DNA from: a virus | Virus record (IMG/VR): IMGVR_UViG_3300028177_000006 | Coordinates: 1 to 60,289 of that record | Length of the DNA stretch: 60,289 nt | Strand: one strand, 5' to 3' | Part shown: one piece after another, positions 1 to 60,289 of the stretch | How positions within the stretch are numbered: position 1 is the stretch's first letter | How the letters are laid out: each line of letters opens with the position of its first letter | Notes under the pieces: model-generated | The model's database searches: none | What the model saw: only the letters and a program-made list of their open reading frames with translations | What the model was told of the DNA's origin: nothing | Made by a program: the position numbers and the translations under genes

Positions 1-120
1 GGAGTAAACACCTCTAGGTGGTCCCTCCATCTCTTCGATTTCTATAATTGTTCCTGTACCTCTGTTGATACCACTATCAGGGTAGAACAAAGCATCACGA
101 ACTCTGGCACCAACTTTCAT
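1..120 (-). CDS. Small SH3/KOW-like protein, 3' part outside window
   Basis: The first 40 codons are visible, beginning MKVGARVRDALF; the rest lies beyond the left edge. The N-terminal M-K-V-G-x-x-V box and a later GTGTIIEIEE strand match the family of tiny beta-rich proteins that fills the next 7 kb, so I place it in that family. Its ATG overlaps the TGA of an upstream 10-codon remnant (ATATGA). The ribosome site is GGTGAGAG, a few bases upstream. Function unknown; an SH3-like fold is inferred from the pattern, not shown. Confidence 0.6.
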   Translation of the reverse strand, partial: MKVGARVRDALFYPDSGINRGTGTIIEIEEMEGPPRGVYS

Positions 121-149
121 ATTACTCTCACCAAATCACCGACTTGCAT
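117..149 (-). pseudogene. 10-codon remnant of an SH3-like gene start
   Basis: ATG followed by codons for MQVGDLVRVI and then TGA. These residues match the conserved N-terminal box of the neighbouring small paralogues, but the reading frame stops at once. It keeps the ribosome site AGGTGATCA and the usual 14-base overlap with the gene upstream, so it looks like the surviving head of a deleted or replaced cassette. It could still be translated as a coupling leader for the next gene, whose ATG overlaps its stop codon. Confidence 0.45.
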
Positions 150-336
150 TGATCACCTTCGCGCTGTCTTTGATAGCATAGCCAACCAATGTCTTTCGAC
201 CATCAATAATAATCTCATAATCAGGTGGATAGCCAGCACCACTAGGGATCGCGGCAATAATCAAACCGATGTTAGAGCGAAAGCCATACACACGGCAAGC
301 TAGACTATTCATCCGAATCAAATCACCGACTTGCAC
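136..336 (-). CDS. Small SH3/KOW-like paralogue (66 aa)
   Basis: I start this gene at GTG 336, giving (M)QVGDLIRMNS...NIGLIIAAIP...YEIIIDGRK...KVINASR. GGAGGT lies seven bases upstream and the reading matches its paralogues; an in-frame ATG further up would run through the neighbouring gene. Family pattern: an N-terminal VGDLV box, a central G-L-I/V strand, a polar loop, a hydrophobic strand and a terminal V-I-N tail, as in an SH3-like barrel. It overlaps the upstream gene by 14 bases, and its own last five codons are the out-of-frame reading of the remnant start at 147-149. Function unknown. Confidence 0.72.
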   Translation of the reverse strand: MQVGDLIRMNSLACRVYGFRSNIGLIIAAIPSGAGYPPDYEIIIDGRKTLVGYAIKDSAKVINASR

Positions 337-478
337 TAAGCACCTCCAAGAGTTTCGGCAGCATGTGGAAAACCATGCCATGCTGCGGGAAGCTGACGAG
401 CCAGCCGTCACTTTCCCACGCCAAGATGACACCGATGTTACCATCCATAGTCTCACGTACCAAACTGCCGACTTTCAT
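323..478 (-). CDS. Small SH3/KOW-like paralogue (51 aa)
   Basis: A 51-codon gene, MKVGSLVRETMD...NIGVILAWES...LLEVLSASR. It carries the family's VGxLV box, GVI strand and LLEV ending. Codons for LEV (TTG GAG GTG) contain the GGAGGT ribosome site of the next gene, and LSASR is the +1 reading of that gene's GTG CAA GTC GG. The ATG overlaps the stop of the upstream gene (TAATG), implying translational coupling. The shortest intact paralogue here. Function unknown. Confidence 0.72.
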   Translation of the reverse strand: MKVGSLVRETMDGNIGVILAWESDGWLVSFPQHGMVFHMLPKLLEVLSASR

Positions 479-828
479 TAGTATGTCACCGAACGCTGAA
501 CGTGCAGAGCCTCAAAGCCACGCCCTCGGATATCGGCGGGATCATCCAACCCCTCGCCAAGACGAATGAAGCGATAACCTTCGTCCTCATCCTCATCGTC
601 GCACCAGTCCATAAAATCTTGAACCGCTTCCACTTCTTCATAGCCTTCATACCACTTCGCACCGTACCAGTGGAACAGCACGCCGCCTTCACCATCATAA
701 TCATCTACGCGACGATCAGCGTGCTGATAACACATGGCGCGAGTCTCGGGACTCTTAGCCAGAGTGACTAGAAACTGGGGCAGTACCTCTTTGCTGACTG
801 CCAAAACTACTTCAGAACGATAACCCAT
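478..828 (-). CDS. Conserved phage protein, MGYRSEV family
   Basis: A 116-residue acidic protein beginning MGYRSEVVLAVSKEV, a start shared by a widespread family of small phage proteins of unknown function. A DEDEDEG stretch sits near residue 85 and the C-terminus is hydrophilic. First gene after promoter-like element P1 (854-886), with AGAGAGG as ribosome site. It leads a unit that runs into the small SH3-like genes to the left. I know of no biochemical role; the position suggests early expression and a host-takeover function, which is inference. Confidence 0.75.
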   Translation of the reverse strand: MGYRSEVVLAVSKEVLPQFLVTLAKSPETRAMCYQHADRRVDDYDGEGGVLFHWYGAKWYEGYEEVEAVQDFMDWCDDEDEDEGYRFIRLGEGLDDPADIRGRGFEALHVQRSVTY

Positions 829-853
829 GCAAACCTCTCTCTTTGTTGCTCAT

Positions 854-886
854 ATATTAGACGTACAGCCTTCATGTTTTATTCAA
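854..886 (-). promoter_or_regulatory. Promoter-like element P1 (21-bp spacer family)
   Basis: On the minus strand: TTGAATAAAA, then TACGTCTAATATATGAGCAA. TTGAAT and TAATAT are separated by exactly 21 bases, as in four other copies in this window. The upstream half overlaps the 3' end of the gene ending at 879. It precedes the gene starting at 828. Confidence 0.7.
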
Positions 887-1160
887 TCTTTCTTAAAGAA
901 AGTTGATCTTTCTGCGCACTTACGATCTCCAAGCTGTTCATGGCAAAGTTTCTTATCAACCTGCCATTGAACCAAAGCACATCAACCGTGCCGCCTCCGA
1001 GTAGTTTTGACCAGTTGCCGTTACGACTGACCTTCATTTCCTCTGGCAAATCACGAATCGCTACAACCATTCCCATCACTCTAGACGGAGGCATGGGCTT
1101 GCCGCCCTTGTGCAGATTTATTACTCTGTTACCTTGTCTTACTAAATCACCGACTTTCAT
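879..1160 (-). CDS. SH3/KOW-like paralogue, long form (93 aa)
   Basis: MKVGDLVRQGNRVINLHKGG...VMGMVVAIRDLPEE...GTVDVLWFNGR...NSLEIVSAQK, then a charged tail. It carries the MKVGDLV box, the G-M-V-V strand, the V-x-V-L-W strand typical of the family and the LEIVS ending. It has an insertion between strands two and three and a longer C-terminus, and is the last gene of its array, so its tail is not constrained by a downstream start. Its ATG overlaps the upstream gene by 14 bases. Function unknown. Confidence 0.78.
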   Translation of the reverse strand: MKVGDLVRQGNRVINLHKGGKPMPPSRVMGMVVAIRDLPEEMKVSRNGNWSKLLGGGTVDVLWFNGRLIRNFAMNSLEIVSAQKDQLSLRKIE

Positions 1161-1353
1161 TGATCACCCTCAAGTGTGTACTTTTCTGCGTAATCGGGTA
1201 GGGCGCTGGAGCGCCCGATCCCATCCACAAAACTTTAACGTCGGTGTTGCCTGTGTACTTTCCAGTTTCGACAACCAGACCAACATCAATGGATAGACCT
1301 TTGCGCTCCCGCGCTGCCTGAAACGCATACGATACCAGATCACCTACTTGCAC
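1147..1353 (-). CDS. SH3/KOW-like paralogue (68 aa, GTG start)
   Basis: (M)QVGDLVSYAFQAARER...IDVGLVVETGKY...DVKVLWMGSGAP...LRVINESR. Start GTG at 1353, preceded by GGAGGTGATCA. The VGDLV, VGLVVE and VKVLW segments are the family signature. The INESR tail is the out-of-frame reading of the next gene's ATG AAA GTC GG, with the stop TGA lying in its Gly-Asp codons. Function unknown; a small beta-barrel is inferred. Confidence 0.78.
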   Translation of the reverse strand: MQVGDLVSYAFQAARERKGLSIDVGLVVETGKYTGNTDVKVLWMGSGAPAPYPITQKSTHLRVINESR

Positions 1354-1516
1354 TGATCACCTCCACATCATCTGGGTCAGCAAGTTGTTCGCGTCCAATG
1401 CCCAGCAGGATTCTCCAATAATAAGAACCGCCCTCAAAATCGTAAGTTCCCACGATTATGCCTACGGCATATTGTCCCAGCTTCCTCTTTACTCTCACCA
1501 GATCACCGACTTTCAT
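1340..1516 (-). CDS. SH3/KOW-like paralogue (58 aa)
   Basis: A 58-codon gene: MKVGDLVRVKRKLG...VGIIVGTYDFEGG...YYWRILLGIG...DVEVISASR. It overlaps both neighbours by 14 bases, exactly like the other array members. The codons for VEV supply the GGAGGTGATCA ribosome site of the following gene. The family pattern is clear despite the small size. Function unknown. Confidence 0.75.
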   Translation of the reverse strand: MKVGDLVRVKRKLGQYAVGIIVGTYDFEGGSYYWRILLGIGREQLADPDDVEVISASR

Positions 1517-1706
1517 TGATTATCTCCAGTTGATCCAGCGGGGTTGAATACTCTGCCCCATCCCACAACACATATCCGCGAGTGATAACCGTCCAGCCTT
1601 CCGAATCCAGATCGGTAGCGTAAGTATCATCACGGACGTAAATGCCCACAACAGATTTCTCGTAGCCCGTTGGAAAGTTTACTAATACCAAATCACCGAC
1701 TTGCAT
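1503..1706 (-). CDS. SH3/KOW-like paralogue (67 aa)
   Basis: MQVGDLVLVNFPTGYEK...VVGIYVRDDTY...TRGYVLWDGAEYS...LDQLEIINESR. It has the MQVGDLV box, a VVGIYV strand, a GYVLWDG strand and the LEIINESR ending, whose last five codons are the frame-shifted reading of the downstream ATG AAA GTC GG. Fourteen-base overlaps on both sides. More acidic than its neighbours. Function unknown. Confidence 0.78.
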   Translation of the reverse strand: MQVGDLVLVNFPTGYEKSVVGIYVRDDTYATDLDSEGWTVITRGYVLWDGAEYSTPLDQLEIINESR

Positions 1707-1875
1707 TGATTACCTCCAGCAAGTGCGGGAACACATACCTTGAACCGCTAGCAAACAAAACTTTGGCAGCGGTGGAAGGTGAATCGGACACAGGTGAGGT
1801 GAAGCCGATCACCAAGCCAACAGATCCATCATGATCCATAAGAGTCGGCGCTTTTACTAAATCACCGACTTTCAC
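1693..1875 (-). CDS. SH3/KOW-like paralogue (60 aa)
   Basis: MKVGDLVKAPTLMDHDG...VGLVIGFTSPVSD...AAKVLFASG...LLEVINASR. First gene of the uninterrupted array after the fused gene upstream, whose TGA it overlaps by four bases (ATGA). The codons for LEV encode the next gene's GGAGGT. Sequence identity to its neighbours is concentrated in the VGDLV box and the tail, while the middle has diverged, as expected for old tandem duplicates. Function unknown. Confidence 0.78.
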   Translation of the reverse strand: MKVGDLVKAPTLMDHDGSVGLVIGFTSPVSDSPSTAAKVLFASGSRYVFPHLLEVINASR

Positions 1876-2330
1876 GATACCAACTCCAAGTCACGGGTGC
1901 TCAAGCCGACGCTGCCGATGTTCTGAACGCCAAGCCAACTAATGTCACAAACATCACTGCGTTCCTTGACAACCAAGCCAGTCACACCAGCAAAGCCCCA
2001 ACGCATAGCACGCTTGTTCTGCTTGCCACGAACCAGTTGACCCACGCTGAACTTGCAAGGTGGTGCCTTCATCGAGTGAAGCAGTTGTGTCAGGTTACTG
2101 CGGAACGAACCAGCAAAGTAATCGCTCTGCATATCAGAGTGATCGTTAGAGCGACGGCGATGCCAGTTGCATGCATCGTGTTCCATCGCAGAGGCTCTGT
2201 CACCGGAGTGACCGTTCGCAAGGAACGATCCGATCTCGTTTTCGTATCCCCACCAGAATCGGCTTCCGTCATACTGGACTACGACACCTAGGTACTTCTC
2301 GATCTTCTTGATTGCTGACTTGACTTTCAT
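1872..2330 (-). CDS. Two-domain protein: unknown N-domain plus SH3-like C-domain
   Basis: 152 residues. Residues 1 to about 90 (MKVKSAIKKIEKYLG...FWWGYENEIGSFLANG) form an unrecognised domain rich in aromatic, His and Asp residues. Residues about 93-152 (FSVGQLVRGKQN...GVTGLVVKERSDV...ISWLG...RDLELVS) repeat the SH3-like pattern of the genes to the left. It therefore appears to be a fusion of the small module to another domain. It is the first gene after promoter-like element P2, with AGAGAGG as ribosome site. Function unknown. Confidence 0.72.
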   Translation of the reverse strand: MKVKSAIKKIEKYLGVVVQYDGSRFWWGYENEIGSFLANGHSGDRASAMEHDACNWHRRRSNDHSDMQSDYFAGSFRSNLTQLLHSMKAPPCKFSVGQLVRGKQNKRAMRWGFAGVTGLVVKERSDVCDISWLGVQNIGSVGLSTRDLELVS

Positions 2331-2356
2331 GCTTGAACCTCTCTTTGTTGCTCACT

Positions 2357-2389
2357 ATATTAGACGTGCTAGCCCTTCATTTTATTCAA
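2357..2389 (-). promoter_or_regulatory. Promoter-like element P2 (21-bp spacer family)
   Basis: Minus strand: TTGAATAAAATGAAGGGC, then ACGTCTAATATAGTGAGCAA. The spacer from TTGAAT to TAATAT is 21 bases. The 5' half lies in an imperfect inverted repeat (TTTCATT...AATGAA). It precedes the gene starting at 2330. Confidence 0.72.
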
Positions 2390-2406
2390 TGAAAAGCAAA
2401 GAAAGT

Positions 2407-2652
2407 CTAAAAAAGATCGCGAATGTGCGTAAACTTCTTGGGCGGGTCCACAACGATAAGCGCGCCGCGATTGCGATCCGACTCCTCATAAGCATCTAAA
2501 TCAAATCTAGATAGAACCTGTCTCACCAAATCCTTCATTCTCTGAGAGTTTCCAGTAATGATTTTGAATGGGGCTTCGGTTCTATGAGCAAAGGCTATCA
2601 CTTGTGTTTCTACGTTCTCATGTTTTACGCCATGCAAGTCAAGCGTTTTCAT
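2407..2652 (-). CDS. Smr-domain (small MutS-related) protein
   Basis: 81 residues beginning MKTLDLHGVKHENVE. The DLHG motif near residue 4 and the later IITGNSQRMKDLVRQVL segment are the two hallmarks of Smr domains, which bind or nick branched nucleic acid, and in some families act as ribonucleases. The length equals a stand-alone Smr domain. I use the ATG at 2652, just after the methylase stop at 2657, rather than an upstream TTG overlapping the methylase. The cut-site specificity cannot be predicted. Likely a recombination or mRNA-processing accessory. Confidence 0.7.
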   Translation of the reverse strand: MKTLDLHGVKHENVETQVIAFAHRTEAPFKIITGNSQRMKDLVRQVLSRFDLDAYEESDRNRGALIVVDPPKKFTHIRDLF

Positions 2653-2656
2653 TTTG

Positions 2657-3541
2657 TCATCCAAGGTTAATGTTTCCAATCATCAGAATCTCTCTCGCTT
2701 TCTTTGCGGTGAAGGTTCCATCGTCATGCTTCTTTCTGCGTCCTGCCGTATAGGTCACGTCAAAATACACTATCTTGTTGTCGCCTGTCCGGTCCTCAAA
2801 GAACCCATCGCCCACATCACGGTTAGACATGATGGCGTATGCACCCAACTCCTTAGAATCATTGAGGAATCCAATCACTCGCTGTTGCATGCTGTCATCA
2901 AAGTTCACACCATACTGAGTGAATGAGCCGCGATAGGGAGGGTCGAGAAACACAAAGGCATTTTGATGGGTCAGTTCATGGCGCGTCTTTGCCAACACAC
3001 GCCCAAAGTCACCGGACAGCAGCGTGCATCGTTGCAGTGCATGGTGCCACTCCATCACATTATCACGGTCATAAACCTTGTCTTTCTGGTTCAACAGCCC
3101 GCTCGGAGTACCAAACCGACCATTCGTATTCTGGTTGATCTGCCAGATACCATTGAATCCTGTTTTCATCAGAAAGTATAATGTTGCAGCCTCGTCAGTC
3201 TCCGTCCACTTCTCATAATCGTAGGCATGTTCGTGTCGTAAAGCATAATAAAGCTCTTTGCGCTCGGGTTTGTCCAATGGCAGATAGCGATCCGAAAGAT
3301 GGTCTAGCCTGTCGATGAACAACTCAACATCATGCTTGACAGCAGTATAAATCTGCATGATTGACTCATTGTAATCATTCAGTACAAACTTAGCCTTTGG
3401 GTTCTTCTGGTATGCCCACACAAACATAGCGCCTGCACCGACGAACGGTTCAACATACAGGTCAAACGTATCTGGTAGATGTTCGGTATACTTTTTAATC
3501 ATGCGAGTCTTACCACCCGCCCACATAAACAATGGCTTCAT
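2657..3541 (-). CDS. dam: Dam-type adenine-N6 DNA methyltransferase (D12 class)
   Basis: 294 residues with the D12-class layout. MWAGGKTR at 6-13 and EPFVGAGAMF at 31-40 form the S-adenosylmethionine pocket, and DPPY at 199-202 is the catalytic motif. Enzymes of this type methylate adenine, often in GATC, but the target cannot be read from sequence. Its start overlaps the stop of the upstream PD-(D/E)XK nuclease-like gene by four bases, the arrangement expected of a modification-restriction pair. One of three adenine methylases in the window. It ends in NINLG, where the strand-biased AAGGTTAATG motif lies. Confidence 0.88.
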   Translation of the reverse strand: MKPLFMWAGGKTRMIKKYTEHLPDTFDLYVEPFVGAGAMFVWAYQKNPKAKFVLNDYNESIMQIYTAVKHDVELFIDRLDHLSDRYLPLDKPERKELYYALRHEHAYDYEKWTETDEAATLYFLMKTGFNGIWQINQNTNGRFGTPSGLLNQKDKVYDRDNVMEWHHALQRCTLLSGDFGRVLAKTRHELTHQNAFVFLDPPYRGSFTQYGVNFDDSMQQRVIGFLNDSKELGAYAIMSNRDVGDGFFEDRTGDNKIVYFDVTYTAGRRKKHDDGTFTAKKAREILMIGNINLG

Positions 3542-4035
3542 ACAATCTCCATGATTCTTGCAGCGACCTCACTAATGTTCGCATGCTTAGGTTCCATTAT
3601 AGCATAGTTTGACTCACAAAGCAATAGGTTGATCTCATCTTGATACTTCTGACCTTGGAACGTTTTACCTGAAAACACTAGAAAGAAAGGGCTGTCCACT
3701 GTGTTGTGTTCTTCTCTCACCTTGCGTTGCAGTGGCTCAGACAAGAATTTATACACACGCTCATGGGCGTTGCCTCCATTGTTCCCTGCTTTGTTCTCAA
3801 TGAAAAGGCACTTGCCTGTCTTTGTATTGGTGACCTTGGAATCCAGCTTGATCCCCCTGCCCTCGGTATAGATCACCAGCTTTGGCGGCTGGTGGTGGAC
3901 CGTGTAATGACTTGGCAAATGCTTTGCCAACGCAAATGCGAAAGTTTCTTCGCCAGCGGTGCCAACTTGATTAGCTTCAAGCTGCCAGTTTTCCCTGCTA
4001 GACAAATAATGCGGCGGCTGATCATGGTAGCTCAC
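3538..4035 (-). CDS. Putative PD-(D/E)XK restriction endonuclease
   Basis: 165 residues. GIKLDSKV (Asp65) followed by CLFIENKAG (Glu80-x-Lys82) gives the D...ExK metal site of the PD-(D/E)XK nuclease fold. GGNAHERVYKFL directly after resembles the GNAxER segment of EcoRI/MunI-like enzymes. It is co-translated with the Dam-type methylase (ATGA overlap), which supports a type II restriction-modification reading. An alternative is a self-protected phage nuclease for degrading host or rival DNA. Specificity unknown; the family assignment is by motif only. Confidence 0.6.
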   Translation of the reverse strand: MSYHDQPPHYLSSRENWQLEANQVGTAGEETFAFALAKHLPSHYTVHHQPPKLVIYTEGRGIKLDSKVTNTKTGKCLFIENKAGNNGGNAHERVYKFLSEPLQRKVREEHNTVDSPFFLVFSGKTFQGQKYQDEINLLLCESNYAIMEPKHANISEVAARIMEIV

Positions 4036-4270
4036 TTGTAGCTCCTAAGTTTAATGTTTCTTCGTGTACATCGAGCACTTCACCAGTTTGCAGCATGCTG
4101 ATTGTCCATCCTATCTCGGATGGCCACGCCTCGGGACACAGGCTATACATCTTAAATTCCTCTCCAGTCCTGATAGGATCTGGAATCTCACACTGCGCTA
4201 GCAACAGTACTGGACCTTGATCCAGCCAGTTATATACTCGCCCTGCCTTATATTTTGTCTTGTGTTTCAC
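4022..4270 (-). CDS. Small protein of the SH3-like zone (82 aa)
   Basis: Starts at GTG 4270 behind GGAGGTTATCA, giving (M)KHKTKYKAGRVYNWL...PVLLLAQCEIP...GWTISMLQTGEVLDV. An upstream ATG would overlap the previous gene much more. The beta-strand pattern and the ending (GEVLDV) suggest a divergent member of the small SH3-like set, though the VGDLV box is replaced by KAGRVYNW. It overlaps the nuclease gene by 14 bases, the same distance seen in the array. Function unknown. Confidence 0.55.
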   Translation of the reverse strand: MKHKTKYKAGRVYNWLDQGPVLLLAQCEIPDPIRTGEEFKMYSLCPEAWPSEIGWTISMLQTGEVLDVHEETLNLGATSELP

Positions 4271-4478
4271 TGATAACCTCCAAATGTTTGAACCCAAAGT
4301 CTGACCATGGCGTAGTTCGACCGGCGAATTTCACCGGTGCAATCCAGCGAATTCGGGCATGCTGATCGCCATCAGAGCCGCATGCAGTATACTGAACAAC
4401 CAGACCAACTGCTCCGATAAAATCTTTATAAACGTAACCCTTTGAGGGTCCAACATATTTGACTAATGTGCCGATCAT
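4248..4478 (-). CDS. SH3/KOW-like paralogue (76 aa)
   Basis: MIGTLVKYVGPSKG...GAVGLVVQYTACG...ARIRWIAPVKF...KHLEVISETQDKI. The family elements are present: a G-T-L-V box, VGLVVQY strand, I-R-W strand and LEVIS ending. The GAG GTT codons of LEV carry the ribosome site of the next gene. Its ATG overlaps the upstream stop by four bases. Function unknown. Confidence 0.73.
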   Translation of the reverse strand: MIGTLVKYVGPSKGYVYKDFIGAVGLVVQYTACGSDGDQHARIRWIAPVKFAGRTTPWSDFGFKHLEVISETQDKI

Positions 4479-4783
4479 GACTTATTCACCATCAACAGGG
4501 GAAAACCTGCGGGCAAGCCGCCCTCCACCATGCCGCCATGCTTCGCGATAACGTTAATGATGACTTGACGCGGAACCCAGCCATACACAGTATCGGTCGG
4601 CTTGTTCGGCGACTCACAGTACTCCATTAGCATCGGCTCACGCTCGCTCGGGAACCCGACCTCTGCTTCTGTGTAAAAGTCTGCGTTGTTCACGCGGGGC
4701 GTGCAGTATGATCCCTCATGGGCTTGCACACTCATGCTGAAGCCATCGGCGCATACTATCAAACTATTTCTCTTTGTGCTCAT
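4475..4783 (-). CDS. Conserved phage protein (102 aa)
   Basis: I begin at ATG 4783 (MSTKRNSLIVCADGFSMSV), behind AGAGAAG, rather than at an ATG 30 bases upstream that lacks a better site. The motifs CADGFSMSVQA, EVGFPSEREP and TVYGWVPRQVI belong to a small protein family common in tailed phages. No function is established. It contains three cysteines but no clear metal site. It sits inside the SH3-like array but is unrelated to it. Confidence 0.72.
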   Translation of the reverse strand: MSTKRNSLIVCADGFSMSVQAHEGSYCTPRVNNADFYTEAEVGFPSEREPMLMEYCESPNKPTDTVYGWVPRQVIINVIAKHGGMVEGGLPAGFPLLMVNKS

Positions 4784-5003
4784 TCTTCTCTGCCTTTTCC
4801 AAGAACATTTCATGGAAATTAAGTGTTTGTCCGTTTGTCATCCACAGCTTATAGATGGATGTAAACTTTATGTGTGGGTCGCGCCGTGGACCCATTTGAT
4901 CTTTTACTTCTTCAATGATTAAGCCCATACGACTATCGGGCAACTTCTCATCATGCGTACCATCCTTGATACGCACCAAATCTCCAACCTTAAACTTTTT
5001 CAT
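4764..5003 (-). CDS. SH3/KOW-like paralogue (79 aa)
   Basis: MKKFKVGDLVRIKDGTHDEK...RMGLIIEEVKDQ...KFTSIYKLWMTNG, then a lysine/glutamate-rich tail. The start at ATG 5003 is behind AGAGAAAAG; longer forms lack a ribosome site. The full family signature is present (KVGDLVR, MGLIIE, YKLW). The ATG overlaps the upstream TGA (CTGATG). Function unknown. Confidence 0.76.
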   Translation of the reverse strand: MKKFKVGDLVRIKDGTHDEKLPDSRMGLIIEEVKDQMGPRRDPHIKFTSIYKLWMTNGQTLNFHEMFLEKAEKNEHKEK

Positions 5004-5245
5004 CAGCTTTTCTCTACCGTGGCTAGCCGACAATCCGCAACGTTGCAAAGAACGATGTTGCTAAAATCAGTCAACGGACGAACCTTTGCAATCGAAAGTC
5101 CCACCTCAACAATGATACCGTGCGACTCTTTTTCTTCGTATTCCTGCGGGTTCGATGAGGCATAGTGGGTAAATGCCACCATGTCGCCAGCACTGAATCG
5201 CGGTTCAGTTGAAAGGTTATTAATATTAGCTTTGTGCTTCTTCAT
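5003..5245 (-). CDS. SH3/KOW-like protein (80 aa)
   Basis: MKKHKANINNLSTEP, then FSAGDMVAFTHY...SHGIIVEVGLSIAKVRPLTD and NVADCRLATVEKS. A 17-residue basic/polar extension precedes a family-type barrel (SAGDMV box, HGIIVEV strand, AKVRPL strand). It is coupled to the next gene by a shared TGATG. Function unknown. Confidence 0.65.
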   Translation of the reverse strand: MKKHKANINNLSTEPRFSAGDMVAFTHYASSNPQEYEEKESHGIIVEVGLSIAKVRPLTDFSNIVLCNVADCRLATVEKS

Positions 5246-5492
5246 AGCCGCTTAGTAACTTCACATTATGCGAATGCACATTGTAATAAGACCTGCCTTG
5301 CGACAAGACCTTGAGTATTTGATAGTACGGACTACAACCGTCTGGTAGGCTTCCGCCAGTCGAGAAAAGGTTAATACAGTGCCAGTGAGATGCCTTCAGC
5401 ACAACTGCCTGCCCATTGGGGCATGGTATAAACATTTCTTTGTCCACATGCTGTACGTGGATCAGATCTCCTTTCTGGTATGCTCTCTGCAC
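5226..5492 (-). CDS. SH3/KOW-like protein (88 aa, GTG start)
   Basis: (M)QRAYQKGDLIHVQHVD...GQAVVLKASHWHC...YYQILKVLSQGRSYYNV...VKLLSGYEEAQS. Start GTG 5492 lies within TAGTG of the upstream stop and has GGAGGC in front. KGDLIHV, a hydrophobic V-V-L strand and YYQILKV follow the family plan with a longer loop. It overlaps the next gene by 20 bases. Function unknown. Confidence 0.62.
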   Translation of the reverse strand: MQRAYQKGDLIHVQHVDKEMFIPCPNGQAVVLKASHWHCINLFSTGGSLPDGCSPYYQILKVLSQGRSYYNVHSHNVKLLSGYEEAQS

Positions 5493-5716
5493 TAAGCCTC
5501 CGCGATGATGCAACCGGGAACACTCACGATTGCCGAGAACAGATTCTCGATTTGGAAGCGCTCTGCCATGCCCTCTGGCGAGTCAGGATCATCAATGGCA
5601 GCGAGCTTTTCGACCGCCATCGCCCATACAGAGTGTTGAGTGACATTATCACCGAACTCAGCGGCTCGCACAATCGCAGCTTCAAAGGGAGTAAGATTAG
5701 TTTCGATTTCTTCCAT
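5492..5716 (-). CDS. Small unknown protein (74 aa)
   Basis: MEEIETNLTPFEAAIVRAAEFG...VWAMAVEKLAAID...FQIENLFSAIVSVPGC. Mostly helical, acidic, no recognised domain. Start ATG 5716 is behind GGTGA; a GTG nine bases upstream, which would overlap the previous stop by four bases, is the alternative. Not part of the SH3-like set. Confidence 0.6.
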   Translation of the reverse strand: MEEIETNLTPFEAAIVRAAEFGDNVTQHSVWAMAVEKLAAIDDPDSPEGMAERFQIENLFSAIVSVPGCIIAEA

Positions 5717-5721
5717 GTTAT

Positions 5722-6084
5722 TCACCGTGCGTACACAACGCCATATGGGGTTACAGACTTTAGACCATTCGCGCCGTCGTTGACGTATCCACGAATAGCG
5801 GAGTTGCCCTTTGTATAAGGGGCTTTATAGGTTGCAGCCTTAAAGATTGCACCATCGGACTTGCGAACAAACCCATACACAGAGCACTGACGACCACCGC
5901 CATGCTCTACCGGATCTTGCTTGACAACCTTCCAATAAGTCCGACCGGGGTGGACGGCTATCTCGGGCGGTGTCAGCATCGCATAGTTTTTGGCGAAATG
6001 CTCATTGACCATGACCTGAACGCCCTTTACGAAGGTGTCAAAGGCATATTCAATTTCTTCTGGACTTCTCTTGTTAAGCTGCAT
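5722..6084 (-). CDS. Conserved phage protein (120 aa)
   Basis: A helical N-terminus followed by GRTYWKVVKQ, SVYGFVRKSDGAIFKAA, AIRGYV and a TPYGVVYAR ending. This pattern belongs to a family of small phage proteins with the sense 'phage-specific fold, function unknown', often encoded among early genes. First gene behind promoter-like element P3, with AAAGGAGAG ribosome site. I cannot assign a role. Confidence 0.75.
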   Translation of the reverse strand: MQLNKRSPEEIEYAFDTFVKGVQVMVNEHFAKNYAMLTPPEIAVHPGRTYWKVVKQDPVEHGGGRQCSVYGFVRKSDGAIFKAATYKAPYTKGNSAIRGYVNDGANGLKSVTPYGVVYAR

Positions 6085-6111
6085 GTAACTCTCCTTTCTT
6101 TGTTGTTCACT

Positions 6112-6144
6112 ATATTAGACGTATGGGGCTTTCATTTTATTCAA
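6112..6144 (-). promoter_or_regulatory. Promoter-like element P3 (21-bp spacer family)
   Basis: Minus strand: TTGAATAAAATGAAAGCC, then ACGTCTAATATAGTGAACAA, with 21 bases between TTGAAT and TAATAT. The upstream part is a near-perfect inverted repeat (GCTTTTCATT...AATGAAAGC). It precedes the gene starting at 6084. Confidence 0.72.
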
Positions 6145-6195
6145 TGAAAAGCAAAGAAAAATCAACTTTTTCCGGAGGCTCTTTGTCGTCGGAGG

Positions 6196-6495
6196 TTAAT
6201 AATCATCACGCTTAACTGCGAGGATGATGGCATCAATATAGCCGGGTGGCACTTTGAGGGTAACCCTGCGCCACCCCATCCACATCGGTCCAGTATCTAT
6301 GAGATCCCATATGCCCTCCTCGATTTGCTCACGGACATTCTCTCTTTCGATGATCAGTTCCAAGAGGTTGCCCCCATCGTCCGAAACAAACCTGATGTGA
6401 AACGGTTGATCATAGACCCTATTGATATGTTTCTCTAAAGCTGCTTTGGCTTCTGCTTTAGAAGCCTTCTCTCCACTGAAAAAAATGTTCGCCAT
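6196..6495 (-). CDS. Unknown protein (99 aa)
   Basis: MANIFFSGEKASKAEAKAAL...PFHIRFVSDDGGNLLELIIE...TGPMWMGWRRVTLKVPPGYI. Mixed alpha/beta, no recognised motif. AAGGAGAG precedes the start. A TATATTAT-like -10 lies just upstream (about 6517-6530) without a convincing -35, so it may have its own weak promoter. Its TAA is embedded in GATTATTAACCTCC, a variant of the strand-biased motif. Confidence 0.6.
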   Translation of the reverse strand: MANIFFSGEKASKAEAKAALEKHINRVYDQPFHIRFVSDDGGNLLELIIERENVREQIEEGIWDLIDTGPMWMGWRRVTLKVPPGYIDAIILAVKRDDY

Positions 6496-6555
6496 ACTCT
6501 CTCCTTATAGCGTTTACGCCCATATAATATATAGAAGAAAGCACGCGAATAAGGG

Positions 6556-7014
6556 CTAGAATGGGATGATTAGTTCGTTGAAATTTGTCGTTTGCGGGAA
6601 TAAGTACCAAACTTCGGGTGGCCAAAGGTTAATGTCGGGATATAGCTCCTTAACCATCGCAACATGATTCAAGGCTTCCTCCATTTCCGAAAGGCTTTTT
6701 GCAAAGCTGTTCTTGTGTAACCAGCCCACAGTTAGATCGCATGCGATTCGGGTGCCACCAAAGTTCATGCCTATCTCAAAGTCGTTAGATTTGAGAAAGG
6801 TTAGTTTTGTATCTCTTATTCTGTTGTCAAGGTGAATGGAACCCGTGGTGCGGATCCTTTCCCTTTTATCCGGTAGAACAATGTCGCCAGCGTACCAGTG
6901 CCGTATGACATTCTCTACTGTTTCTAGGTTTGTCTCATAAAATAGTGGATGCGTACCTCGGAACGTACCAGCCATCTGCGTGTTCTTGAGCCATACTTTT
7001 GTTATCTTGCTCAT
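6556..7014 (-). CDS. Unknown protein (152 aa)
   Basis: MSKITKVWLKNTQMAGTFRG...ETVENVIRHWYAGDIV...CDLTVGWLHKNSF...YPDINLWPPEVWYLF. No family recognised. Rich in Trp and Tyr, with alternating strands and short helices. Its ATG overlaps the stop of the upstream SH3-like gene (GAATGA), so the two are coupled. INL near residue 130 coincides with an AAGGTTAATG copy. Confidence 0.6.
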   Translation of the reverse strand: MSKITKVWLKNTQMAGTFRGTHPLFYETNLETVENVIRHWYAGDIVLPDKRERIRTTGSIHLDNRIRDTKLTFLKSNDFEIGMNFGGTRIACDLTVGWLHKNSFAKSLSEMEEALNHVAMVKELYPDINLWPPEVWYLFPQTTNFNELIIPF

Positions 7015-7382
7015 TCTCTGTCCTGTGCTTTGCCCATAATTTTGAAAAACCGAGCCTCGTACCAGTCTTTATCAAAGATAGCGCCGTGCGCCTCGGTATA
7101 CTTTAACATTTCTTGAACCGTAACTGCGTCAGGTGGATCTCCAGTCCACTCAAGCGTGTACTCGCTGTCGTACATCGGCACGGCAATATGCTTCGGCGCA
7201 AACTTTCCTTTTCGCATCCACTTGATTCGTACACATTCTTCATATCGTCTGTTCTTGTCGTCCCATGGCGACTTGGCGCGCCACAAATAGCTGCGCTTGT
7301 CAATCACCAGACCAACAGTTTCATGCCCTCTACCACCTACATTATACCACACAAGATCGCCAATTTGCAACTGCTTTTTCAC
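7011..7382 (-). CDS. SH3/KOW-like protein with C-terminal extension (123 aa)
   Basis: (M)KKQLQIGDLVWYNVGGRG...TVGLVIDKRSY...ECVRIKWMRKGKF, then an extension of about 50 residues (VQEMLKYTEAHGAIFDKDWYEARFF). The first 75 residues have the family signature (IGDLV, VGLVID, VRIKWM). The C-terminal part looks helical and is unique here. GTG start next to the upstream TAA (TAAGTG). Function unknown. Confidence 0.7.
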   Translation of the reverse strand: MKKQLQIGDLVWYNVGGRGHETVGLVIDKRSYLWRAKSPWDDKNRRYEECVRIKWMRKGKFAPKHIAVPMYDSEYTLEWTGDPPDAVTVQEMLKYTEAHGAIFDKDWYEARFFKIMGKAQDRE

Positions 7383-7631
7383 TTATTTCCCGGCGCTTGA
7401 CAGCACTTCAAATGCGTACTTGGATGTGTCTAACATATGATACTCGCATGAGCGTGGAATATAAACCACGACTGTTGGCGAATCGTCATTAGCCACATCG
7501 ACAATAAGACCGTAGCAATACACGGGATTGGCTGGCCAAACGCCGCCTTCATCGTCTGCCGAAAAGACGGCATAGCTTATAACCCAACGAACAAAATCGC
7601 CGCGATGTACCTTTGGTTGTGTGAGTTGCAC
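7383..7631 (-). CDS. SH3/KOW-like protein (82 aa, GTG start)
   Basis: (M)QLTQPKVHRGDFVRWVIS...YCYGLIVDVANDDSP...VVVYIPRSCEYH...YAFEVLSSAGK. It has the RGDFVRW box, YGLIVDV strand, VVVYIP strand and a FEVLS ending. The ribosome site is weak. It ends in the TAA that abuts the next GTG. Function unknown. Confidence 0.66.
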   Translation of the reverse strand: MQLTQPKVHRGDFVRWVISYAVFSADDEGGVWPANPVYCYGLIVDVANDDSPTVVVYIPRSCEYHMLDTSKYAFEVLSSAGK

Positions 7632-7638
7632 ATAGTAA

Positions 7639-7761
7639 CTAGGCTTGCCGACTACACTTTCGGACCTTTCTCATTATTGAATCCACAAGTTCTTTAGCCT
7701 CTTTATCTGTCAGCGGAGGCACCGAGTTTCTAATCGCCTCGCGAATGTACCGATACTTCAT
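7639..7761 (-). CDS. Tiny basic protein (40 aa)
   Basis: MKYRYIREAIRNSVPPLTDKEAKELVDSIMRK..., a basic helical peptide. GAGGAGAAAGAG lies immediately upstream, so translation is likely, although the first 32 bases overlap the preceding gene. No family recognised; it could be a small modulator or a coupling peptide. Confidence 0.45.
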   Translation of the reverse strand: MKYRYIREAIRNSVPPLTDKEAKELVDSIMRKVRKCSRQA

Positions 7762-8110
7762 TCTCTTTCTCCTCGTCATCGTCATCTTCAAGCCTTCTGC
7801 ACAAGCCATAAGTTTTGCTTCGCTCAAGTGCTTTGAAATAGTTGGGGGGGAACACATTAACAACTGCCCTCTTCACGTTTGATTGGTTGCACCCGTCAAA
7901 AGAGCCACTTGCCTTTTGTACTGCGGTGCTATAACCCCACGCTCGTTTTAGAATATACCAAACAGCCAGCTTTGCAGCCTCTATCTCGTTCTCCGATAAC
8001 TTAACTATGTTCTCCTTCTTACCGACCAATACCGAGTCCGGTACTGAATTGGCGAAAGCTCTCACTTGAATGTTTAATAATTGTTCTGGGTTTAATCTGA
8101 AACGTGGCAC
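7730..8110 (-). CDS. Unknown helical protein (126 aa)
   Basis: MPRFRLNPEQLLNIQVRAF...LSENEIEAAKLAVWYILKR...GYSTAVQKASGSFDGCNQSNV, then an acidic tail (EDDDDEEKENE). The central helices could form a helix-turn-helix-like DNA-binding unit, which is only an impression. It is the first gene behind P4, the least conserved copy of the element. Function unknown. Confidence 0.58.
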   Translation of the reverse strand: MPRFRLNPEQLLNIQVRAFANSVPDSVLVGKKENIVKLSENEIEAAKLAVWYILKRAWGYSTAVQKASGSFDGCNQSNVKRAVVNVFPPNYFKALERSKTYGLCRRLEDDDDEEKENEVSVHSRGD

Positions 8111-8132
8111 TGTTCTCCTTGTTGCGTCTACT

Positions 8133-8165
8133 GTCTTAGACGTATCAGGGCTTAGATTTATTCAA
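8133..8165 (-). promoter_or_regulatory. Promoter-like element P4 (21-bp spacer family)
   Basis: Minus strand: TTGAATAAATCTAAGCCC, then TACGTCTAAGACAGTAGACG. Spacer 21 bases between TTGAAT and TAAGAC. The -10-like half is degenerate, but ACGTCTAA is intact. It precedes the gene starting at 8110. Confidence 0.6.
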
Positions 8166-8206
8166 TCAAGAGGGGAAATTTTTCCGGAAAGTTTCCGCTG
8201 AGAGAT

Positions 8207-8863
8207 TCATATTGTTCTCGACTCTTTATCGTTGCCGTAGAACAGCGTGTCAATACCCAACTCTCCGGTAAACCATTTCGGGGGAACATTAAAATCATAT
8301 GATGGCGAAGCAACTTCCCATCCGGTCAAGGTTAATGATGGTTCAGCAAGAGTAGGAGACACGGACAGCCGCATGCGGCGACCCACGTTAGATATTTGTT
8401 GGCATAGTATTGCCCGCTCGCCCTCGTTGATATAGTTCATGTCTTTCCATTCATGGCGTAGCACCATCCACAACGAAGGGGCGCGGGCGCGATCTTGCAT
8501 CGTCAACATCGCACCAATACCTAAGCCTAGGCTGTCAATGTTCATATAATAATCTTTACGCCATGTGGCATTTTTTTCGGTAGCTATCGTACGGTCTATT
8601 TTTAACGTCGCACAGGTCCGTCGATTGTGTCCAAGCGTGTGACAGTACGTGCAGCTTCGGGGCATCTTCGCTCTTGCACTCGCACTTTTTGATACTGCGG
8701 CGCGGCTCCTCTTATATTCAACCACCACATGATGTTCGGATCCATGCTTTTCTTCCACTCGCTCCACATCGGCGCGGAGTTGAGGGCATGTCTGCCGATT
8801 ATGACCGCGAGTATAGCAATACCCACATACAACAGATTTATTGTCATTTTTTAAGTTCCCCAT
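8207..8863 (-). CDS. Protein with two CCHC zinc knuckles
   Basis: 218 residues. CGYCYTRGHNRQTC at 13-26 and CTYCHTLGHNRRTC near residue 71 are both C-x2-C-x4-H-x4-C zinc knuckles, which usually bind single-stranded nucleic acid. A basic Ala/Ser/Arg-rich linker joins them. The remaining 130 residues (MNIDSLGLGIGAML...) are an unrecognised domain. Zinc-knuckle proteins with GHNxRTC occur in large marine phages, and RNA or ssDNA binding is the most probable activity. The ribosome site is weak. Confidence 0.72.
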   Translation of the reverse strand: MGNLKNDNKSVVCGYCYTRGHNRQTCPQLRADVERVEEKHGSEHHVVVEYKRSRAAVSKSASARAKMPRSCTYCHTLGHNRRTCATLKIDRTIATEKNATWRKDYYMNIDSLGLGIGAMLTMQDRARAPSLWMVLRHEWKDMNYINEGERAILCQQISNVGRRMRLSVSPTLAEPSLTLTGWEVASPSYDFNVPPKWFTGELGIDTLFYGNDKESRTI

Positions 8864-8912
8864 GTTATTTCTCGTTTAGCTAACGTACACTAAGTAGTTT
8901 CTCAGAGATTCT

Positions 8913-9158
8913 TCATTCCGATTTTTGTCTTACAATGACGTGTGTTTCGCCATATCTTTCATAAATTTCGTCAATAAACCACATATGATGGATGTTATCT
9001 TTCCATGGAAAGCTCACCTCGTACATACACGGCTTGTCGCCGTACTTTCTCTTCAATGTCTCGCAGTCACCTTCAAGCAACACATCTTTAATATTCTCGG
9101 GATAAATCTCTTTTATGAAGATAGTTTTCCCCAATGTATTCTTGGAGGTTTTTCCCAC
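8913..9158 (-). CDS. Unknown protein (81 aa, GTG start)
   Basis: (M)GKTSKNTLGKTIFIKEIYPENIKDVLLEG...MYEVSFPWKDNIHHMWFIDEIYERYG. The GTG lies in TAGTG with the stop of the HAD gene, so translation is coupled. Alternating strands suggest a small beta-rich domain. No family recognised. Confidence 0.6.
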   Translation of the reverse strand: MGKTSKNTLGKTIFIKEIYPENIKDVLLEGDCETLKRKYGDKPCMYEVSFPWKDNIHHMWFIDEIYERYGETHVIVRQKSE

Positions 9159-9952
9159 TACACACCGCCGGGAGGGGATGACTTACTCCGCTTCATTTTT
9201 GCACTCTTGTGACCTTTGCCGCCGCCTGTGTCTTTATTGTTACCCTTGTTGATCAAATCAGACTTGTTCCTCGGATGCTCTCGGCGCATGCGTGTTTGAA
9301 ACTCGCCATGATCTAGCTCGGGGTCTTTGCCCTCTTCCATGTCGTCAGCATAGTTGACAAGGCGTGTCACGATTGTGGCATCTGGATACTCTCGCTTCAA
9401 TTCATCAACCGCTGCAATATTCTTTGGAGAGTCATCGAAGAACAAAATGTCGAGCATGCCAAGGTTAGTAATCTGATCCTCAATCCACGCCTTCTTGTGC
9501 TGCGGGTCACTGCTGCCCAGCGTAACTAGGTCGAACATACTGGAGTCAATCTGCAATACATTCTCGATAAAGTCCATGATGTCCTCGCCGGCTGCGGGCG
9601 CTCGGGCTGTTAGGATGGCGATCTTACGCCCTGCTCCGTCGCGCTTCTCTGCGTCCACAACCTTCTGCATGATACGTGCCACTTGCTCAATCTGGCGAGG
9701 GTTAATCAACTTATCGAACTCGCTAAAATCAAAGACCTCGCCTTCCGTGTTGATGTATTCTCCCGTTGCCGGATTATATTCTGCGACAGGCTCATAGACT
9801 GCGTACTCGCTGGGCGATAACTTAAACCCTGTGCCATCGGCGCGTGTTACAAAAACATCTGCATCGGTCACAGCTAGGGTATCGTCAAAGTCGAACACCC
9901 GCAACTTAGACTCATTAAGAAAATGGTTCCATGTATCGAGATGCTTCTTCAT
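9158..9952 (-). CDS. HAD-superfamily phosphatase with capsid-targeting-like N-terminus
   Basis: 264 residues. VFDFDDTLA at 19-27 is the HAD nucleophile motif, AILTARAP near 115 is motif II, KKAWIEDQI supplies the lysine and FFDDSPKNI near 170 is the acidic motif IV. The first 14 residues (TWNHFLNES) contain W-x-x-F-L-x-E, like the T4 capsid-targeting peptide that is removed after L-x-E. Cleavage would leave a protein starting just before the DxDxT motif. The basic, disordered tail after residue 215 could bind DNA. A packaged phosphatase or nucleotidase is inferred; the substrate is unknown. Confidence 0.75.
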   Translation of the reverse strand: MKKHLDTWNHFLNESKLRVFDFDDTLAVTDADVFVTRADGTGFKLSPSEYAVYEPVAEYNPATGEYINTEGEVFDFSEFDKLINPRQIEQVARIMQKVVDAEKRDGAGRKIAILTARAPAAGEDIMDFIENVLQIDSSMFDLVTLGSSDPQHKKAWIEDQITNLGMLDILFFDDSPKNIAAVDELKREYPDATIVTRLVNYADDMEEGKDPELDHGEFQTRMRREHPRNKSDLINKGNNKDTGGGKGHKSAKMKRSKSSPPGGV

Positions 9953-9955
9953 AAG

Positions 9956-12900
9956 TTACTCCGTTTCTCTTAGTACCTTTCTTATATTAGCACGGATTTT
10001 AGCTTCTGTCAAGGCTTTCTTTAAGTATGCTACTCGCTCGTCCACCGCCGAAGCGCGCTCGGCGCGCCTTCGCAGCAAATCCTCAATCTCTTCTTCGGTA
10101 GGTGCGCGTCCATTAAATGCTGCCGTCAATTCTTCGATAGCCTTTTCGCGCTCGGTCATGCGGGGGGCTCCCGCTTCTCGGGGCTCTCCAAGTGTGCCTC
10201 TCAGTGTGCCCGCGGGCTCCTTGTAGGTGTCTCTGATCGCCTCGATCTCTTCTGGGGTCATGCGGCGCCCCATCGACTGCTCTTGTCGCTTGACATACAT
10301 TTCTATGTCCTCTTCTTTGCGCTTAGCCTCTCTCTCGTCTTCTGTTCCAAAAAACTTCTTTGTGATCTCTGGGCTTTTTAGGTGCTCGCCGTTTGCTCCT
10401 CTTCTCAAGCTGTGTGGGATGTTGGCGTCAGCCATCCATGCGTCAACATTTCGCCCCCAGCCATTAGGAAGATGGGCGCCTACCTCCCACCGCGATGCGC
10501 CCATCCCCTGACTCATTGGCTTTAAGTACTTCTCGATCAAAACCTCTTTCTCGAATTCATTCATCTTTGAGTACACATCGCCATTAGACCACCACTCTAC
10601 GATAGCACGGTGGTGGCTCTGCTGAATACCCATGGCGTCATAAGCATAGTCTTTCATGATCATTTTACTCAACTCCATCGCATAGTCGGCGCCGAGGTAT
10701 TCCCTTTTTAACTCCTGTGCGATCTCAAGGTTGGGTGTGAGGGCGAACTCTTGTGTCACTTCCTTGGCTGCTTGCATCACCATGTCAACATGTTTGTCTA
10801 CAAACTCAACGAAGTGAAACGCGCCTTCTAGCTCCTCTTTGGAGTCTTTGCTCATAGCCACAATCTTGAGCCTGAAAAAGATGGGTTGATTTGCGGATTG
10901 TTTAGCCACACTCTCAGCAGTTCCAAATCTTAAGGCGATCTGTACGTCCTTGGCAAAACTAATGCCTTCATATTTGGGCGATGCGTATTTGTCTCCGAAA
11001 GGGAGGTCGATCTGTGTCTTTGCATAGCCGTTCGCTGCAGCTTCTAGTTTCTTCAGCCTCTCGGCAAAGAACTTAGCGTAGGATGAGTTGGTGTCAGAAC
11101 CAACCCACACCCAACTGCCGGACTCTCGCCTACCCGAAAGAGCTTTCGCCATCAAGCCTGCCGGCTCAATATGCCGGGGATTTCTAGCGCCTCCAAATAT
11201 GTTTGGGTGCTTCGCTAGCCAATACATCTCGCTAGCAGGATACGTCAGATTCAAAGGCATCTCGTAGTCTGAGTTGTGGGCGCCATGACCTAGGTTAAAC
11301 CAGATCTCTCCTGTCGGATCGTCGTCATCGTCACCGATAATATTAAAGTTCTTGAGCCTGTCTTCAAAGTCTTCGATCTCGTTCTGTGTGTCGTCCCATG
11401 CGCTAGGTTTCGCGAAGCCTTCCTCAACCAATTTCCTTCTGACCTTCTCGTAAAACTGATCATACTTGCCGTCGAGATCTCGCATGTGATCCAAGAAGTA
11501 GTCGGCATCGTCTGGAGTGGTGCAGTCCTCGCAGTTGAACCGGTAATTGATCTCAAGACCATCCTCCGTATGATTCCAGTCTGTTTCCTCGGGGTATTCG
11601 CCAAAGTCCAAGAGGTTTTCAAAGTCCCGGTAGCCCTCATCGTTGTATGATTGGGGAATATCGTATGTCGGGTGAACGTCGTTGCCTTCGCCATCATCAC
11701 CCCAGCCCAGCGGGATTGTTAGAGTGAGGTCGCCGCTAGCTTGGACCTGCGGTGGGTACTCGGCTTCTTCCCAGTAAACGTCCGCGTAGAAGGACGCATG
11801 CTCTAAGTCGTTGGCTGCTTCATTGAGATCTTCTGCTGCGGATTCGTACTCATCGTTCATTTGTTCATTTTCGCTTTCTTCCTCGTCGTCGGCGTCATGA
11901 TGAACGTCCATCCCATCGTTGTAGGGATCGGGGAGGTCGCCTCCGCGAGCCTCAATCCCGAAAAACATATTGAGGATTTCCCCATCGCGAGTGTCGCCGT
12001 AGCTGCCGCCGTGTCGCGTAAGGTAGCTTTTCTCTGGGATGAAATACGTGGTTGCCTCGCCCTTACCAGACTCGGGATCAACGTCACCCAACTCTTGAGC
12101 AAACATCTCTTTCTGTTTCTCCCACACATATTCTCTAACCGCACCGACAAAGCCGGGAACGGCGGTGCCGTATGTCCTGCTCTCGGGCGCAGCGAAGGTT
12201 AGGCTGTTCGGGTCATCGACATACTTCCTGAGTCTGACGCGAGCCTTTACGCCGATGCCGGGTACATCGCGGTCGTGATCTCTGAAGATTTCTTCGTCGT
12301 CGAGGTCGCCAATATCTCTCGGGTCTGGCGCTCGGGTGGCTTCTTTGCTGTGCTTCTCAAGTGCAGCTTTATATTCTTCTTCAGATGTGATTCCTTCCCA
12401 CGGCTTGAATAAGTCTGGGTGGCTACCGGGACCACGGGCTTCATACTTCTCGTAGTTTTTAACGTACTGCTTGAACAACAATGGGCTGATGTTGAGAGCC
12501 TTGGCTTGAGCGAGCAGCATAACTTCTTTAAACTTCTCAGGCTTCGATGCCATCTCAACCTTCTTCTCCATTCCGTTCCACCACTTTGTGCCGGTGTTGG
12601 TCCTAGCCCACACCCACAACAACATCAACGCACCCTCGGGTGTCTCGGTGTCGTAGTCCTGACGGATAGCTGTGATTCTCTCAGCTTGTCCTAGCTCCTG
12701 ATACATCCTGTCGAGTTTCGCAATCGGTCGTTCTCTTTCCTCAGAGGGTTTCAGAAGTTTATTAAGTTCTGCCTCTGTGACTGCGTATGCGATAGGACCG
12801 TGACCCTTTGCTTCCGCAACAGCACACTTGAAGTAGTCGCTGCCCTCGCTGTGGCATGAGTGAATGTTACTAATGTCGCTCATGCGCAGCACGTCGATAG

Positions 12901-13684
12901 GGTGACGTGACAGAATAACGTGCATGTCCTCACGGTGGTGCGTTTGCCCTTCGTCGGACAGTCCTGTTTGGATTTTCTTATGGTTCTGATCTTTTGTGTA
13001 ATGTGTCTGGTTCTTAGTCCACCACTCTGCTGCGCCTGCAGCTAGCTTGCCCTTCTTCTCAAGACCGCCGATGACTTTATTGATTCCCTGCTTCTGAACC
13101 TTAGTAATCTTCTCGCCTGCTCTCGGACCTTTCGGGATAACTTGCTCGACTCGGCGCTCAAGTCCAAGGTCGGCTACGTTAATCTCCACCTCGTACTCGC
13201 CGCCGCCTTCAGCAGCAAGGCGCTGACGCTTCTGCTTCGCCTTCTTTGTGGGGAACCCCCGCTCGGGTGCATCTGAGGCTTCCCATGCCTTCCACTCTTC
13301 TTTGGTTGGCTCCCACTCACCGCCGTCAGGATTGTATACCTGACCGGTTTCTTGACCCTTTTCGTAAGAGTAAATGCTCCGCTGACGCTCGCGGGCGCTG
13401 TCAGAGATTGGAGGTAGCCAGCCTTCTTCCTTGATTGCTCGCAGGATCGACTTGAGCATACGGGTGTCGTGGCTGTCCATGGGGAGAGCCACGCGCATAT
13501 TGTCGCCGAAGATCTCATCGAAATCGTAGGGAAGCCCGTCAGTGTCCCGCATCCAATCATAGATCTTCTCAGCGGCATTCTTTGAGATCTCATTCATGAT
13601 CTCACGGCGCTCGATGAGTGTCAGGGGCTTTGTGCTTTGTGTGAACTTCTTCCAGTTCTCTAAAATAGTTTTGTATTCCATCAT
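9956..13684 (-). CDS. Giant putative virion protein, paralogue of the 45.7-48.1 kb gene
   Basis: 1242 residues. Near residue 250-300 it carries SRHPIDVLRMSD, SCHSEGSDYFKCAVAEA and GHGPIAYAV, and near 515 PESRTYGTAVPGF and HGGSYGD. All recur in the same order in the 793-residue gene at 45688-48069. The N-terminal LENWKKF and C-terminal NIRKVLRETE ends resemble tags on capsid-associated phage proteins. The acidic middle and a C-terminal stretch with YEGISFAKDVQIALRFG vaguely recall ADP-ribosyltransferases, but I see no complete Arg/STS/ExE triad. Likely packaged or structural; catalytic role unproven. Confidence 0.6.
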   Translation of the reverse strand: MMEYKTILENWKKFTQSTKPLTLIERREIMNEISKNAAEKIYDWMRDTDGLPYDFDEIFGDNMRVALPMDSHDTRMLKSILRAIKEEGWLPPISDSARERQRSIYSYEKGQETGQVYNPDGGEWEPTKEEWKAWEASDAPERGFPTKKAKQKRQRLAAEGGGEYEVEINVADLGLERRVEQVIPKGPRAGEKITKVQKQGINKVIGGLEKKGKLAAGAAEWWTKNQTHYTKDQNHKKIQTGLSDEGQTHHREDMHVILSRHPIDVLRMSDISNIHSCHSEGSDYFKCAVAEAKGHGPIAYAVTEAELNKLLKPSEERERPIAKLDRMYQELGQAERITAIRQDYDTETPEGALMLLWVWARTNTGTKWWNGMEKKVEMASKPEKFKEVMLLAQAKALNISPLLFKQYVKNYEKYEARGPGSHPDLFKPWEGITSEEEYKAALEKHSKEATRAPDPRDIGDLDDEEIFRDHDRDVPGIGVKARVRLRKYVDDPNSLTFAAPESRTYGTAVPGFVGAVREYVWEKQKEMFAQELGDVDPESGKGEATTYFIPEKSYLTRHGGSYGDTRDGEILNMFFGIEARGGDLPDPYNDGMDVHHDADDEEESENEQMNDEYESAAEDLNEAANDLEHASFYADVYWEEAEYPPQVQASGDLTLTIPLGWGDDGEGNDVHPTYDIPQSYNDEGYRDFENLLDFGEYPEETDWNHTEDGLEINYRFNCEDCTTPDDADYFLDHMRDLDGKYDQFYEKVRRKLVEEGFAKPSAWDDTQNEIEDFEDRLKNFNIIGDDDDDPTGEIWFNLGHGAHNSDYEMPLNLTYPASEMYWLAKHPNIFGGARNPRHIEPAGLMAKALSGRRESGSWVWVGSDTNSSYAKFFAERLKKLEAAANGYAKTQIDLPFGDKYASPKYEGISFAKDVQIALRFGTAESVAKQSANQPIFFRLKIVAMSKDSKEELEGAFHFVEFVDKHVDMVMQAAKEVTQEFALTPNLEIAQELKREYLGADYAMELSKMIMKDYAYDAMGIQQSHHRAIVEWWSNGDVYSKMNEFEKEVLIEKYLKPMSQGMGASRWEVGAHLPNGWGRNVDAWMADANIPHSLRRGANGEHLKSPEITKKFFGTEDEREAKRKEEDIEMYVKRQEQSMGRRMTPEEIEAIRDTYKEPAGTLRGTLGEPREAGAPRMTEREKAIEELTAAFNGRAPTEEEIEDLLRRRAERASAVDERVAYLKKALTEAKIRANIRKVLRETE

Positions 13685-13697
13685 GTTCCTGCCTTAA

Positions 13698-14045
13698 TTA
13701 ATATGTGTTCTGTTCTCCATCCTCAAACGTAATGATCGTTTTGTTAGATGGGTGAGGCTCTACATGAACCTTTAAGAAGTCGCCAAGCGAATCGAAGATA
13801 GCGATGCCGCCTCTGGGTGGTGGGTAGAGCCAGTGAATGATGCAGTGACCAGACGCAAGCTCCACGCCCTCGATGACTACGCCTTCGCCTGATACTCCTG
13901 TCTCGTCGCTCTGTCGGCAGACTGTAAAAGTCCTGATACCTCTTGGCGCTAGTTTCGGTGGCGGCTTGGGCTTGAGACTTTCATCTATCTCACCCAACTC
14001 GTCAACGGTCACCATCGCAATAGTATTGTCTGTTGTTTCATTCAT
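13698..14045 (-). CDS. Conserved phage protein (115 aa)
   Basis: MNETTDNTIAMVTVDELGEID, a proline/lysine-rich linker, then SGEGVVIEGVELASGHCIIHWL...GIAIFDSLGDFLKVHV. The second half is beta-rich, with a conserved GHCIIHWL strand. I chose ATG 14045, eight bases behind GGGGG, over an ATG nine bases earlier that sits directly on the ribosome site. It overlaps no frame of known function. Role unknown. Confidence 0.62.
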   Translation of the reverse strand: MNETTDNTIAMVTVDELGEIDESLKPKPPPKLAPRGIRTFTVCRQSDETGVSGEGVVIEGVELASGHCIIHWLYPPPRGGIAIFDSLGDFLKVHVEPHPSNKTIITFEDGEQNTY

Positions 14046-14046
14046 T

Positions 14047-14340
14047 CTATGCATCCCCCACGGGAGTCAACCCCTTCATTAGTTGTGCTTCATATTCATC
14101 GGTAATCGACTTCATGATCGCTTTCTCTGCTTCTTTCATCTCTTCCATATGGTTCCACAATAAAACATTTTCATCTTTTACTGCATCTAGCTGATCAGAC
14201 AGCTTCTTGTTGTGTACTTTAAGTAACTCAACAGTGTATCTTAATTCGTGGTTCGTCCGATGGAGAGAGGATTTCGATGTTCCCGCTCTCAAGACTTTCC
14301 GTAAAATCGCGGACATTGATTGTGTGACGCTTTTTGCCAT
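14047..14340 (-). CDS. Coiled-coil protein (97 aa)
   Basis: MAKSVTQSMSAILRKVLRAG, then a long heptad region (ELRYTVELLKVHNKKLSDQL...EEMKEAEKAIMK). Start ATG 14340 behind GGGGAACAG. The first 113 bases overlap the end of the upstream gene in another frame, unusually long for this genome. If the start is wrong, the coiled coil would begin near residue 35. Possibly a virion or scaffold accessory; unknown. Confidence 0.55.
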   Translation of the reverse strand: MAKSVTQSMSAILRKVLRAGTSKSSLHRTNHELRYTVELLKVHNKKLSDQLDAVKDENVLLWNHMEEMKEAEKAIMKSITDEYEAQLMKGLTPVGDA

Positions 14341-14476
14341 TTCTGTTCCCCATTGAAAAAATCTCATAATAGTATTCCCTTTGCATGTCGTCATGCCTGT
14401 GTTCTGTAAAACCTACCCAGAATTTATCCACCACGACGTGCATGTTGTGACCGATCATTACCAACGAACCAATCAT
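14228..14476 (-). CDS. Small SH3-like protein (82 aa)
   Basis: MIGSLVMIGHNMHVVVDKFWVGF...YYEIFSMGNRNGKKRHTINV...GNIEILSPSDEPRIKIHC. The I-G-S-L-V box and G-N-I-E-I-L ending follow the small SH3-like plan. The ATG overlaps the upstream stop by four bases (ATGA), which decides the start over an upstream ATG. Outlying member of the family, far from the main array. Function unknown. Confidence 0.58.
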   Translation of the reverse strand: MIGSLVMIGHNMHVVVDKFWVGFTEHRHDDMQREYYYEIFSMGNRNGKKRHTINVRDFTESLESGNIEILSPSDEPRIKIHC

Positions 14477-14859
14477 GTTGTCGTCTCGGTTGGGACACCC
14501 CACCGGACAATGCTTAGTCCCTTGATTTTCGCCATGTCTTTTACCAAGTATCTTTTAACCCAATACGTCGGTCGCAACTCAGAGTTAAGCTCAAACTTAA
14601 TAATATATCGGTTGAACCAATACTGGTCGGTTGCTCTGGCTCGGCTCTGAGCGCCGGCACGGGCAGGATCTGTAACGGTTGTAACGCGCTCGATTGCACG
14701 CATGTCATCAATCGTCTGGTCTTTGTTACCGCCCTTCTCCTTACTAATACGAACATCCACCTCGACCTCATACGTGCGCTGAATGTAGGTCGGATCTTTA
14801 GTGGCTGCCTCTTTAAGAGCGGCGAACCATTTGTCTGTTGCTGTTTGTGAACTCATCAT
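14473..14859 (-). CDS. Conserved phage protein (128 aa), probably virion-related
   Basis: MMSSQTATDKWFAALKEAA...RTYEVEVDVRISKEKGGNKDQTIDDMRAIERVTTV...YIIKFELNSELRP...VKRYLVKDMAKIKGLS. The IDDMRAIERVTTV segment recurs in proteins of marine myoviruses, often near structural genes. A TATAAATA-type site lies at 14860-14867, directly before the start, with no clear Shine-Dalgarno. Role unknown. Confidence 0.6.
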   Translation of the reverse strand: MMSSQTATDKWFAALKEAATKDPTYIQRTYEVEVDVRISKEKGGNKDQTIDDMRAIERVTTVTDPARAGAQSRARATDQYWFNRYIIKFELNSELRPTYWVKRYLVKDMAKIKGLSIVRWGVPTETTT

Positions 14860-14880
14860 TATAAATAGTTTGTTAAAGGG

Positions 14881-15618
14881 TTAAAGGCGGTTTAGCAGCA
14901 AAGCAGTATCTTTCCAAGAGGTGACGCTGTGAACGTGTCCATTGGGTCGCTTTTCTACCAGTTGTGCGATTGCATAATCGTTGCCGGGAAATTCTGTTCT
15001 ATCTCCTACAAAATGTATTGTAACATCTTTCGGCAAATCTTTAAAATGTTCCCGAATCACCTGTGACTTGTCGCACCCTTTGGCAAAAATATCGATGCTT
15101 ACTGCGCCACCAATCACGAAGTCCAACTTGGGATATTTGGCTTGTAGCATAGCCACAATCTCTTCTCTCTCCTTGTGCTCGGCATCGTACTGTGTATAGG
15201 CTTTGCGTTGCTTCTGGGTCGCTTTACCGCCTACAATCGAGAAGTTGATCATGCCAGTTCGCTCAGAAGCATGTTCACCGGTCTTGACGGGGTACTTAGA
15301 ATCCGTGACGATTTTTGCCAATGTCGGAAACAACTTCTTTGGCGCGGTAAATTTGTTTTCATACCCGAAGAACCATGCTCGCGATTCATCGCGTTTGTTT
15401 TTGTAATACACGTTGCCCATACATGCAAAGACTCCAGCTATGCCCTCCATAACATCACCGCCTAGCTGCTCGCATAGGCGTATGAAGCTACCGCCAGAAA
15501 CTAAATAAACCTCTTTGTTTTCAATCCATTTCAAGAAATCTTTGCGAAATTCTGGGGAAGCTGTTTGCTTTGGTGGTGTCAATGTCCCATCAACATCGAA
15601 CAAGTAGAGGCATCTCAA
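14881..15618 (-). CDS. Phosphomannomutase-like HAD enzyme
   Basis: 245 residues starting at TTG 15618. LYLFDVDGTLTPPKQ at 4-18 is the HAD nucleophile motif of eukaryotic-type phosphomannomutases. RTGMINFSIVGG near 140, GGAVSIDIFAKGCDKSQ near 190 and FVGDRTEFPGNDYAIA near 214 match the cap and Mg-binding segments of that family. The reaction would be mannose-6-phosphate to mannose-1-phosphate. The next gene upstream is a mannose-phosphate-isomerase-type cupin, so the pair may feed GDP-mannose synthesis for surface or DNA glycosylation. The in-frame region before TTG contains a stop, so TTG is forced. Confidence 0.8.
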   Translation of the reverse strand: MRCLYLFDVDGTLTPPKQTASPEFRKDFLKWIENKEVYLVSGGSFIRLCEQLGGDVMEGIAGVFACMGNVYYKNKRDESRAWFFGYENKFTAPKKLFPTLAKIVTDSKYPVKTGEHASERTGMINFSIVGGKATQKQRKAYTQYDAEHKEREEIVAMLQAKYPKLDFVIGGAVSIDIFAKGCDKSQVIREHFKDLPKDVTIHFVGDRTEFPGNDYAIAQLVEKRPNGHVHSVTSWKDTALLLNRL

Positions 15619-15620
15619 GG

Positions 15621-15983
15621 TTAATCATTCCCCCGATTGTAGTCATCCTGCAAGCGCACTACATCATCAATCTCCGGAGTGCTGACCTCGATTAGTGTCA
15701 CGTCTTCTTTGTCGGCGCAATAACGATGAATCATTCCGCTTCCGATGTGCTGGCTGTCTCCCTCATTTAGTACCACCTTGATTCCAGTCTCCGTCTTGAC
15801 GTGCTGGTGGTGCGGTCCTATCTCTAGCAACAGCGATCCCTTGAGGACATATATAGTCTCGTCCTTTACGACATGATACTGAAGGGAGAGTCTATGCCCT
15901 GCATTGATGTGCAGAATCTTTCCCAAATAGTTGTCGGTGATTGCCCAACGATCTTCATAGCCCCAAGGCTTATCTACTCTCAT
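15621..15983 (-). CDS. Mannose-6-phosphate isomerase-type cupin
   Basis: 120 residues beginning MRVDKPWGYEDRW behind GGAGATAGT. KPWGYEDRW, GKILHINAGHRLSLQYH, ETIYVLKGSLLLE and IEVSTPEIDDVVRLQDDY are the signature of the cupin domain of type II mannose-6-phosphate isomerases (the C-terminal domain of ManC/AlgA). His and Glu ligands for metal are present in GHRLSLQYH and the second cupin motif (SGMIHR). It ends three bases before the phosphomannomutase. Predicted to convert fructose-6-P and mannose-6-P. Confidence 0.8.
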   Translation of the reverse strand: MRVDKPWGYEDRWAITDNYLGKILHINAGHRLSLQYHVVKDETIYVLKGSLLLEIGPHHQHVKTETGIKVVLNEGDSQHIGSGMIHRYCADKEDVTLIEVSTPEIDDVVRLQDDYNRGND

Positions 15984-15984
15984 A

Positions 15985-16335
15985 CTATCTCCAAAATAGC
16001 TGCACACCCATAATGCAGCAGGACAAGCCGATGCAGATCATCGTCTTGGTTGTGAACATGCTTTCGTTCAAAAGCAAGTAGGTTAATATTGGGAACACAA
16101 AATACGATGCTGCGAAGCCCATGAATCTGCCCGACCATGCCTCTCCAGTCTCTTCAAAGATATAGCGTGTCGCCATCCAGAAACTGAGCCCAACAGGGAT
16201 AGAGTAGATGCCAACAGCAAGCAAAGGCTTGTCCTTCCACCATTCCCACGCAAACTGAGAGTTTAGCTGAAACCATGCACAGATGTGTCCAACGATAAAA
16301 AAGCAAATGCCGTAGAAAAAGTTAATGTTAGGCAT
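15985..16335 (-). CDS. Integral membrane protein, four TM segments
   Basis: 116 residues with four hydrophobic stretches, at about 4-20, 40-57, 72-88 and 96-114 (MPNINFFYGICFFIVG; LLAVGIYSIPVGLSF; GFAASYFVFPILTYLL; MICIGLSCCIMGVQ). The length and spacing resemble half of a drug/metabolite-transporter domain, but the family is not clear. Conserved hypothetical membrane proteins of this kind occur in marine T4-like phages. The neighbours are sugar-phosphate enzymes. Confidence 0.68.
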   Translation of the reverse strand: MPNINFFYGICFFIVGHICAWFQLNSQFAWEWWKDKPLLAVGIYSIPVGLSFWMATRYIFEETGEAWSGRFMGFAASYFVFPILTYLLLNESMFTTKTMICIGLSCCIMGVQLFWR

Positions 16336-16783
16336 TGTTGCTCCATTTCAAATACTTGTATAGTGCGCTCGTAACCATCGAGTGCCACAGCTTGTCGTCG
16401 ATTGGAATCTGAAAGTCTGAAGCTATCTCTAAGCCCTTCTCCCATGCCATCACCTCTTCTCTGAGGGTATCGATCTTGTGTGCTCGGGTCGCTCTTTTGC
16501 TGTTCAAGACTGCAGCCGGATAGCGACGAGCATGCTCCACCTCGCACTCGCGCAGAAGCACATGCCCTGTCTCATGCAGCAGCATATATAACTGTCTTTC
16601 GAGAGTTACACGGTTGTCAACTATAATAAAGTCGCCGGGAATAATGGATCGCTTACTGTGAAATAGTGCGGTTTCGCCGTCGTGTTCAAAAACAACAGGC
16701 AACCCATATTCGATATCTAGAAAGACTACAACCCTATCAATGTATTCTCTGATATCACTTTTTTCTTTTTTTGCTGCATTCAT
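16328..16783 (-). CDS. HExxH metallopeptidase-like protein
   Basis: About 151 residues. LLHETGHVLLR near residue 70 is a zinc-protease HExxH site inside a helix, and a downstream Glu (REEVMAWEKG) could be the third ligand, as in IrrE/M78-type gluzincins. No signal peptide, so it acts in the cytoplasm. ATG 16783 sits six bases from GAAG; an ATG 12 bases earlier abuts its ribosome site. The role may be cleavage of a host regulator; inference only. Confidence 0.68.
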   Translation of the reverse strand: MNAAKKEKSDIREYIDRVVVFLDIEYGLPVVFEHDGETALFHSKRSIIPGDFIIVDNRVTLERQLYMLLHETGHVLLRECEVEHARRYPAAVLNSKRATRAHKIDTLREEVMAWEKGLEIASDFQIPIDDKLWHSMVTSALYKYLKWSNNA

Positions 16784-17045
16784 GACAGTCTTCATCTTCC
16801 AATCCTAGGTGATCTTTCAAGTCGTTGAAGCCACCAATGACTTCTTCATCCCCATTTATATCGCATTTAACAACCAATGGTAAAGTTGGCCAACGATATT
16901 TCTTGCCGACAAAAACCTGCATCTCTGGGCTTTTATCCAGAAAGGTTAATGCATACTCATAGCCAGAACGGTCTAGCTGTTTTACAGCTTCGATAGCGTA
17001 GGGGTCGTGACCCGTGCCATACACATGATAAAACAAAATAGACAT
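16755..17045 (-). CDS. Glutaredoxin-fold protein lacking the CxxC site
   Basis: MSILFYHVYGTGHDPYAIEAVKQLDRSGYEY...YRWPTLPLVVKCD...VIGGFNDLKDHLGL. The cis-Pro segment (WPTLPLVV) and GGFNDL match glutaredoxins, but the active-site CPYC is replaced by HDPYA. A C-terminal CHEC motif in a lysine-rich tail supplies the only vicinal cysteines. It may be a non-redox scaffold, or may use the tail cysteines. The phage also encodes a class II ribonucleotide reductase that would need a thiol donor. Confidence 0.65.
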   Translation of the reverse strand: MSILFYHVYGTGHDPYAIEAVKQLDRSGYEYALTFLDKSPEMQVFVGKKYRWPTLPLVVKCDINGDEEVIGGFNDLKDHLGLEDEDCHECSKKRKK

Positions 17046-17047
17046 CG

Positions 17048-17341
17048 TTATCCCTGCAGGAGAGCCTTCGTCTGAATACTAAGTTTGGTCTCGATGGTGC
17101 CGATACCGCCCACAACCACAATGTCCAAGCCTCCGTGTCCACGATTCATTTGAATCTTGGTGAACTCTTGGCGCTCATCTAAGCCATCAGGCAGGATGCC
17201 TTCTTTGAGCAAAGATGTCGCACGGTGGTCTGGTCTAAGGCACACTACATAGTCTGGGTTGACAACAACCTCGCGCAGCGTCCACTTTCCGCTCTTCTGG
17301 GTGGGCTGTTCATACAACTCCACCAGTTTAATTCCTTTCAT
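17048..17341 (-). CDS. Conserved phage protein (97 aa)
   Basis: MKGIKLVELYEQPTQKSGKW, TLREVVVNPDYVVCLRPD, LPDGLDERQEFTKIQMNRG and a hydrophobic GLDIVVVGG strand. This set of motifs is conserved among marine T4-like phages and has no assigned function. It overlaps the upstream gene's stop by four bases. Confidence 0.72.
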   Translation of the reverse strand: MKGIKLVELYEQPTQKSGKWTLREVVVNPDYVVCLRPDHRATSLLKEGILPDGLDERQEFTKIQMNRGHGGLDIVVVGGIGTIETKLSIQTKALLQG

Positions 17342-17574
17342 TTCTCCTCCGGTGTGTAGGGATAGACGTGGGCTTTCTTCACCAACATCCTGCGCCCTTT
17401 AATAAAAAGTTTAAGTCCCGCATCGGCTTCTTCCAAGAAGATTCCTGTTGTCGGTGCCTCAGTCACCAAGACGTTCCCAGAGCCCCAGTGCCACAACTGG
17501 ACATCCTGCGGAATATAGACCAGATCGCCGTGGGCGAACTGTTCGCTATCCGGTTTCTGGTGTTTCGTCTTCAT
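17338..17574 (-). CDS. Small SH3-like protein (78 aa)
   Basis: MKTKHQKPDSEQFAHGDLVYIPQDVQLW, TTGIFLEEADAGLKLFIKGRR, VKKAHVYPYTPEEK. The HGDLVYIP box, TGIFLEE strand and a final strand before YPY fit the small barrel plan, and PTTGIFLEE is shared with a protein family in cyanophage-like genomes. Overlaps the upstream gene by 29 bases. Function unknown. Confidence 0.65.
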   Translation of the reverse strand: MKTKHQKPDSEQFAHGDLVYIPQDVQLWHWGSGNVLVTEAPTTGIFLEEADAGLKLFIKGRRMLVKKAHVYPYTPEEK

Positions 17575-17842
17575 TCATTTTTCCCTGAATAGCGTTGTTG
17601 TAACCTGACAGCAGCGAGGCTGCATCCTCAAGCCGCTGGTCGATGCGTGCAAGGCTCTGGCGAGTCTTATCAATAAGTTCCAGAATTTCTTCGCCCTTCA
17701 ACTGATCCTTTACTGTAACGTCGTCGATATTGGCTACGTGATTGGACAGGAAAAGCAAAGACTTGCCGCTCTCTCTCATAAATTCAGTAATCAAGTCGGG
17801 AATGTTCTCCAACTCTTCTGAATAAGTAATGTTAACTCTCAT
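17546..17842 (-). CDS. Conserved phage protein (98 aa)
   Basis: MRVNITYSEELENIPDLITEFM..., helical with two long amphipathic helices (EEILELIDKTRQSLARIDQRLEDA). The MRVNITYSxELExxP start is recurrent in marine T4-like phages. No enzyme motif; a small adaptor is possible. Unknown. Confidence 0.68.
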   Translation of the reverse strand: MRVNITYSEELENIPDLITEFMRESGKSLLFLSNHVANIDDVTVKDQLKGEEILELIDKTRQSLARIDQRLEDAASLLSGYNNAIQGKMNEDETPETG

Positions 17843-17865
17843 CTATACTCCAATAGATACTGTTG

Positions 17866-18195
17866 TTAGCTGCCGGAAACGATCATTCCCCAAATGCTAT
17901 TCATCACCAGCGCAATAGTCAAGCTAACGATTGACCATGTGATCTTGGTGTTTGCTGCCTTCCAAGTCTCTAGCTGTTGGACCCGCGCCTCCAACTGAGC
18001 ATGGCGGGCATACAAGCCCTGATCGGGGTTGTACATGGCTTCTTTGATCATAGAAATGTCATCAGCCGCTTCACTGATGTCGGACTTGATCCCGTCGATG
18101 CCGCTGCTAAGCAGATCGATCTTGGAACTCAAAGTCGCCATCGACTGGTTCAGTTCAAGCATTGTGATCACATTTTCGGAAATATCTGGAGCCAT
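17866..18195 (-). CDS. Coiled-coil plus C-terminal TM protein (holin-like candidate)
   Basis: 109 residues. Residues 8-85 form heptad-rich helices (SSKIDLLSSGIDGIKSDI; LEARVQQLETWKAAN). Residues 87-106 form one membrane span (ITWSIVSLTIALVMNSIWGM). This tail-anchored topology resembles XhlA-type haemolysin/holin accessories. The endolysin gene is about 3.4 kb away, so a lysis role is only suggested. It lies directly downstream of groEL. Confidence 0.55.
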   Translation of the reverse strand: MAPDISENVITMLELNQSMATLSSKIDLLSSGIDGIKSDISEAADDISMIKEAMYNPDQGLYARHAQLEARVQQLETWKAANTKITWSIVSLTIALVMNSIWGMIVSGS

Positions 18196-18205
18196 AGTAC
18201 TTTAA

Positions 18206-19795
18206 TTAGTCCGATGTTTCGATTACCGCGTGACTGGTTGTAAATAAAGTGCCGGCTGCTGATGCTGCATTCTGCAACGCACAACGGGTGACCTTCACAG
18301 GGTCAATCACGCCAGACTCTACCATCTTTGTCAGCTTGCCAGTGTGAAAATCCCAGCCCTCATCAGGTGAAGCTGCACGGATCTTATCACAAATCAAATC
18401 AGGGCTTTCCCCTGCATTCACTGCCATCTGTCTAAGCGGGGCATGCACTGCAGCCTTTATGATCTCAATCCCACAGCGCTGCTCTTCGTTGTCAGCGTCA
18501 ATCTTCAATGCTGCTGCTGCGCGAATAAGCGCTACGCCTCCGCCGGGTACAATGCCCTCTTGCTGCGCAGATCTTACTGCCTCTAGCGCATCTTCGATCC
18601 GATAACGCTTTTCAGTCATCTCGATCTCGGTGGCTGCGCCCACTCGGATCACAGCAACGCCGCTAGCGAGCCTAGTAATGCGCTCCTGCAGCTTCTCGCA
18701 TTCGTGAATGGAATCAGTTACCGATAGTTCTGCCTTAAGGTTCTCAATCTGTTCCTCGATCTTGGCATAGTCGCCTTCACCGCCGGCAACAGTCGTGCCG
18801 CCCTTGGTAATCTCGATAGTCTTGCAAGAGCCTAAGTGCTCCAAGGTTACTCCCTCCGGAGACAAGCCCTTGGAAATAGTAATGAAGGTCGCGCCTACAG
18901 ATAGTGCCAAGTCCTGCATGATGTTTAGCCGATCCTCGCCATAGCGGGGTGCCTTCACTGCTGCAACCTTGATTCCTGAGTTCATTTCCTGACGGCGAAT
19001 AGCGTTCATGACCAACGCAGCCAATGCCTGACCCTCTACTTCGTCTGCAACAACAATCAATGGACGGCTGCTGCGGTCTGCGATCTCAAGCACAGGCAAC
19101 AACTCATCCACTCGCTCAATCTTGGCATCGGTTACCATAATAAGTGGATTTTCATATCGAACTTGCCTGCGGCGAGAGTCTGTGATGAAAGCGGTGGCTA
19201 CATATCCAGAAGCAAATCGGAAGCCTTCAATCAGATCCAAGCTTGTCTCTAAGCTCCGCGCTTCTTCGACAGTCACAGCCCCATCTTTGCCGACGCTATC
19301 GACTGCAGTTGCCACCAGTTCGCCCAACGTGCGATCATTGTTGGCAGAAATGGTCGCGACGTGAGCAATATCTTCCTTGCTCTTAATCGGCTGAGCCATG
19401 TCCTGAAGGTTAATAACTACTGCAGCTACTGCCTTGTCCATACCGCGCTTCAACTCAATTGGCGACATGCCTGAGGCAAGATAGCGCTGAGATTGTTCTA
19501 GAATCTCACGCGCAAGAACAGTTGCAGTTGTAGTCCCATCGCCGGCTGAAGAATTTGTTTGTGAAGACGCTTGTTTAATGATCTGCGCTCCAACATTCTC
19601 AAACGGATCGTCCAGTTCTACGTGTTTCGCTACAGTCACGCCATCCTTGGTGATGATGGGGGTGCCGCCGGCGGTCTGTAGGATTACATTCCTGCCTCTC
19701 GGTCCCAAAGTTGCTGCTGTATAATCAGCCAGCAGGTTTACGCCATTCATAATCTTCTGGCTTAAGCCCACACCATTGTTGTACTCTTTAGACAA
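18206..19795 (-). CDS. groEL: Chaperonin GroEL
   Basis: 529 residues. LGPRGRNVIL near 30, KDGVTVAKHVELDDPFENVGAQ at 50-72 and GDGTTTATVLA near 86-96 are the ATP-binding and catalytic motifs. The length is near the usual 540, and the protein lacks the bacterial GGM C-terminal repeat. A GroES-like gene is encoded 15 kb away. The pair would fold phage capsid or replication proteins, replacing or supplementing host GroEL, as in other large phages. It has its own near-consensus sigma70 promoter (19821-19849), suggesting immediate, host-driven transcription. Confidence 0.95.
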   Translation of the reverse strand: MSKEYNNGVGLSQKIMNGVNLLADYTAATLGPRGRNVILQTAGGTPIITKDGVTVAKHVELDDPFENVGAQIIKQASSQTNSSAGDGTTTATVLAREILEQSQRYLASGMSPIELKRGMDKAVAAVVINLQDMAQPIKSKEDIAHVATISANNDRTLGELVATAVDSVGKDGAVTVEEARSLETSLDLIEGFRFASGYVATAFITDSRRRQVRYENPLIMVTDAKIERVDELLPVLEIADRSSRPLIVVADEVEGQALAALVMNAIRRQEMNSGIKVAAVKAPRYGEDRLNIMQDLALSVGATFITISKGLSPEGVTLEHLGSCKTIEITKGGTTVAGGEGDYAKIEEQIENLKAELSVTDSIHECEKLQERITRLASGVAVIRVGAATEIEMTEKRYRIEDALEAVRSAQQEGIVPGGGVALIRAAAALKIDADNEEQRCGIEIIKAAVHAPLRQMAVNAGESPDLICDKIRAASPDEGWDFHTGKLTKMVESGVIDPVKVTRCALQNAASAAGTLFTTSHAVIETSD

Positions 19796-19820
19796 TACAC
19801 ACCTCTTGTTTATATTCTAT

Positions 19821-19849
19821 ATTATAACCCAACTTAGCAGGGTTGTCAA
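19821..19849 (-). promoter_or_regulatory. Sigma70 promoter for groEL
   Basis: Minus strand: TTGACA, a 17-base spacer, then TATAAT, both consensus hexamers. It lies in the gap before groEL (start 19795). No CIRCE-type heat-shock operator is visible. Confidence 0.85.
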
Positions 19850-19855
19850 ATGTTA

Positions 19856-21592
19856 TTATTCACTATCGGAAGAAATATCTTCTTCAAGCGACTGCTTAAC
19901 CACCTCTGCATCACTCATCGCTTCTTGACCGTGAGTAATCGCGGTACTGCGCTGGCGTGATGAAAAGTATTCACCGATATTTGTGGTGAGGTTCTGTACA
20001 CCGTCAAGAAGGTTTGCAACGCGACCCTCAAGGGTCTTCGCATAGATCTCAGCGATGGCATCAAATCTTGACGCTGTGAAGTCTAGACTCCCATGACCTT
20101 GCAGGTTAATAGTGCCGCCTAGATTTTGAATCATCTTGAAGGACACTTCCCACTGTGAAGGATCATCCGCTCGACCCTCTGCCAACACGCGCTCTTCTTC
20201 CATAAGGATTTTTTCACGCTGGTAGAAGGTTAATGATTCAGACAATTCCATTGGCTCTTCTTCTTCTGCGGGAACATCTGGTGGGATGTCACCATCGCGA
20301 GCAGCATCAGCTATCGATTTGTGGAGCATCCCTCGCTTAGTGTAGCCGGGAGCCTGTGTGATGATAGCCGCGATTTGTGCCCTGTCTCCTGACTTGATGG
20401 CAGCGTTAAGCTCATCGAGAGAAACGTCGCCCAGCAGCATGCGAGTCTTCTTAGAGCCTCCAGCGATGAATTCTGGCAAGTTCTCTCTCGTAATGTCGAA
20501 CTCCCAGATCTCTAGCGCGCCAACAGCGCCGGACTCTTCCTTTGTTTTATATGCCACAAGGTATTTGATGGCAGGCTCGCCACGTACGAACAAAAAGTCC
20601 ACAAGGTTAGTAAAGCTTCCTTTAACACCCGTGCTCTTACCCAGCAGCTTGAGGCTCACTGGAATGTTCTTGCCGCCATACTGACTGAAGGCAACGAAGT
20701 CTTCAATGGGCAGTGTGCCCTTGACTCGTCCAGCCTCCTGATGCCCGCCGGTTAGCGCAGCCATGAACGCTTCAAATACGAAGCCGGCTGATGACTCATT
20801 GAAGTGGTTCATTGCAGCTTTAAGGCTCTCGATAATAATCATTGTGTTGATGATAACTCGGGGGCTGGTCCTGCGCTTCGCCTTCGCTGGGTCGAGGAAT
20901 TCGTTAAGGTATTGGATTCGACCTGCGATAGAAGTGCCGCCGCGAACAACCTTAAAGATATTGTTTACCTGTTCCCGATCCATGTGTTCTGGGTTTCCCC
21001 ATGCCTCGGTGGGCGTGTACTTGGGAAGTGATAGCACAAACTTTTGACCAGCAGTCTGCTCTTCGTTCATCCGCTCCATTCCTCGGGCGGTCTGCATTGT
21101 CTGTTGACTAAGCAAAGCCTTTAGCTCATCTCCGTCCATGCCACTGTCTGCCAATAGACGAATAGCCTCCATCATATCGGAGTCTACACCCACAAGCAGA
21201 AGCTGACGATAAATCGCGCTCCATTGTTCAGGAGTTAGGCGACCTTCATTCATAGCCATCTGCGGACTTCCCTTGTCCCCAAGACCCTGTGGGTTTGAGA
21301 AGTGAAGCATCACGGAGTCCACCATCGCAACGTCAGGTTCGCCCATGATCTCTGCGACGACGCGCTCGATTGTTGCACGGTCGCCCTCCATGCCAACTGG
21401 CACATGAGTGGCAATCATCTCAGGGTTAATGTTCTGATCAAACCCTGCGGGATCTGAAGCCGCTGCGATATCGGGATATGAATCTCCGATAGTCTCTTCG
21501 ATCATCTCGACCAACATCTCTAAGTTTAATGCTGGCGCCTTTGCTGTATTGAAATACTGCTCAACTAGCAGGTCTAAATCTTTCTTGCTCAT
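19856..21592 (-). CDS. Large protein with possible PD-(D/E)XK-like segment
   Basis: 578 residues, beginning MSKKDLDLLVEQYFNTAK. N-terminal half helical. Around residues 275-345, FEAFMAALTGG, then LPIEDFVAFSQYGG, then NIPVSLKLLGK gives an E...D...S-L-K arrangement like divergent PD-(D/E)XK nucleases. The C-terminal region is helical and acidic. Located between groEL and the endolysin, it could be a virion or packaged protein. A nuclease role is a hypothesis. Four AAGGTTAAT-like motifs fall within or near it. Confidence 0.5.
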   Translation of the reverse strand: MSKKDLDLLVEQYFNTAKAPALNLEMLVEMIEETIGDSYPDIAAASDPAGFDQNINPEMIATHVPVGMEGDRATIERVVAEIMGEPDVAMVDSVMLHFSNPQGLGDKGSPQMAMNEGRLTPEQWSAIYRQLLLVGVDSDMMEAIRLLADSGMDGDELKALLSQQTMQTARGMERMNEEQTAGQKFVLSLPKYTPTEAWGNPEHMDREQVNNIFKVVRGGTSIAGRIQYLNEFLDPAKAKRRTSPRVIINTMIIIESLKAAMNHFNESSAGFVFEAFMAALTGGHQEAGRVKGTLPIEDFVAFSQYGGKNIPVSLKLLGKSTGVKGSFTNLVDFLFVRGEPAIKYLVAYKTKEESGAVGALEIWEFDITRENLPEFIAGGSKKTRMLLGDVSLDELNAAIKSGDRAQIAAIITQAPGYTKRGMLHKSIADAARDGDIPPDVPAEEEEPMELSESLTFYQREKILMEEERVLAEGRADDPSQWEVSFKMIQNLGGTINLQGHGSLDFTASRFDAIAEIYAKTLEGRVANLLDGVQNLTTNIGEYFSSRQRSTAITHGQEAMSDAEVVKQSLEEDISSDSE

Positions 21593-21599
21593 GCTCTAA

Positions 21600-22535
21600 T
21601 TAGTCTCCGATTTCTTCTTTTGCTTCATCAAGTAGCTTACAAATGTCTAAACCTGCACAATCAATCTTGCGGCTGGTCAAGTGATAGTGGCTGACGAATC
21701 CCTTGAAGGTACCTCGGGAAGCTTTGCTGTCAACTGTTGTACTGGTTCCGTGCTCATCTTCCGGTGTCTCCAACGGGATGCCGATGCCCTTGTGGATAGC
21801 TTTCCACAACGCTTTCAGTGCTTCAATCTGTACCGGATAAAAGTCGGTGAAAGGCTTGAGCTTGCTGCCGTGAACCCATGCGCCGTCCTGTATGGGTCGC
21901 TCGCCAAAACCATTCTTCTTATACCAAGCTTGATACTTAGGGTAGTACGCATTGCTGATCTCGACACCGACAGACCTATGGTTGACCTTGCCGATGCCCG
22001 CGTGCCATGCGCCGTGTTGCGTATCTAATAGCTGATAGATCGTGCCATCGTTATCGATGCAGAAGTGTACCGAAATGCCGCGACGGGCTAATACGTTTGC
22101 ACAGGACTCTGAAGACAGACAGACATCCCAATGATTGACGAACATGGTCGGCTCGCGATCTGGCTTGCCGGCATAACTATAATAAGTGCCTCTCTTTGTT
22201 CCCAGTCCATCCGGGTCATCCCAGAGTACTACCTTCTGCCAGTCAATCTCCAAGAACTTGCCATTATGAACGATGTATTTCTTATCATCACAGCCATCAT
22301 CTCCCCTTAAGTAAGGAGAACTGTATGGAATATGGTCAGAGATATCAGCTTCGCGCTCAGTCCAGACACGCCGGAAGGTCATTGGTCCAACCAGACCATC
22401 CGCTGTGAGTCCGTTATCTTTCTGCCATTTCTTAATAGCAGCAACTAGATCATCATCATTGTAGTCACAGCCAAACCACGAAGGCTCCCAGCCTAGGGAG
22501 TCTTGCGAAGACTTGTTGTAGAATACCTTGTCCAT
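21600..22535 (-). CDS. Endolysin: N-acetylmuramoyl-L-alanine amidase with peptidoglycan-binding domain
   Basis: 311 residues. An N-terminal PG-binding helix bundle at about 27-58 (LVAAIKKWQKDNGLTADG, VGPMTFRRVW) is followed by an Amidase_2/PGRP-type catalytic domain. FVNHWDV, HGAWHAG, GVEISNAYY and FVSHYHLTSRKIDCAGLD supply the zinc His/His/Cys ligands and the general acid-base residues. It cleaves the MurNAc-L-Ala bond. No signal peptide, so it needs a holin; the coiled-coil/TM gene at 17866 is a candidate. Confidence 0.88.
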   Translation of the reverse strand: MDKVFYNKSSQDSLGWEPSWFGCDYNDDDLVAAIKKWQKDNGLTADGLVGPMTFRRVWTEREADISDHIPYSSPYLRGDDGCDDKKYIVHNGKFLEIDWQKVVLWDDPDGLGTKRGTYYSYAGKPDREPTMFVNHWDVCLSSESCANVLARRGISVHFCIDNDGTIYQLLDTQHGAWHAGIGKVNHRSVGVEISNAYYPKYQAWYKKNGFGERPIQDGAWVHGSKLKPFTDFYPVQIEALKALWKAIHKGIGIPLETPEDEHGTSTTVDSKASRGTFKGFVSHYHLTSRKIDCAGLDICKLLDEAKEEIGD

Positions 22536-22543
22536 TCAAAACC

Positions 22544-23191
22544 TCAAACAATAATGTCCGCGATACCGTACTCAACCGCTTCTGTGGCTGAGAGATATAC
22601 ATTGACCTTTCTCTCCAACAATCTCTTAAGAGTTCGCTTGGTTAGGTTAGTCTCTCGGACGAGGGCATTGACATAGTTTTCTTGAGAGTTTCTAATCTCG
22701 TCCATTTCATTTTCTAGATTATGGAGCGAGCCATGGTTTCCGCCGATGACCGAATGGATCATTACACGGCAGTTGGCACCGATCTTGCGCTTGCCCTTGG
22801 AGCCGGCTGCTAGCAATAGAACGCCAGCAGACATCACCTTTCCTAATCCGAATGTGTGGATCTCGCAATCCTTCTGGATCATACGCATTACATCGTAGAG
22901 AGCGAACATATCGTCGGCGCTGCCGCCGTACGTGGAGATGATAAACTCCATTGGCTCCCATTCTTCCTGTCCCTCTTCCCCAGACTTGCCTGAGTTGTGG
23001 AGGACCAGCAAGCCGCTTAGGGTCTCGCGGGACTTGCGTTCATCGATGTCTCCGTAAAGACCTACGACGCGCATCTCCTCATCGGGCTCCATGCCCAAGG
23101 CAGCGGCTAGCTGCTCTGCGGTCAGGTCATTGCCTGACTCCTCTTCTTCTTCTTCTTTCTTCTCTGCTTCTTTTTTGGGCGACATCAACAT
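22544..23191 (-). CDS. ClpP-like serine protease 1
   Basis: 215 residues. A 30-residue Lys/Glu-rich leader precedes a ClpP fold: YGGSADDMFALYD at 88-100, GKVMSAG with Ser121 and VMIHSVIGG with His146, the standard 25-residue spacing. Where ClpP usually has Asp in E-R-D, this protein has LERKVNV, so the third triad residue is Lys or is supplied elsewhere. It sits next to an acidic scaffold-like gene and may serve as the prohead protease, as ClpP-type proteases do in some phages. A host-protein-degrading role is the alternative. Confidence 0.8.
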   Translation of the reverse strand: MLMSPKKEAEKKEEEEEESGNDLTAEQLAAALGMEPDEEMRVVGLYGDIDERKSRETLSGLLVLHNSGKSGEEGQEEWEPMEFIISTYGGSADDMFALYDVMRMIQKDCEIHTFGLGKVMSAGVLLLAAGSKGKRKIGANCRVMIHSVIGGNHGSLHNLENEMDEIRNSQENYVNALVRETNLTKRTLKRLLERKVNVYLSATEAVEYGIADIIV

Positions 23192-23559
23192 TATAACTTC
23201 CTTCTGTTTTCTTCAAAATGCTTGACCGCTCCCTCCCAATCAGAAAACTTTACGAACTGTTTCCTATATGTGGTCGGGAAGCTGGCTAAGTAATTATCTA
23301 TTGCTGCCTTTTTCCACCGACCAAATTCGTAATCATCCATATTTTTTTGGCGGATAATGGTAGCTTTATCTTCTGCATCTTCTAACTTCTTATACTTCAA
23401 TGCTCTGAAGAACTCTATGTCTTCGGTCGCTGATATCATCAACTTTAATGATTGTAGTCCGACTCTTTCGACGAACATACCCATCCGACCTACGGTCATT
23501 AGGTTCGTTATAGCACAGCCTACCAGATACCCGATAAGTCCGCCTAGTGCATACTCCAT
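23191..23559 (-). CDS. Membrane-anchored conserved phage protein (122 aa)
   Basis: An N-terminal membrane span at about 3-22 (YALGGLIGYLVGCAITNLMT), then a soluble region (ATEDIEFFRALKYKKLED, IIRQKNMDDYEFGRWKKAAID, LASFPTTYRKQF). The RQKNMDDYEFGRWKK segment recurs in marine myovirus proteins of unknown function. Inner-membrane location is predicted. The stop overlaps the start of ClpP1. Confidence 0.68.
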   Translation of the reverse strand: MEYALGGLIGYLVGCAITNLMTVGRMGMFVERVGLQSLKLMISATEDIEFFRALKYKKLEDAEDKATIIRQKNMDDYEFGRWKKAAIDNYLASFPTTYRKQFVKFSDWEGAVKHFEENRRKL

Positions 23560-23580
23560 TGCAACTCCATTTTTAAATAC

Positions 23581-23618
23581 AACACTACCCTATAGCATAC
23601 ACTATAGGGCAGCAGTGT
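23581..23618 (-). other. Long imperfect hairpin, possible terminator or processing site
   Basis: Minus strand: AACACT, then GCCCTATAG, a loop TGTATG, CTATAGGG and AGTGTT. The two stem blocks pair over about 15 bp. It is followed by GTATTTAAAAATGG rather than a U-run, so termination would be weak; an mRNA-stability or RNase III site is equally possible. Confidence 0.5.
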
Positions 23619-23651
23619 TAAAGCAAAATAATATTATTAGTTTTTGGCATT

Positions 23652-24149
23652 TCAGCCCTTGCGGGACTTACTTGCCGCTACAAGGCGCTTCGCAACTCGG
23701 CGGGCTACCTCATTAATCATTGCCTCGTCTTCAGCGATAGAGACGCCAGCATCTGCAAGCTCTTGCATAAGGGGCTCTTCCTCTTCTGGGGGAAGTTCTT
23801 CATCACCTGCGACTGGTGCCATTTCTTCGCCGTCGAGTTCTTCCTCTTCCTCACCACCTTCCATACTGACATCTGCGCCCTGCTTCTGCAGTGCTGCTAC
23901 AATGTCGGAAACTAGCTCGGTCGGATCGACCTCAACAGTCTCGCCCATTTCTTCTTCGGGCATCTCTTCATCTGGTCCTTCGTCGCCGGGGAATTCTTCT
24001 TCTCCAGCCATGGGATCGGGACCACCTAGTTCCATTTCTTCTTCACCTAACTCAGTCAAAAACTGATCGGTAAACTTTGATTCAATTTCAGCTAGCCGCA
24101 TAAACCTGCGAGTAACTGACTCTTTTAAAATTAGCTTCTTTTTGCTCAT
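23652..24149 (-). CDS. Acidic head scaffold/core-like protein
   Basis: 165 residues. MSKKKLILKESVTRRFMRLAE, then SKFTDQFLTELGEEEMELGG, then a very acidic Glu/Pro/Gly middle, and a helical basic C-terminus (VARRVAKRLVAASKSRKG). The VxRFMxLA start and the high acidity resemble prohead core proteins of marine T4-like phages. FLTE near residue 32 matches the L-x-E sites seen in other tagged proteins here. Presumed cleaved and lost or packaged during maturation; inferred. Confidence 0.58.
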   Translation of the reverse strand: MSKKKLILKESVTRRFMRLAEIESKFTDQFLTELGEEEMELGGPDPMAGEEEFPGDEGPDEEMPEEEMGETVEVDPTELVSDIVAALQKQGADVSMEGGEEEEELDGEEMAPVAGDEELPPEEEEPLMQELADAGVSIAEDEAMINEVARRVAKRLVAASKSRKG

Positions 24150-24221
24150 CTCGTATAATCTCCTAATAATATATTATATGAAGGCTTCGATAATAAATAG
24201 TCTATTCAATGTTAAACGGCG

Positions 24222-24476
24222 TCATCTATTAAATAAAAAGTCTTTCAAGTATTTAGCGCGGAGAGAGATCTTCTCTAAAGCACGCTTCTCGACCTGCTGT
24301 ATTCTGGCTGGCGTGTACTTTAATCTTTTGCCGACCTCTTCCAAAGTCATGTTACCATGTTTATAAACTGCCACTAAGGTACAGTTCAGGTCGCCTGTAT
24401 AATCTATCCATAATCGACATTCTTTCTGTTTGCATTTTTTATTTTTTTGGAGACACGTTCTTGCGCAGCGCCTCAT
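24222..24476 (-). CDS. Sigma-region-4-like transcription factor with Cys-rich N-terminus
   Basis: 84 residues. Four cysteines (C-x3-C, C-x4-C) at 4-20 could bind zinc. MTLEEVGKRLKYTPARIQQVEKRALEKI at about 43-70 is a helix-turn-helix of the sigma70 region 4 type (compare LxEVGxxLxVTxxRIxQIExxALxKL), but no region 2 is present. It probably tethers RNA polymerase to -35-like DNA or acts as a late co-activator. It could read the 21-bp-spaced or TATAAATA-type sites; unproven. Confidence 0.72.
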   Translation of the reverse strand: MRRCARTCLQKNKKCKQKECRLWIDYTGDLNCTLVAVYKHGNMTLEEVGKRLKYTPARIQQVEKRALEKISLRAKYLKDFLFNR

Positions 24477-24742
24477 CTCGCCTCATCCATCACATTTGCT
24501 GACGCAATCATGGCAGCATGAATCTTGGAGATTTCTTCGTATCCTTTTATCACAGTTACATGGTCACAGCGGAACCACCCATCCTCTATCTCCGGAGGCA
24601 GGGGTGTCGTAAACTTCACCTTATGCCAACGCCACGGAGGTAGGGCGCTGGTGCGCCGTAGTTCTGATTCCACAATAATCCCATAATAGCCCGGGCTGCT
24701 CTTGCGATTCCACAACACGATGTTTCCTAATTCATAACTCAT
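24473..24742 (-). CDS. Small SH3-like protein (89 aa)
   Basis: MSYELGNIVLWNRKSSPGYYGIIVESELRR...WHKVKFTTPLP...FRCDHVTVIKGYEEI, with a helical tail of about 20 residues. The LGNIVLW box, YYGIIVE strand, VKF strand and VTVIK ending follow the family plan. It is separated by 17 kb from the main array. The ATG overlaps the upstream gene by 11 bases. Function unknown. Confidence 0.62.
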   Translation of the reverse strand: MSYELGNIVLWNRKSSPGYYGIIVESELRRTSALPPWRWHKVKFTTPLPPEIEDGWFRCDHVTVIKGYEEISKIHAAMIASANVMDEAR

Positions 24743-25058
24743 TGTGCTCCTCTTCGATCATGTCGAATATGTTTTCTATCTCATTTGAGTCGAGAGCGAA
24801 ATGCTCTGTAAGTTTCTTGCCTTGAGCGCTCAGCTTCTTAGACTTTGCATTCTTCAGCTTGCTGTGCTTGCTCTTCTCAGACTTTAATGTTCCCAAAAAC
24901 TGCATAAATTCTGGCGACTGGTTTACATAAGCATCAATACAGCCACGAAAGAAATCTGACTGACTGATTCCATCATAGTGTAGTCGGATGCGCAAATCAG
25001 CATGAACCTTGTCGTTCTCTCTGAAAACCACTCGCTTGTTATAAAATTCATCTGACAT
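24732..25058 (-). CDS. Ribbon-helix-helix-like phage protein (108 aa)
   Basis: NKRVVFRENDKVHADLRIRLHYDGISQSDFFRGCIDAYVNQ forms a strand plus two helices like an Arc/MetJ half-site unit. A lysine-rich linker and an acidic end (EIENIFDMIEEEHNEL) follow. Conserved in marine T4-like phages. DNA or RNA binding is plausible; the specific target is unknown. Overlaps the IMPDH stop by 11 bases. Confidence 0.6.
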   Translation of the reverse strand: MSDEFYNKRVVFRENDKVHADLRIRLHYDGISQSDFFRGCIDAYVNQSPEFMQFLGTLKSEKSKHSKLKNAKSKKLSAQGKKLTEHFALDSNEIENIFDMIEEEHNEL

Positions 25059-26070
25059 TGCTTAGCCCTAGGATATGAGTGCCCGACTCAGATATACCAG
25101 CAGCCGTTTGTCGTGTGAACTTAGCCCGTGCCTGAAGTTCCGCAAGGGTGCGGGCGCCTGAATAAGAAAGCCCGCTTCTGATTCCGTTGTCTAGTTCGCC
25201 AAGCACGTCGTCCACTGAGCCTTTCATCGGAATGGTAGCTGACACGCCCTCCAGTGACGATGCGCTGCCGCGCCAATCCTGCTGTGCTTCTTCCGATGCC
25301 ATGCCTCGATAAGTCTTGTGTGCTACGCCATCGATGTGTACGACCTCGGTGCCACATGACTCTCGGGTGCCGGCTAGCATAGAGCCCAACATCACAGCAT
25401 CGGCGCCTGCAGCCAGTGCCTTAACAGCGTCACCACTGTTACGAATTCCTCCGTCTGCAATGATCGCGGCGTCCATGCCAGTCTTAGCGCAGTCCATGAT
25501 GGTCTGCAGCCCGGGCACACCATGACCAGTTTGAATTCTAGTAGAACAAATCGAGCCACCACCAATGTTGCATCTGATGGAGTTTGCACCCCACTCGGCT
25601 AGCGCGTTAAAGCCCTCAAGTGTAGCCACGTTACCCGCCATAATATGTACAGTATCACCAAACGTATCTTTTAGCTGCTTTATAGCTGCCTCCATCAAGG
25701 AGTGGTGACCGTGAGCAACATCAATACATAAGATTTCTGCGCCCATGGCTACCACTGACCTTGCTCTGTCGTGGAAATCGCCGGTGACGCCGATGGCTGC
25801 TGCTTTAGTTCCATGCTTCTGCTGCCTGATAAGCTTGGCTTGTCTGTCAATCGAACAATAGCGGTGGATAACTCCCAAGCCGCCGGCTAAGCCCATGTGG
25901 GAAGCCATCAATGCTTCAGTAACCGTATCCATGGGAGACGAAATGACTGGCAAATCCAGTCTAAAAGAACCCAGCATGGTGCCGATGTCAATCTCTTTCC
26001 TGCTACGGATATCAGAGTACTGAGGTACCAGCAAAACATCATCGTAGCTGAGGCTTACCATGGTTTTCAT
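25048..26070 (-). CDS. IMP dehydrogenase / GMP reductase family enzyme, no CBS domains
   Basis: 340 residues, the size of a core (alpha/beta)8 barrel only. LSYDDVLLVPQYSDI, SSPMDTVTE near 40-48, ADGGIRNSGDAVKALAAGA, and the catalytic-loop Cys in NIGGGSICSTRIQTGHG near 168-184 are family marks. YRGMASEEA and the flap region resemble IMPDH more than GMPR. It would oxidise IMP to XMP, or reduce GMP, to tune the guanine nucleotide pool. The regulatory CBS pair is absent, so feedback may be relieved. NIGGGSICSTR differs slightly from the usual GxGPGSxCTTR. Confidence 0.87.
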   Translation of the reverse strand: MKTMVSLSYDDVLLVPQYSDIRSRKEIDIGTMLGSFRLDLPVISSPMDTVTEALMASHMGLAGGLGVIHRYCSIDRQAKLIRQQKHGTKAAAIGVTGDFHDRARSVVAMGAEILCIDVAHGHHSLMEAAIKQLKDTFGDTVHIMAGNVATLEGFNALAEWGANSIRCNIGGGSICSTRIQTGHGVPGLQTIMDCAKTGMDAAIIADGGIRNSGDAVKALAAGADAVMLGSMLAGTRESCGTEVVHIDGVAHKTYRGMASEEAQQDWRGSASSLEGVSATIPMKGSVDDVLGELDNGIRSGLSYSGARTLAELQARAKFTRQTAAGISESGTHILGLSNVR

Positions 26071-26333
26071 TATAGTTCTCCCTTTTCATACTTCTCAACC
26101 AGTCGTTGTGCTGCCGACCAACAGTCAGGACAATACAGGCGAATGATCTTCTTCTGCTCCCTGACTACTATGTTCCACGATGCCAGCATCTCGCGATTCT
26201 GCTTGTCGAACTCGGCTTCGCACATTAGGCATGCCTCTGGGAGTTTAGTATAAAACTCCATCTTTTCTGCGAGATCGGGGCTACCACCCTTGCGCTCTGC
26301 TGCAGCCATGCCTCGTCGCTGCTTACGGTTCAC
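26070..26333 (-). CDS. Small zinc-binding phage protein (87 aa, GTG start)
   Basis: (M)NRKQRRGMAAAERKGG...EACLMCEAEFDK...SWNIVVREQKKIIRLYCPDCWSAAQ. CxxC pairs in CLMC and CPDC could bind one zinc. The NRKQRR start recurs at the head of the endonuclease gene upstream. Start GTG 26333 overlaps the methylase stop by four bases and has GGAGAAGGC before it. A conserved phage protein of unknown role. Confidence 0.65.
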   Translation of the reverse strand: MNRKQRRGMAAAERKGGSPDLAEKMEFYTKLPEACLMCEAEFDKQNREMLASWNIVVREQKKIIRLYCPDCWSAAQRLVEKYEKGEL

Positions 26334-26818
26334 GCCTTCTCCATGGTAAAGGCGCTTGGGTTGCCCCAAGCATCGCGATTTGTATTCTCAAACACCACGA
26401 CTGCCGAAGGGAAAGGGGCGGCGTTGGTGGCGTCACCAAACTTGAGCCTGCCCTTCACAAAATGAATCTCTTTCGCCTTCATCACATAGTCGTGCCAATA
26501 CCGTGTATCAGTACGAGCCGGAATCAGCATGACAACACGGGTGTGCTGCTTCTGGGATTCAGCATATGCCTTAGCGATCCACTGGTCGATCCCTCGACCA
26601 TATGGAGGATTGATAAAAACAATGTGCCCTCCCCAATCCTTGACAAGTCCATTCTCTGCTTCTGTGTAGAAGTTGGCGCACTTAGTATTGTGGATTGTCG
26701 CGCATGGGTCGAGATCGAACGGACCAAAGCGCCAGTTCAGCTTATCAAAGAAGTCCTGTGGGGTTGCCCACTCGCCTGTCTTGGATGAAAATAATGTTTG
26801 TTGTGTTGCTGTGTTCAC
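26330..26818 (-). CDS. Phage-type adenine-N6 DNA methyltransferase (PF05869-like)
   Basis: About 162 residues from GTG 26818 (VNTATQQTLFSSK). EWATPQDFFDKLN, FDLDPCAT, TEAENGLVKDW, FINPPYGRGIDQWI and LIPARTDTRYWH match the phage Dam family, with NPPY as catalytic motif. It follows directly after a PaeR7I/XhoI-like endonuclease gene and may protect phage DNA against it. Most bacterial XhoI-type systems also use an adenine methylase. Target sequence unknown. Confidence 0.82.
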   Translation of the reverse strand: MNTATQQTLFSSKTGEWATPQDFFDKLNWRFGPFDLDPCATIHNTKCANFYTEAENGLVKDWGGHIVFINPPYGRGIDQWIAKAYAESQKQHTRVVMLIPARTDTRYWHDYVMKAKEIHFVKGRLKFGDATNAAPFPSAVVVFENTNRDAWGNPSAFTMEKA

Positions 26819-26819
26819 T

Positions 26820-27422
26820 TCATGTCCTTTCGTGCTTTGCCCACTTTGAAACAAATTCTTCAAAGCTTGAGTAAGCACAATAATAGTTTTTATCTGAGTT
26901 AAAAACGATACAACACACGTTGTTGTAGAGTTTCAGATCTTTTTCAAGGTATTCGCAAAATTTGGAAATCTTGGTTAGCTTCTTTTCCCGAGCAACGTCG
27001 GTGCCGTCGAAGTCATCCTCTACTACAAGGAGATAGCCGAGGTTAATGTCCTTGTTAACGTGGCGAAGATCCGTAGCAACTCCGATGGCTTCTTCAACGC
27101 GGTTAGAAAAGCATTTGCCCATCTTTGACATGACAATACTCTTGAGTTCTATCGCATTGCTAAAAGTGGCGCCCGTGCCGTATGCTAGATCCCAACGCTT
27201 GTTCAAAAATGCGCCGCGAATTGTGGCGCGATGCTTTTGTTCAACAACGAAGGGCGAAGGAACCGCACGAATCAACGCATCGGTGAAGCCATCCATGTGC
27301 CTGTCTGCTTTCTTGACATCGCGCTGGTTGCCCTCATATGAGTAAATAGTGTGATAATAGTGCTCAATGGCTTCATATAACTCACTCATCGTAGCCATTT
27401 GGCGCCTTTGCTTCCTATTCAC
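26820..27422 (-). CDS. PaeR7I/XhoI-like type II restriction endonuclease
   Basis: 200 residues (GTG start). AFLNKRWDLAY (Asp78), then SNAIELKSIV (Glu92-x-Lys94), then FSNRVEEAIGVATDLR reproduce the D...ExK site and the following N-R-x-E-E-A-I/M-G block of PaeR7I and XhoI. Those enzymes cut CTCGAG, but the site here cannot be inferred. Co-transcribed with an adenine methylase and dUTPase from the 28200 promoter. If active, it is a phage-borne restriction system, perhaps against rival or host DNA. It starts NRKQRRQM, like the gene two downstream. Confidence 0.72.
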   Translation of the reverse strand: MNRKQRRQMATMSELYEAIEHYYHTIYSYEGNQRDVKKADRHMDGFTDALIRAVPSPFVVEQKHRATIRGAFLNKRWDLAYGTGATFSNAIELKSIVMSKMGKCFSNRVEEAIGVATDLRHVNKDINLGYLLVVEDDFDGTDVAREKKLTKISKFCEYLEKDLKLYNNVCCIVFNSDKNYYCAYSSFEEFVSKWAKHERT

Positions 27423-27876
27423 CGGTACTTCCTAGTGCGCCGTCACCACGGTCGCTAATTGTTATTGGATACCAACCATATAAATCATTGTCACCTTGCC
27501 TCTCCATGGCGCGGAAGTGTACAACCGGCGTCATAACAACTTGAGCAATCTTTGCATGTGCATCAATAACTTGTGTTTTAGTTCCAACGTTATGAAGGTT
27601 AATAAATACCTCTCCGTCATAACCCGAATCAATGACACACGCTCCCACGATAAGACTGCGCTTTGCAGCCATGCCAGAGCGGTTCTTCACTTCCAGCATA
27701 TAGCCGTGTGGGATTCCAAACCTGATCCCTGTGGGCAGGACGGCGCTAGTACCCGGGGCAATAGTGATAGCCGTGTTGTCAGCAGGACTGAAATGAACAT
27801 CCAGTCCCGCATCGCTTGGGTTTGCCCGAGAAGGCGGGTGTACGTTAAAGTGTGTACGGCACCATTCGATCATCAT
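27415..27876 (-). CDS. dut: Deoxyuridine 5'-triphosphate nucleotidohydrolase
   Basis: 153 residues, the usual trimeric dUTPase size. Motifs: PSDAGLDVHF at 20-29, KNRSGMAAKRSL near 65, IDSGYDGEVFINL near 82, and a C-terminal GDGALGSTG. The Tyr-Asp pair that discriminates against ribose is present (GYDGE). It hydrolyses dUTP to dUMP and pyrophosphate, limiting uracil in DNA and supplying dTMP synthesis. Overlaps the endonuclease start by eight bases. A good fit with the deaminase and RNR genes elsewhere. Confidence 0.92.
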   Translation of the reverse strand: MMIEWCRTHFNVHPPSRANPSDAGLDVHFSPADNTAITIAPGTSAVLPTGIRFGIPHGYMLEVKNRSGMAAKRSLIVGACVIDSGYDGEVFINLHNVGTKTQVIDAHAKIAQVVMTPVVHFRAMERQGDNDLYGWYPITISDRGDGALGSTGE

Positions 27877-28166
27877 TATTCGCTCCCAATATCAGGGTTT
27901 GCAGCAGTGGAAAGAACACTGTAAGTTTCATAAAGCTCGTCAAGATCGACTTCCCCCTTCATCAAACGGTATGCCTTTACAGCAACGCTCATTTCATCAC
28001 GGGTGAGCCACCCTTGGCGCTTGTAATCGTTTCGGAGGTCACGGCGGTGTTCCTTGTATGGTTCCATCGCATCCTCGATCTCTTTAAGAGAGCGAATATA
28101 TTCTACGATATAACGCTGGCGGCGGGCTTCTTGCTTAGACAAGACGGACTTGGCTTCGGTACTCAT
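27876..28166 (-). CDS. Small helical protein, GapR/DUF2312-like pattern
   Basis: 96 residues: YIVEYIRSLKEIEDAMEPYKEHRRDLRNDYKRQGWLTRDEMSVAVKAYRLMKG. A long amphipathic helix then G-W/F-x-x-x-E and a second helix resembles GapR-type DNA-binding proteins that clamp overtwisted DNA. The similarity is in pattern only. It is first in its operon, behind AAGGAG and the 28200 promoter. Its stop overlaps the dUTPase ATG. Confidence 0.55.
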   Translation of the reverse strand: MSTEAKSVLSKQEARRQRYIVEYIRSLKEIEDAMEPYKEHRRDLRNDYKRQGWLTRDEMSVAVKAYRLMKGEVDLDELYETYSVLSTAANPDIGSE

Positions 28167-28199
28167 TATTTCTCCTTGTAGTCAATGAGTTATATGTAT

Positions 28200-28228
28200 A
28201 TAATAGCAGTTTATAGCGCTGCTGTCAA
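28200..28228 (-). promoter_or_regulatory. Sigma70 promoter for the dUTPase/endonuclease operon
   Basis: Minus strand: TTGACA, 17-base spacer, TATTAT. Located in a 63-base gap. It drives the gene at 28166 and probably dUTPase, endonuclease, methylase and further genes to the left. Confidence 0.8.
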
Positions 28229-28229
28229 C

Positions 28230-28466
28230 CTATTTCTGATCATTTTTATCAAAGTTTCGGGATCTATAGTTTTGAAACTCGATTATGTTGTCGCGTAGAA
28301 AATCATCTGGACAACGCAGATACGCTTGTTCGTATTCTTCCATCATTTCATGCATTAATCGTTCTGTACGCTTATTGCGTTGGCGTGCCAGAAGCAGAGT
28401 CGCCAAGAAAAAGATAGAAAAGACTACAAAAAATGAACTTAGGACTATTATGATAGCTGTATCCAT
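28230..28466 (-). CDS. Single-pass membrane protein (78 aa)
   Basis: One N-terminal TM segment at about 4-27 (AIIIVLSSFFVVFSIFFLAT), then a basic/coiled tail (KRTERLMHEMMEEYEQAYL). The topology suggests an inner-membrane anchor with a cytoplasmic helix. No family recognised. Lies between ClpP2 and the dUTPase operon. Confidence 0.62.
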   Translation of the reverse strand: MDTAIIIVLSSFFVVFSIFFLATLLLARQRNKRTERLMHEMMEEYEQAYLRCPDDFLRDNIIEFQNYRSRNFDKNDQK

Positions 28467-28483
28467 GCTCTAACTAGTTGGTT

Positions 28484-29089
28484 TTATTCAAATTTGATAT
28501 CTACGTTGATATCAACGTTAAACTTTGGCATGCCAATGCTGGTAGCTAGACCGTGCTCTAAACACTCGTCTGCGTCCAAATACCAGTCGGCGTGACCCTT
28601 ATCGTGAATCATTTTCAAAAAATAGGTTTTACTTTTGCCGCAATTTGCAGCCATCATGTAATAAACCTTCTTCTGTAGCCTCTCACATTCCTTAGCATCT
28701 GCCTTGATCTCTTCGACCTTCCCCCATGCGCCAGTTGATATGTCATGAATCATAACGGTGGCGTGAGGGTCCATGTACCGCATGCCCTTGTTTCCAAAGC
28801 TCATGAGGATGGCGCCGCAGGACATAGCCTTCCCCTGAACAATGGTAGCTACTGGTAGTACAGAGTTCTGGATATCTGAAATCATAGAGAGGAGGCTGTA
28901 TACCTGCCCGCCATAAGAATCGATAATAACAGGAACCACAGGCTGACCAGTGTTGTGTGCCTTCGCCATTTTCTCGGAGAAGTCTTTTGCTGTAACCTCG
29001 TTGAAGTTCCGAACCCTGATGACAACCGGGAAGTCATCTCTCAAGTCGTAGTCCTTCAACAGAGGACTAGCGTTAATAATGTGCTTCAT
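28484..29089 (-). CDS. ClpP-like serine protease 2
   Basis: 201 residues. IIDSYGGQVYSLLSMI at 55-70, GKAMSCG with Ser90 and VMIHDIST with His115 keep the 25-residue spacing of ClpP catalytic Ser and His. The C-terminal region ADWYLDADECLEHGLA is the usual ClpP end. It is diverged from ClpP1 and lacks the acidic leader. Translationally close to Pol III alpha (stop to start four bases). It may supply the host ClpX/ClpA with a phage-specific chamber, or cleave another substrate. Confidence 0.82.
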   Translation of the reverse strand: MKHIINASPLLKDYDLRDDFPVVIRVRNFNEVTAKDFSEKMAKAHNTGQPVVPVIIDSYGGQVYSLLSMISDIQNSVLPVATIVQGKAMSCGAILMSFGNKGMRYMDPHATVMIHDISTGAWGKVEEIKADAKECERLQKKVYYMMAANCGKSKTYFLKMIHDKGHADWYLDADECLEHGLATSIGMPKFNVDINVDIKFE

Positions 29090-29092
29090 TGT

Positions 29093-32000
29093 TTATCCCA
29101 ATAGTTTAAAGTTATGGTGGATTGAGCGGGTACTAAAGCCCCACTTAGGATCGTATTCAAGGCGTGCCATGTATGGACGATTGATTTGTACGTTGTCTCC
29201 GCGCTCGGGCTTGACGCCCCAGCACTTGATCTTAGTAGTCTTGCTAGTGGAGTCGATCACTTCTACGATCCAATATACCTTGCCGTGCTTAGTCTTGCGC
29301 GGAACAATCTTGCGTGGCACGAACCATGCCACCTGCAGGGCGGGGTCGAACTCACCGAGTGGCGGCACAAACCTCTCCTCCAGCCGCCGGCGAACGTTCT
29401 CGTCAAGAACCAAGTCGAATGGGAACACGCCAGTCAAGTCAACCTTATACTGAATCAACTCCTCTTCGCTGAAGTTTCCTTCGGGAGCGTATGTCTCGAT
29501 ATTATCTGCGAAGCGCTTCTTGTTCTTCGGACGGTCAACAGCAACTGCCGACCAGAAGTGCTTGAGCCCAGAGAAGCGGTCATCCATGAGACTGTTCAGA
29601 GCCTGACAACGAATAAGAACATCGAGTGCCTTCTTGTTCAGCTTTGAGTACGTGATGTTCTCATTGAACAGGAAGTCTTCAATCTCACTGAACGGACGAT
29701 TGGCAATCACCTGTGCAATAGCAGCATCACCCAAGCCCTTAACCGAAGTCAGAGGCTGAATAAGCGTCTTACCATCATCGCTGATCTCCCAGACGTTACC
29801 AGACTTGTTAATGTCCAGTGGAGCAATCTCAAACCCAAAGTTCTTGGCAATGTTGATTGCCTTCTCCTTGCGAGATTCCGGCTCCTTATCCAAGAAGGAT
29901 GCCATCCACTCAGAAGGATAATAATTCATCAGCCACGCGCATTGGAACGAGAGGACCGAGTACGATATTGCATGCGACTTATTGAAGCCATAACCAGAAA
30001 AGTACTCAAAAGTATCCCACAGTCCTTCAGCGTCTGCGAGCTTGATGCCCTTCTCCTGACAACCTTCAACAAACTTTTTATGAATAAGCGCTTTCTTATC
30101 ATGTTTACCTGTTCCCTTCTTAGTAAGTAGCTTGCGAAGCAAGTTACCTTCATCAAGGGTCAAGTCCTTGCCCAACTTGTGAGCCAGTAGTGCGATCTGC
30201 TCTTGGAAGATCAGGAAGCCATAAGTCTCCTGAGTAATCTCTTCCACGATTGGATGCAGGTACTTGACATACTGTGGTGCCTGCTTAGCCTCAACGTAAT
30301 CCTTATCTACGCCGGCGCTCAATGGACCGGGACGGAAGATTGACGTGATGGCTGAGATGTCAATGATACTTGACGGCTTGGCACGAACACAGAAGTCTTG
30401 CGCGCCGTTCTCAGTAAACTGGAACACTCCACCCCACTTGCCGGCGTGAAAGATATTCGTATAAACATTCTGATCATCGAAGTCCATCTTATCCGGGTGA
30501 AGGTTAGTATTATAGAAGCTCCGAATCTCATCGAAGGTCGGGTGCTCCGTATCATGGTGGCGCTGCAAGATATGACGAATGGCGCCCTCGATCATTCGGA
30601 GTGTGGACAGACCAAGAATATCGAACTTAATGAAGCCCATTGGTTCCAAATGCCGAACGTTCTGCCCCTCTGCCCATGGCGTCTGTCGAACGCCGCCGGA
30701 GTTGATCAGCGGCATATACTGGTCAAGGTTTTCAGCAACCACCACGCCGCCTGCATGCCGTGAACAGGAACGAACCTGACCATACAGAGCCTCAACGTGT
30801 GTCTTGACGTGCGGGTACTGATTTAGGAACTTTTGTAGCGAGCCGCTGAACTCCATGACCTCTTCAAAGGTAGGAGTGTACACCCCAGCTTTGATACCAT
30901 GTCGCTGCTTCGCCGGTCCAGTTGCCTCATAGAGCATGGCGCCGGTAACTGCGTTAACCTCTGTGAACTCAATCCCATAGAACTTTGAAATATCCTTGAT
31001 CAATGAGCGTAGCTGCAACGTGTTCCAGTTGGAGATGGGAGCAACAGTATCTTCACCCCACTCTTCGATCAACTCTTCCTTGAGTGCCATCGGGTCCGAT
31101 ACATCGTAATCAATATCCGGATAGTCAGTGGCATCAGAGCGTAAGAAGCGAGAGAACAGAAGCCCATACTTGATGGGATCAATCTGAGTGATACCCAAGG
31201 CATATGCCACAAGCGAGCCGGCAGCAGAGCCGCGACCGGGACCGGTTAGCATCTTTGCGGATGCTTTGTCGGCGATAGCCTTCATGGTCAGAAAGTACTT
31301 GCTAAAACCTCGGTCATCGATGACGGATAGCTCACGGGTGAGGCGTTCAATGTATTCGTCATCCTCATGATAGCCGAGAGACTTCAGACCCTCAAAGCTT
31401 AGCTTGACCAGTGCATCAGTAGCGGTCAGTCCAGCGGGAACCACGAAGTCAGGAAGTCGTACAGTGTTGTCCGGAAAAAAACTTTCAATGCGGTCGTGAG
31501 CAATCTTATACCCAGTTGTGATCGACTTGAGTACCACGTCATCATCGTACTCATAGTCCGCTGCATACTTCTCGTAACTCTCCCACATCTGATCGCCGTT
31601 CTTGGGATACAACTCGTATCCAATCTCTTCAACGTCAATCGGGAGTTCGCTGCTCTCGTATGCAGGCTTGCTCTTTCCAAGCCAGCCTAGGCGCTTATAA
31701 AGTTCGCGATCCTTCCACGCAGTAGGATTGGGGTAATGACTGTCCGCTGTTGAAACTAAGTCAACGCCAAACTCATTGTGCATTTCAATGATACACTGGT
31801 TCAGTGTGTGCTGCTCGGGAACATTGTTCCACTGCAGTTCACCATACCATCGGTCGCCAAAGATCGATTGCATTCGACGAGTAGTCGTCCGCATACGCTC
31901 TAGGCACTGTTCTCTGTCAAAGGAGCGACTGCCTTCATCGTCAGTCTCCCAGCTATGCCAGAAATCCTGTGCATAAACTCCGCCCAAGCATGCAGAAGAT

Positions 32001-32539
32001 GCAATGATGCCTTCCGAATACTTTTCAAGCAAAGCATAATCCATTCGGGGATAACGATAAAAGTTTTCACTCTTGTAGCTTTCCGAAATGAGTTTGAAAA
32101 GGTTATTAAGTCCGGTCTGATTCTGGACAACGAGGACGAGGTGTGCGCGCAGGCGAAGGACATCCTTCACAGTCTTTTTGCTCGCATCCTCGTCCTCGAT
32201 AGTCGTACCAGATTGGGACTCTTCCTTTTTGTTCTTGACCTTCGCTCGCGCTTCATCATAATCAGTCCTCCACTCCGAAATAGACGGAATGAAGTAAGCC
32301 TCGACACCGAATACAGGCTTGAAGTCTTTACCTTCTGCCTGCATCTTCTTAGCATGCAGAACCTGATGGGCTAGCCCATTCATATTACCATGATCCGTGA
32401 GAGCTAGAGCATCACAACCATTCTGGTATGCAAAGTCCATATGCTCCTGTGGATATCCGATAGCATCGAAAATAGAGCCAGCCACGCTGTGAGCGTGTAG
32501 GTTTACGAAAGGGATCTTAGATGAAACGCGAGTTGTCAT
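29093..32539 (-). CDS. dnaE: DNA polymerase III alpha subunit (C family)
   Basis: 1148 residues. An N-terminal PHP domain (NLHAHSVAGS at 13-22, ALTDHGNMNG near 45) is followed by the palm: GPGRGSAAGSLVAYALGI near 425 and TDYPDIDYDVSDP near 460 with the catalytic Asp pair. The VFQFTENGAQDFC and later HhH/OB-like regions complete a DnaE-type enzyme. T4 itself uses a B-family polymerase, so a C-family replicase marks a different lineage. Presumed main replicase; a short A-family polymerase lies at 48.2-49.4 kb. Confidence 0.92.
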   Translation of the reverse strand: MTTRVSSKIPFVNLHAHSVAGSIFDAIGYPQEHMDFAYQNGCDALALTDHGNMNGLAHQVLHAKKMQAEGKDFKPVFGVEAYFIPSISEWRTDYDEARAKVKNKKEESQSGTTIEDEDASKKTVKDVLRLRAHLVLVVQNQTGLNNLFKLISESYKSENFYRYPRMDYALLEKYSEGIIASSACLGGVYAQDFWHSWETDDEGSRSFDREQCLERMRTTTRRMQSIFGDRWYGELQWNNVPEQHTLNQCIIEMHNEFGVDLVSTADSHYPNPTAWKDRELYKRLGWLGKSKPAYESSELPIDVEEIGYELYPKNGDQMWESYEKYAADYEYDDDVVLKSITTGYKIAHDRIESFFPDNTVRLPDFVVPAGLTATDALVKLSFEGLKSLGYHEDDEYIERLTRELSVIDDRGFSKYFLTMKAIADKASAKMLTGPGRGSAAGSLVAYALGITQIDPIKYGLLFSRFLRSDATDYPDIDYDVSDPMALKEELIEEWGEDTVAPISNWNTLQLRSLIKDISKFYGIEFTEVNAVTGAMLYEATGPAKQRHGIKAGVYTPTFEEVMEFSGSLQKFLNQYPHVKTHVEALYGQVRSCSRHAGGVVVAENLDQYMPLINSGGVRQTPWAEGQNVRHLEPMGFIKFDILGLSTLRMIEGAIRHILQRHHDTEHPTFDEIRSFYNTNLHPDKMDFDDQNVYTNIFHAGKWGGVFQFTENGAQDFCVRAKPSSIIDISAITSIFRPGPLSAGVDKDYVEAKQAPQYVKYLHPIVEEITQETYGFLIFQEQIALLAHKLGKDLTLDEGNLLRKLLTKKGTGKHDKKALIHKKFVEGCQEKGIKLADAEGLWDTFEYFSGYGFNKSHAISYSVLSFQCAWLMNYYPSEWMASFLDKEPESRKEKAINIAKNFGFEIAPLDINKSGNVWEISDDGKTLIQPLTSVKGLGDAAIAQVIANRPFSEIEDFLFNENITYSKLNKKALDVLIRCQALNSLMDDRFSGLKHFWSAVAVDRPKNKKRFADNIETYAPEGNFSEEELIQYKVDLTGVFPFDLVLDENVRRRLEERFVPPLGEFDPALQVAWFVPRKIVPRKTKHGKVYWIVEVIDSTSKTTKIKCWGVKPERGDNVQINRPYMARLEYDPKWGFSTRSIHHNFKLLG

Positions 32540-32545
32540 TTATGC

Positions 32546-32758
32546 TTACGCCTCGTCGATGATGTTGTCAACGAGACGAACGAAATCAGTAGGTCCAAGA
32601 TCGTTGCCATTGGCACTCTCCTGAATAACGTGATAACGAAGACCGCCAAGGCGCCGATGCAGATGATTAATCTTCTCGCTAAGCGCTGTGACTGTTGCTT
32701 CTAGGGTTGTGTTCTTCGCGGATAGCGAAGTCTTTGGTGAGGTTTTGGGTGAGGGCAT
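32546..32758 (-). CDS. Small coiled-coil protein (70 aa)
   Basis: MPSPKTSPKTSLSAKNTTLEATVTALSEKINHLHRRLGG, then RYHVIQESANG and DFVRLVDNIIDEA. AAGGAGAATAAA precedes ATG 32758, so a longer start is not needed. An N-terminal disordered Ser/Lys/Pro tract, then a heptad helix. It ends seven bases before the polymerase start and could be a polymerase accessory. Unknown. Confidence 0.62.
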   Translation of the reverse strand: MPSPKTSPKTSLSAKNTTLEATVTALSEKINHLHRRLGGLRYHVIQESANGNDLGPTDFVRLVDNIIDEA

Positions 32759-32759
32759 T

Positions 32760-33671
32760 TTATTCTCCTTGTTTGATATCCATGCCAATTGGTTTGAGTG
32801 TCGAAACCGGTAAAAGATTATCCGGACGCTCGACATTTGTAGCCTCTGGCGAGGCTAAAAACTTACGGTAGTGTTGCCAGTCCTTTATAGAATGAAACCA
32901 CGGTGCTTCGACTTTATTAGCTCCCTCTATTATAGCAGATTTGAACACAATGTCAAGTGAAAAGTGTCGTGCAGAGTATCTTTTTTCAAGTGGCAGCTTT
33001 TTACTGGGGTATTTCTCGTTTTCTTTGGGGGCATACCAGCCGCCCGTTCCTTTGCGCCTGACCTCGCGTCGAAAACGTTTGAAGTCTTCGGCGTCAAAAG
33101 TAAAGCTGAGTGGGTGTCCTTCACGAATCGTTTCGCCATTAGTGGTTAAGTAGAACCCTTTGTTTGATGAGATCTCTCTACGATATGATCTTAACACAGT
33201 CGGGTCATAAATGCCAGTAGAAAATGCAACAAAATATCGATCAGGAATAATCCACTTGCTCATCTGATTTGAAATGTGATATGCAGAGAGCGCTCCATGG
33301 AGTACGCTCCAGCCCTGACAGTCTCTCTTGTCTCTGTCGTTTGGGTGGATAGGCACATAGAAGATTGGAATCGGCTGTTTGCTTTCGCTCGGAAAAGGAT
33401 CTTGTGTCCGGTTGACCCACACAGGATCTTCAACACAGTCTCCCAGTCGATGTTTAATAATGGGTGCCACGTCATCGTTGCACACAATCCAGATCGTTTC
33501 ACAGCCTGCGTATGCACACTGCACTACAGCAAGTTCCAATGCTGTATAGTTTTCTGCCACCGGGACCATACAATTCGGCAGCCCAAGGTTAATGTTTGAT
33601 GCCTGTCCTGCAATCGGGATGATGCCGGCAAGGTGAAACGACTGGCTATTTCCAGTACCAGATTCAATCAT
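32760..33671 (-). CDS. Nucleotidyltransferase-fold protein
   Basis: 303 residues. LAGIIPIAGQASNINLGLPNCMVPV at 14-38 resembles the G-x-x-T/S-R-x-x-P-K-x-x-x-P loop of sugar-nucleotide transferases. ALELAVVQCAYAGCETIWIVCND continues a Rossmann-like alpha/beta order, and PNDRDKRDCQGWSVLHGA follows. The canonical lysine and arginine of the loop are altered, so activity is uncertain. Similar proteins occur in cyanophage-like genomes. May act with the mannose-phosphate enzymes at 15-16 kb. Confidence 0.62.
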   Translation of the reverse strand: MIESGTGNSQSFHLAGIIPIAGQASNINLGLPNCMVPVAENYTALELAVVQCAYAGCETIWIVCNDDVAPIIKHRLGDCVEDPVWVNRTQDPFPSESKQPIPIFYVPIHPNDRDKRDCQGWSVLHGALSAYHISNQMSKWIIPDRYFVAFSTGIYDPTVLRSYRREISSNKGFYLTTNGETIREGHPLSFTFDAEDFKRFRREVRRKGTGGWYAPKENEKYPSKKLPLEKRYSARHFSLDIVFKSAIIEGANKVEAPWFHSIKDWQHYRKFLASPEATNVERPDNLLPVSTLKPIGMDIKQGE

Positions 33672-34552
33672 GAGTTCAATAAAACTTTAGGTATGTATGG
33701 GTTGGCTGGCTTATCATAACCCTCATGTAGCAACTCGGTCAACATTTCGGGTGGGCTGACATCGTGATAAGTGATGTCCGGTTCGGGTCCGTATCCATGC
33801 ATAGCAATCCTATCTTTTTCACGGCGGTCGAACTCAATCTTCAAAGCATAATGTTTTTGCTTACCCGTCTTGGGACAGATGCCATTCTTAGTACCGCGAA
33901 TGCCCATTTCACTCATGGCGGCAACAATCGCAAACCTAGCATAAGTGGGAGAATGTTCAAACACATCTACCTGATCCTCGTCTAAATACGAAATAGCACA
34001 CAAATCTTTCATATCAAGATGGTCACCGTCTAAGCGCTCAGAAGGGTAAAAAATGATTTCACGAACAAAGTCCTGAGAGGGCGTGATGATATGTGTCTCT
34101 TTATGTTTCATGCCGGAACGAACATTGAACCAATCCACGATCCTGTAAGTCTCGCAGGCTTTTGTTATAGGAGGCATGCCATCGACCCCAAAATCATTAA
34201 ATATCCACAAGCTCCCATATTTAACTTTCGTCATTCTGGAGCGATTGCTGCTTGTGATTGTCAGCATGTTTTCTTTGCCTATGCGAACAGCCTGTACATT
34301 GTCTGCGAATGGGATCTGACCACCCATCGAGAGTAGCATGTACAGATGGTTCCACAGTTCTATCTGCTTCTTAGTCTTGTTCTTACCGAATCCATACACT
34401 GAATAATCTATTTCTTTGTCAAAGTCATCAATTGTTTTAGGTGCAGAATCACCATACCCAATGACAGGGTGCCCTGTATAGAAAGCGTAGATCAAGGCGC
34501 TCAAGCTATAGCCTATGATTACGTCATTCCATTGGTACGTGTGTTCTTTCAT
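33668..34552 (-). CDS. Unknown protein with Rossmann-like N-terminus (294 aa)
   Basis: WNDVIIGYSLSALIYAFYTGHPVIGYG at 8-34 is a strand-glycine-helix-strand unit like a flavin or nucleotide-binding start, with G-x-S-L-S-A in place of GxGxxG. The remaining residues show no enzyme motif known to me. The ATG overlaps upstream and downstream genes by four bases each, so it belongs to the GroES/polymerase operon. Function unknown. Confidence 0.62.
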   Translation of the reverse strand: MKEHTYQWNDVIIGYSLSALIYAFYTGHPVIGYGDSAPKTIDDFDKEIDYSVYGFGKNKTKKQIELWNHLYMLLSMGGQIPFADNVQAVRIGKENMLTITSSNRSRMTKVKYGSLWIFNDFGVDGMPPITKACETYRIVDWFNVRSGMKHKETHIITPSQDFVREIIFYPSERLDGDHLDMKDLCAISYLDEDQVDVFEHSPTYARFAIVAAMSEMGIRGTKNGICPKTGKQKHYALKIEFDRREKDRIAMHGYGPEPDITYHDVSPPEMLTELLHEGYDKPANPYIPKVLLNS

Positions 34553-34827
34553 CCATCCATGAGCGAAGCAAGAACATAGTTCTCCAATATCAGAAGGTAC
34601 TTCTGTTCATGGAAATCTAGACTCTTAACCATATGTCTTTCAACCGCAATCGTGTCACCTGTCCTGAGAGTTAGGCTGCAGTCTGCTGCCTGCGCCAACA
34701 CACGATAATAATCGTACTCTTTCGCTGGCGCTTTGTAATCGTCAGGTAGCACAAATCGCTGCTCTTTTTCTGCTGTGGCGCCCAACTCTTCAATCTGAAT
34801 GTATCGGTTCTTTGGGGTGAGTTTCAT
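34549..34827 (-). CDS. GroES / gp31-like co-chaperonin
   Basis: 92 residues. MKLTPKNRYIQIEEL, VLPDDYKAPAKEYDYYRVLAQA, RTGDTIAVERHMV and YLLILENYVLASL give the order of strands in GroES: an N-terminal beta strand, a mobile loop, a VLA strand, GDxV, and a terminal I-x-E-x-x-V-L strand. The loop (about 23-38) would contact GroEL. Start ATG 34827 is behind GGAGGAAGC. Sequence is diverged, as for T4 gp31. It would pair with the phage GroEL at 18.2-19.8 kb. Confidence 0.75.
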   Translation of the reverse strand: MKLTPKNRYIQIEELGATAEKEQRFVLPDDYKAPAKEYDYYRVLAQAADCSLTLRTGDTIAVERHMVKSLDFHEQKYLLILENYVLASLMDG

Positions 34828-34835
34828 GCTTCCTC

Positions 34836-36815
34836 CTAAATGGTGCATGTGTCGTTGGTACAGAATTTACTTCCTGCACCAGCAGTTTCGGTTTCGATAC
34901 GCTTAAGCGGCGTAATCTTACTGTTCATTTTTTTATATTCACTCTCGGTGATTGCCTCGTAGGGAGCTTGCTTGTATCCAGTCTCCTTATAAGCGAGGAA
35001 AGACACAGCCTTTAATCTCGTCTCGTACATTTCAAGCGCGCTCTTTAAGCCATCGGCTTCGTGCGGCTGAAAGGTTACTGTTACGGAAACAGAGTTATCT
35101 GCCCAGAAGTGTTGATATTGTGCTGCAATCTCAAGCTGCTCCCACATCGATACGTCCTTCTTACTCTTTTCAAAGTATGGCTCTTGGACCGGAAACTCCA
35201 CAACTGTAGTGTTCGGTGAGTAGGCGTCAGGCTCCATTTTGTAACCCGCCTTACTCAATGGCTCAAGCAGATCTGAAGTGTTAGAAAAACGAATCCTGCG
35301 AATGTAGTACTCTGACTCAGGGAAGTGAATCCCCGGGGTGCTGCCATTAAGAAGAGAAACCGTGCCGCTTGGCTTGATACTCGTCATGCGTACAGAGCGC
35401 GGAATACAAAGCCAGTTTGAATATTCTTCGTCCAAGTCCTGCACACGATCATAAGCCTTGTCGCACCATTCATAAATCTCGCGGCGTCCATGCTTGGAGA
35501 ACGCCTGTACCACACCAGACTGTGACAATCCAATCCGGCGGTTCTTAAGCATGATTGCATTTGTCTCTGGCCAATGTGTGTTGACCAGCGTGACGGTCTT
35601 ACCGTAGAGGTATGCGATCTTTAATGTTTTTAGATAATCATCATAGTTTTCGTGCTTAGCTGGGTATGTCTCAACCAAGCAGCAAAGCTCGGCGTCCTCA
35701 AGCTGTTGTTCTACGCAAGGGTTGAACCCCATAACATGACGATCATCATCACGCGGATCGTCCTTAAACCTGCCGCGTGTACGTGCGTTGTTCAGCCAGA
35801 TGTATCCCGGCTCTCCGTTCTTCTGGCTCTGTGCTGCATGCCAAGAATAGTCCATGCCAACTACAGCCTCAAAGGAGTTGTTAGAGCCCCAGCGATGAGA
35901 ATAAAGCTTCTCCTGATCGTTCTTCATGGACAAGTATTCCTTATCATCGTGTGCTCCCAAAGCGAGCGCGGCAGATCGACGCACATTGCCAGCGACAACA
36001 CACTTACCAATAAGATTCTCTGTGTCTACAATATCCACAGAAGATGCAGCTTCGCCAATGCGAGTATCATACAACTCCTTAAGGTTATTATGTAGAAGCA
36101 GCAGGGGTTCATGCCCTGCGGAGGTTCCGCCGAAGCCTTTGATTTGGGCGCCCATGGGTCGGATGGCACTATAATCAAATCGGGGCACATCGCTGCCGAA
36201 GTAGTAGCCATCAAGCAGCATGCGGACAGAGTGGACCCAACCTTCGCGGCTGTCATCGATAACATGAACATCATCAACCCACTTTGGATCGCGGATCACT
36301 GCTGTGCCGGCGCCCTTCGTGTCGAAGCCGACGCCGATGCCCACCATCAGCGCATCCATAATCCAAGCAAAAAGATATCCGCCCTTGCTGCTCAAGTCCT
36401 TTGTAGAGCGGAAAGCGCAGTTGAACAAGCCGGCGCCGGTACGCTCTTGTACGAACTTGGTGCCCATCATCCACAGACCGCGCCCGGGTGGCGACCATTT
36501 CAGAGTAAAGAGGCGATCATAGGCATCCTTTGCTGTACGCTGTGCCTTTGCGTCGTTCCACTCAAGCCCTAGTCGGGCAACGTGTTGCTTCTGAATGTCG
36601 AACATTCCTTCGATAACGCGGCGGCAGGTCTGATGCCACTCCTCTGTGCCTGCTGCTGCAGGGTCATGCTCCTCTAGCCTTCGCGAGTACGTTCGCTTGA
36701 AGGTCACATATCCTAGTGGACCCCATGGTACCTGCCGATCACGATAGTTGTCAAGAAATGACTCTGATAATCTAAATCGACGCACCGAAGGGTCGCGTTC
36801 CTGTTGTTCATACAT
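34836..36815 (-). CDS. nrdJ: Class II (adenosylcobalamin-dependent) ribonucleoside-triphosphate reductase
   Basis: 659 residues. WSPPGRGLWMMGTKFV near 108-123, GAGLFNCAF near 128-136, AGNVRRSAAL near 276, FNPCVEQQLEDAELCC near 370-385 and IRRIRFS near 505 match monomeric RTPRs (Lactobacillus leichmannii type). The thiyl-radical Cys and the C-terminal redox pair (KFCTNDTC) are present. It makes dNTPs independent of oxygen but needs B12 from the host. Stop of the helicase overlaps its start. Confidence 0.92.
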   Translation of the reverse strand: MYEQQERDPSVRRFRLSESFLDNYRDRQVPWGPLGYVTFKRTYSRRLEEHDPAAAGTEEWHQTCRRVIEGMFDIQKQHVARLGLEWNDAKAQRTAKDAYDRLFTLKWSPPGRGLWMMGTKFVQERTGAGLFNCAFRSTKDLSSKGGYLFAWIMDALMVGIGVGFDTKGAGTAVIRDPKWVDDVHVIDDSREGWVHSVRMLLDGYYFGSDVPRFDYSAIRPMGAQIKGFGGTSAGHEPLLLLHNNLKELYDTRIGEAASSVDIVDTENLIGKCVVAGNVRRSAALALGAHDDKEYLSMKNDQEKLYSHRWGSNNSFEAVVGMDYSWHAAQSQKNGEPGYIWLNNARTRGRFKDDPRDDDRHVMGFNPCVEQQLEDAELCCLVETYPAKHENYDDYLKTLKIAYLYGKTVTLVNTHWPETNAIMLKNRRIGLSQSGVVQAFSKHGRREIYEWCDKAYDRVQDLDEEYSNWLCIPRSVRMTSIKPSGTVSLLNGSTPGIHFPESEYYIRRIRFSNTSDLLEPLSKAGYKMEPDAYSPNTTVVEFPVQEPYFEKSKKDVSMWEQLEIAAQYQHFWADNSVSVTVTFQPHEADGLKSALEMYETRLKAVSFLAYKETGYKQAPYEAITESEYKKMNSKITPLKRIETETAGAGSKFCTNDTCTI

Positions 36816-38187
36816 TGTTACTTTTACTCCTGTTTTTTTCTTTATAATTCTTGTATTTTTCTTTCAAGTTCTCTGCTTGTTTCTTAGCAGAGTTCTCTAT
36901 AATTTCTCCCGGCGTTTCACCAGTTGGCTCTAGAACCTTAATCTTTACAGACCCCGGGTCCATAAATATTGGATAGACGAGTCCATCTGGTCCATTTCGA
37001 TTTTTAGCGACGAAAATTCGCCCTGTGTTGTTGTTTTTGTCATCAACGGTTCGCGATACAGAGAAAATAAAGTCTGCCACAAAGCACTTATTGAAAGCTT
37101 CGCTGATCGACTCCATTGTAATAACCTCTGCATTCAATCCCGACCTGTTTGTTTGAGATGCGGTCCACACAGGACACTTGTTTTCTTGTGCGATTCCACG
37201 TAGCTCTTCATAGATAGATTCCAGTTCATTTCTTTTCTCTTTCTGATATGTAACTGGTCGCAAAAGATCTCCGTAGTCAACTATAATAATATCCGGCTTG
37301 ATGTCTCGCTTGCGCAGCTTCTCTAAGTGAGTTGATAGCGTGCGCGTGCTAGCAGATTTTGTCGGATACTCTTTAATAATTAGTCTGCCTTCGATCTCTT
37401 GGACCGCTTCATACACTAATTCTTTCAATTGAAACAAATCATTTAGCGGTATACCGGTTAGGCAAGAGTCGTAGCGGTTTCCAATAGAAGCTTCAGACAG
37501 CTCTAGGGTGTAGTGAACGACCGTTTTGCCATTTTTGATCGCTTGCGCTCCCAAGTGGGTGAGTACCATTGATTTACCAGCGCCAGTCGGGGCAATAACA
37601 ACCCCTAGTTCACCAGAGCCTAGACCACCCTTGCAAAGATCATCCATTTCGCTCCAACCCATCGAGATCGCATTGCGAGTCTTAAGCTGGAAGCGGGCTT
37701 CAAAATCTTTTATGTAATCATGACCAAAGTTGTTGTCACTGCCCAGCTTGAGGGCAGTATTGATTACTGAGCTAATCTCGTCGAATGAAGAACTCTGAAG
37801 CAACTTCACAGACTCCATCATTGCTTCTTTAAGCTTCTGCTTTCGGCAGAAGTCTAACGACACTTCTTTAATATATCCGCGACCCTCAACCTCAGAATTG
37901 CAAATACGAGCAAAGTAGGCGCGGACCTGCTGCTTGTCGGTTTCTGTCTCATTCTCCAGTTCAGAGCGCAAGACAGTCATCATGATCTTCTGCGTTGGGT
38001 GTACGTTGTACTTCTCGCGGTACCCAAATACCTGCTTGACGAAAGCGCGAAGGTATGATAGTTCTAAAAAGTTAATGTCCAGCACCTCAGCGATCTGATC
38101 CGCGAACGGACGATCCTCCAAGACAAGTTGACATAGCCCTTCTTGAAAACCTTTTCCGAATTTGCTGAAACTAGGCTGATCTGACAT
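36808..38187 (-). CDS. Replicative DNA helicase (DnaB/gp41 type)
   Basis: 459 residues from ATG 38187 (MSDQPSFSKFG) behind GGGAAAAG. An upstream ATG would lie inside the -10 box of the promoter at 38207, so the later start is used. An N-terminal helical domain, then VIAPTGAGKSMVLTHLG near residue 200 (Walker A) and PDIIIVDYGDLLRPVT near 310 (Walker B), with ASQTNR and ADFIFSVSR following. Hexameric 5'-3' unwinding at the fork. The basic C-terminal tail is unusual. Confidence 0.9.
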   Translation of the reverse strand: MSDQPSFSKFGKGFQEGLCQLVLEDRPFADQIAEVLDINFLELSYLRAFVKQVFGYREKYNVHPTQKIMMTVLRSELENETETDKQQVRAYFARICNSEVEGRGYIKEVSLDFCRKQKLKEAMMESVKLLQSSSFDEISSVINTALKLGSDNNFGHDYIKDFEARFQLKTRNAISMGWSEMDDLCKGGLGSGELGVVIAPTGAGKSMVLTHLGAQAIKNGKTVVHYTLELSEASIGNRYDSCLTGIPLNDLFQLKELVYEAVQEIEGRLIIKEYPTKSASTRTLSTHLEKLRKRDIKPDIIIVDYGDLLRPVTYQKEKRNELESIYEELRGIAQENKCPVWTASQTNRSGLNAEVITMESISEAFNKCFVADFIFSVSRTVDDKNNNTGRIFVAKNRNGPDGLVYPIFMDPGSVKIKVLEPTGETPGEIIENSAKKQAENLKEKYKNYKEKNRSKSNNV

Positions 38188-38206
38188 TTCTTTTCCCATG
38201 GTAGAG

Positions 38207-38235
38207 ATCATAACTCATTTGTCACTTATTGTCAA
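38207..38235 (-). promoter_or_regulatory. Sigma70 promoter for helicase/RNR operon
   Basis: Minus strand: TTGACA, 17-base spacer, TATGAT. The -35 lies in the 3' end of the exonuclease gene and the -10 in the gap. The 5' leader would be only about 13 bases before the ATG at 38187. Confidence 0.75.
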
Positions 38236-39187
38236 CCACTATTCGTCTCATACACTGAAATAATGACGACCAATCAAATGTGCCGAAACCATCTTCGATC
38301 ATCATGCCTTGAACGCCAGTTTTATTAAAAAGTTGTTCTGCGTCTTCGATAGCAAACCGAACCTTGGACTTGCCCTGCGGGGATAGCGATGGCGCATACA
38401 ACTGCATAAGCTTATAGTTCTGCTCCACCACGGCGCGTCCCTCCAGTATTGAACTGAACGCCTTGAGGTTTGACTCAGCCTCATCGCAGAAATCCATCAG
38501 TCGATCAATCGTACAGAACTCCTCATCCGCAAAGAAAGGAAAACGCTTCTTGATTGTACCAAGACCAACGCCATTAATGCCGGGGAGATTGTCTGACGTG
38601 TCGCCAGCAATAGCCCGGGCTAGCGCCATGTTGTTCGGGTGAATGCTGTACTCTTCGACCAACCGCTTCGTGTTCATGACCTGCTTCTGAATCGGACGAA
38701 GTACTACGGTATTGTCATCACATAGCTGAAAAAAGTCTTTGTCGCTAGAAACGATAACCTTCTGCCAGTCGGCGAAACTGGAAAGCCTAGAGACAAACGC
38801 AATAACATCGTCGGCTTCTACTGCCGGAAGCATGGTCTGTGAGATAGGCATTTCGTTCAGGTACTCGATCAAGCGAGTCTGCTGCCATACCTTATTCTTC
38901 AACTCTTCATTCTCGGTGAGGGTCCGAATATCACGATTCAAGCGAATGGGCTTGCGACCCTCTTTGTAGCCTTTGTTGACCGCCTTACGCTTTTGAGAGC
39001 CGCCAGCGCCATCCCATGCGATCACGATATGATCTGGCTTGGTTTCACGCACCAGCTTCTGAAGGATCTTAAGGAACCCTTTTACTCCACCGATGGGCTG
39101 ACCGTTGGTGGAGAGGCTAGGGTCTACGATATATGCACGAAAATACATATTTAGTGCGTCAATGATTAATACTCTTGGCTGGCTCAT
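38222..39187 (-). CDS. 5'-3' exonuclease / RNase H (flap-nuclease family)
   Basis: 321 residues. LIIDALNMYFRAY near 7-19, IAWDGAGGSQKRK, VEADDVIAFV near 120 and IVSSDKDFFQLC near 140 supply the acidic metal ligands. NLPGINGVGLGTIKKRF near 200 is the helix-hairpin-helix. Matches T4 RNase H / Pol I 5'-nuclease proteins that remove Okazaki RNA primers and flaps. It overlaps the deaminase stop by four bases and precedes the helicase, so its place in the replisome operon fits. Confidence 0.9.
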   Translation of the reverse strand: MSQPRVLIIDALNMYFRAYIVDPSLSTNGQPIGGVKGFLKILQKLVRETKPDHIVIAWDGAGGSQKRKAVNKGYKEGRKPIRLNRDIRTLTENEELKNKVWQQTRLIEYLNEMPISQTMLPAVEADDVIAFVSRLSSFADWQKVIVSSDKDFFQLCDDNTVVLRPIQKQVMNTKRLVEEYSIHPNNMALARAIAGDTSDNLPGINGVGLGTIKKRFPFFADEEFCTIDRLMDFCDEAESNLKAFSSILEGRAVVEQNYKLMQLYAPSLSPQGKSKVRFAIEDAEQLFNKTGVQGMMIEDGFGTFDWSSLFQCMRRIVVDNK

Positions 39188-39579
39188 GGCTTATAGACTC
39201 CCATCGTCTTGTTGTCAATACTGTAAAATACGCGCTTGACGCCTACATGTCTAAGGACTGCAGCACACATGTCGCAAGGTTTGGAAAGCCTAAGCTCTCC
39301 ACCCTTACCGATGCGGCAGACGTACATTGTAGCGCCCATTGTTTTCTTGCGGTCCAGACCCAAGACGCAACCTAGCTCTGCATGGTGCGTGGCATGACCG
39401 CAGTTTCGCTGGCGAAAGCGATTCCCGAAAGAAGCATGCCTGTTCTTATTCGTGGAAAGTCCAATAATATTGGAGCCTCGCAACAAGAGCGCGCCATGGC
39501 GATAGTCTTCGTTACTGGAACTATTTGCCATGCGAGCAGCTAGCACCATATATCTCTTGTGTCGTCCGGACAGCTTCAT
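39184..39579 (-). CDS. dCMP/cytidine deaminase-like protein
   Basis: 131 residues from ATG 39579 (MKLSGRHKRYM). CGHATHHAELGCVLG near 60 (H-A-E) and LSKPCDMCAAVLRHVGV near 100 (P-C-x-x-C) form the zinc-dependent deaminase site. Shorter than T4 dCMP deaminase (193), without its effector site. Likely makes dUMP from dCMP, or acts on another cytosine compound. No Shine-Dalgarno is visible before the start, only an AT-rich stretch after the hairpin at 39598-39629. Confidence 0.8.
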   Translation of the reverse strand: MKLSGRHKRYMVLAARMANSSSNEDYRHGALLLRGSNIIGLSTNKNRHASFGNRFRQRNCGHATHHAELGCVLGLDRKKTMGATMYVCRIGKGGELRLSKPCDMCAAVLRHVGVKRVFYSIDNKTMGVYKP

Positions 39580-39597
39580 AAAATAATAAATAAGGGT

Positions 39598-39629
39598 GCC
39601 TTCGGAGAGAGAGTACCCTTCCCGAAGGC
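39598..39629 (-). terminator. Intrinsic terminator after the secreted-protein gene
   Basis: Minus strand: GCCTTCGG, 16-base loop, CCGAAGGC, then ACCCTTATTTATTATTTT. An 8-bp perfect stem followed by a T-rich run with some A. It closes the unit that starts at P5. Confidence 0.65.
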
Positions 39630-39644
39630 GTATTATGTCGCTAA

Positions 39645-39980
39645 TCAGCGATGGCGGCGATGTGCCGGGGCGCGGCGGACCCAACGTCCGGACACCCAAT
39701 GTCGGTTACGACCGTAACCTACCCAATGACCGGGCGCCCATCGCGCATTGTTATGCGTACGAGCAGCAGGTCGATTAGGTCCAAAGTCGCGACCGTGAAC
39801 CGGATGCGACCAGTGAGCCCGAAACACACGGGTAGCAGGAACCCACGTCCATGCAACAGTCACAGTAGGATGACCTACTGCGGCAGTAGCACGGGCGTTT
39901 GGACAATGCTGGTTGTGTGCGTTGGCAGATTGCGGGACTGCTAATGCAGCCACCGCAGCGAGCGTGATAAGGAATTTCAT
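39645..39980 (-). CDS. Secreted small basic protein with W-x-x-G-x-W repeats
   Basis: 111 residues starting at ATG 39980 behind GGAGAAATAAT. MKFLITLAAVAALAVPQSANA is a classic signal peptide with an A-x-A cleavage site. The mature part is His, Arg, Trp and Pro rich, ending ARWAPGHWVGYGRNRHWVSGRWVRR, a W-x-x-G-x-W repeat seen in exported bacterial proteins. It would be periplasmic, perhaps modifying the envelope or blocking superinfection. It has its own P5 element and terminator. Confidence 0.72.
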   Translation of the reverse strand: MKFLITLAAVAALAVPQSANAHNQHCPNARATAAVGHPTVTVAWTWVPATRVFRAHWSHPVHGRDFGPNRPAARTHNNARWAPGHWVGYGRNRHWVSGRWVRRAPAHRRHR

Positions 39981-40011
39981 ATTATTTCTCCTTCCTTCTT
40001 TGTTGTTCACT

Positions 40012-40044
40012 ATGTTAGACGTATGAGGGCTAAGTTTTATTCAC
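40012..40044 (-). promoter_or_regulatory. Promoter-like element P5 (21-bp spacer family)
   Basis: Minus strand: GTGAATAAAACTTAGCCC, then TACGTCTAACATAGTGAACAA. 21 bases separate GTGAAT and TAACAT. The only copy away from the left 9 kb. It precedes the secreted-protein gene and slightly overlaps the end of recA. Confidence 0.7.
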
Positions 40045-41173
40045 TCTTTTCTTCATTTTCTTCATAAAAATCTGCAGCCTCTCCGATGCGCTTATCGAAC
40101 TTCATGATGACTTCTTCATCCATGACCTCCATGACGTTCTTGCGGAACTCAGGCTCCTGTAGACGCTCGGTCCACTTGGAGGCTTGGAACTTGGGTCCAA
40201 CAGCTTCGCCACTTGCATCAAGCAACGAGAACCATGCGCCGGCACGGGCTAGCCGTGGCGAGCCGTTGATTGCATCAAACCAACTTTCCTCGTCTTGGAC
40301 ACCAATAGCGTCACCCCATAAAATACGGAAGTTACACTGGCGACCCTGAGTACCGAAGCGAGACTTTTCAAGCTTCACCTTGACCTCGGAGCCAATGCGG
40401 AAGCCCTTATCGTCAGTGACGAAAGACGCTTTTGCCTTGCGACCGGTTAGCCAGATGCGTAGCGAGTACGCATAGATCATAGCCTTGCCGCCGGGAGTCA
40501 TGTACGGAGTTGTCATAGCCTCGGATGGCGAGCGAGTGATATTGGTCTTAAGCTGGTTAAGAACAAGAAACGTACTCTGCGAGTTGGCGATAGGGACAGT
40601 CAGCTTGGACATACCCTTAGCCAGAATGCGAGCCTTCACTGCCATAGATGACAGCGGATTGAAGTCTCCCTCAACATCTGATACAGACGGGGTGAGAGCC
40701 AGCGAGTCCCAGATGAATAGCATGCGGTTGTCGTTCGATCCCAATAACTCTTCAATAGTCTCCAGAACAAACTCAACAGAGGTTGCCTGAACATACAAAA
40801 GGTTATTAAGATCGCAGCCGGCGCGCTCAAGGAATGTTGGGTCAATAGCAGACTCGCTATCAAAATAGATAACGTCAATACCCATGTCTTGAGCATTGGC
40901 TGCAACCTGTGCTGCCATGTAGCTCTTACCGGTCGATTCTAGTCCCGCAATCTCGGTGACCTTACCAACCGGAATGCCAGCCAATCGCCCACGGCATGTA
41001 ATGGAGTCAAGCCAGCGGGAGCCGGTGCGGATCCATTCCTTCACCTCCGTTGGATTATCTTCCTTAAGGTCGTGGGCTACGTTCTGACCAGCCTTCTTGT
41101 TGATTAGATCGCGCATGTCTTTAATGGAAAGCTTGCCAGCCCCATTGGATTTCTTACTTCGTGCCATTCTCAA
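40037..41173 (-). CDS. recA: RecA/UvsX recombinase
   Basis: 378 residues. EIAGLESTGKS near 75-85 is the Walker A, DVIYFDSESAID near 102 and RMLFIWDSLAL near 150 hold the catalytic Glu and Walker B, and VLNQLKTNI near 206 is the L2-region motif. A TTG at 41173 lies six bases from GGAG; the ATG two codons later is possible. The acidic C-terminus is typical. ATP-dependent strand exchange in recombination-driven replication. Preceded by a sigma70 promoter. Confidence 0.92.
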   Translation of the reverse strand: MRMARSKKSNGAGKLSIKDMRDLINKKAGQNVAHDLKEDNPTEVKEWIRTGSRWLDSITCRGRLAGIPVGKVTEIAGLESTGKSYMAAQVAANAQDMGIDVIYFDSESAIDPTFLERAGCDLNNLLYVQATSVEFVLETIEELLGSNDNRMLFIWDSLALTPSVSDVEGDFNPLSSMAVKARILAKGMSKLTVPIANSQSTFLVLNQLKTNITRSPSEAMTTPYMTPGGKAMIYAYSLRIWLTGRKAKASFVTDDKGFRIGSEVKVKLEKSRFGTQGRQCNFRILWGDAIGVQDEESWFDAINGSPRLARAGAWFSLLDASGEAVGPKFQASKWTERLQEPEFRKNVMEVMDEEVIMKFDKRIGEAADFYEENEEKSE

Positions 41174-41197
41174 TTTATTCTCCTGAGTTGTGATACT

Positions 41198-41226
41198 ATA
41201 GTACCATAGATTGTTTGGTTTGTCGA
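41198..41226 (-). promoter_or_regulatory. Sigma70 promoter for recA
   Basis: Minus strand: TCGACA, 17-base spacer, TACTAT. One mismatch in the -35 from TTGACA. Located in the 62-base gap before recA. Confidence 0.72.
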
Positions 41227-41235
41227 GAGGTTTTT

Positions 41236-42291
41236 TTATCTAACTGCAAAGACAGTCCAAGAAACTCCCAGACTTGGATCATCATACATTCTTTCGCCGA
41301 CTTTATAATGGGTCCGATTTGAATTTGAATATGTCGTACGCACTTTAGTAATTGGGCGAAGGCGGAACTTGATATTGACATTAGGATCAGTGATATAATA
41401 TTCTACGACTTCATCAATCGACTGAGTTTTCGCTAGAATATTTTGAAGGTCTGCAGGGTCGGTGATGCCGGGAGGTACATCAGCTATCAACACGGCATCT
41501 GCTCTCGCTGGATTCGTTTCCGCGCCGGCACACACAAGCGTTAAAAAGCTGCGGTAAGACTCACCCAACACATCAGACAAATGAAGGTAAATGTTTTTTA
41601 TTTTAAAAGAATTTTTCAGTAGCCCGTTCTTCCCAAAGGCTTCTGACACCGCCAAAGCTTGATGTGCTGCTCCATCTTTAGCCAGTGGGGAGGGGAAAGA
41701 GTACGAAGGGTCTGCTGCAGTCACAATCGAAAGGAATTGGTCCTTCTCTTCTTGGATCACAGATGCTTGTTCCGCTGTGATCTTTGCCAACTGCTCCTTC
41801 ATGTCGTTTACAAGAATGTTACGAGCATCTTCCTCCAAGCCGACCTCGACAAGTTTTGCACGAAATTTAGCTTCATCCATCCGATTTTCTAAAAATCCAA
41901 AGTTTTCTTTCTTCATGCTTAGACCGATAGCGCCGCCGTCAGCTAGCACAAGGTTAATGTCTGCCTTTGGCTCTGGCTTGCCGCCGCCCATTTGTTTAGC
42001 GCCCACAACCATTTGCTCGCCCAAACTGCCAATGGTCATCGGAACAGGTTGACCACCGTTCGCGTTCACAACGCTATTAACAGCAGCAACTAAGTTTCTC
42101 TCGCTATCCTGCCCAGACATTTGCTCTTGAAGTGACTCGGCTTCTGGAGCCAGAGAGCCAAAATCATCGCAACCAATGGCAGAATCACAGATAGCAACTT
42201 CATCGTCTGCACCTGTTCCCAAATCTAACATTTCACCAGCCTCTTGCTCTTCTGTTAAGAATCTGCGCCAGCCTTCCATAATAGGTTTCAT
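41236..42291 (-). CDS. Capsid-targeted-like protein with possible nuclease segment
   Basis: 352 residues from ATG 42291 (MKPIMEGWRRFLTEEQE). The W-x-x-F-L-x-E start resembles the T4 capsid-targeting peptide; cleavage after FLTE is predicted. An acidic Asp/Glu-rich stretch follows. About residues 110-150, KADINLVLADGG then AIGLSMKKENFGF give a D...S-x-K-K pattern like degenerate PD-(D/E)XK nucleases. I find no firm family. It sits between recA and Dam2, but the tag suggests packaging and injection. Confidence 0.55.
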   Translation of the reverse strand: MKPIMEGWRRFLTEEQEAGEMLDLGTGADDEVAICDSAIGCDDFGSLAPEAESLQEQMSGQDSERNLVAAVNSVVNANGGQPVPMTIGSLGEQMVVGAKQMGGGKPEPKADINLVLADGGAIGLSMKKENFGFLENRMDEAKFRAKLVEVGLEEDARNILVNDMKEQLAKITAEQASVIQEEKDQFLSIVTAADPSYSFPSPLAKDGAAHQALAVSEAFGKNGLLKNSFKIKNIYLHLSDVLGESYRSFLTLVCAGAETNPARADAVLIADVPPGITDPADLQNILAKTQSIDEVVEYYITDPNVNIKFRLRPITKVRTTYSNSNRTHYKVGERMYDDPSLGVSWTVFAVR

Positions 42292-42296
42292 TGTCA

Positions 42297-43142
42297 TTAC
42301 CCTATAATTAGTAGTTCGGATGAGGAACCCATTGTTTTTTTGCCAACACATTTGCCATCGACCCACTCGACGTTCTTCATGCCGTATGCCCACTCAGCAG
42401 TGACAAACTTGCGGTTAGAGTATAGATCACGGACCTCTGGACAATCATTGTATGACATTACCCAATCGGATCGGTCGGAAAGCAAGTTATAAAGCGCCAT
42501 ATGGTCAAATCCCGCGTGAAGCCCCCCTGCTTGCCCGTAGAGCATCGCAGCGTCTTCTGGCAGCATGTAGGGTGGGTCAAGGTACAGGAAGGCTCTAGGA
42601 TGCCATGGGAGGCTTGTTTGAAAGTCTGCGTAGTCTACCCTGAAGTTCTCGGCGTTAAACCTGCGTAATCGGTCGATAGACGACTGAGTGAAGCGAGCGT
42701 ATGATGCTCTCTTAGACCAGCCACCAGAAAAGGTAGCGCCTGAGAAGCTAGAGCGATTGATCGCGTAGAACTTTGCCGCCTTCTCGTATGAAAACTTGAA
42801 TGATGGATCTCGCAGTTCTTCACGAAGTTTAATAAAATCGTCTTTGGAACATCCTTCTACAAGTTTAGTAATGTCCTTCTCTTCAATCTCGTACTCCGTG
42901 CGTAGGGCGGTGACCTCATCAGCCAGCCTTTCGTTATCCGCACACAGCGCTTGCCAAAACCAAACAAGAGGCACCAGCTTGTCATAGCCGATAACCTCTG
43001 TACCTCTCGACGCTACCGCCAACTCAACCGAACCGCCGCCAAAGAATGGCGAACACAGACGCGAAACGTCTTCGGGAATGTACGGCAAGATGTGCTTCAC
43101 TGCACGCGATTTGCCGCCGGGATAACGAAGAGGCGTTTTCAT
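42297..43142 (-). CDS. Dam-type adenine-N6 DNA methyltransferase 2 (D12 class)
   Basis: 281 residues. LRYPGGKSRAV at 5-15, CSPFFGGGSVEL at 30-41 and FLYLDPPYML with DPPY at 189-192 are the class motifs, and SYND near 225 follows. More typical than the 2.7 kb enzyme and not beside an endonuclease gene. It may protect against host restriction or mark replicated DNA. Its stop overlaps the next start (TAATG). Confidence 0.9.
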   Translation of the reverse strand: MKTPLRYPGGKSRAVKHILPYIPEDVSRLCSPFFGGGSVELAVASRGTEVIGYDKLVPLVWFWQALCADNERLADEVTALRTEYEIEEKDITKLVEGCSKDDFIKLREELRDPSFKFSYEKAAKFYAINRSSFSGATFSGGWSKRASYARFTQSSIDRLRRFNAENFRVDYADFQTSLPWHPRAFLYLDPPYMLPEDAAMLYGQAGGLHAGFDHMALYNLLSDRSDWVMSYNDCPEVRDLYSNRKFVTAEWAYGMKNVEWVDGKCVGKKTMGSSSELLIIG

Positions 43143-43165
43143 TTAAACTCTGGAAGAAGGATGGC

Positions 43166-43188
43166 GGCAGACTTTTAACCGGTCTGCC
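43166..43188 (-). terminator. Hairpin, copy of the ssb-unit terminator stem
   Basis: Minus strand: GGCAGAC, loop CGGTTAAAA, GTCTGCC, then GCCATCCTTCTTCC. The stem is identical to the one at 43630-43652, with a single change in the loop. The downstream tract is pyrimidine-rich but poor in T, so it may be weaker. Confidence 0.6.
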
Positions 43189-43199
43189 AGCGGCTTTGA

Positions 43200-43484
43200 C
43201 TACTCTGTGGTAGTCCCAGTGGTGGATGCGCCCGTAGCCGCACCGACCTCGCCATCTTCAGTCACCGTTGTCCCCTCAGTAGTCGTATTGGGGGTAACAG
43301 CCGTAGAAGGCGTGTTTGCTACATTGGTGGTTGTATCACCAGTGGTGATGGTCGCCGCCGTTGTTTCGGTAGTTACGATATCATCGCCGGTCACGGCTTG
43401 CCAGCCAATAACCACGGCACCAATAACGATAGCCACAATCACACCTTGAACTCTCCTATCGGAGAAAGAAAAAAGATTAGCCAT
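43200..43484 (-). CDS. Thr-rich single-pass membrane protein (94 aa)
   Basis: MANLFSFSDRRVQGVIVAIVIGAVVIGWQAV, then a Thr/Ala/Gly/Glu-rich tail with TTTxx repeats. One TM segment at about 12-32. The tail is low-complexity, like an extracytoplasmic, possibly glycosylated stalk. Start ATG 43484 directly follows the lipoprotein stop. The pair is bounded by hairpins on both sides. Function unknown; envelope location inferred. Confidence 0.66.
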   Translation of the reverse strand: MANLFSFSDRRVQGVIVAIVIGAVVIGWQAVTGDDIVTTETTAATITTGDTTTNVANTPSTAVTPNTTTEGTTVTEDGEVGAATGASTTGTTTE

Positions 43485-43485
43485 A

Positions 43486-43605
43486 TTATTCTGCTGCCTC
43501 GCTGCCTGTATCTTCAACCGCTGTATCTTCAGCGGCTGTGTCTTCGTCCTTATCCCCACACGCGAACATTAGCGCGAGAGGGAGAACATAAATAAAGTTC
43601 TTCAT
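43486..43605 (-). CDS. Tiny lipoprotein (39 aa)
   Basis: A 39-codon gene starting at 43605 behind CAGGAGACAAA. MKNFIYVLPLALMFACGDKDED holds a signal sequence with a lipobox ending FAC, so Cys16 would be lipidated. The mature part has Thr, Asp and Glu repeats (TAAEDTAVEDTGSE). Phage lipoproteins of this size often mediate superinfection exclusion by shielding receptors. The sequence fits an outer-membrane or periplasmic anchor; the activity is inferred. Confidence 0.7.
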   Translation of the reverse strand: MKNFIYVLPLALMFACGDKDEDTAAEDTAVEDTGSEAAE

Positions 43606-43629
43606 TTTGTCTCCTGTATAATGAAAAAT

Positions 43630-43691
43630 GGCAGACTTTTGACCGGTCTGCCAGCGGAAAAATGGTGAGGCACCTGATAACCCTGTGCCTC
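43630..43691 (-). terminator. Tandem intrinsic terminators after ssb
   Basis: Two hairpins on the minus strand. GAGGCAC/GTGCCTC (43667-43691) is followed by ACCATTTTTCC. GGCAGAC/GTCTGCC (43630-43652) is followed by ATTTTTCATT. Both stems are perfect 7 bp. They separate the ssb transcript from the lipoprotein gene. Confidence 0.75.
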
Positions 43692-43711
43692 CCTGTGGGA
43701 TGGTTACATTA

Positions 43712-44485
43712 CTATGCGCCCATCAACTCATCAAAGGCGGCGTCAACCGGATCAGTCGTAGTGGTTGACGGCGTGTACTTCTCAGTTTCACTGGAAGAAG
43801 TCTCGGCACTTTGATCTCCCGACAGATACTCATCGAGCATGGCTTCCACTTGCGCGGTAGTCGTGCGCTCAAAGAGCGTGTCGAAGTCGGGAATGTTGCC
43901 CAGAAGTTCTGCGCAGCGCTCATCTCCTCCTACAGCCTCATCGCATAGGGGCGAGGAACGACGACGGGGCGTCAGCTTCGTCTGGGGGAACGTGGCACCG
44001 GGAGGCTTACCATAAGTAAGACTCAAATCGGTACCCGATTCCGCATCAGTAATGTCCCCATATTCTGGGTTCAGTACAAGGCTAAGCAAGGACTCGTAAG
44101 CCATCTTGCCGTAGCCCCATGCACGTACACCAGAATCTTCTTCGCCACGTACGAGTACGGGACTAAAAAACCGCTGACGAGCGAAGAGACCTTTTGCCAT
44201 CTTCTTTGCCTCTGCATCATCGTTTGCCGCTCCTTCCTTCCAGAGTTGGGAGGCAAACTCACACACAGGGCACCCGTCACCGTAGTTGCGCTTGGGGCAC
44301 AAAAACCCACGGTTATTCCCCACGTTATAGTGGAAGAAGAACTCGCGGAAGGGGTCACCATCTTCGGTCGGAACAATGCGGATTGCTTGCTCGCCGTCGC
44401 TGGGACGCCAGAACTTGTTATCGCCGGAATCTTTGTTTTGGAGAGCATCCAGCTTCGCTCTCATTTTGCTAAGGTCAATAGCCAT
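43712..44485 (-). CDS. gp32-like single-stranded DNA-binding protein
   Basis: 257 residues. MAIDLSKMRAKLDALQ resembles the N-terminal cooperative-binding region, HYNVGNNRGFLCPKRNYGDGCPVC near 53-76 is the zinc-associated DNA-binding segment, and the C-terminus is acidic with DAAFDELMGA at the end. Matches T4 gp32-type proteins of T4-like phages. It coats ssDNA and recruits helicase and recombinase. Preceded by a strong sigma70 promoter and a 5'-terminal hairpin. Confidence 0.85.
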   Translation of the reverse strand: MAIDLSKMRAKLDALQNKDSGDNKFWRPSDGEQAIRIVPTEDGDPFREFFFHYNVGNNRGFLCPKRNYGDGCPVCEFASQLWKEGAANDDAEAKKMAKGLFARQRFFSPVLVRGEEDSGVRAWGYGKMAYESLLSLVLNPEYGDITDAESGTDLSLTYGKPPGATFPQTKLTPRRRSSPLCDEAVGGDERCAELLGNIPDFDTLFERTTTAQVEAMLDEYLSGDQSAETSSSETEKYTPSTTTTDPVDAAFDELMGA

Positions 44486-44514
44486 TTTGATTTTTCCTTT
44501 TGTTGGTTATAGTC

Positions 44515-44536
44515 AAGATGATAAATCTCTCATCTT
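44515..44536 (-). promoter_or_regulatory. 5'-leader hairpin of the ssb mRNA
   Basis: Minus strand: AAGATGA, loop GAGATTTA, TCATCTT, a perfect 7-bp stem. It begins about two bases downstream of the expected start of the 44546 promoter transcript and 30 bases before the coding start at 44485. T4 gene 32 is autoregulated by a 5'-leader structure, so an operator or stability hairpin is plausible. Confidence 0.55.
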
Positions 44537-44545
44537 GCTGTATAC

Positions 44546-44574
44546 AGTATAGCTTATTCTGAAGTCAAAGTCAA
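44546..44574 (-). promoter_or_regulatory. Sigma70 promoter for ssb
   Basis: Minus strand: TTGACT, 17-base spacer, TATACT. The -35 lies in the 3' end of the preceding gene. Confidence 0.78.
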
Positions 44575-44840
44575 GAACTTTCTTCACTTTCTTCAAAGGG
44601 GCTATCCACTTCGATCTCTGACACGTCGCCGTCTGCCGTTTTCCAATTAAACATGCGGAATGCGTTCGTGTCCAAATCCCATACCAGTTCCATCCCCTCT
44701 GCGAGAGTGGACTTGCGACCGGTTCCCTTGACCTGAGAAGTGATAAACTTCTCGGGAATGTCGGTCATACGGACAAATCGCATGGTGCGCGAGTCTCCGT
44801 TCTTCTTAGTAAATGTGCCGTTATATGCTTTCATCAGCAT
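44571..44840 (-). CDS. Conserved small phage protein (89 aa)
   Basis: MLMKAYNGTFTKKNGDSRTMRFVRMTDIPEKF, VKGTGRKSTLAEGMELVWDLDTNAFRMFNWK, and an acidic C-terminus (EEVDSPFEESEESS-like). A beta-rich core, conserved in marine phages. AGGAGATCTA precedes the first ATG. Coupled to the upstream gene by TAATG. Function unknown. Confidence 0.68.
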   Translation of the reverse strand: MLMKAYNGTFTKKNGDSRTMRFVRMTDIPEKFITSQVKGTGRKSTLAEGMELVWDLDTNAFRMFNWKTADGDVSEIEVDSPFEESEESS

Positions 44841-45679
44841 TAGATCTCCTGTTGTATCTCAGATGTATTGGCTATTAGATAGCCAAAGTTGTTGGTGTAG
44901 TCAGTAGAGTGAATCCGTACCGAAACGATAGTTTCATCACCTACCATTTTTGCGCTACGTTCGCGCAAAGATGTAAATAGCTTGCCGTCTGTTTCAAGCT
45001 GCTCTTTGTTGATAGCATAAATATAACATCTTTCGTTGATGGTGTCAAGGGGAAAGAACAACTTTTCTTCATTTTTTTCAATATCCACCACGCCGAAGGT
45101 CGAAACCCGGGCTGTTGTCAGCGCTGTTGCTGGTGTGTTGTAGACGGTCTTTGTATTCAGGAAAACGTTTGTCATGTGTATCGTGTCAACGATTAGCTCA
45201 TTTAGACGTTTATAATACCCTATAACGGGCACGTTGTCAAGCACTTCTTCTATCTTTTTGTTATCGACCAGATAAATCTTCTCAAAGATGCCAGACCTTG
45301 CATATTCCTGCAGCACATAATAAGCTGTGCGCTCATGCAGAAGTGCCTCCTTGCTCAGAAGGGAGCGATCCGGCTTGACATAAAGAATATTAATCTTGCA
45401 TCTCTGGATTTGTTCTAGGATCTTTAATGTTGCCGCTGAAACCTTTCCGGCGCCGCAGACGATAAATAGCACTTCGTCGTCTTTCTTTAGTGTTCTAAAG
45501 AACGTCTTAAGGTTTAACGGGTCACCCTCGTAGCCCACTACATTGGCAGACTCAGGAATAGGATAGCAGCCTTTGCCCTTTGTCAGCCCAACGTCAAGCT
45601 TATAAACATTGTATTGTGGATACTGCGCAAACCCGTCTGCGATGTTGCAGCCGGCAGCGCCTAAACCGATGATATTCAT
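44840..45679 (-). CDS. Rossmann-like nucleotide-binding protein, tubulin/FtsZ-like start
   Basis: 279 residues. MNIIGLGAAGCNIADGFAQYPQYNVYKLD has a G-x-G-x-x-G loop and the order of FtsZ's first strand. LFIVCGAGKVSAATLKILEQI near 94 lies where FtsZ has GGGTGTG, but that motif is altered. KIYLVDNKKIEEVLDNVPVIGYY follows. Related proteins are common in marine T4-like phages. It could be a divergent tubulin-like GTPase or a simple dinucleotide-binding protein. Confidence 0.6.
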   Translation of the reverse strand: MNIIGLGAAGCNIADGFAQYPQYNVYKLDVGLTKGKGCYPIPESANVVGYEGDPLNLKTFFRTLKKDDEVLFIVCGAGKVSAATLKILEQIQRCKINILYVKPDRSLLSKEALLHERTAYYVLQEYARSGIFEKIYLVDNKKIEEVLDNVPVIGYYKRLNELIVDTIHMTNVFLNTKTVYNTPATALTTARVSTFGVVDIEKNEEKLFFPLDTINERCYIYAINKEQLETDGKLFTSLRERSAKMVGDETIVSVRIHSTDYTNNFGYLIANTSEIQQEI

Positions 45680-45687
45680 TCTTCACC

Positions 45688-48069
45688 TCAACTATATAAA
45701 AAGTTTTTCCAGTTCTTAACGATAGACTCGTTAGTGGTTTGTGCAGGGGGAGTGTCCATGTCTCCCCGACCAGTAAGACCGTCGCCAACTATGTGACTGA
45801 ACATTGCCTGAATCTTTGCGTCAAGCACCTCTTCGTCTTCCCACTCCTCGATTGTCCACTTCATAGCCTTGACTTGGGCTTCGCTGCTGTGATCATAGCA
45901 GGAAAAGGTCAGAACAAGCCTGATGTTGGCTTCGTCTGTCGTGCGAATCTCTTCGGTGTACACTCTGAAGTCTGGATATTGACGATCATCACCTGATACC
46001 TGTGTACCTGCCCATGCTTTCTCCACCAGCGCTTTGCGTAATGGAATAGTAAAATCTCTGCTCTCCAAGATCGTGCGTGCGTCTTGGACGCTCATGCCTT
46101 CTGGTATAGCAGGATATGCTGTGTGTGAGCCATCAATCTCAGTATACGTCATGGGCTCTTCTTCGTTGGCAGTCATGTCCCATTCGTAGTAATCAGCATC
46201 TCCGTTTTCGATCTCCTGACCCCACTCGTTGATGGTGCCGCCTTCCATAAAGCCGTCGCGCTTAGCCATGCGAGTGATCTCGCCTTTGACGGCATCGTAC
46301 ATGTCATCGATGCGATTTACTTCAATACAGTAATCTTCAAAGCTATCAGGATCATAGACTATTCCTTCCTCTATGATGCCTTCGTTGTCCATATCAATAG
46401 TAAGTCTGATGGTGCCATTGGAGTACTTCAGTAAGCGAGTGCCGTGGCTATCCTGTGCCCAATTCCATTCATAGTCTTGAAGCTCAGCCATCCAGTACCC
46501 GACAGCTTTGCCGTCCTGTGGTAGAGAATCCCATTCGTCTATTTCCCAATCTATATTCATTTCGGCGGCTGCATCGATGTAGAAGCTTTCATCATAGTCT
46601 TCTGTGACTTCTGCTTGGACTCGACATGCTTGATAGCGGTTATTCCAATCGGCGGCTGTGTCGTCGCATTCTTCTTGGGCGTTAGCCATTTGCCCTTGAA
46701 TGAATCTCATGTCCGGAAGCGACTGTTCTGTTTCTTCGTTCTGTCCCATGAGTTCATATTCGATACCGGTCAAGTCTTTTACAAGCTCTTTAATATTATT
46801 ATCCTCGTAGGATCCGCCGTACTTGACCAGCCAGCCATCGTCTGGACTTAATGTTGAAATAACCCCTGACTGGTTTTCTTTAGCCCATGCTTGCACTCTG
46901 TCGCGGAAGCCGGGAATCCTCAAGCCATAGACGCGGCTTTCTGGTACAGCAATCTGTGGTCCGTTTCCGTATTTGGCTGCAGACCTATCAGCGTATGCGC
47001 GAACCTGACGTAAGCGGACGCGGGCTACGGGAAGCATCTCCATAGATAGTCCGACATGGCTACCGCGTATGTCATCCGCAAATATCTCACCATCATATTC
47101 GTGAATATATTTTTCAGCGCCTTCGATAGTCTCGGACCCGGTGGACTCTAATAGCTCCGCAGTTTCCACCACGTAAGCAATAGCGCCATGACCGTGAGCC
47201 TCTGCGACCGCACATTTAAAATAAGACGTATCACCACCTCTAGATGGCGGTGAGTGGCATGACGTAATCCGATTGAAGTCCGACATGCGGATAATGTCAA
47301 CAGGATCCCGTGAAATGATAATGCTGTATTTGTTTTCGGTTAGATTGCCGATGTTCTTCTTAATGTAATCGGCATTCTGCTGCCAGTATACTTGCATTTT
47401 CTTGGCGTCTGCTGAGCTAAGCGTGAGTCCGCCAAGATACATTTGAAGCTGATCGAATAACTGGTCGTACCTCTTCACTTCCTGCTCATCGAGGGCTGCG
47501 GCAATCATCTTTCCTGTAAGCTGACCGGGCTTGTCGAGTGCTCCGTAACCGCCTTGAGTATAGCCAATACTATTTAAGTGATCGAAGACCTTTTGAGAGA
47601 GCGCTTCTCTCTTTGAAGCCAGTTCATAAATCTTTCCGAAAAACTTACCGATCTTCATCTGGACTTTCTTCTTTTTAGGGATGGTGTTCGCTAACGTTGC
47701 GGCATCCTGAAAGCCCAGCGCAGCGACCGAAGCTGAGATACTGCTATCCTTTAACTCTCTTTCGCCCGAAATCAGACCTTTTTCCCAATCTACGTCATAG
47801 CCCGCTTTGCGGAACCCATCGACAAACTTTCCTAAGTCGCTGGAAGTATTCATTGTCGGAAAATCGAGCACAAGGCGCGTTTTGCCTCCAAACAGTTCGT
47901 TAAACGCCAGTTCGTCCGGCTCGAAGCCATCGATGACATCTTGGATAACCGAGATCTCGTCTTCATCCAGTTCTCGGAGCAATTTCCGCTCTGTGTACAT
48001 TTTTGGCTTTTTAGCCGGTTTTGCGGCTTCAGTTAAAAAACTGCGCCAGCTATTTTCATCATAACTCAT
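45688..48069 (-). CDS. Giant putative packaged virion protein, CTS-like tag
   Basis: 793 residues. MSYDENSWRSFLTEAAK has the W-x-x-F-L-x-E tag, and the C-terminus ESIVKNWKNFLYS resembles it. A core near 245-300 (SRDPVDIIRMSDF, ITSCHSPPSRGG, SYFKCAVAEA, GHGAIAYVV), then VPESRVYGLRIPGF and KYGGSYED, matches the 1242-residue gene at 10-13.7 kb in order and position. Two conserved cysteines (SCHS, FKC) and His are candidates for catalysis or metal binding. Predicted to be packaged and injected; function unknown. Confidence 0.62.
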   Translation of the reverse strand: MSYDENSWRSFLTEAAKPAKKPKMYTERKLLRELDEDEISVIQDVIDGFEPDELAFNELFGGKTRLVLDFPTMNTSSDLGKFVDGFRKAGYDVDWEKGLISGERELKDSSISASVAALGFQDAATLANTIPKKKKVQMKIGKFFGKIYELASKREALSQKVFDHLNSIGYTQGGYGALDKPGQLTGKMIAAALDEQEVKRYDQLFDQLQMYLGGLTLSSADAKKMQVYWQQNADYIKKNIGNLTENKYSIIISRDPVDIIRMSDFNRITSCHSPPSRGGDTSYFKCAVAEAHGHGAIAYVVETAELLESTGSETIEGAEKYIHEYDGEIFADDIRGSHVGLSMEMLPVARVRLRQVRAYADRSAAKYGNGPQIAVPESRVYGLRIPGFRDRVQAWAKENQSGVISTLSPDDGWLVKYGGSYEDNNIKELVKDLTGIEYELMGQNEETEQSLPDMRFIQGQMANAQEECDDTAADWNNRYQACRVQAEVTEDYDESFYIDAAAEMNIDWEIDEWDSLPQDGKAVGYWMAELQDYEWNWAQDSHGTRLLKYSNGTIRLTIDMDNEGIIEEGIVYDPDSFEDYCIEVNRIDDMYDAVKGEITRMAKRDGFMEGGTINEWGQEIENGDADYYEWDMTANEEEPMTYTEIDGSHTAYPAIPEGMSVQDARTILESRDFTIPLRKALVEKAWAGTQVSGDDRQYPDFRVYTEEIRTTDEANIRLVLTFSCYDHSSEAQVKAMKWTIEEWEDEEVLDAKIQAMFSHIVGDGLTGRGDMDTPPAQTTNESIVKNWKNFLYS

Positions 48070-48085
48070 GAAATATCCTCTGCCT

Positions 48086-48093
48086 TATAAATA
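48086..48093 (+). promoter_or_regulatory. TATAAATA-type site upstream of a virion-type gene
   Basis: TATAAATA on the plus strand (TATTTATA on the minus, coding strand), just before the gene starting at 48069. The same octamer occurs at 14860-14867 and 51262-51269, each just before a gene. T4 late promoters have this octamer, but read in the direction of transcription, which here would be opposite. Role uncertain. Confidence 0.35.
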
Positions 48094-48154
48094 GTTAACT
48101 AAACCGCAAATCTGGAAATTATAGCGCCGAAAAAAATTTGACATAACGGCGTTA

Positions 48155-49435
48155 TCAAGCGCATTTAGTTTTGAGCACTAAATCGACCATGTTCCCAAAG
48201 TCGCGACCGACCTTTGTGTTAACTTTGAAGTCACCCAGCTCGGTCTGGCTGAAAAGGTTAATAAGTTCTGGTATCATTCCTCGCTCGGAGGCGGCAAGGT
48301 CGATAACGATTGAGTCGTGAAGGGTGAAAGCGATCTGGCTTCTGCAGTCTCTAAGGCGCTCATTGATTTCAATAAGCCTCCGGAGGGTAACGTCCACGCA
48401 ACTACTTTGAATAATATAAGACAGAGAGTGATGGTGATCGCTAGGAATGGTCCGTCCGAATCGTGTCCTGACATGTGTGCCGGTCCAATGCGAGCCAATA
48501 ATTCTCTCTCTTCGGTACGTTTCTTCCAGTAGTTTTTCCACAGTCCCATCATTATTAGTTAGTGTGCCAGTGACATTTTTCCTACCGTATAGCCACGCAA
48601 AGATTCTACGCTTCGCTTCCTGACGATCTACGTCACCAAAAATATTCTTAATGTTCCACTCATGAATGTCCTCTACTGGCTGCTCTTGACCAGCTAGTGC
48701 CAAAGCCACGCGGAGTTCTGCGGCATTATAATCCAACTCCAAGAACCAATCGTTACTTGGCTTGAGCACAGAACGATACTGCTTGTCGAGTGTCAAGATG
48801 GGGAAGCTGCCCGGGCTGTTTGTTAGCCGACCGGTCTTCGTGCCCCATATATTATAACGACAATATGGTGTATACTTCTGGAGGTTCTTTACAAACTTTC
48901 TGGTAGCTGCCTTGTGATAGATTGGGCGGATGCCCTCTGTGCTAATGCTTAGCTCATTGTATCGAATATCATCAAGCGCTGTAGCCAACTGCTTGATAAA
49001 GTCATAGTTGTCGGGCTTCTCGTAGGTGTCGAACACATGTTGTGTGATCCGGCTCTTAACCTCGCAGTAGTCCAGTAGAAACTGGCGTGGAACCAAGTCA
49101 AAAAAGCAGTTCTCGTCCAACGATACTTTGGCAAAGCCGAATGACCGAAAATATGCGCGGAGCTTGTCTCTTACAGCCTCCCACTGTGTCCTCAAACGAG
49201 GCGGGCACACTTGGTCCAAGGACAGACCGCCACAGTAAAACTTGGCATACTCCACTTCGGTGTCCCGCAGGAACGTGCTATAGTCCCATGTGCGTGATAG
49301 ACCTGTGGGTAGGTGGTCGTGGATCAGTTCGCCATCAAGATATATGCCTACGCATTCTTTCTTGTCGTCTAGTGTCTGGAATAACAAGTGCTTGCCTGAG
49401 TTAAATGTACAGCATGAATTGTCCGCGACCAGCAT
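48155..49435 (-). CDS. Short A-family DNA polymerase
   Basis: 426 residues, lacking the 3'-5' exonuclease and most of the thumb-side domain of a complete Pol I. WFLELDYNAAELRVALALAG near 220-240 is motif A (catalytic Asp). RQEAKRRIFAWLYG near 270 is motif B with the conserved Lys and Phe. AFTLHDSIVIDL near 378 is motif C, with HDS instead of HDE. GRLTNSPGSFPIL precedes motif A. A specialised repair or gap-filling enzyme is likely, beside the C-family replicase. The start overlaps the upstream gene by 35 bases. Confidence 0.85.
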   Translation of the reverse strand: MLVADNSCCTFNSGKHLLFQTLDDKKECVGIYLDGELIHDHLPTGLSRTWDYSTFLRDTEVEYAKFYCGGLSLDQVCPPRLRTQWEAVRDKLRAYFRSFGFAKVSLDENCFFDLVPRQFLLDYCEVKSRITQHVFDTYEKPDNYDFIKQLATALDDIRYNELSISTEGIRPIYHKAATRKFVKNLQKYTPYCRYNIWGTKTGRLTNSPGSFPILTLDKQYRSVLKPSNDWFLELDYNAAELRVALALAGQEQPVEDIHEWNIKNIFGDVDRQEAKRRIFAWLYGRKNVTGTLTNNDGTVEKLLEETYRRERIIGSHWTGTHVRTRFGRTIPSDHHHSLSYIIQSSCVDVTLRRLIEINERLRDCRSQIAFTLHDSIVIDLAASERGMIPELINLFSQTELGDFKVNTKVGRDFGNMVDLVLKTKCA

Positions 49436-51245
49436 TGCTTCTTTCGCGGTTTACATATCGGTTAAACGTCTTTGCTTTATTTTGTACTGTTCTGTACGGC
49501 GGATTGCCACCCGGGGAGGGCAGTCTGTCCGTCTTGTTATTAATATAATCTAATGCTTGGTTCCCGTCAAGGTTTTTCTGAATATCTGCCAAATCTTTGA
49601 CATTTTGTTCAAAGATCCTCTGAGTCCAGTCAACTGCCGCCTCTCTAGCGCGCACAAACAAGTAGAGTTTGGCTGGGAAGTCTGTACCGAAGATGTTAGA
49701 GAAAACGTCGTAAGAAGAAGGCTTCTTGTTGGCGTTGGCGTTCTTGCGGTTGATCGTTTTACCCGCTAGCATAGAATGGTTTTCTCTTTTGATGGTCGCG
49801 TAGTAGCTGGTGTCTGCTGATGCGGCGCCGTCGAATGCGATGGTGCTGCGATAGTGAGTGAGCACCACAACCTCTGAGTTTGCACCGGATGCTTCGGCGC
49901 TGGAACGGTGGACGGCGATGGCTTGCGAAGGGAATGACCCAGCAAACGAGTTCCACATGCTAACAAAGTAGTTCATCAAGACCTTTAAATCTGTAGAGTC
50001 TGCTCTATAATAGCATGTCCGGAACATGATGTCAAGGTTTTTAGTTTGATATTTTTTGATCAATTCGTCATATGTTTGCGCCAGTTTATACGCCTCGTCT
50101 CTCTGTCCGCGTCTAGTCTGGGTGCCTGTTGCTATTTTCTGGTACCCGTCGCGGCGGCGTACTAGCTCCGGAATGTTTGTCCCTTTGCCATTGACATCTT
50201 TACCTTCTACTGCCCAGTCACGGATGTACCGGCGCATGGGAGTTGACATTACATCAGCAACCAGTCTCCAAGGGCAGTTGAAATCGACCATGAAGCCAAA
50301 CTTTTGAGCCATGGCAACAAATAATTCAAAGTTCGGATCGTTTAAATACTTTTCCTTCTTCGTTACATCGTCATTCGGATTCTCTTTATACAAATCGATT
50401 TGCCATCCGCTGATCGCTCGATTACATTCGCCACTCATGATATACCCAGAGCGTGTGAACTGTACCATGGGAGCCGCAATATCTATGAAGCGCAGCATGT
50501 ACTGCATAAAGTCCTTAAAGTTTAATATTTTCTGTTGACGACCTTCTGATTTTACCCACTGCTGAAACCCTTCAAAGATTCTTTCCATGTTGGCTTGGTA
50601 CTGCGGGTGTATACTGGTCCAACCGCTTTTCACCGTGAGCTTGCCGTCTGTACTGGGGCGGAACACACCTACATTAGCAACCATCGGTCCAGTGCCCTGA
50701 CCTCTTTGGTTGCTAGCCCTAATATTCATGCGAAAGAAGCGAGTCCATTCCTTTTGGAAATCTCTCCACGCATGCGCCACAAATACTGGCGCCATGATGG
50801 ATCCATCTCCTTTGTTGAGCGATGTAAGATACGCTTCTGAAAGGTAGATGGCATTTTGGTTAATATCCACTTTCCCGTACATCGCTTTGTCGTACCAGAA
50901 GTCAATCATACCCAGCGACCATCCACCGATGGAAGTATATCTGGGAGCATATGATTCCCAGTGTATGCGGCGGGCAAACAAAGTAGATGCCTTGTCTGCA
51001 TCTGTGGCACCCCACCATTTGGCGTCCTCGCCACGGGCGCGAGCCATCTCAATAGAAATGGCAGGAACGTGAATGAAATCTTGTAGCGAAGGCTGGCGAC
51101 CACTGCGATATGGGATCCGTTTGATCCCCTTCCGTTTGCGTGGATCTTTTGCCTCGTAAAGACCCGGAGGATCAACAATAACCTTTACGGCGCCCGTATT
51201 TAAACGCTTTATAAGCGCTAGTGTTTTCTCATCTGAATCTGACAT
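49401..51245 (-). CDS. Large unknown protein, probably virion-associated (614 aa)
   Basis: MSDSDEKTLALIKRLNTGAV, a basic PRKRKGIKRIPYRSGR stretch, then a long mixed region (GGWSLGMIDFWYDKAM; IYLSEAYLTSLN; WTRFFRMNIRASNQRG; IDIAAPMVQFTRSGY). No domain recognised. It lies between the A-family polymerase and baseplate-like genes, preceded by GGGAGGAGATACGC and a TATAAATA-type site, as is usual for late genes here. A baseplate or tail role is inferred. Confidence 0.55.
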   Translation of the reverse strand: MSDSDEKTLALIKRLNTGAVKVIVDPPGLYEAKDPRKRKGIKRIPYRSGRQPSLQDFIHVPAISIEMARARGEDAKWWGATDADKASTLFARRIHWESYAPRYTSIGGWSLGMIDFWYDKAMYGKVDINQNAIYLSEAYLTSLNKGDGSIMAPVFVAHAWRDFQKEWTRFFRMNIRASNQRGQGTGPMVANVGVFRPSTDGKLTVKSGWTSIHPQYQANMERIFEGFQQWVKSEGRQQKILNFKDFMQYMLRFIDIAAPMVQFTRSGYIMSGECNRAISGWQIDLYKENPNDDVTKKEKYLNDPNFELFVAMAQKFGFMVDFNCPWRLVADVMSTPMRRYIRDWAVEGKDVNGKGTNIPELVRRRDGYQKIATGTQTRRGQRDEAYKLAQTYDELIKKYQTKNLDIMFRTCYYRADSTDLKVLMNYFVSMWNSFAGSFPSQAIAVHRSSAEASGANSEVVVLTHYRSTIAFDGAASADTSYYATIKRENHSMLAGKTINRKNANANKKPSSYDVFSNIFGTDFPAKLYLFVRAREAAVDWTQRIFEQNVKDLADIQKNLDGNQALDYINNKTDRLPSPGGNPPYRTVQNKAKTFNRYVNRERSNAGRGQFMLYI

Positions 51246-51261
51246 GCGTATCTCCTCCCTT

Positions 51262-51269
51262 TATAAATA
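51262..51269 (+). promoter_or_regulatory. TATAAATA-type site
   Basis: TATAAATA on the plus strand, TATTTATA on the coding strand, 17 bases before the gene starting at 51245 and directly before GGGAGGAG. Confidence 0.35.
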
Positions 51270-51274
51270 TTGGT

Positions 51275-53884
51275 TTACCAAATTTTCCACCATGGATCAT
51301 TGGCGCCATTATCGTCACCCTGACACGGATCTTCAGCGTCCATGTCGCCGGCTGCTATATCAGGCAGTTCTTCATCCAGTCCCAGAGCGCCCTCTATGGC
51401 GTCACCCACATCGCCCCAGAAACTGTCCTGAGAGTCTTCAACCACTTGTGCCACGTCCACTTCAGAGCAATCTGGCTCTTCGGTAGGTGCCGCTCCTGCG
51501 CCGCTGCTAACCCAAGTACATTCCAGCGTAGTATCGTACGCTCCACCGCGTTTTATCGCCGAGTTGACTTTGATAACTTGAAAATATCCGCCCAATCCCA
51601 AACGGAACGCAATGGAGTTTCGTGTAGAAGGGTTGCCCACGCCATATGGGGGATTCACATAGACATATTGTCCCGGGAAATGAATGTTGTTCCCGACCAT
51701 CTTCAGCTTGGCGTTATAAAGCTCACGCAAGTTGGACAAGGCACCTTCTTCTGTCTGTCTAGCTTCCTTGAGCCCCTGAATGTCTGACTTGTCGAAACTG
51801 ATGCTCTTGATCAGTCCGCTATCCTGTCCAATAAAGTAATGATTAATGCCTCGCTTCTCGTCGGCGGCTTGGTCACCGACTAGCCCGCCCGGATCGCCCG
51901 TTTGCATGTAATAGAGTGCATATGTAAAGCCCGGATCTTGTGGGTTAACATCTTCCCCGATCTTTGCCATTATCGCTTCGGGCGTTGGGCGTGTACCGTG
52001 AGGAGTGAGAACATCAGTTGCCGCTTTGACTGTGAAGACGGCTTGAGACACATCTCCTGTCTGGTTTGGAGCATTCGGGAAGCACTTGGGCTGGAGAGCC
52101 GGCTTAATGAGGCACTGCATGACATCCATGAGAAACCTTCTAACTGGGTAGTTATCTTTCTCTGGTTCAATAACCTTTTCATTCCAGAACTTCAGAAACA
52201 GAGTGTAGGAAATGGGGATATCGCACAAAGCAATCCGCACAAGCTTTTTGGTTCTGGGATCTGTGAACTGAGCCGGTCCTAAGATGATAGCCATGTTCTC
52301 AAGTTCGGCTGCTTTGCTGTCCGGATTGAAAGACAAACATGCCTGCTCAACAATGTCGCCTAGGAAACAAAAATAAATGTCATCATCGTCTACATCTGAC
52401 GGGTCTGCATCTTCGGCTTCTGCTTCCGGGTTACTGAACCAGCCTTGATCGCCGATTGTGATAGTCGCGACCCCGCCCCACTGGCTGTCACTGGAGAGCG
52501 TTGGGCGCTTGCCCTCTTTGTTCTCTTGCCATTCTTCGAGGAAGCCATTGTCTAAATCTAAGTGTCGGATTTTGCCGCTAAGAGCGTCTGTGAAGCTGGC
52601 GTATGCTGCAGCCCTGTTAGTGTCTTTTAGTTCTGCTATTATCTCCCGTAGTTCTTCTGCTTCCTCGCCGGCATCTTCCGCCTCTTCATCAAGATCTTCG
52701 ATGTCGCCTTCTGATGCATTTTGTTCGCTAGCACATGCTTGAGCGTCTTCGACATTTTCTATGTGCCCCTCTAACGCCTCTAGCTCCGCCTCGACATCTT
52801 CTATATTTCGGCTATCAACACCAATGCCCGCGAAGCCGGCACTCACCGTAGCATCTCCGCTGCCGCCGCCGGGAAAAAGAATATCTGCCGCCTTCGATTC
52901 CAGAGCGGCTTCCATTGCACCAACATACTCCACCGTCACGTCGCACGATCCGTCCTCCTTGATTTTAACCTCATGTTGAATAAGATTAAGGTACATCTCC
53001 AGATTCATATTCTTTAGTATCTTAATCAGCTTTGCATCTTCTAGGTGGGTCCGGACACCTTCATCGATTGCCCAACCGACGTTGGCTAAGACCCTATAAT
53101 ATCTTGGATCATATTCTTCGGCGCCAGTCTTGCCCCTGTTTCCACCCTCCGGGTGCAGGATTAACTCTAAAAAGCTGGGGTTAGTGCCCGGGACATAGTT
53201 ATCTCCCGCTGCGGCTATCGAATCAAAGTCTCCCACTAAATCTTTCATAGACTGGAAGTGCATTGTCATTTTTACACCAATGACTTTCTCACCTTCTGCC
53301 GGGTTTGTACCCGCGAACTCCCACTTAAATTCTTTTATACCGGCGCCGCCTGCACGACCGCCGGCATCTGTTGTTAGGTCTGAGAGCCTTGACTCATCAG
53401 TAAAACCTTTGAACTTGAACTCCCGGCGGGTAGATTCACCGCCATCGGCTGCAGGTGTGACTCTCCACAGTCTTACTTGTGGCTGCAATACAGCCTTTTG
53501 CCATGGCTTGATCCGAGTGAATGGCGCCATGCCATCCCGCTTCAAGACACCCGACAATACATCGTGAACGGTATTCTCGGCGCTAGCAGCAAGAGCATGA
53601 AAATTCTTATAATGACACTGCTCATTTAGTCCAGCAAGAATATCTACATAATCTATTAGGAAACATTGATGATCAAAGGTTAGTTTATCTTGCTCGGGCT
53701 CTGCCTCAGATGTAGCATCGGCAGGGTCTGTTCCAGCAGCAGCAGCATCCTCGCCCGCAGTAGTGCCATCGGTAGCTGCAGATGGATCTGCGCTAGCGGC
53801 ATCAGCGGAATCCGTTCCGGAAGCGCCACCATCTTCAGTGGCGGCTTCGGCGGGATCTGTTTCTGGGACTTCGGGATCTGCCAT
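51275..53884 (-). CDS. Large structural/baseplate-like protein (869 aa)
   Basis: Residues 1-66 are a low-complexity Asp/Ala/Thr/Glu linker. LTFDHQCFLIDYVDILAG follows, then a large beta-rich region (VRLWRVTPAAD; FKFKGFTDESRL; MTMHFQSMKDL). Residues about 385-450 are a very acidic coiled coil (VEAELEALEGHIENV; EDAGEEAEELREIIAEL). The C-terminus is acidic, ending DPWWKIW. Gene order beside the gp53-like gene supports a baseplate or tail-tip component. No family recognised. Confidence 0.55.
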   Translation of the reverse strand: MADPEVPETDPAEAATEDGGASGTDSADAASADPSAATDGTTAGEDAAAAGTDPADATSEAEPEQDKLTFDHQCFLIDYVDILAGLNEQCHYKNFHALAASAENTVHDVLSGVLKRDGMAPFTRIKPWQKAVLQPQVRLWRVTPAADGGESTRREFKFKGFTDESRLSDLTTDAGGRAGGAGIKEFKWEFAGTNPAEGEKVIGVKMTMHFQSMKDLVGDFDSIAAAGDNYVPGTNPSFLELILHPEGGNRGKTGAEEYDPRYYRVLANVGWAIDEGVRTHLEDAKLIKILKNMNLEMYLNLIQHEVKIKEDGSCDVTVEYVGAMEAALESKAADILFPGGGSGDATVSAGFAGIGVDSRNIEDVEAELEALEGHIENVEDAQACASEQNASEGDIEDLDEEAEDAGEEAEELREIIAELKDTNRAAAYASFTDALSGKIRHLDLDNGFLEEWQENKEGKRPTLSSDSQWGGVATITIGDQGWFSNPEAEAEDADPSDVDDDDIYFCFLGDIVEQACLSFNPDSKAAELENMAIILGPAQFTDPRTKKLVRIALCDIPISYTLFLKFWNEKVIEPEKDNYPVRRFLMDVMQCLIKPALQPKCFPNAPNQTGDVSQAVFTVKAATDVLTPHGTRPTPEAIMAKIGEDVNPQDPGFTYALYYMQTGDPGGLVGDQAADEKRGINHYFIGQDSGLIKSISFDKSDIQGLKEARQTEEGALSNLRELYNAKLKMVGNNIHFPGQYVYVNPPYGVGNPSTRNSIAFRLGLGGYFQVIKVNSAIKRGGAYDTTLECTWVSSGAGAAPTEEPDCSEVDVAQVVEDSQDSFWGDVGDAIEGALGLDEELPDIAAGDMDAEDPCQGDDNGANDPWWKIW

Positions 53885-53890
53885 ACAACA

Positions 53891-54229
53891 TTAACCTTTC
53901 AAGTATTTTAGCACAGAGTTTAAAGGCATTGGGATATGGATCGTATCTCCCATTTTAATATGAGATTCCGTTGGCTTTTTATTAAACCATGCAATAACCC
54001 ACCACAATTCTGACTCTCCGTAATATTGGTGAGCGAGTTTCCAGTACTGATCTCCTGTCTTCCACAAATGAGACACGCGATCAATGGTCGCCGAGATTTG
54101 TTCGGGTGAAGGGTAGGACATATAGGGTGTATTGTATTGACGAATGCGACGAAGACCGCGCTTCTCCAGCATCTCTGCGTAAAAGCGACTAGAATTTGTG
54201 ATCACTCGCCTGCTATCATATCTTGCCAT
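53891..54229 (-). CDS. gp53-like baseplate wedge protein (LysM-type)
   Basis: 112 residues. RVITNSSRFYAEMLEKRG, then SHLWKTGDQYWKLAHQYYGESELWWVIAWFNKKP, IKMGDTIHIPMPLNSVLKYL. The pattern G-D-x-x-x-x-L-A-x-x-x-Y-G...W-W-x-I-x...I-x-x-G-D-x-I-x-I-P is a LysM fold, as in T4 gp53. It joins baseplate wedges. The downstream structural gene begins seven bases later; its ribosome site AAGG lies in this gene's final codons. Confidence 0.75.
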   Translation of the reverse strand: MARYDSRRVITNSSRFYAEMLEKRGLRRIRQYNTPYMSYPSPEQISATIDRVSHLWKTGDQYWKLAHQYYGESELWWVIAWFNKKPTESHIKMGDTIHIPMPLNSVLKYLKG

Positions 54230-54252
54230 ATCTTTTTATTCAACTCCTTTTG

Positions 54253-55032
54253 TTAGCCGCCGGTTGGTTCCAGCGGTAAGTCTACTCCCGGTGTGCCTGG
54301 GGGAGCCGGCTCTGATGTAGGGTCTGTTGTCCCACCGCCAGCGCCGGCGGCTGTACCTCTCGCATTGTAGGGGAAGTTCCCTGCACCGCCGCCGCGACCG
54401 AAGCCCATTTGGTCGCCACCGGAGGCATTCTCAGCAGACCAACCCATCATGTGTGTGTGCAGGACTGTGAACTCAGCCGACAAAGTGAGCTTCAAGGGAT
54501 AAAATATTCCCGGGTCTTCGTCAACGATGCCCGATTCAAAGTCTGGCTCAAAAGTAAATCCACCGATGTAACCAATCAGCCCGGAGGTCTTTGCGTCAGA
54601 AGCAGCGGAGTTCGGTCCAGCCTCAACGTTGTGAGCAAAGTTTCCAAACTTAAACTTGAATACGGGAGACGAAGCAATAGTCTGGGAGTCTCCTCCTCCG
54701 CCTTTCGAGTATGACGGGTACAACATAGACATCAGCGTTTCACATTTTGTCATGTTTAGCTTTGCCTCTGCAATGCTTGCCGAAACAACGTCCCACTCGA
54801 CGCTAATCTGTCGGGCAGTGCCTTGGAACGCAGAGATGGGATCCATACGACCATACACTGACTCGCTGTTCCATTCTGACGTATACTGATCTGAGAAGCT
54901 GTTAACCATCGCCTTAAACACGACTGATTTCTGGCTAGGAACGTGAAAGAATTCCAGCACCATAAGCTTGTCTATTGCAAGCTTACCTGTGCCATCTATA
55001 TCAGCTCCAAATCGTCCAGAATATATTGACAT
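54253..55032 (-). CDS. Tail/baseplate protein (259 aa)
   Basis: MSIYSGRFGADIDGTGKLAID, SVYGRMDPISAFQGTARQISVEWDV near 60-84, LNMTKCETLMSMLYPSY near 97, and a Gly/Pro-rich C-terminus (GGGAGNFPYNARG). The VYGRMDPISxFQGTxRxIxVxWDV signature occurs in tail-tube or baseplate-hub associated proteins of marine myoviruses (position of T4 gp48/54 group). ATG 55032 is nine bases behind GGAGG. Confidence 0.65.
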   Translation of the reverse strand: MSIYSGRFGADIDGTGKLAIDKLMVLEFFHVPSQKSVVFKAMVNSFSDQYTSEWNSESVYGRMDPISAFQGTARQISVEWDVVSASIAEAKLNMTKCETLMSMLYPSYSKGGGGDSQTIASSPVFKFKFGNFAHNVEAGPNSAASDAKTSGLIGYIGGFTFEPDFESGIVDEDPGIFYPLKLTLSAEFTVLHTHMMGWSAENASGGDQMGFGRGGGAGNFPYNARGTAAGAGGGTTDPTSEPAPPGTPGVDLPLEPTGG

Positions 55033-55096
55033 ATACAACGTCCTCCCTATTCTTTATCTTCCCTATAACTAGTCCATTCTATAAGAAGTTTCGTTA

Positions 55097-58000
55097 TTAG
55101 AAGCCCTTCAAACCATGCTTGCTGTCGATTGCGGCGTTAACGGCTCTTGCGAATTCATCGCCGTCAAGCTCCAAAACAATGTCTTGCCCCTTCTTCTCTT
55201 TTGAGCCACCGGAAGAGCGCTGTTCGCCCATCACTTGCCTAAGCGCCTCAACAAAGGCGTCCTTGGATGGATCCTTCATCGCTTTTTGAGCAGAAGCATA
55301 CTCTCTCGCAGCCTTTGCCATACCCTCGACGTTTTCTACGACCTCTGGGGTTAACTGCACCGAAGAATCAATAAGGTTTGCTAAGCTGTCTGCAGTCACG
55401 TTGAAACTCAAGGCTTTTGTTTCCGGAATGGAATCAAGAGCGCGACCAATAGCCCAAATACCCCATGCCATGTCCCACAAGATATCCCCAACAGAGTCCA
55501 TGTCGGTTAAGACCGCAAGTCCTTGAAAGATCTGCCCTAAGGCAACTGCTTTTTCTGTGGAGAGGGTTCCCATTGCGGCGCCGAATGCGTGCAATGCTTT
55601 TGTGAGATGTCTGATTCCAGTGTCAAACCATGGTACCATCGCGTATATACCAAGCTTCCATAAGCCCCAGCCAAGTGTAGGTAACGCTCTTCCTAAGGCT
55701 ATTAGTCCCTCTGCCATGGGCTTCATCCTGTCAACGAAGGGTGCCATGACTCCGATGGCGCGACCAAATAACATGAGTGGCAGCGCAAGGATCATCATGG
55801 CTGGAGCCACCAGGAGGGCACCAATAAAGAATGGCATGCCCGCCAGCATGAGCAGACCGCCGGCGATATAGATGCCGAAAGCGAACGCAGCGAGAGCAAC
55901 ACCCAGACCACTTAGAGCTTCAAAGTCCATAGCCATCCACGGTGCCACACCCATTGCCAACCAAAGCAAGCCGATACCGGCGGTCATGCCACCGATCATG
56001 AGCATCGGACCTGAGAACATTAGCCAGAAGCCTGTGCTCAAAAAGCCGTCAGTCATCGCATCTAGAGTCTTTCCAAGTGTCGCCAGCTTCGCGAAGTCCA
56101 TGGACATCCATGGCTTAACCCCCATCCAAAGCAAGAGCAAGCCTGCCGTTGCGGGAATCGCGCCCCACATCAAAAAGTACCCACCAATAAGTAGAGCGAT
56201 GCCGGCGGGGATGAGCAGCCAGCCAAACGCTATCAAAGAGGCGCCGAGTTCAAGCATGTTCTCAAACCCTATTTTCTTAAACGCATTAATACCTTTAGCT
56301 AGGACCAGTAACCCTGCGCCTAAAATCAGCGCGGCGACACCGACCAAGGTGCCACCCCAAAGGAAAGGAACAGCGGCATACATCAAGCCGATACCAAACA
56401 CATATAACATAAAGGTCAGCTTGAACATTGCCTCAAACATCCCGCGCTTGGTGAAGCCTTCGATACCTTTAGCCAGCATTTGCAGACCAAAGCCCAAGAG
56501 CAGTGCTGGAATGCCGATCAACATGGCGCCAAGGAAGAACGGAATAGCGGCATACATCAATCCGTAACCGAAAAGAACCAACATGAAGGTCAGTCCAAGC
56601 ATTGCCTCAAACATTCCTCGTTTAGTGAAGCCTTCAATACCTTTAGCCAACGCTTGCAATCCGAAGCCCAACAGCAGGGCACCTATGCCCACTAAGCCGG
56701 CACCAAAGATGAATGGTATAGCAGCATACATCAGAGCGTAGCCAAAGGGAATGAGAGCAAGACCAAGACCAATCATCATCATAATCGGGAAGTCGTCGAT
56801 GCCCTCTTTAAGAGCCTTGAACCCTTGCCCCAAGAACCAAGCTGCGATACCAAAGACAAGAGCAGCGCCAGACAACTGTAGCAAGCCCATGGCAACGGGA
56901 GCCATCATTGGCGCAACTGGCGCTAAGATGGCGACGAACATAGCGATACCCATTGCCAACATCGGGAGCGCGACCATAGATGCAGCACCAAATGCTATCA
57001 AGCCAAGCAGTGCCGGCGCGATTGCCTCGGGCATTTCCATAAACGCGATAACCAGTTCCTTAAGGGACCAGACGAGCACCGCAATAGCAAGGAACGGCGC
57101 AGCAATAGCCAAAGCCAAGCCGCCGATGGCGAAGCCTAGGGCAACAATGGCAGGAATCAGAGGGGCAGCAGCAATAGAAACTTCAACAAGACCAACTGCC
57201 AAGGCAGTCATCTTGGGGGCTGCTTCAAGAGACTCGTCGCCGGCTTCATCTGTTGCAATGGCTAGAGTTCCAGTAGCTGCAGCGAGACCGCTAGTTAATA
57301 AGGTTCGCATAAATGTCAGAGCCAGCTTTCCAGATTCAAATATAGCCATCATCTGTGATCTATAATGAATTGCTGCCATAACTCCCAGCAAAGTGATAAG
57401 GACTGGAACCAGAAAACCGCCCATCAGATCATTCAACTGTAAGAAGCCGTCCAAGAGGAAGTGAATAGCACCAACAATCGGAGCAACCGCTACTGCGAAC
57501 TGCTCCATGATGCGTGTAAGTTTGTCCTGCATGTTAGCTGCAGCAGCGGCACGTTCTTCTAGCTTCTTCTGTGCCTCAGCGTTGTCCTCGACTTTTGATT
57601 GTGCTTTGTCATATTCCGAAAGGCTCTGTCCGAAAAGTTTATTAGCTTCTGTCATGTCTGAGACGCCTGCTGCATTAGCAACGGCGATTCTCTCAAACTT
57701 GTTCATGCTCGACCAACTCTTGCCGGAAAGCTGAATAGATTGAATCAGTAGGCGCACCCTCTCCTCTTCCGAGGCGTTCAAGAGTTCCATGGAGTCAAGC
57801 ACACCGCCGCCGAGAATAGCATTAAGCTTTCCGGCTGATTGCGCTGCGCCCTCGAATGTATCAAACTGGGTAGTGATACCAAGAAGCGCTTGCATCTCGA
57901 TACCAGTAGCCTTGGCTGCTGCTGCGACTTCCTTGAACACTGTGGTTGCTTCATCGCCGTATGCGGTGAAGACATCCGAGTTCGCTGCAAAGTCTTTAGA

Positions 58001-58948
58001 GATCTTGCCGGCACTCACGCCCAAATCAGCAGCCATGGCAGCGAAATCTTTCTGTACTGCAATAGCCTGCTCAGCGGACATGCCAAGAGACTTATTAAGG
58101 ATCTCGAAGTTTGCCGCCGTGGTCGCCGAGTCAATACCCAGCCCTTTTAGTTGCGCCGTTGCTTCAACTAGTTGTCCTTGCGCCTCTTCTGTCATCTCAG
58201 TGAACTGACTCATACCGGTGTAGAGTTCACTGACAGCTTCGCCGGCGTCTTCCATGCTGACATTCCATTCAGCGTTATGCTGCATGGTGGTCATGATCAT
58301 GTCGTTGTATTCGCCAGTACCATTAGTAAGCTTATTGACTGAAGCGAATTGCTTGTCGGCGGAAATCACCATAGCCGCCGTTGCCTCTTGGACCTTCATC
58401 AAAGATGAGCCTAGCATGTTGGCGATGCTAAACTGCTCAGCAAGAGCGCTTGTCACCGCTTGCATGGAGCCTTCGATGCCACCGTCTAAGAATGCCCCGA
58501 AAAGCCCAGAGCGCCAGTCAGCGGATACGCCAGTGAGCGTCTTTGCATACGATTGTGCGAGTCCAGCAGCCTTTCCTTGCGCCTTGATTTGCCCTTGAAT
58601 GGCTTCAAGCTTGTCTAACTCAAACTGGAGCGTTGCTTTAATCGCCGGGTCTGTCGCAGCCTTAATCTTCGCTTCAAGAATCGCCTGTTCTTGTTGGTTT
58701 TCAAGTTCTTTGAGGCGCAGATTAGCCTTGGTCATCTGACCTTGCTTCTTAGCTTGATCTAAGTTCTTCTTGATCGTTTGCGCGTACTTCTCAAGCTGTT
58801 CGTATTCGGCGTTTGCACCAGCCATGGACGCAACCAAGGCTGGACCCATCTCTTTGAACGCCTTGGTGATGTCAGCCGCACTCATCCCCATCTTGTCCAG
58901 CATGGAGGCAGCTTGTTTCAGTTGATTTGGATCTGGGGTATCAGCCAT
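55097..58948 (-). CDS. Tape measure protein
   Basis: 1283 residues, first gene after the helper gene. Residues 1-160 are coiled coil (YEQLEKYAQTIKKNLDQ; LRLKELENQQEQAILEAKI). A long glycine/alanine/phenylalanine-rich region from about 480 to 1110 contains many predicted membrane spans, including three tandem copies of about 56 residues ending with LAKGIEGFTKRGMFEAM. A short acidic/basic C-terminus follows. The length suggests a tail of about 190 nm if 1.5 angstrom per residue holds. The hydrophobic repeats could form the channel in the host membrane. Confidence 0.85.
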   Translation of the reverse strand: MADTPDPNQLKQAASMLDKMGMSAADITKAFKEMGPALVASMAGANAEYEQLEKYAQTIKKNLDQAKKQGQMTKANLRLKELENQQEQAILEAKIKAATDPAIKATLQFELDKLEAIQGQIKAQGKAAGLAQSYAKTLTGVSADWRSGLFGAFLDGGIEGSMQAVTSALAEQFSIANMLGSSLMKVQEATAAMVISADKQFASVNKLTNGTGEYNDMIMTTMQHNAEWNVSMEDAGEAVSELYTGMSQFTEMTEEAQGQLVEATAQLKGLGIDSATTAANFEILNKSLGMSAEQAIAVQKDFAAMAADLGVSAGKISKDFAANSDVFTAYGDEATTVFKEVAAAAKATGIEMQALLGITTQFDTFEGAAQSAGKLNAILGGGVLDSMELLNASEEERVRLLIQSIQLSGKSWSSMNKFERIAVANAAGVSDMTEANKLFGQSLSEYDKAQSKVEDNAEAQKKLEERAAAAANMQDKLTRIMEQFAVAVAPIVGAIHFLLDGFLQLNDLMGGFLVPVLITLLGVMAAIHYRSQMMAIFESGKLALTFMRTLLTSGLAAATGTLAIATDEAGDESLEAAPKMTALAVGLVEVSIAAAPLIPAIVALGFAIGGLALAIAAPFLAIAVLVWSLKELVIAFMEMPEAIAPALLGLIAFGAASMVALPMLAMGIAMFVAILAPVAPMMAPVAMGLLQLSGAALVFGIAAWFLGQGFKALKEGIDDFPIMMMIGLGLALIPFGYALMYAAIPFIFGAGLVGIGALLLGFGLQALAKGIEGFTKRGMFEAMLGLTFMLVLFGYGLMYAAIPFFLGAMLIGIPALLLGFGLQMLAKGIEGFTKRGMFEAMFKLTFMLYVFGIGLMYAAVPFLWGGTLVGVAALILGAGLLVLAKGINAFKKIGFENMLELGASLIAFGWLLIPAGIALLIGGYFLMWGAIPATAGLLLLWMGVKPWMSMDFAKLATLGKTLDAMTDGFLSTGFWLMFSGPMLMIGGMTAGIGLLWLAMGVAPWMAMDFEALSGLGVALAAFAFGIYIAGGLLMLAGMPFFIGALLVAPAMMILALPLMLFGRAIGVMAPFVDRMKPMAEGLIALGRALPTLGWGLWKLGIYAMVPWFDTGIRHLTKALHAFGAAMGTLSTEKAVALGQIFQGLAVLTDMDSVGDILWDMAWGIWAIGRALDSIPETKALSFNVTADSLANLIDSSVQLTPEVVENVEGMAKAAREYASAQKAMKDPSKDAFVEALRQVMGEQRSSGGSKEKKGQDIVLELDGDEFARAVNAAIDSKHGLKGF

Positions 58949-58979
58949 TTGTTAGCGATCTCCTTAGGGGGTTCTCGGC

Positions 58980-59312
58980 TTACTTAAATGGCCAATCGAT
59001 GCCCGTACTGCGCTCAAACTTTTTCACTGCGCCACGGAGCGCGTACTTACTACGATACGTGCGTGGATCATCCAAGCCGTATTTCGCATAATCTTTGTAA
59101 TATCTTTTTTCACCTGCCAGAGTGCGAGCAAAATCTTTTACTTGCCTCTTGTTGCCACGCACAACCAAAGGCACTTTCGCGCCACCGAACATGCGTTGCA
59201 TGATCATTTTGATGCCGCCACCAAACATCGACAAAAAACTTTCGTTCATTTCGCCATTCTCGGCTGCGCCCAAGTCAATAATAATAGGAGCCAAGTCGCC
59301 GTTGTCTTCCAT
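58980..59312 (-). CDS. Conserved tail-region protein (110 aa)
   Basis: MEDNGDLAPIIIDLGAAENG, then FLSMFGGGIKMIMQRMFGGAKVPLVVRGNKRQVKDFARTL and YYKDYAKYGLDDPRTYRSKY...GIDWPFK. GLDDPRTY is conserved in marine myovirus proteins beside the tape measure. Start ATG 59312 follows GGAGGACTATCC. Possibly a tail assembly chaperone or baseplate component. The terminator at 59371 lies before it. Confidence 0.65.
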   Translation of the reverse strand: MEDNGDLAPIIIDLGAAENGEMNESFLSMFGGGIKMIMQRMFGGAKVPLVVRGNKRQVKDFARTLAGEKRYYKDYAKYGLDDPRTYRSKYALRGAVKKFERSTGIDWPFK

Positions 59313-59370
59313 GGATAGTCCTCCAGATGATTTTAATAGCATCATCAGTAAATAGTTAAGTAAAAAAGAA

Positions 59371-59399
59371 AAAGGACCGGGTTTTAATTCCGGTCCTTT
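59371..59399 (-). terminator. Intrinsic terminator in the tail gene cluster
   Basis: Minus strand: AAAGGACCGG, loop, CCGGTCC, then TTTTTCTTTTTTAC. A 10-bp stem with a long T-run. It ends the hub/assembly transcript and precedes the 59312 gene. Confidence 0.8.
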
Positions 59400-59414
59400 A
59401 AAAAAGCAACTCAG

Positions 59415-59702
59415 CTATCTGCTGGGCTTGCTTACACTTGGCATGCTTGGTCTGCTCATGGAAGGCATGTTGGAAGATCCCTTACCTTGGGATTTTTTCA
59501 TCTGTTCTGCTTCATCTTTAAACTGCTTCTGCAATCGCTCCATGAACCAGCGGCGTAGTTTTACTGGGAGGTTATATGCCTCGATGAAACTCCAGCCTCC
59601 GTGATATTTGAGCAAGAAAAATTGTTCATATACCTGTGCTATGTACTCATGACTTAGGCCAAAAAAAGTCCGCTGTAAACGGCACCTCCATTTCCTGTTC
59701 AT
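59415..59702 (-). CDS. Small tail/baseplate assembly protein (95 aa)
   Basis: MNRKWRCRLQRTFFGLSHEYIAQVYEQFFLLKYHGGWSFIEAYNLPVKLRRWFMERL, then a Lys/Gln tract and a Ser/Pro/Met tail. The aromatic FFGLSHEY...YHGGWSF segment is conserved in marine T4-like phages between hub and tape-measure genes. The first 56 bases overlap the upstream gene in the +1 frame, with A-CTTTTTTT-GG in the overlap. ATG 59702 is weakly served by GAGG. It could instead be made by a frameshift fusion. Confidence 0.62.
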   Translation of the reverse strand: MNRKWRCRLQRTFFGLSHEYIAQVYEQFFLLKYHGGWSFIEAYNLPVKLRRWFMERLQKQFKDEAEQMKKSQGKGSSNMPSMSRPSMPSVSKPSR

Positions 59703-60288
59703 ATCCACAAGCCTCGCATGCGAAGTGTTGTCTCAAATCATAATTCGGCATTAGTGCTGCATAAGCGCTTCTCAAAAATCGGGAATCCGATGCTGGCATT
59801 ACATTCACAAATCCGTGAACGTGCTGCATTAACGAGCTTCCATTGACTGCGACGATGTATGCTCTCATCTGATCAGTCATTTGAGTGTCATGCCCTAAAA
59901 GGTCTTTTCTAATGTTCTTGGAACCCTTCTGAGCAGCCTGCATGCTCTTAGCCATTCGAGCCTCGTCATGACCGTTTAGCATACGGACAGTAACGACTAC
60001 CTCTGACTTAGGCAAGCCGATATCAAACGTAAGATTCTCGTTCTTTGTTACGCGGTTCTGGTGTTTCTCGGCATCAAAGTGATCTGTGTCGAATCCGGTT
60101 GCTTCGCCGTTCTCTAATGTGAATTCATATTCTTGAGTGGTAGAACATGCTGGACACTGAGTCTTTGTCTTATACTCTGAACCATAGCCGGAGATTCGTG
60201 CTGCCACAAGGATAGCATTCTTGTCTCCTGTTAGTAAGTCCTCTACTTTGACGCGCTTATCAACAATAATGTTCTGCAAGAACCGGTT
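59647..60288 (-). CDS. Zinc-ribbon baseplate-hub-like protein (5' end outside window)
   Basis: The visible part begins NRFLQNIIVDKRVKVEDLLTGDKNAILVAARI. TQCPACSTTQEYEF and ACEACGYEQEMEV provide two CxxC pairs that can hold one zinc. LTGDKNAILVAARISGYG and RMLNGHDEARMAKSM resemble gp26/gp28-type baseplate hub proteins of T4-like phages. The gene runs beyond the right edge; an internal TTG is not a true start because the frame is open. Early assembly factor for the hub is inferred. Confidence 0.62.
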   Translation of the reverse strand, partial: NRFLQNIIVDKRVKVEDLLTGDKNAILVAARISGYGSEYKTKTQCPACSTTQEYEFTLENGEATGFDTDHFDAEKHQNRVTKNENLTFDIGLPKSEVVVTVRMLNGHDEARMAKSMQAAQKGSKNIRKDLLGHDTQMTDQMRAYIVAVNGSSLMQHVHGFVNVMPASDSRFLRSAYAALMPNYDLRQHFACEACGYEQEMEVPFTADFFWPKS

Positions 60289-60289
60289 G

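Follow-up and report, generated by a model that had tools for sequence, protein, structure and literature searches.

The attC sites of integrons lie outside genes and need IntI. In T4-type phages, the PeSLs, reportedly described by Arbiol et al. 2010 (Genome Biol Evol 2:140, a paper cited in PMC4177764), are said to be mobile regulatory cassettes that combine a promoter with a stem-loop and lie between genes. In Campylobacter group II phages, repeat units mostly of 72-86 bp form largely extragenic arrays, and these separate modules of 28-55 kb (PMC4546147).

Here, we analyzed a stretch of 60,289 nucleotides of viral DNA (IMGVR_UViG_3300028177_000006, positions 1 to 60,289; the window), in which small genes overlap at a repeated junction. 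No description of such arrays was found in our literature search, outside which most subscription papers lay. Our results suggest that this is, with good probability, an operon-like array made up of one-domain genes that can replace one another, with a junction that preserves translation as units come and go.

Organization of the array in the window

All genes and junctions described in this section are on the minus strand. An earlier note, made from the letters of the sequence, had claimed that consecutive genes of the array overlap by exactly 14 bases. The positions were correct in all five cases: neighbouring genes share exactly 14 nt at 1693-1706, 1503-1516, 1340-1353, 1147-1160 and 323-336. 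The main array of 14-nt overlaps is headed by the unit 1693-1875 (60 aa, GTG start, profile E 9.8e-12), followed by 1503-1706 (67 aa, E 8.9e-12), 1340-1516 (58 aa), 1147-1353 (68 aa) and 879-1160 (93 aa, E 3.7e-9). The last of these has no follower and terminates in SLRKIE, without an SR tail. The leader gene 1872-2330 (152 aa) has a unit-like C-terminus (E 0.04) and shares 4 nt with the gene that follows. Upstream of the leader, an inverted repeat with a TAATAT-like element is found at 2342-2393, and the same block is present at 6097-6148.

The unit 323-478 (51 aa), of which copies elsewhere (78-90% identical) differ in neighbours and tails, is joined to the unit 136-336 (66 aa, GTG start, INASR tail, E 1.7e-6). 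At their junction, a GGAGG ribosome site stands directly upstream of the overlap, which contains the GTG start and the TGA stop. One more 14-nt junction, the sixth, lies at 136-149 and leads from the unit 136-336 into an orphan start box (117-149; MQVGDLVRVI), which stops after ten codons. A further unit-like gene start (MKVGARVRD..., 1-120) is truncated by the contig end.

Family membership and predicted fold

The family consists of SH3-like barrels of approximately 60 residues. Starting from the window copies, a profile was grown that gave about 1,090 relatives in 119 IMG/VR stretches. Reversed proteins searched with this profile gave zero matches; thus, chance or profile drift as the source of the relatives was ruled out.

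The window had been thought to hold about 19 family genes, which proved too many. With a threshold of profile E<1e-3, ten genes are members: the seven units described above and three divergent units on the minus strand, namely 4248-4478 (76 aa, E 3.1e-6) and 4764-5003 (79 aa, E 4.8e-7), both outside any 14-nt overlap, and 7011-7382 (123 aa, E 1.6e-4), which carries an insertion. Five genes are borderline (E 0.04-0.34): the C-terminus of the leader 1872-2330, the possible divergent units 5003-5245 (E 0.04) and 7383-7631 (82 aa, E 0.2), both on the minus strand, 24473-24757, and the truncated gene (E 0.34, as 1-135). The model of 7383-7631 has the five-strand order of the family at moderate confidence (pLDDT 76), and family rows are present in its alignment. 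The remaining four, 4022-4297, 5226-5492, 14228-14503 and 17338, lack real support in the profile search, with E values of at least 1 or no hit.

The AlphaFold2 model of the unit 1340-1516 (pLDDT 94.6) has five strands at residues 6-10, 16-26, 32-38, 42-46 and 51-55. The nearest solved folds by Foldseek are Tudor/KOW-type domains (best E 4.6e-3, query TM about 0.65-0.80). Thus, as the earlier note had supposed, the copies are predicted to share an SH3-like barrel; unrelated folds are not indicated. Against the KOW motif family PF00467, the family consensus scored 14.1 bits, below the Pfam cut-off of 22.3, and single members gave no match. The window copies had no match below E 0.1 in a PHROGs profile search, and a few of 62 relatives matched PHROGs that lack a description (best E 1.4e-5).

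The conserved residues of the family are those of the barrel core, and the predicted surface loops around this fixed core are highly variable. The mean net charge is -0.02 per residue. A net charge near zero disfavours general nucleic-acid binding, and argues against that role only.

Conservation of the junction

Since the loci were collected with a pattern that itself contained the junction, the tests of overlap, tails and codons were rerun without the pattern-matching junctions. The results held, which speaks against search bias as their cause. With these junctions removed, the overlap is exactly 14 nt in 391 of the 485 close pairs, and overlaps of 4 nt are ten times rarer.

The junction consensus is TGGAGGTNATCAGTGAAAGTCGGTGATTTGGT. 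The conserved stretch measures about 32 bases, somewhat longer than the 25 or so first claimed; its triple role as ribosome site, start box and stop was supported. Information is approximately zero outside about -12 to +20, and within-locus identity is 0.80 across the junction versus 0.28 on either flank. In the window, the ribosome site does sit in the L-E-V codons of the upstream gene. The literal GGAGG is found at three of the five junctions, not at all of them as had been stated; the others have GGAGA and GAGGG. Among the relatives, an SD-like motif is present in these codons in 339 of 384 followed genes (88%) versus 19 of 53 last genes (36%; p=6e-16). The stop of the upstream gene is written within the invariant Gly-Asp codons of the next one.

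Codon use was then compared with position. The Glu codon of L-E-V is GAG in 349/359 followed genes and 23/37 last genes, with 45% in gene bodies. The Gly codon of the G-D box is GGT in all 374 internal genes versus 97 of 136 leaders (71%). With pattern matches removed, Val3 is GTC in 83% of internal genes and 67% of leaders, and Val7 of the same proteins in 5-7%; the share in gene bodies is 21.5%. Because leaders without an upstream overlap still keep GTC, part of this conservation may serve translation start.

These values bear on one alternative: that conservation of the junction is solely a matter of protein sequence (the fold requiring MKVGDLV at its start and LEVI at its end), that tight packing gives the 14-nt overlap and the shared DNA, and that units move by ordinary phage mosaicism. 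The conserved residues do belong to the barrel core. However, GTA at Val3 would give the same residues in both frames, yet GTC predominates there and is rare (5%) at Val7. GAG and the ribosome site are retained mainly if a gene follows, and 4-nt overlaps would serve equally well. The comparison of junction identity with codon use that the earlier note had proposed was run on the relatives; identity exceeded the codon prediction, and the claim stands. Thus, the junction is conserved beyond what either reading frame explains.

The C-terminal tails INASR, INESR, ISASR and LSASR in the window are the out-of-frame reading of the start box of the next gene. An SR ending was found in 500 of the 679 genes with an overlapping follower versus 9 of the 385 others. 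In one unit with 78-90% identity among copies, the protein ends in SASR, DASR or DEAR if followed, and in SPDISLTT if last. This follower dependence confirms that the tail is a by-product of the next start, and rules out that it is conserved for the protein's own sake.

Gain, loss and exchange of units

In closely matched arrays, single units have been gained between junctions; the flanks are 86-100% identical and break at the junction, within which the exact position is blurred, as the two sides carry almost the same junction sequence. Neighbours were shared in only 14 of 208 comparisons of units at least 80% identical, versus 44 of 99 for nearby genes outside the family. For example, the unit 1147-1353 has a copy in L132/L104 that is 88-90% identical and differs in its neighbours. 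Thus, unit neighbours change far more than those of other genes in the same loci, and the comparison supports the idea that units can be inserted, lost and shuffled with translation intact. The reordering of modules between related phages at a shared element, which characterizes PeSLs, is seen here for units at junctions.

Ordinary mosaicism gains something from the fact that phage early regions are mosaic in general, and that the non-family genes here change neighbours in about half of the comparisons. The far greater turnover of units, taken with the codon use, makes conservation as protein only an unlikely explanation.

The exact run shared by junction partners within one locus has a median of 18 nt, and exact runs between junctions of different loci are almost as long. 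There is therefore no sign of local homogenisation, and gene conversion of this kind is unsupported. Since same-locus copies are rarely alike, units do not chiefly arise by recent local duplication.

The junction may serve as a recombination site, to judge from these breaks. An integron-like version of this idea holds that it is the site of a dedicated site-specific recombinase instead of general homologous recombination. Conservation limited sharply to about 32 bases, beyond coding needs, the gain and loss of whole units, and a weak dyad ATCAnnGAnnnTCnnTGAT in the consensus are in its favour. However, the dyad is within chance by a rough count, and neither an integrase-like family nor another junction-dedicated enzyme was seen among the annotated neighbours and the window proteins scanned. 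We consider this version very unlikely. That the arrays are decaying remnants of repeated duplication without present function is scarcely credible: the orphan box 117-149 in the window speaks for it, but this is the sole one of 718 start boxes to open into an ORF of fewer than 30 codons (717 lead into at least 30), the unit bodies are under strong purifying selection (dN/dS 0.12-0.15, about 0.13), and same-locus copies are rarely alike.

Distribution of the family

The carriers are large uncultured, mostly marine viruses of microbes. In 28 records searched whole, most of them of 150-290 kb, 6-31 copies were found apiece. No tblastn match to cultured phages was obtained with one or twelve representatives, and 50,697 phage records gave none. 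The window polymerase and UvsX-like protein have cultured-phage relatives of only about 30% identity, and a search for relatives of the window with the 120-aa gene 5725-6084 found none. A looser pattern matched 11 contigs of metagenome-assembled genomes, six of which hold family members. Residence in a bacterial chromosome was considered for a WOR-3 case and rejected; the family part of the contig is parted from the bacterial genes by a run of N, and looks like a mis-scaffolded virus.

Proposed explanation

In the cassette arrangement that we favour, each gene is predicted to give a barrel of about 60 residues, in which the core is fixed and the surface loops vary strongly. The junction encodes the last strand of the upstream protein and the first strand of the next one. 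It also carries the ribosome site and the start codon from which the next gene is read, and the upstream stop lies inside the Gly-Asp codons of the next protein. At the end of a run, the last unit has a different ending in place of the junction, and its stop often falls inside the putative -35 box of the next promoter. The layout is that of a translationally coupled operon, since the ribosome site lies within the upstream gene and start and stop overlap; translation may be coupled along the array.

Since one and the same junction, in a constant phase, bounds every unit at both ends, a working junction remains after the addition, loss or swap of a whole unit. Therefore, units probably circulate between virus genomes as cassettes. 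The phage's own recombination may use the short homology of the junction; a UvsX-like recombinase encoded at 40037-41173 on the minus strand (PHROG 97, E 2.5e-55) is a candidate for such general recombination.

The proteins may be expressed early and form a repertoire that binds host or defence proteins. More broadly, we tentatively propose, at a little under even chances, an undescribed cassette system of large uncultured viruses: a shared, circulating pool of hundreds of small SH3-like binder genes, with the doubly coding junction as translation switch and exchange point, which would act as a rapidly changing set of proteins directed at the host or its defences. If the proteins bind such targets, the arrays would offer a naturally occurring collection of small binding domains, and their comparison would reveal what these viruses adapt to. 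A large, very diverse and selected protein family of large viruses is in any case brought to light.

Comparison with known systems

Like the junction here, PeSLs are a short repeated element among early genes of large phages, proposed to aid module shuffling by homologous recombination. They are, however, intergenic and lie between unrelated genes, whereas the present junction codes for protein in two frames and links genes of a single family. The blocks at 2342-2393 and 6097-6148 in the window, both outside the junctions, may be PeSL-like. Integron gene cassettes are likewise exchangeable small genes with a common boundary; in contrast to integrons, no IntI was seen among the proteins scanned here, and the boundary carries translation signals. 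The Campylobacter group II phage repeats also tie repeated DNA to module shuffling in large phages, but they are not gene-gene junctions (PMC4546147).

ATGA-type coupled overlaps share with the junction a ribosome site inside the upstream gene and a start ahead of the stop. Unlike them, one fixed 14-nt overlap recurs here between paralogues hundreds of times, with the stop in the Gly-Asp codons of the next gene. Coding overlap is usually held to be a barrier to rearrangement. Here, with stop, ribosome site and start in one conserved block, any unit would fit any neighbour, and the overlap appears to be arranged so as to permit free rearrangement.

Overlapping gene array in the window

Small minus-strand genes of the window overlap by 14 bases at 1875-879 and 478-136, and the exact overlaps that the earlier note had reported at five places are all present there. 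A family profile, built from eight of the window copies and extended over relatives, detected ten members at E<1e-3 plus five borderline cases; four of the genes originally listed have no profile support. The original count of 19 is therefore too high, but the array is real.

Start boxes (the start codon and the VGDLV-type codons) open into ORFs of at least 30 codons in 717 of 718 cases. The sole exception, at window 117-149, is joined by a normal 14-nt junction and reads only ten codons (MQVGDLVRVI) before its stop, a TGA that shares 4 bases with a second start (ATG AAA GTT GGT).

Fold of the units

The SH3-like fold had been proposed from sequence. The structure model of unit 1340-1516, built with 61 relatives, agrees with it: five strands were predicted (pLDDT 94.6), and among solved structures, SH3-like barrels of the Tudor and KOW type come closest. 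The core residues are the conserved ones (VGDLV, G-(I/L/V)-V, V-x-W, and L-E-V-I), and the loops are near random when members are compared. Since the last strand comprises residues 51-55, the model places the ISASR tail at the strand's end and past it. For the borderline gene 7383-7631, the strands were predicted in the same order (pLDDT 76), a result helped by the family rows that its alignment included.

Extent and coding load of the junction

The junction, a block comprising the end of one unit, the ribosome site and the start of the next, has the consensus TGGAGGTNATCAGTGAAAGTCGGTGATTTGGT. Among 514 distinct junctions, information is found only from about -12 to +20 relative to the start codon, and within-locus identity is 0.80 inside the junction versus 0.28 on both sides. 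Because the loci were found by a junction-containing pattern, key counts were redone without matching junctions. The overlap was then exactly 14 in 391 of 485 close pairs, the next commonest length being 4 (39 pairs).

The tail had been explained as an out-of-frame reading of the next start. Consistent with this, 500 of 679 genes with an overlapping follower start end in SR, compared with 9 of the remaining 385; several of these still share bases with a box that is damaged or cut. Furthermore, copies of unit 323-478 (78-90% identical) end in DASR or DEAR when followed by another unit, but the ending is SPDISLTT or similar in copies without a follower. The proposed ribosome site in the L-E-V codons is also supported: the Glu codon is GAG in 349/359 followed genes and 23/37 last genes, whereas its share in gene bodies is 45%, and an SD-like motif occurs in 339/384 followed versus 19/53 last genes (p=6e-16). 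The junction holds the upstream stop as well. Since this TGA demands GGT, Gly4 is GGT in 374/374 overlapped starts, versus 97/136 starts free of an upstream overlap.

Junction identity was also checked against codon use. GTC encodes Val3 in 83% of overlapped starts and 67% of free ones, but Val7 in only 5% and 7%, respectively (p<1e-23 for each comparison). GTA at Val3 would encode identical residues in both frames, and the GTC preference thus exceeds the needs of the two proteins. A nucleotide-level feature is kept at the junction, for exchange or translation start.

Units as exchangeable cassettes

The bodies of homologous units have a dN/dS of 0.12-0.15. In closely matched arrays, a single unit is present or absent between flanks that are 86-100% identical, with the break at the junction (loci L012 vs L117 and L074; L063 vs L030; L014 and L030 vs L077). 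Units from different loci that are at least 80% identical had an immediate neighbour in common in 14 of 208 comparisons; for other genes of the same loci, with a slightly different neighbour definition, the figure was 44 of 99. These results fit the earlier proposal that units can be inserted, lost or shuffled.

Elsewhere, a copy of unit 1147-1353 (88-90%) has different units before and after it. Relatives of this unit lie, in several contigs, behind a zinc-finger-like gene (CTCPGFGWRRKCKH) that is unrelated but has the same NESR-type ending; thus, the upstream partner at a junction may be a non-family gene. In contigs L133, L134 and L136-L138, the same 14-nt junction links a non-family SWIM-like zinc-finger gene, which ends in NESR or similar, to a unit.

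Ends of unit runs

The stop TGA lies within TTGAC in 45 of 168 last units, versus 7 of 863 other units (expected, about 6%). Among the 50 units with a TTGAC-embedded stop, 40% have a TATAAT-like box 16-18 bases on (peak 17). Therefore, unit runs often terminate inside the -35 box of the next promoter. At L030, L025, L005, L026 and other loci, the run that follows has a sigma-70-like promoter, and the TTGAC(A) of this promoter contains the last unit's stop codon. Two or three successive TTGAC repeats are often found at such stops.

Spread of the family

An exact junction search of IMG/VR matched at least 119 stretches. These matched stretches (1.08 million bases, window included) gave about 1,088 profile hits among the matches listed, and their reversed proteins gave none. 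Twenty-eight virus records, most of 150-290 kb, were searched whole and carry 6 to 31 copies each; as they were picked for having a junction, the counts apply to carriers and not to marine phages at large. The search of phage records yielded no match to the family in isolate phages. A looser pattern matched only 11 contigs from genomes of bacteria and archaea, and the six with family members, from metagenome-assembled genomes, are probably stray virus contigs. In the WOR-3 "chromosome" CP070664.1 (L129), the array starts after a run of N, beside bacterial ATPase genes; it is probably a virus contig scaffolded into this genome.

Virus lineage and other genes of the window

The DnaE-type polymerase and the UvsX-like protein of this 60.3-kb IMG/VR virus record have a best identity of only about 30% among 50,697 phage records. 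Thus, the virus belongs to a lineage without close cultured relatives. A MethyltransfD12 N6-adenine methyltransferase gene and a gene overlapping it by 4 nt (2657-4035, minus strand) possibly form a phage-borne restriction-modification-like pair; the partner has a weak, below-cut-off match to the restriction enzyme MunI (E 5.8e-5). Also encoded are a GroEL-like chaperonin and two distinct Clp-type proteases (18206-19795, 22544-23191 and 28484-29089, minus strand).

A repeated block, consisting of the inverted repeat TTCATTGAATAAAATGAA and GTCTAATATAGTGA, lies upstream of leader genes, which overlap no upstream gene. Copies are at 2342-2393, 6097-6148 and 39997-40020, the last without the inverted repeat, and a variant lies near 840-900. 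The block resembles a promoter plus stem-loop cassette.

Proposed working and comparison with known systems

Each unit has one and the same block at its start and its end, in identical phase, so that after start-to-start removal or insertion of a unit a complete junction always remains. The best exact run shared with another junction of the same locus has a median of 18 bases, and a UvsX-like recombinase is encoded in the window; with these, general phage recombination through junction homology would be plausible. We infer that units are exchanged in this way at junctions. The neighbour genes of the arrays, examined for functional hints, gave no decisive clue. Since the unit domains are small, intact, selected and hypervariable, and the arrays have sigma-70-like promoters, the units may serve as a repertoire for binding host or defence proteins.

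Integrons and coupled operons each have single features in common with the array. The nearest idea is PeSL, reportedly a mobile regulatory cassette of T4-type phages described by Arbiol and colleagues in 2010 and cited in PMC4177764; however, PeSL is intergenic. The earlier note knew of no such system, and the literature searched, whose coverage was incomplete, likewise contained no account of arrays of paralogues linked through a single doubly coding junction. The array would be a form of modular exchange in phages, itself an already known phenomenon, and there is a fair chance that the system deserves a category of its own.
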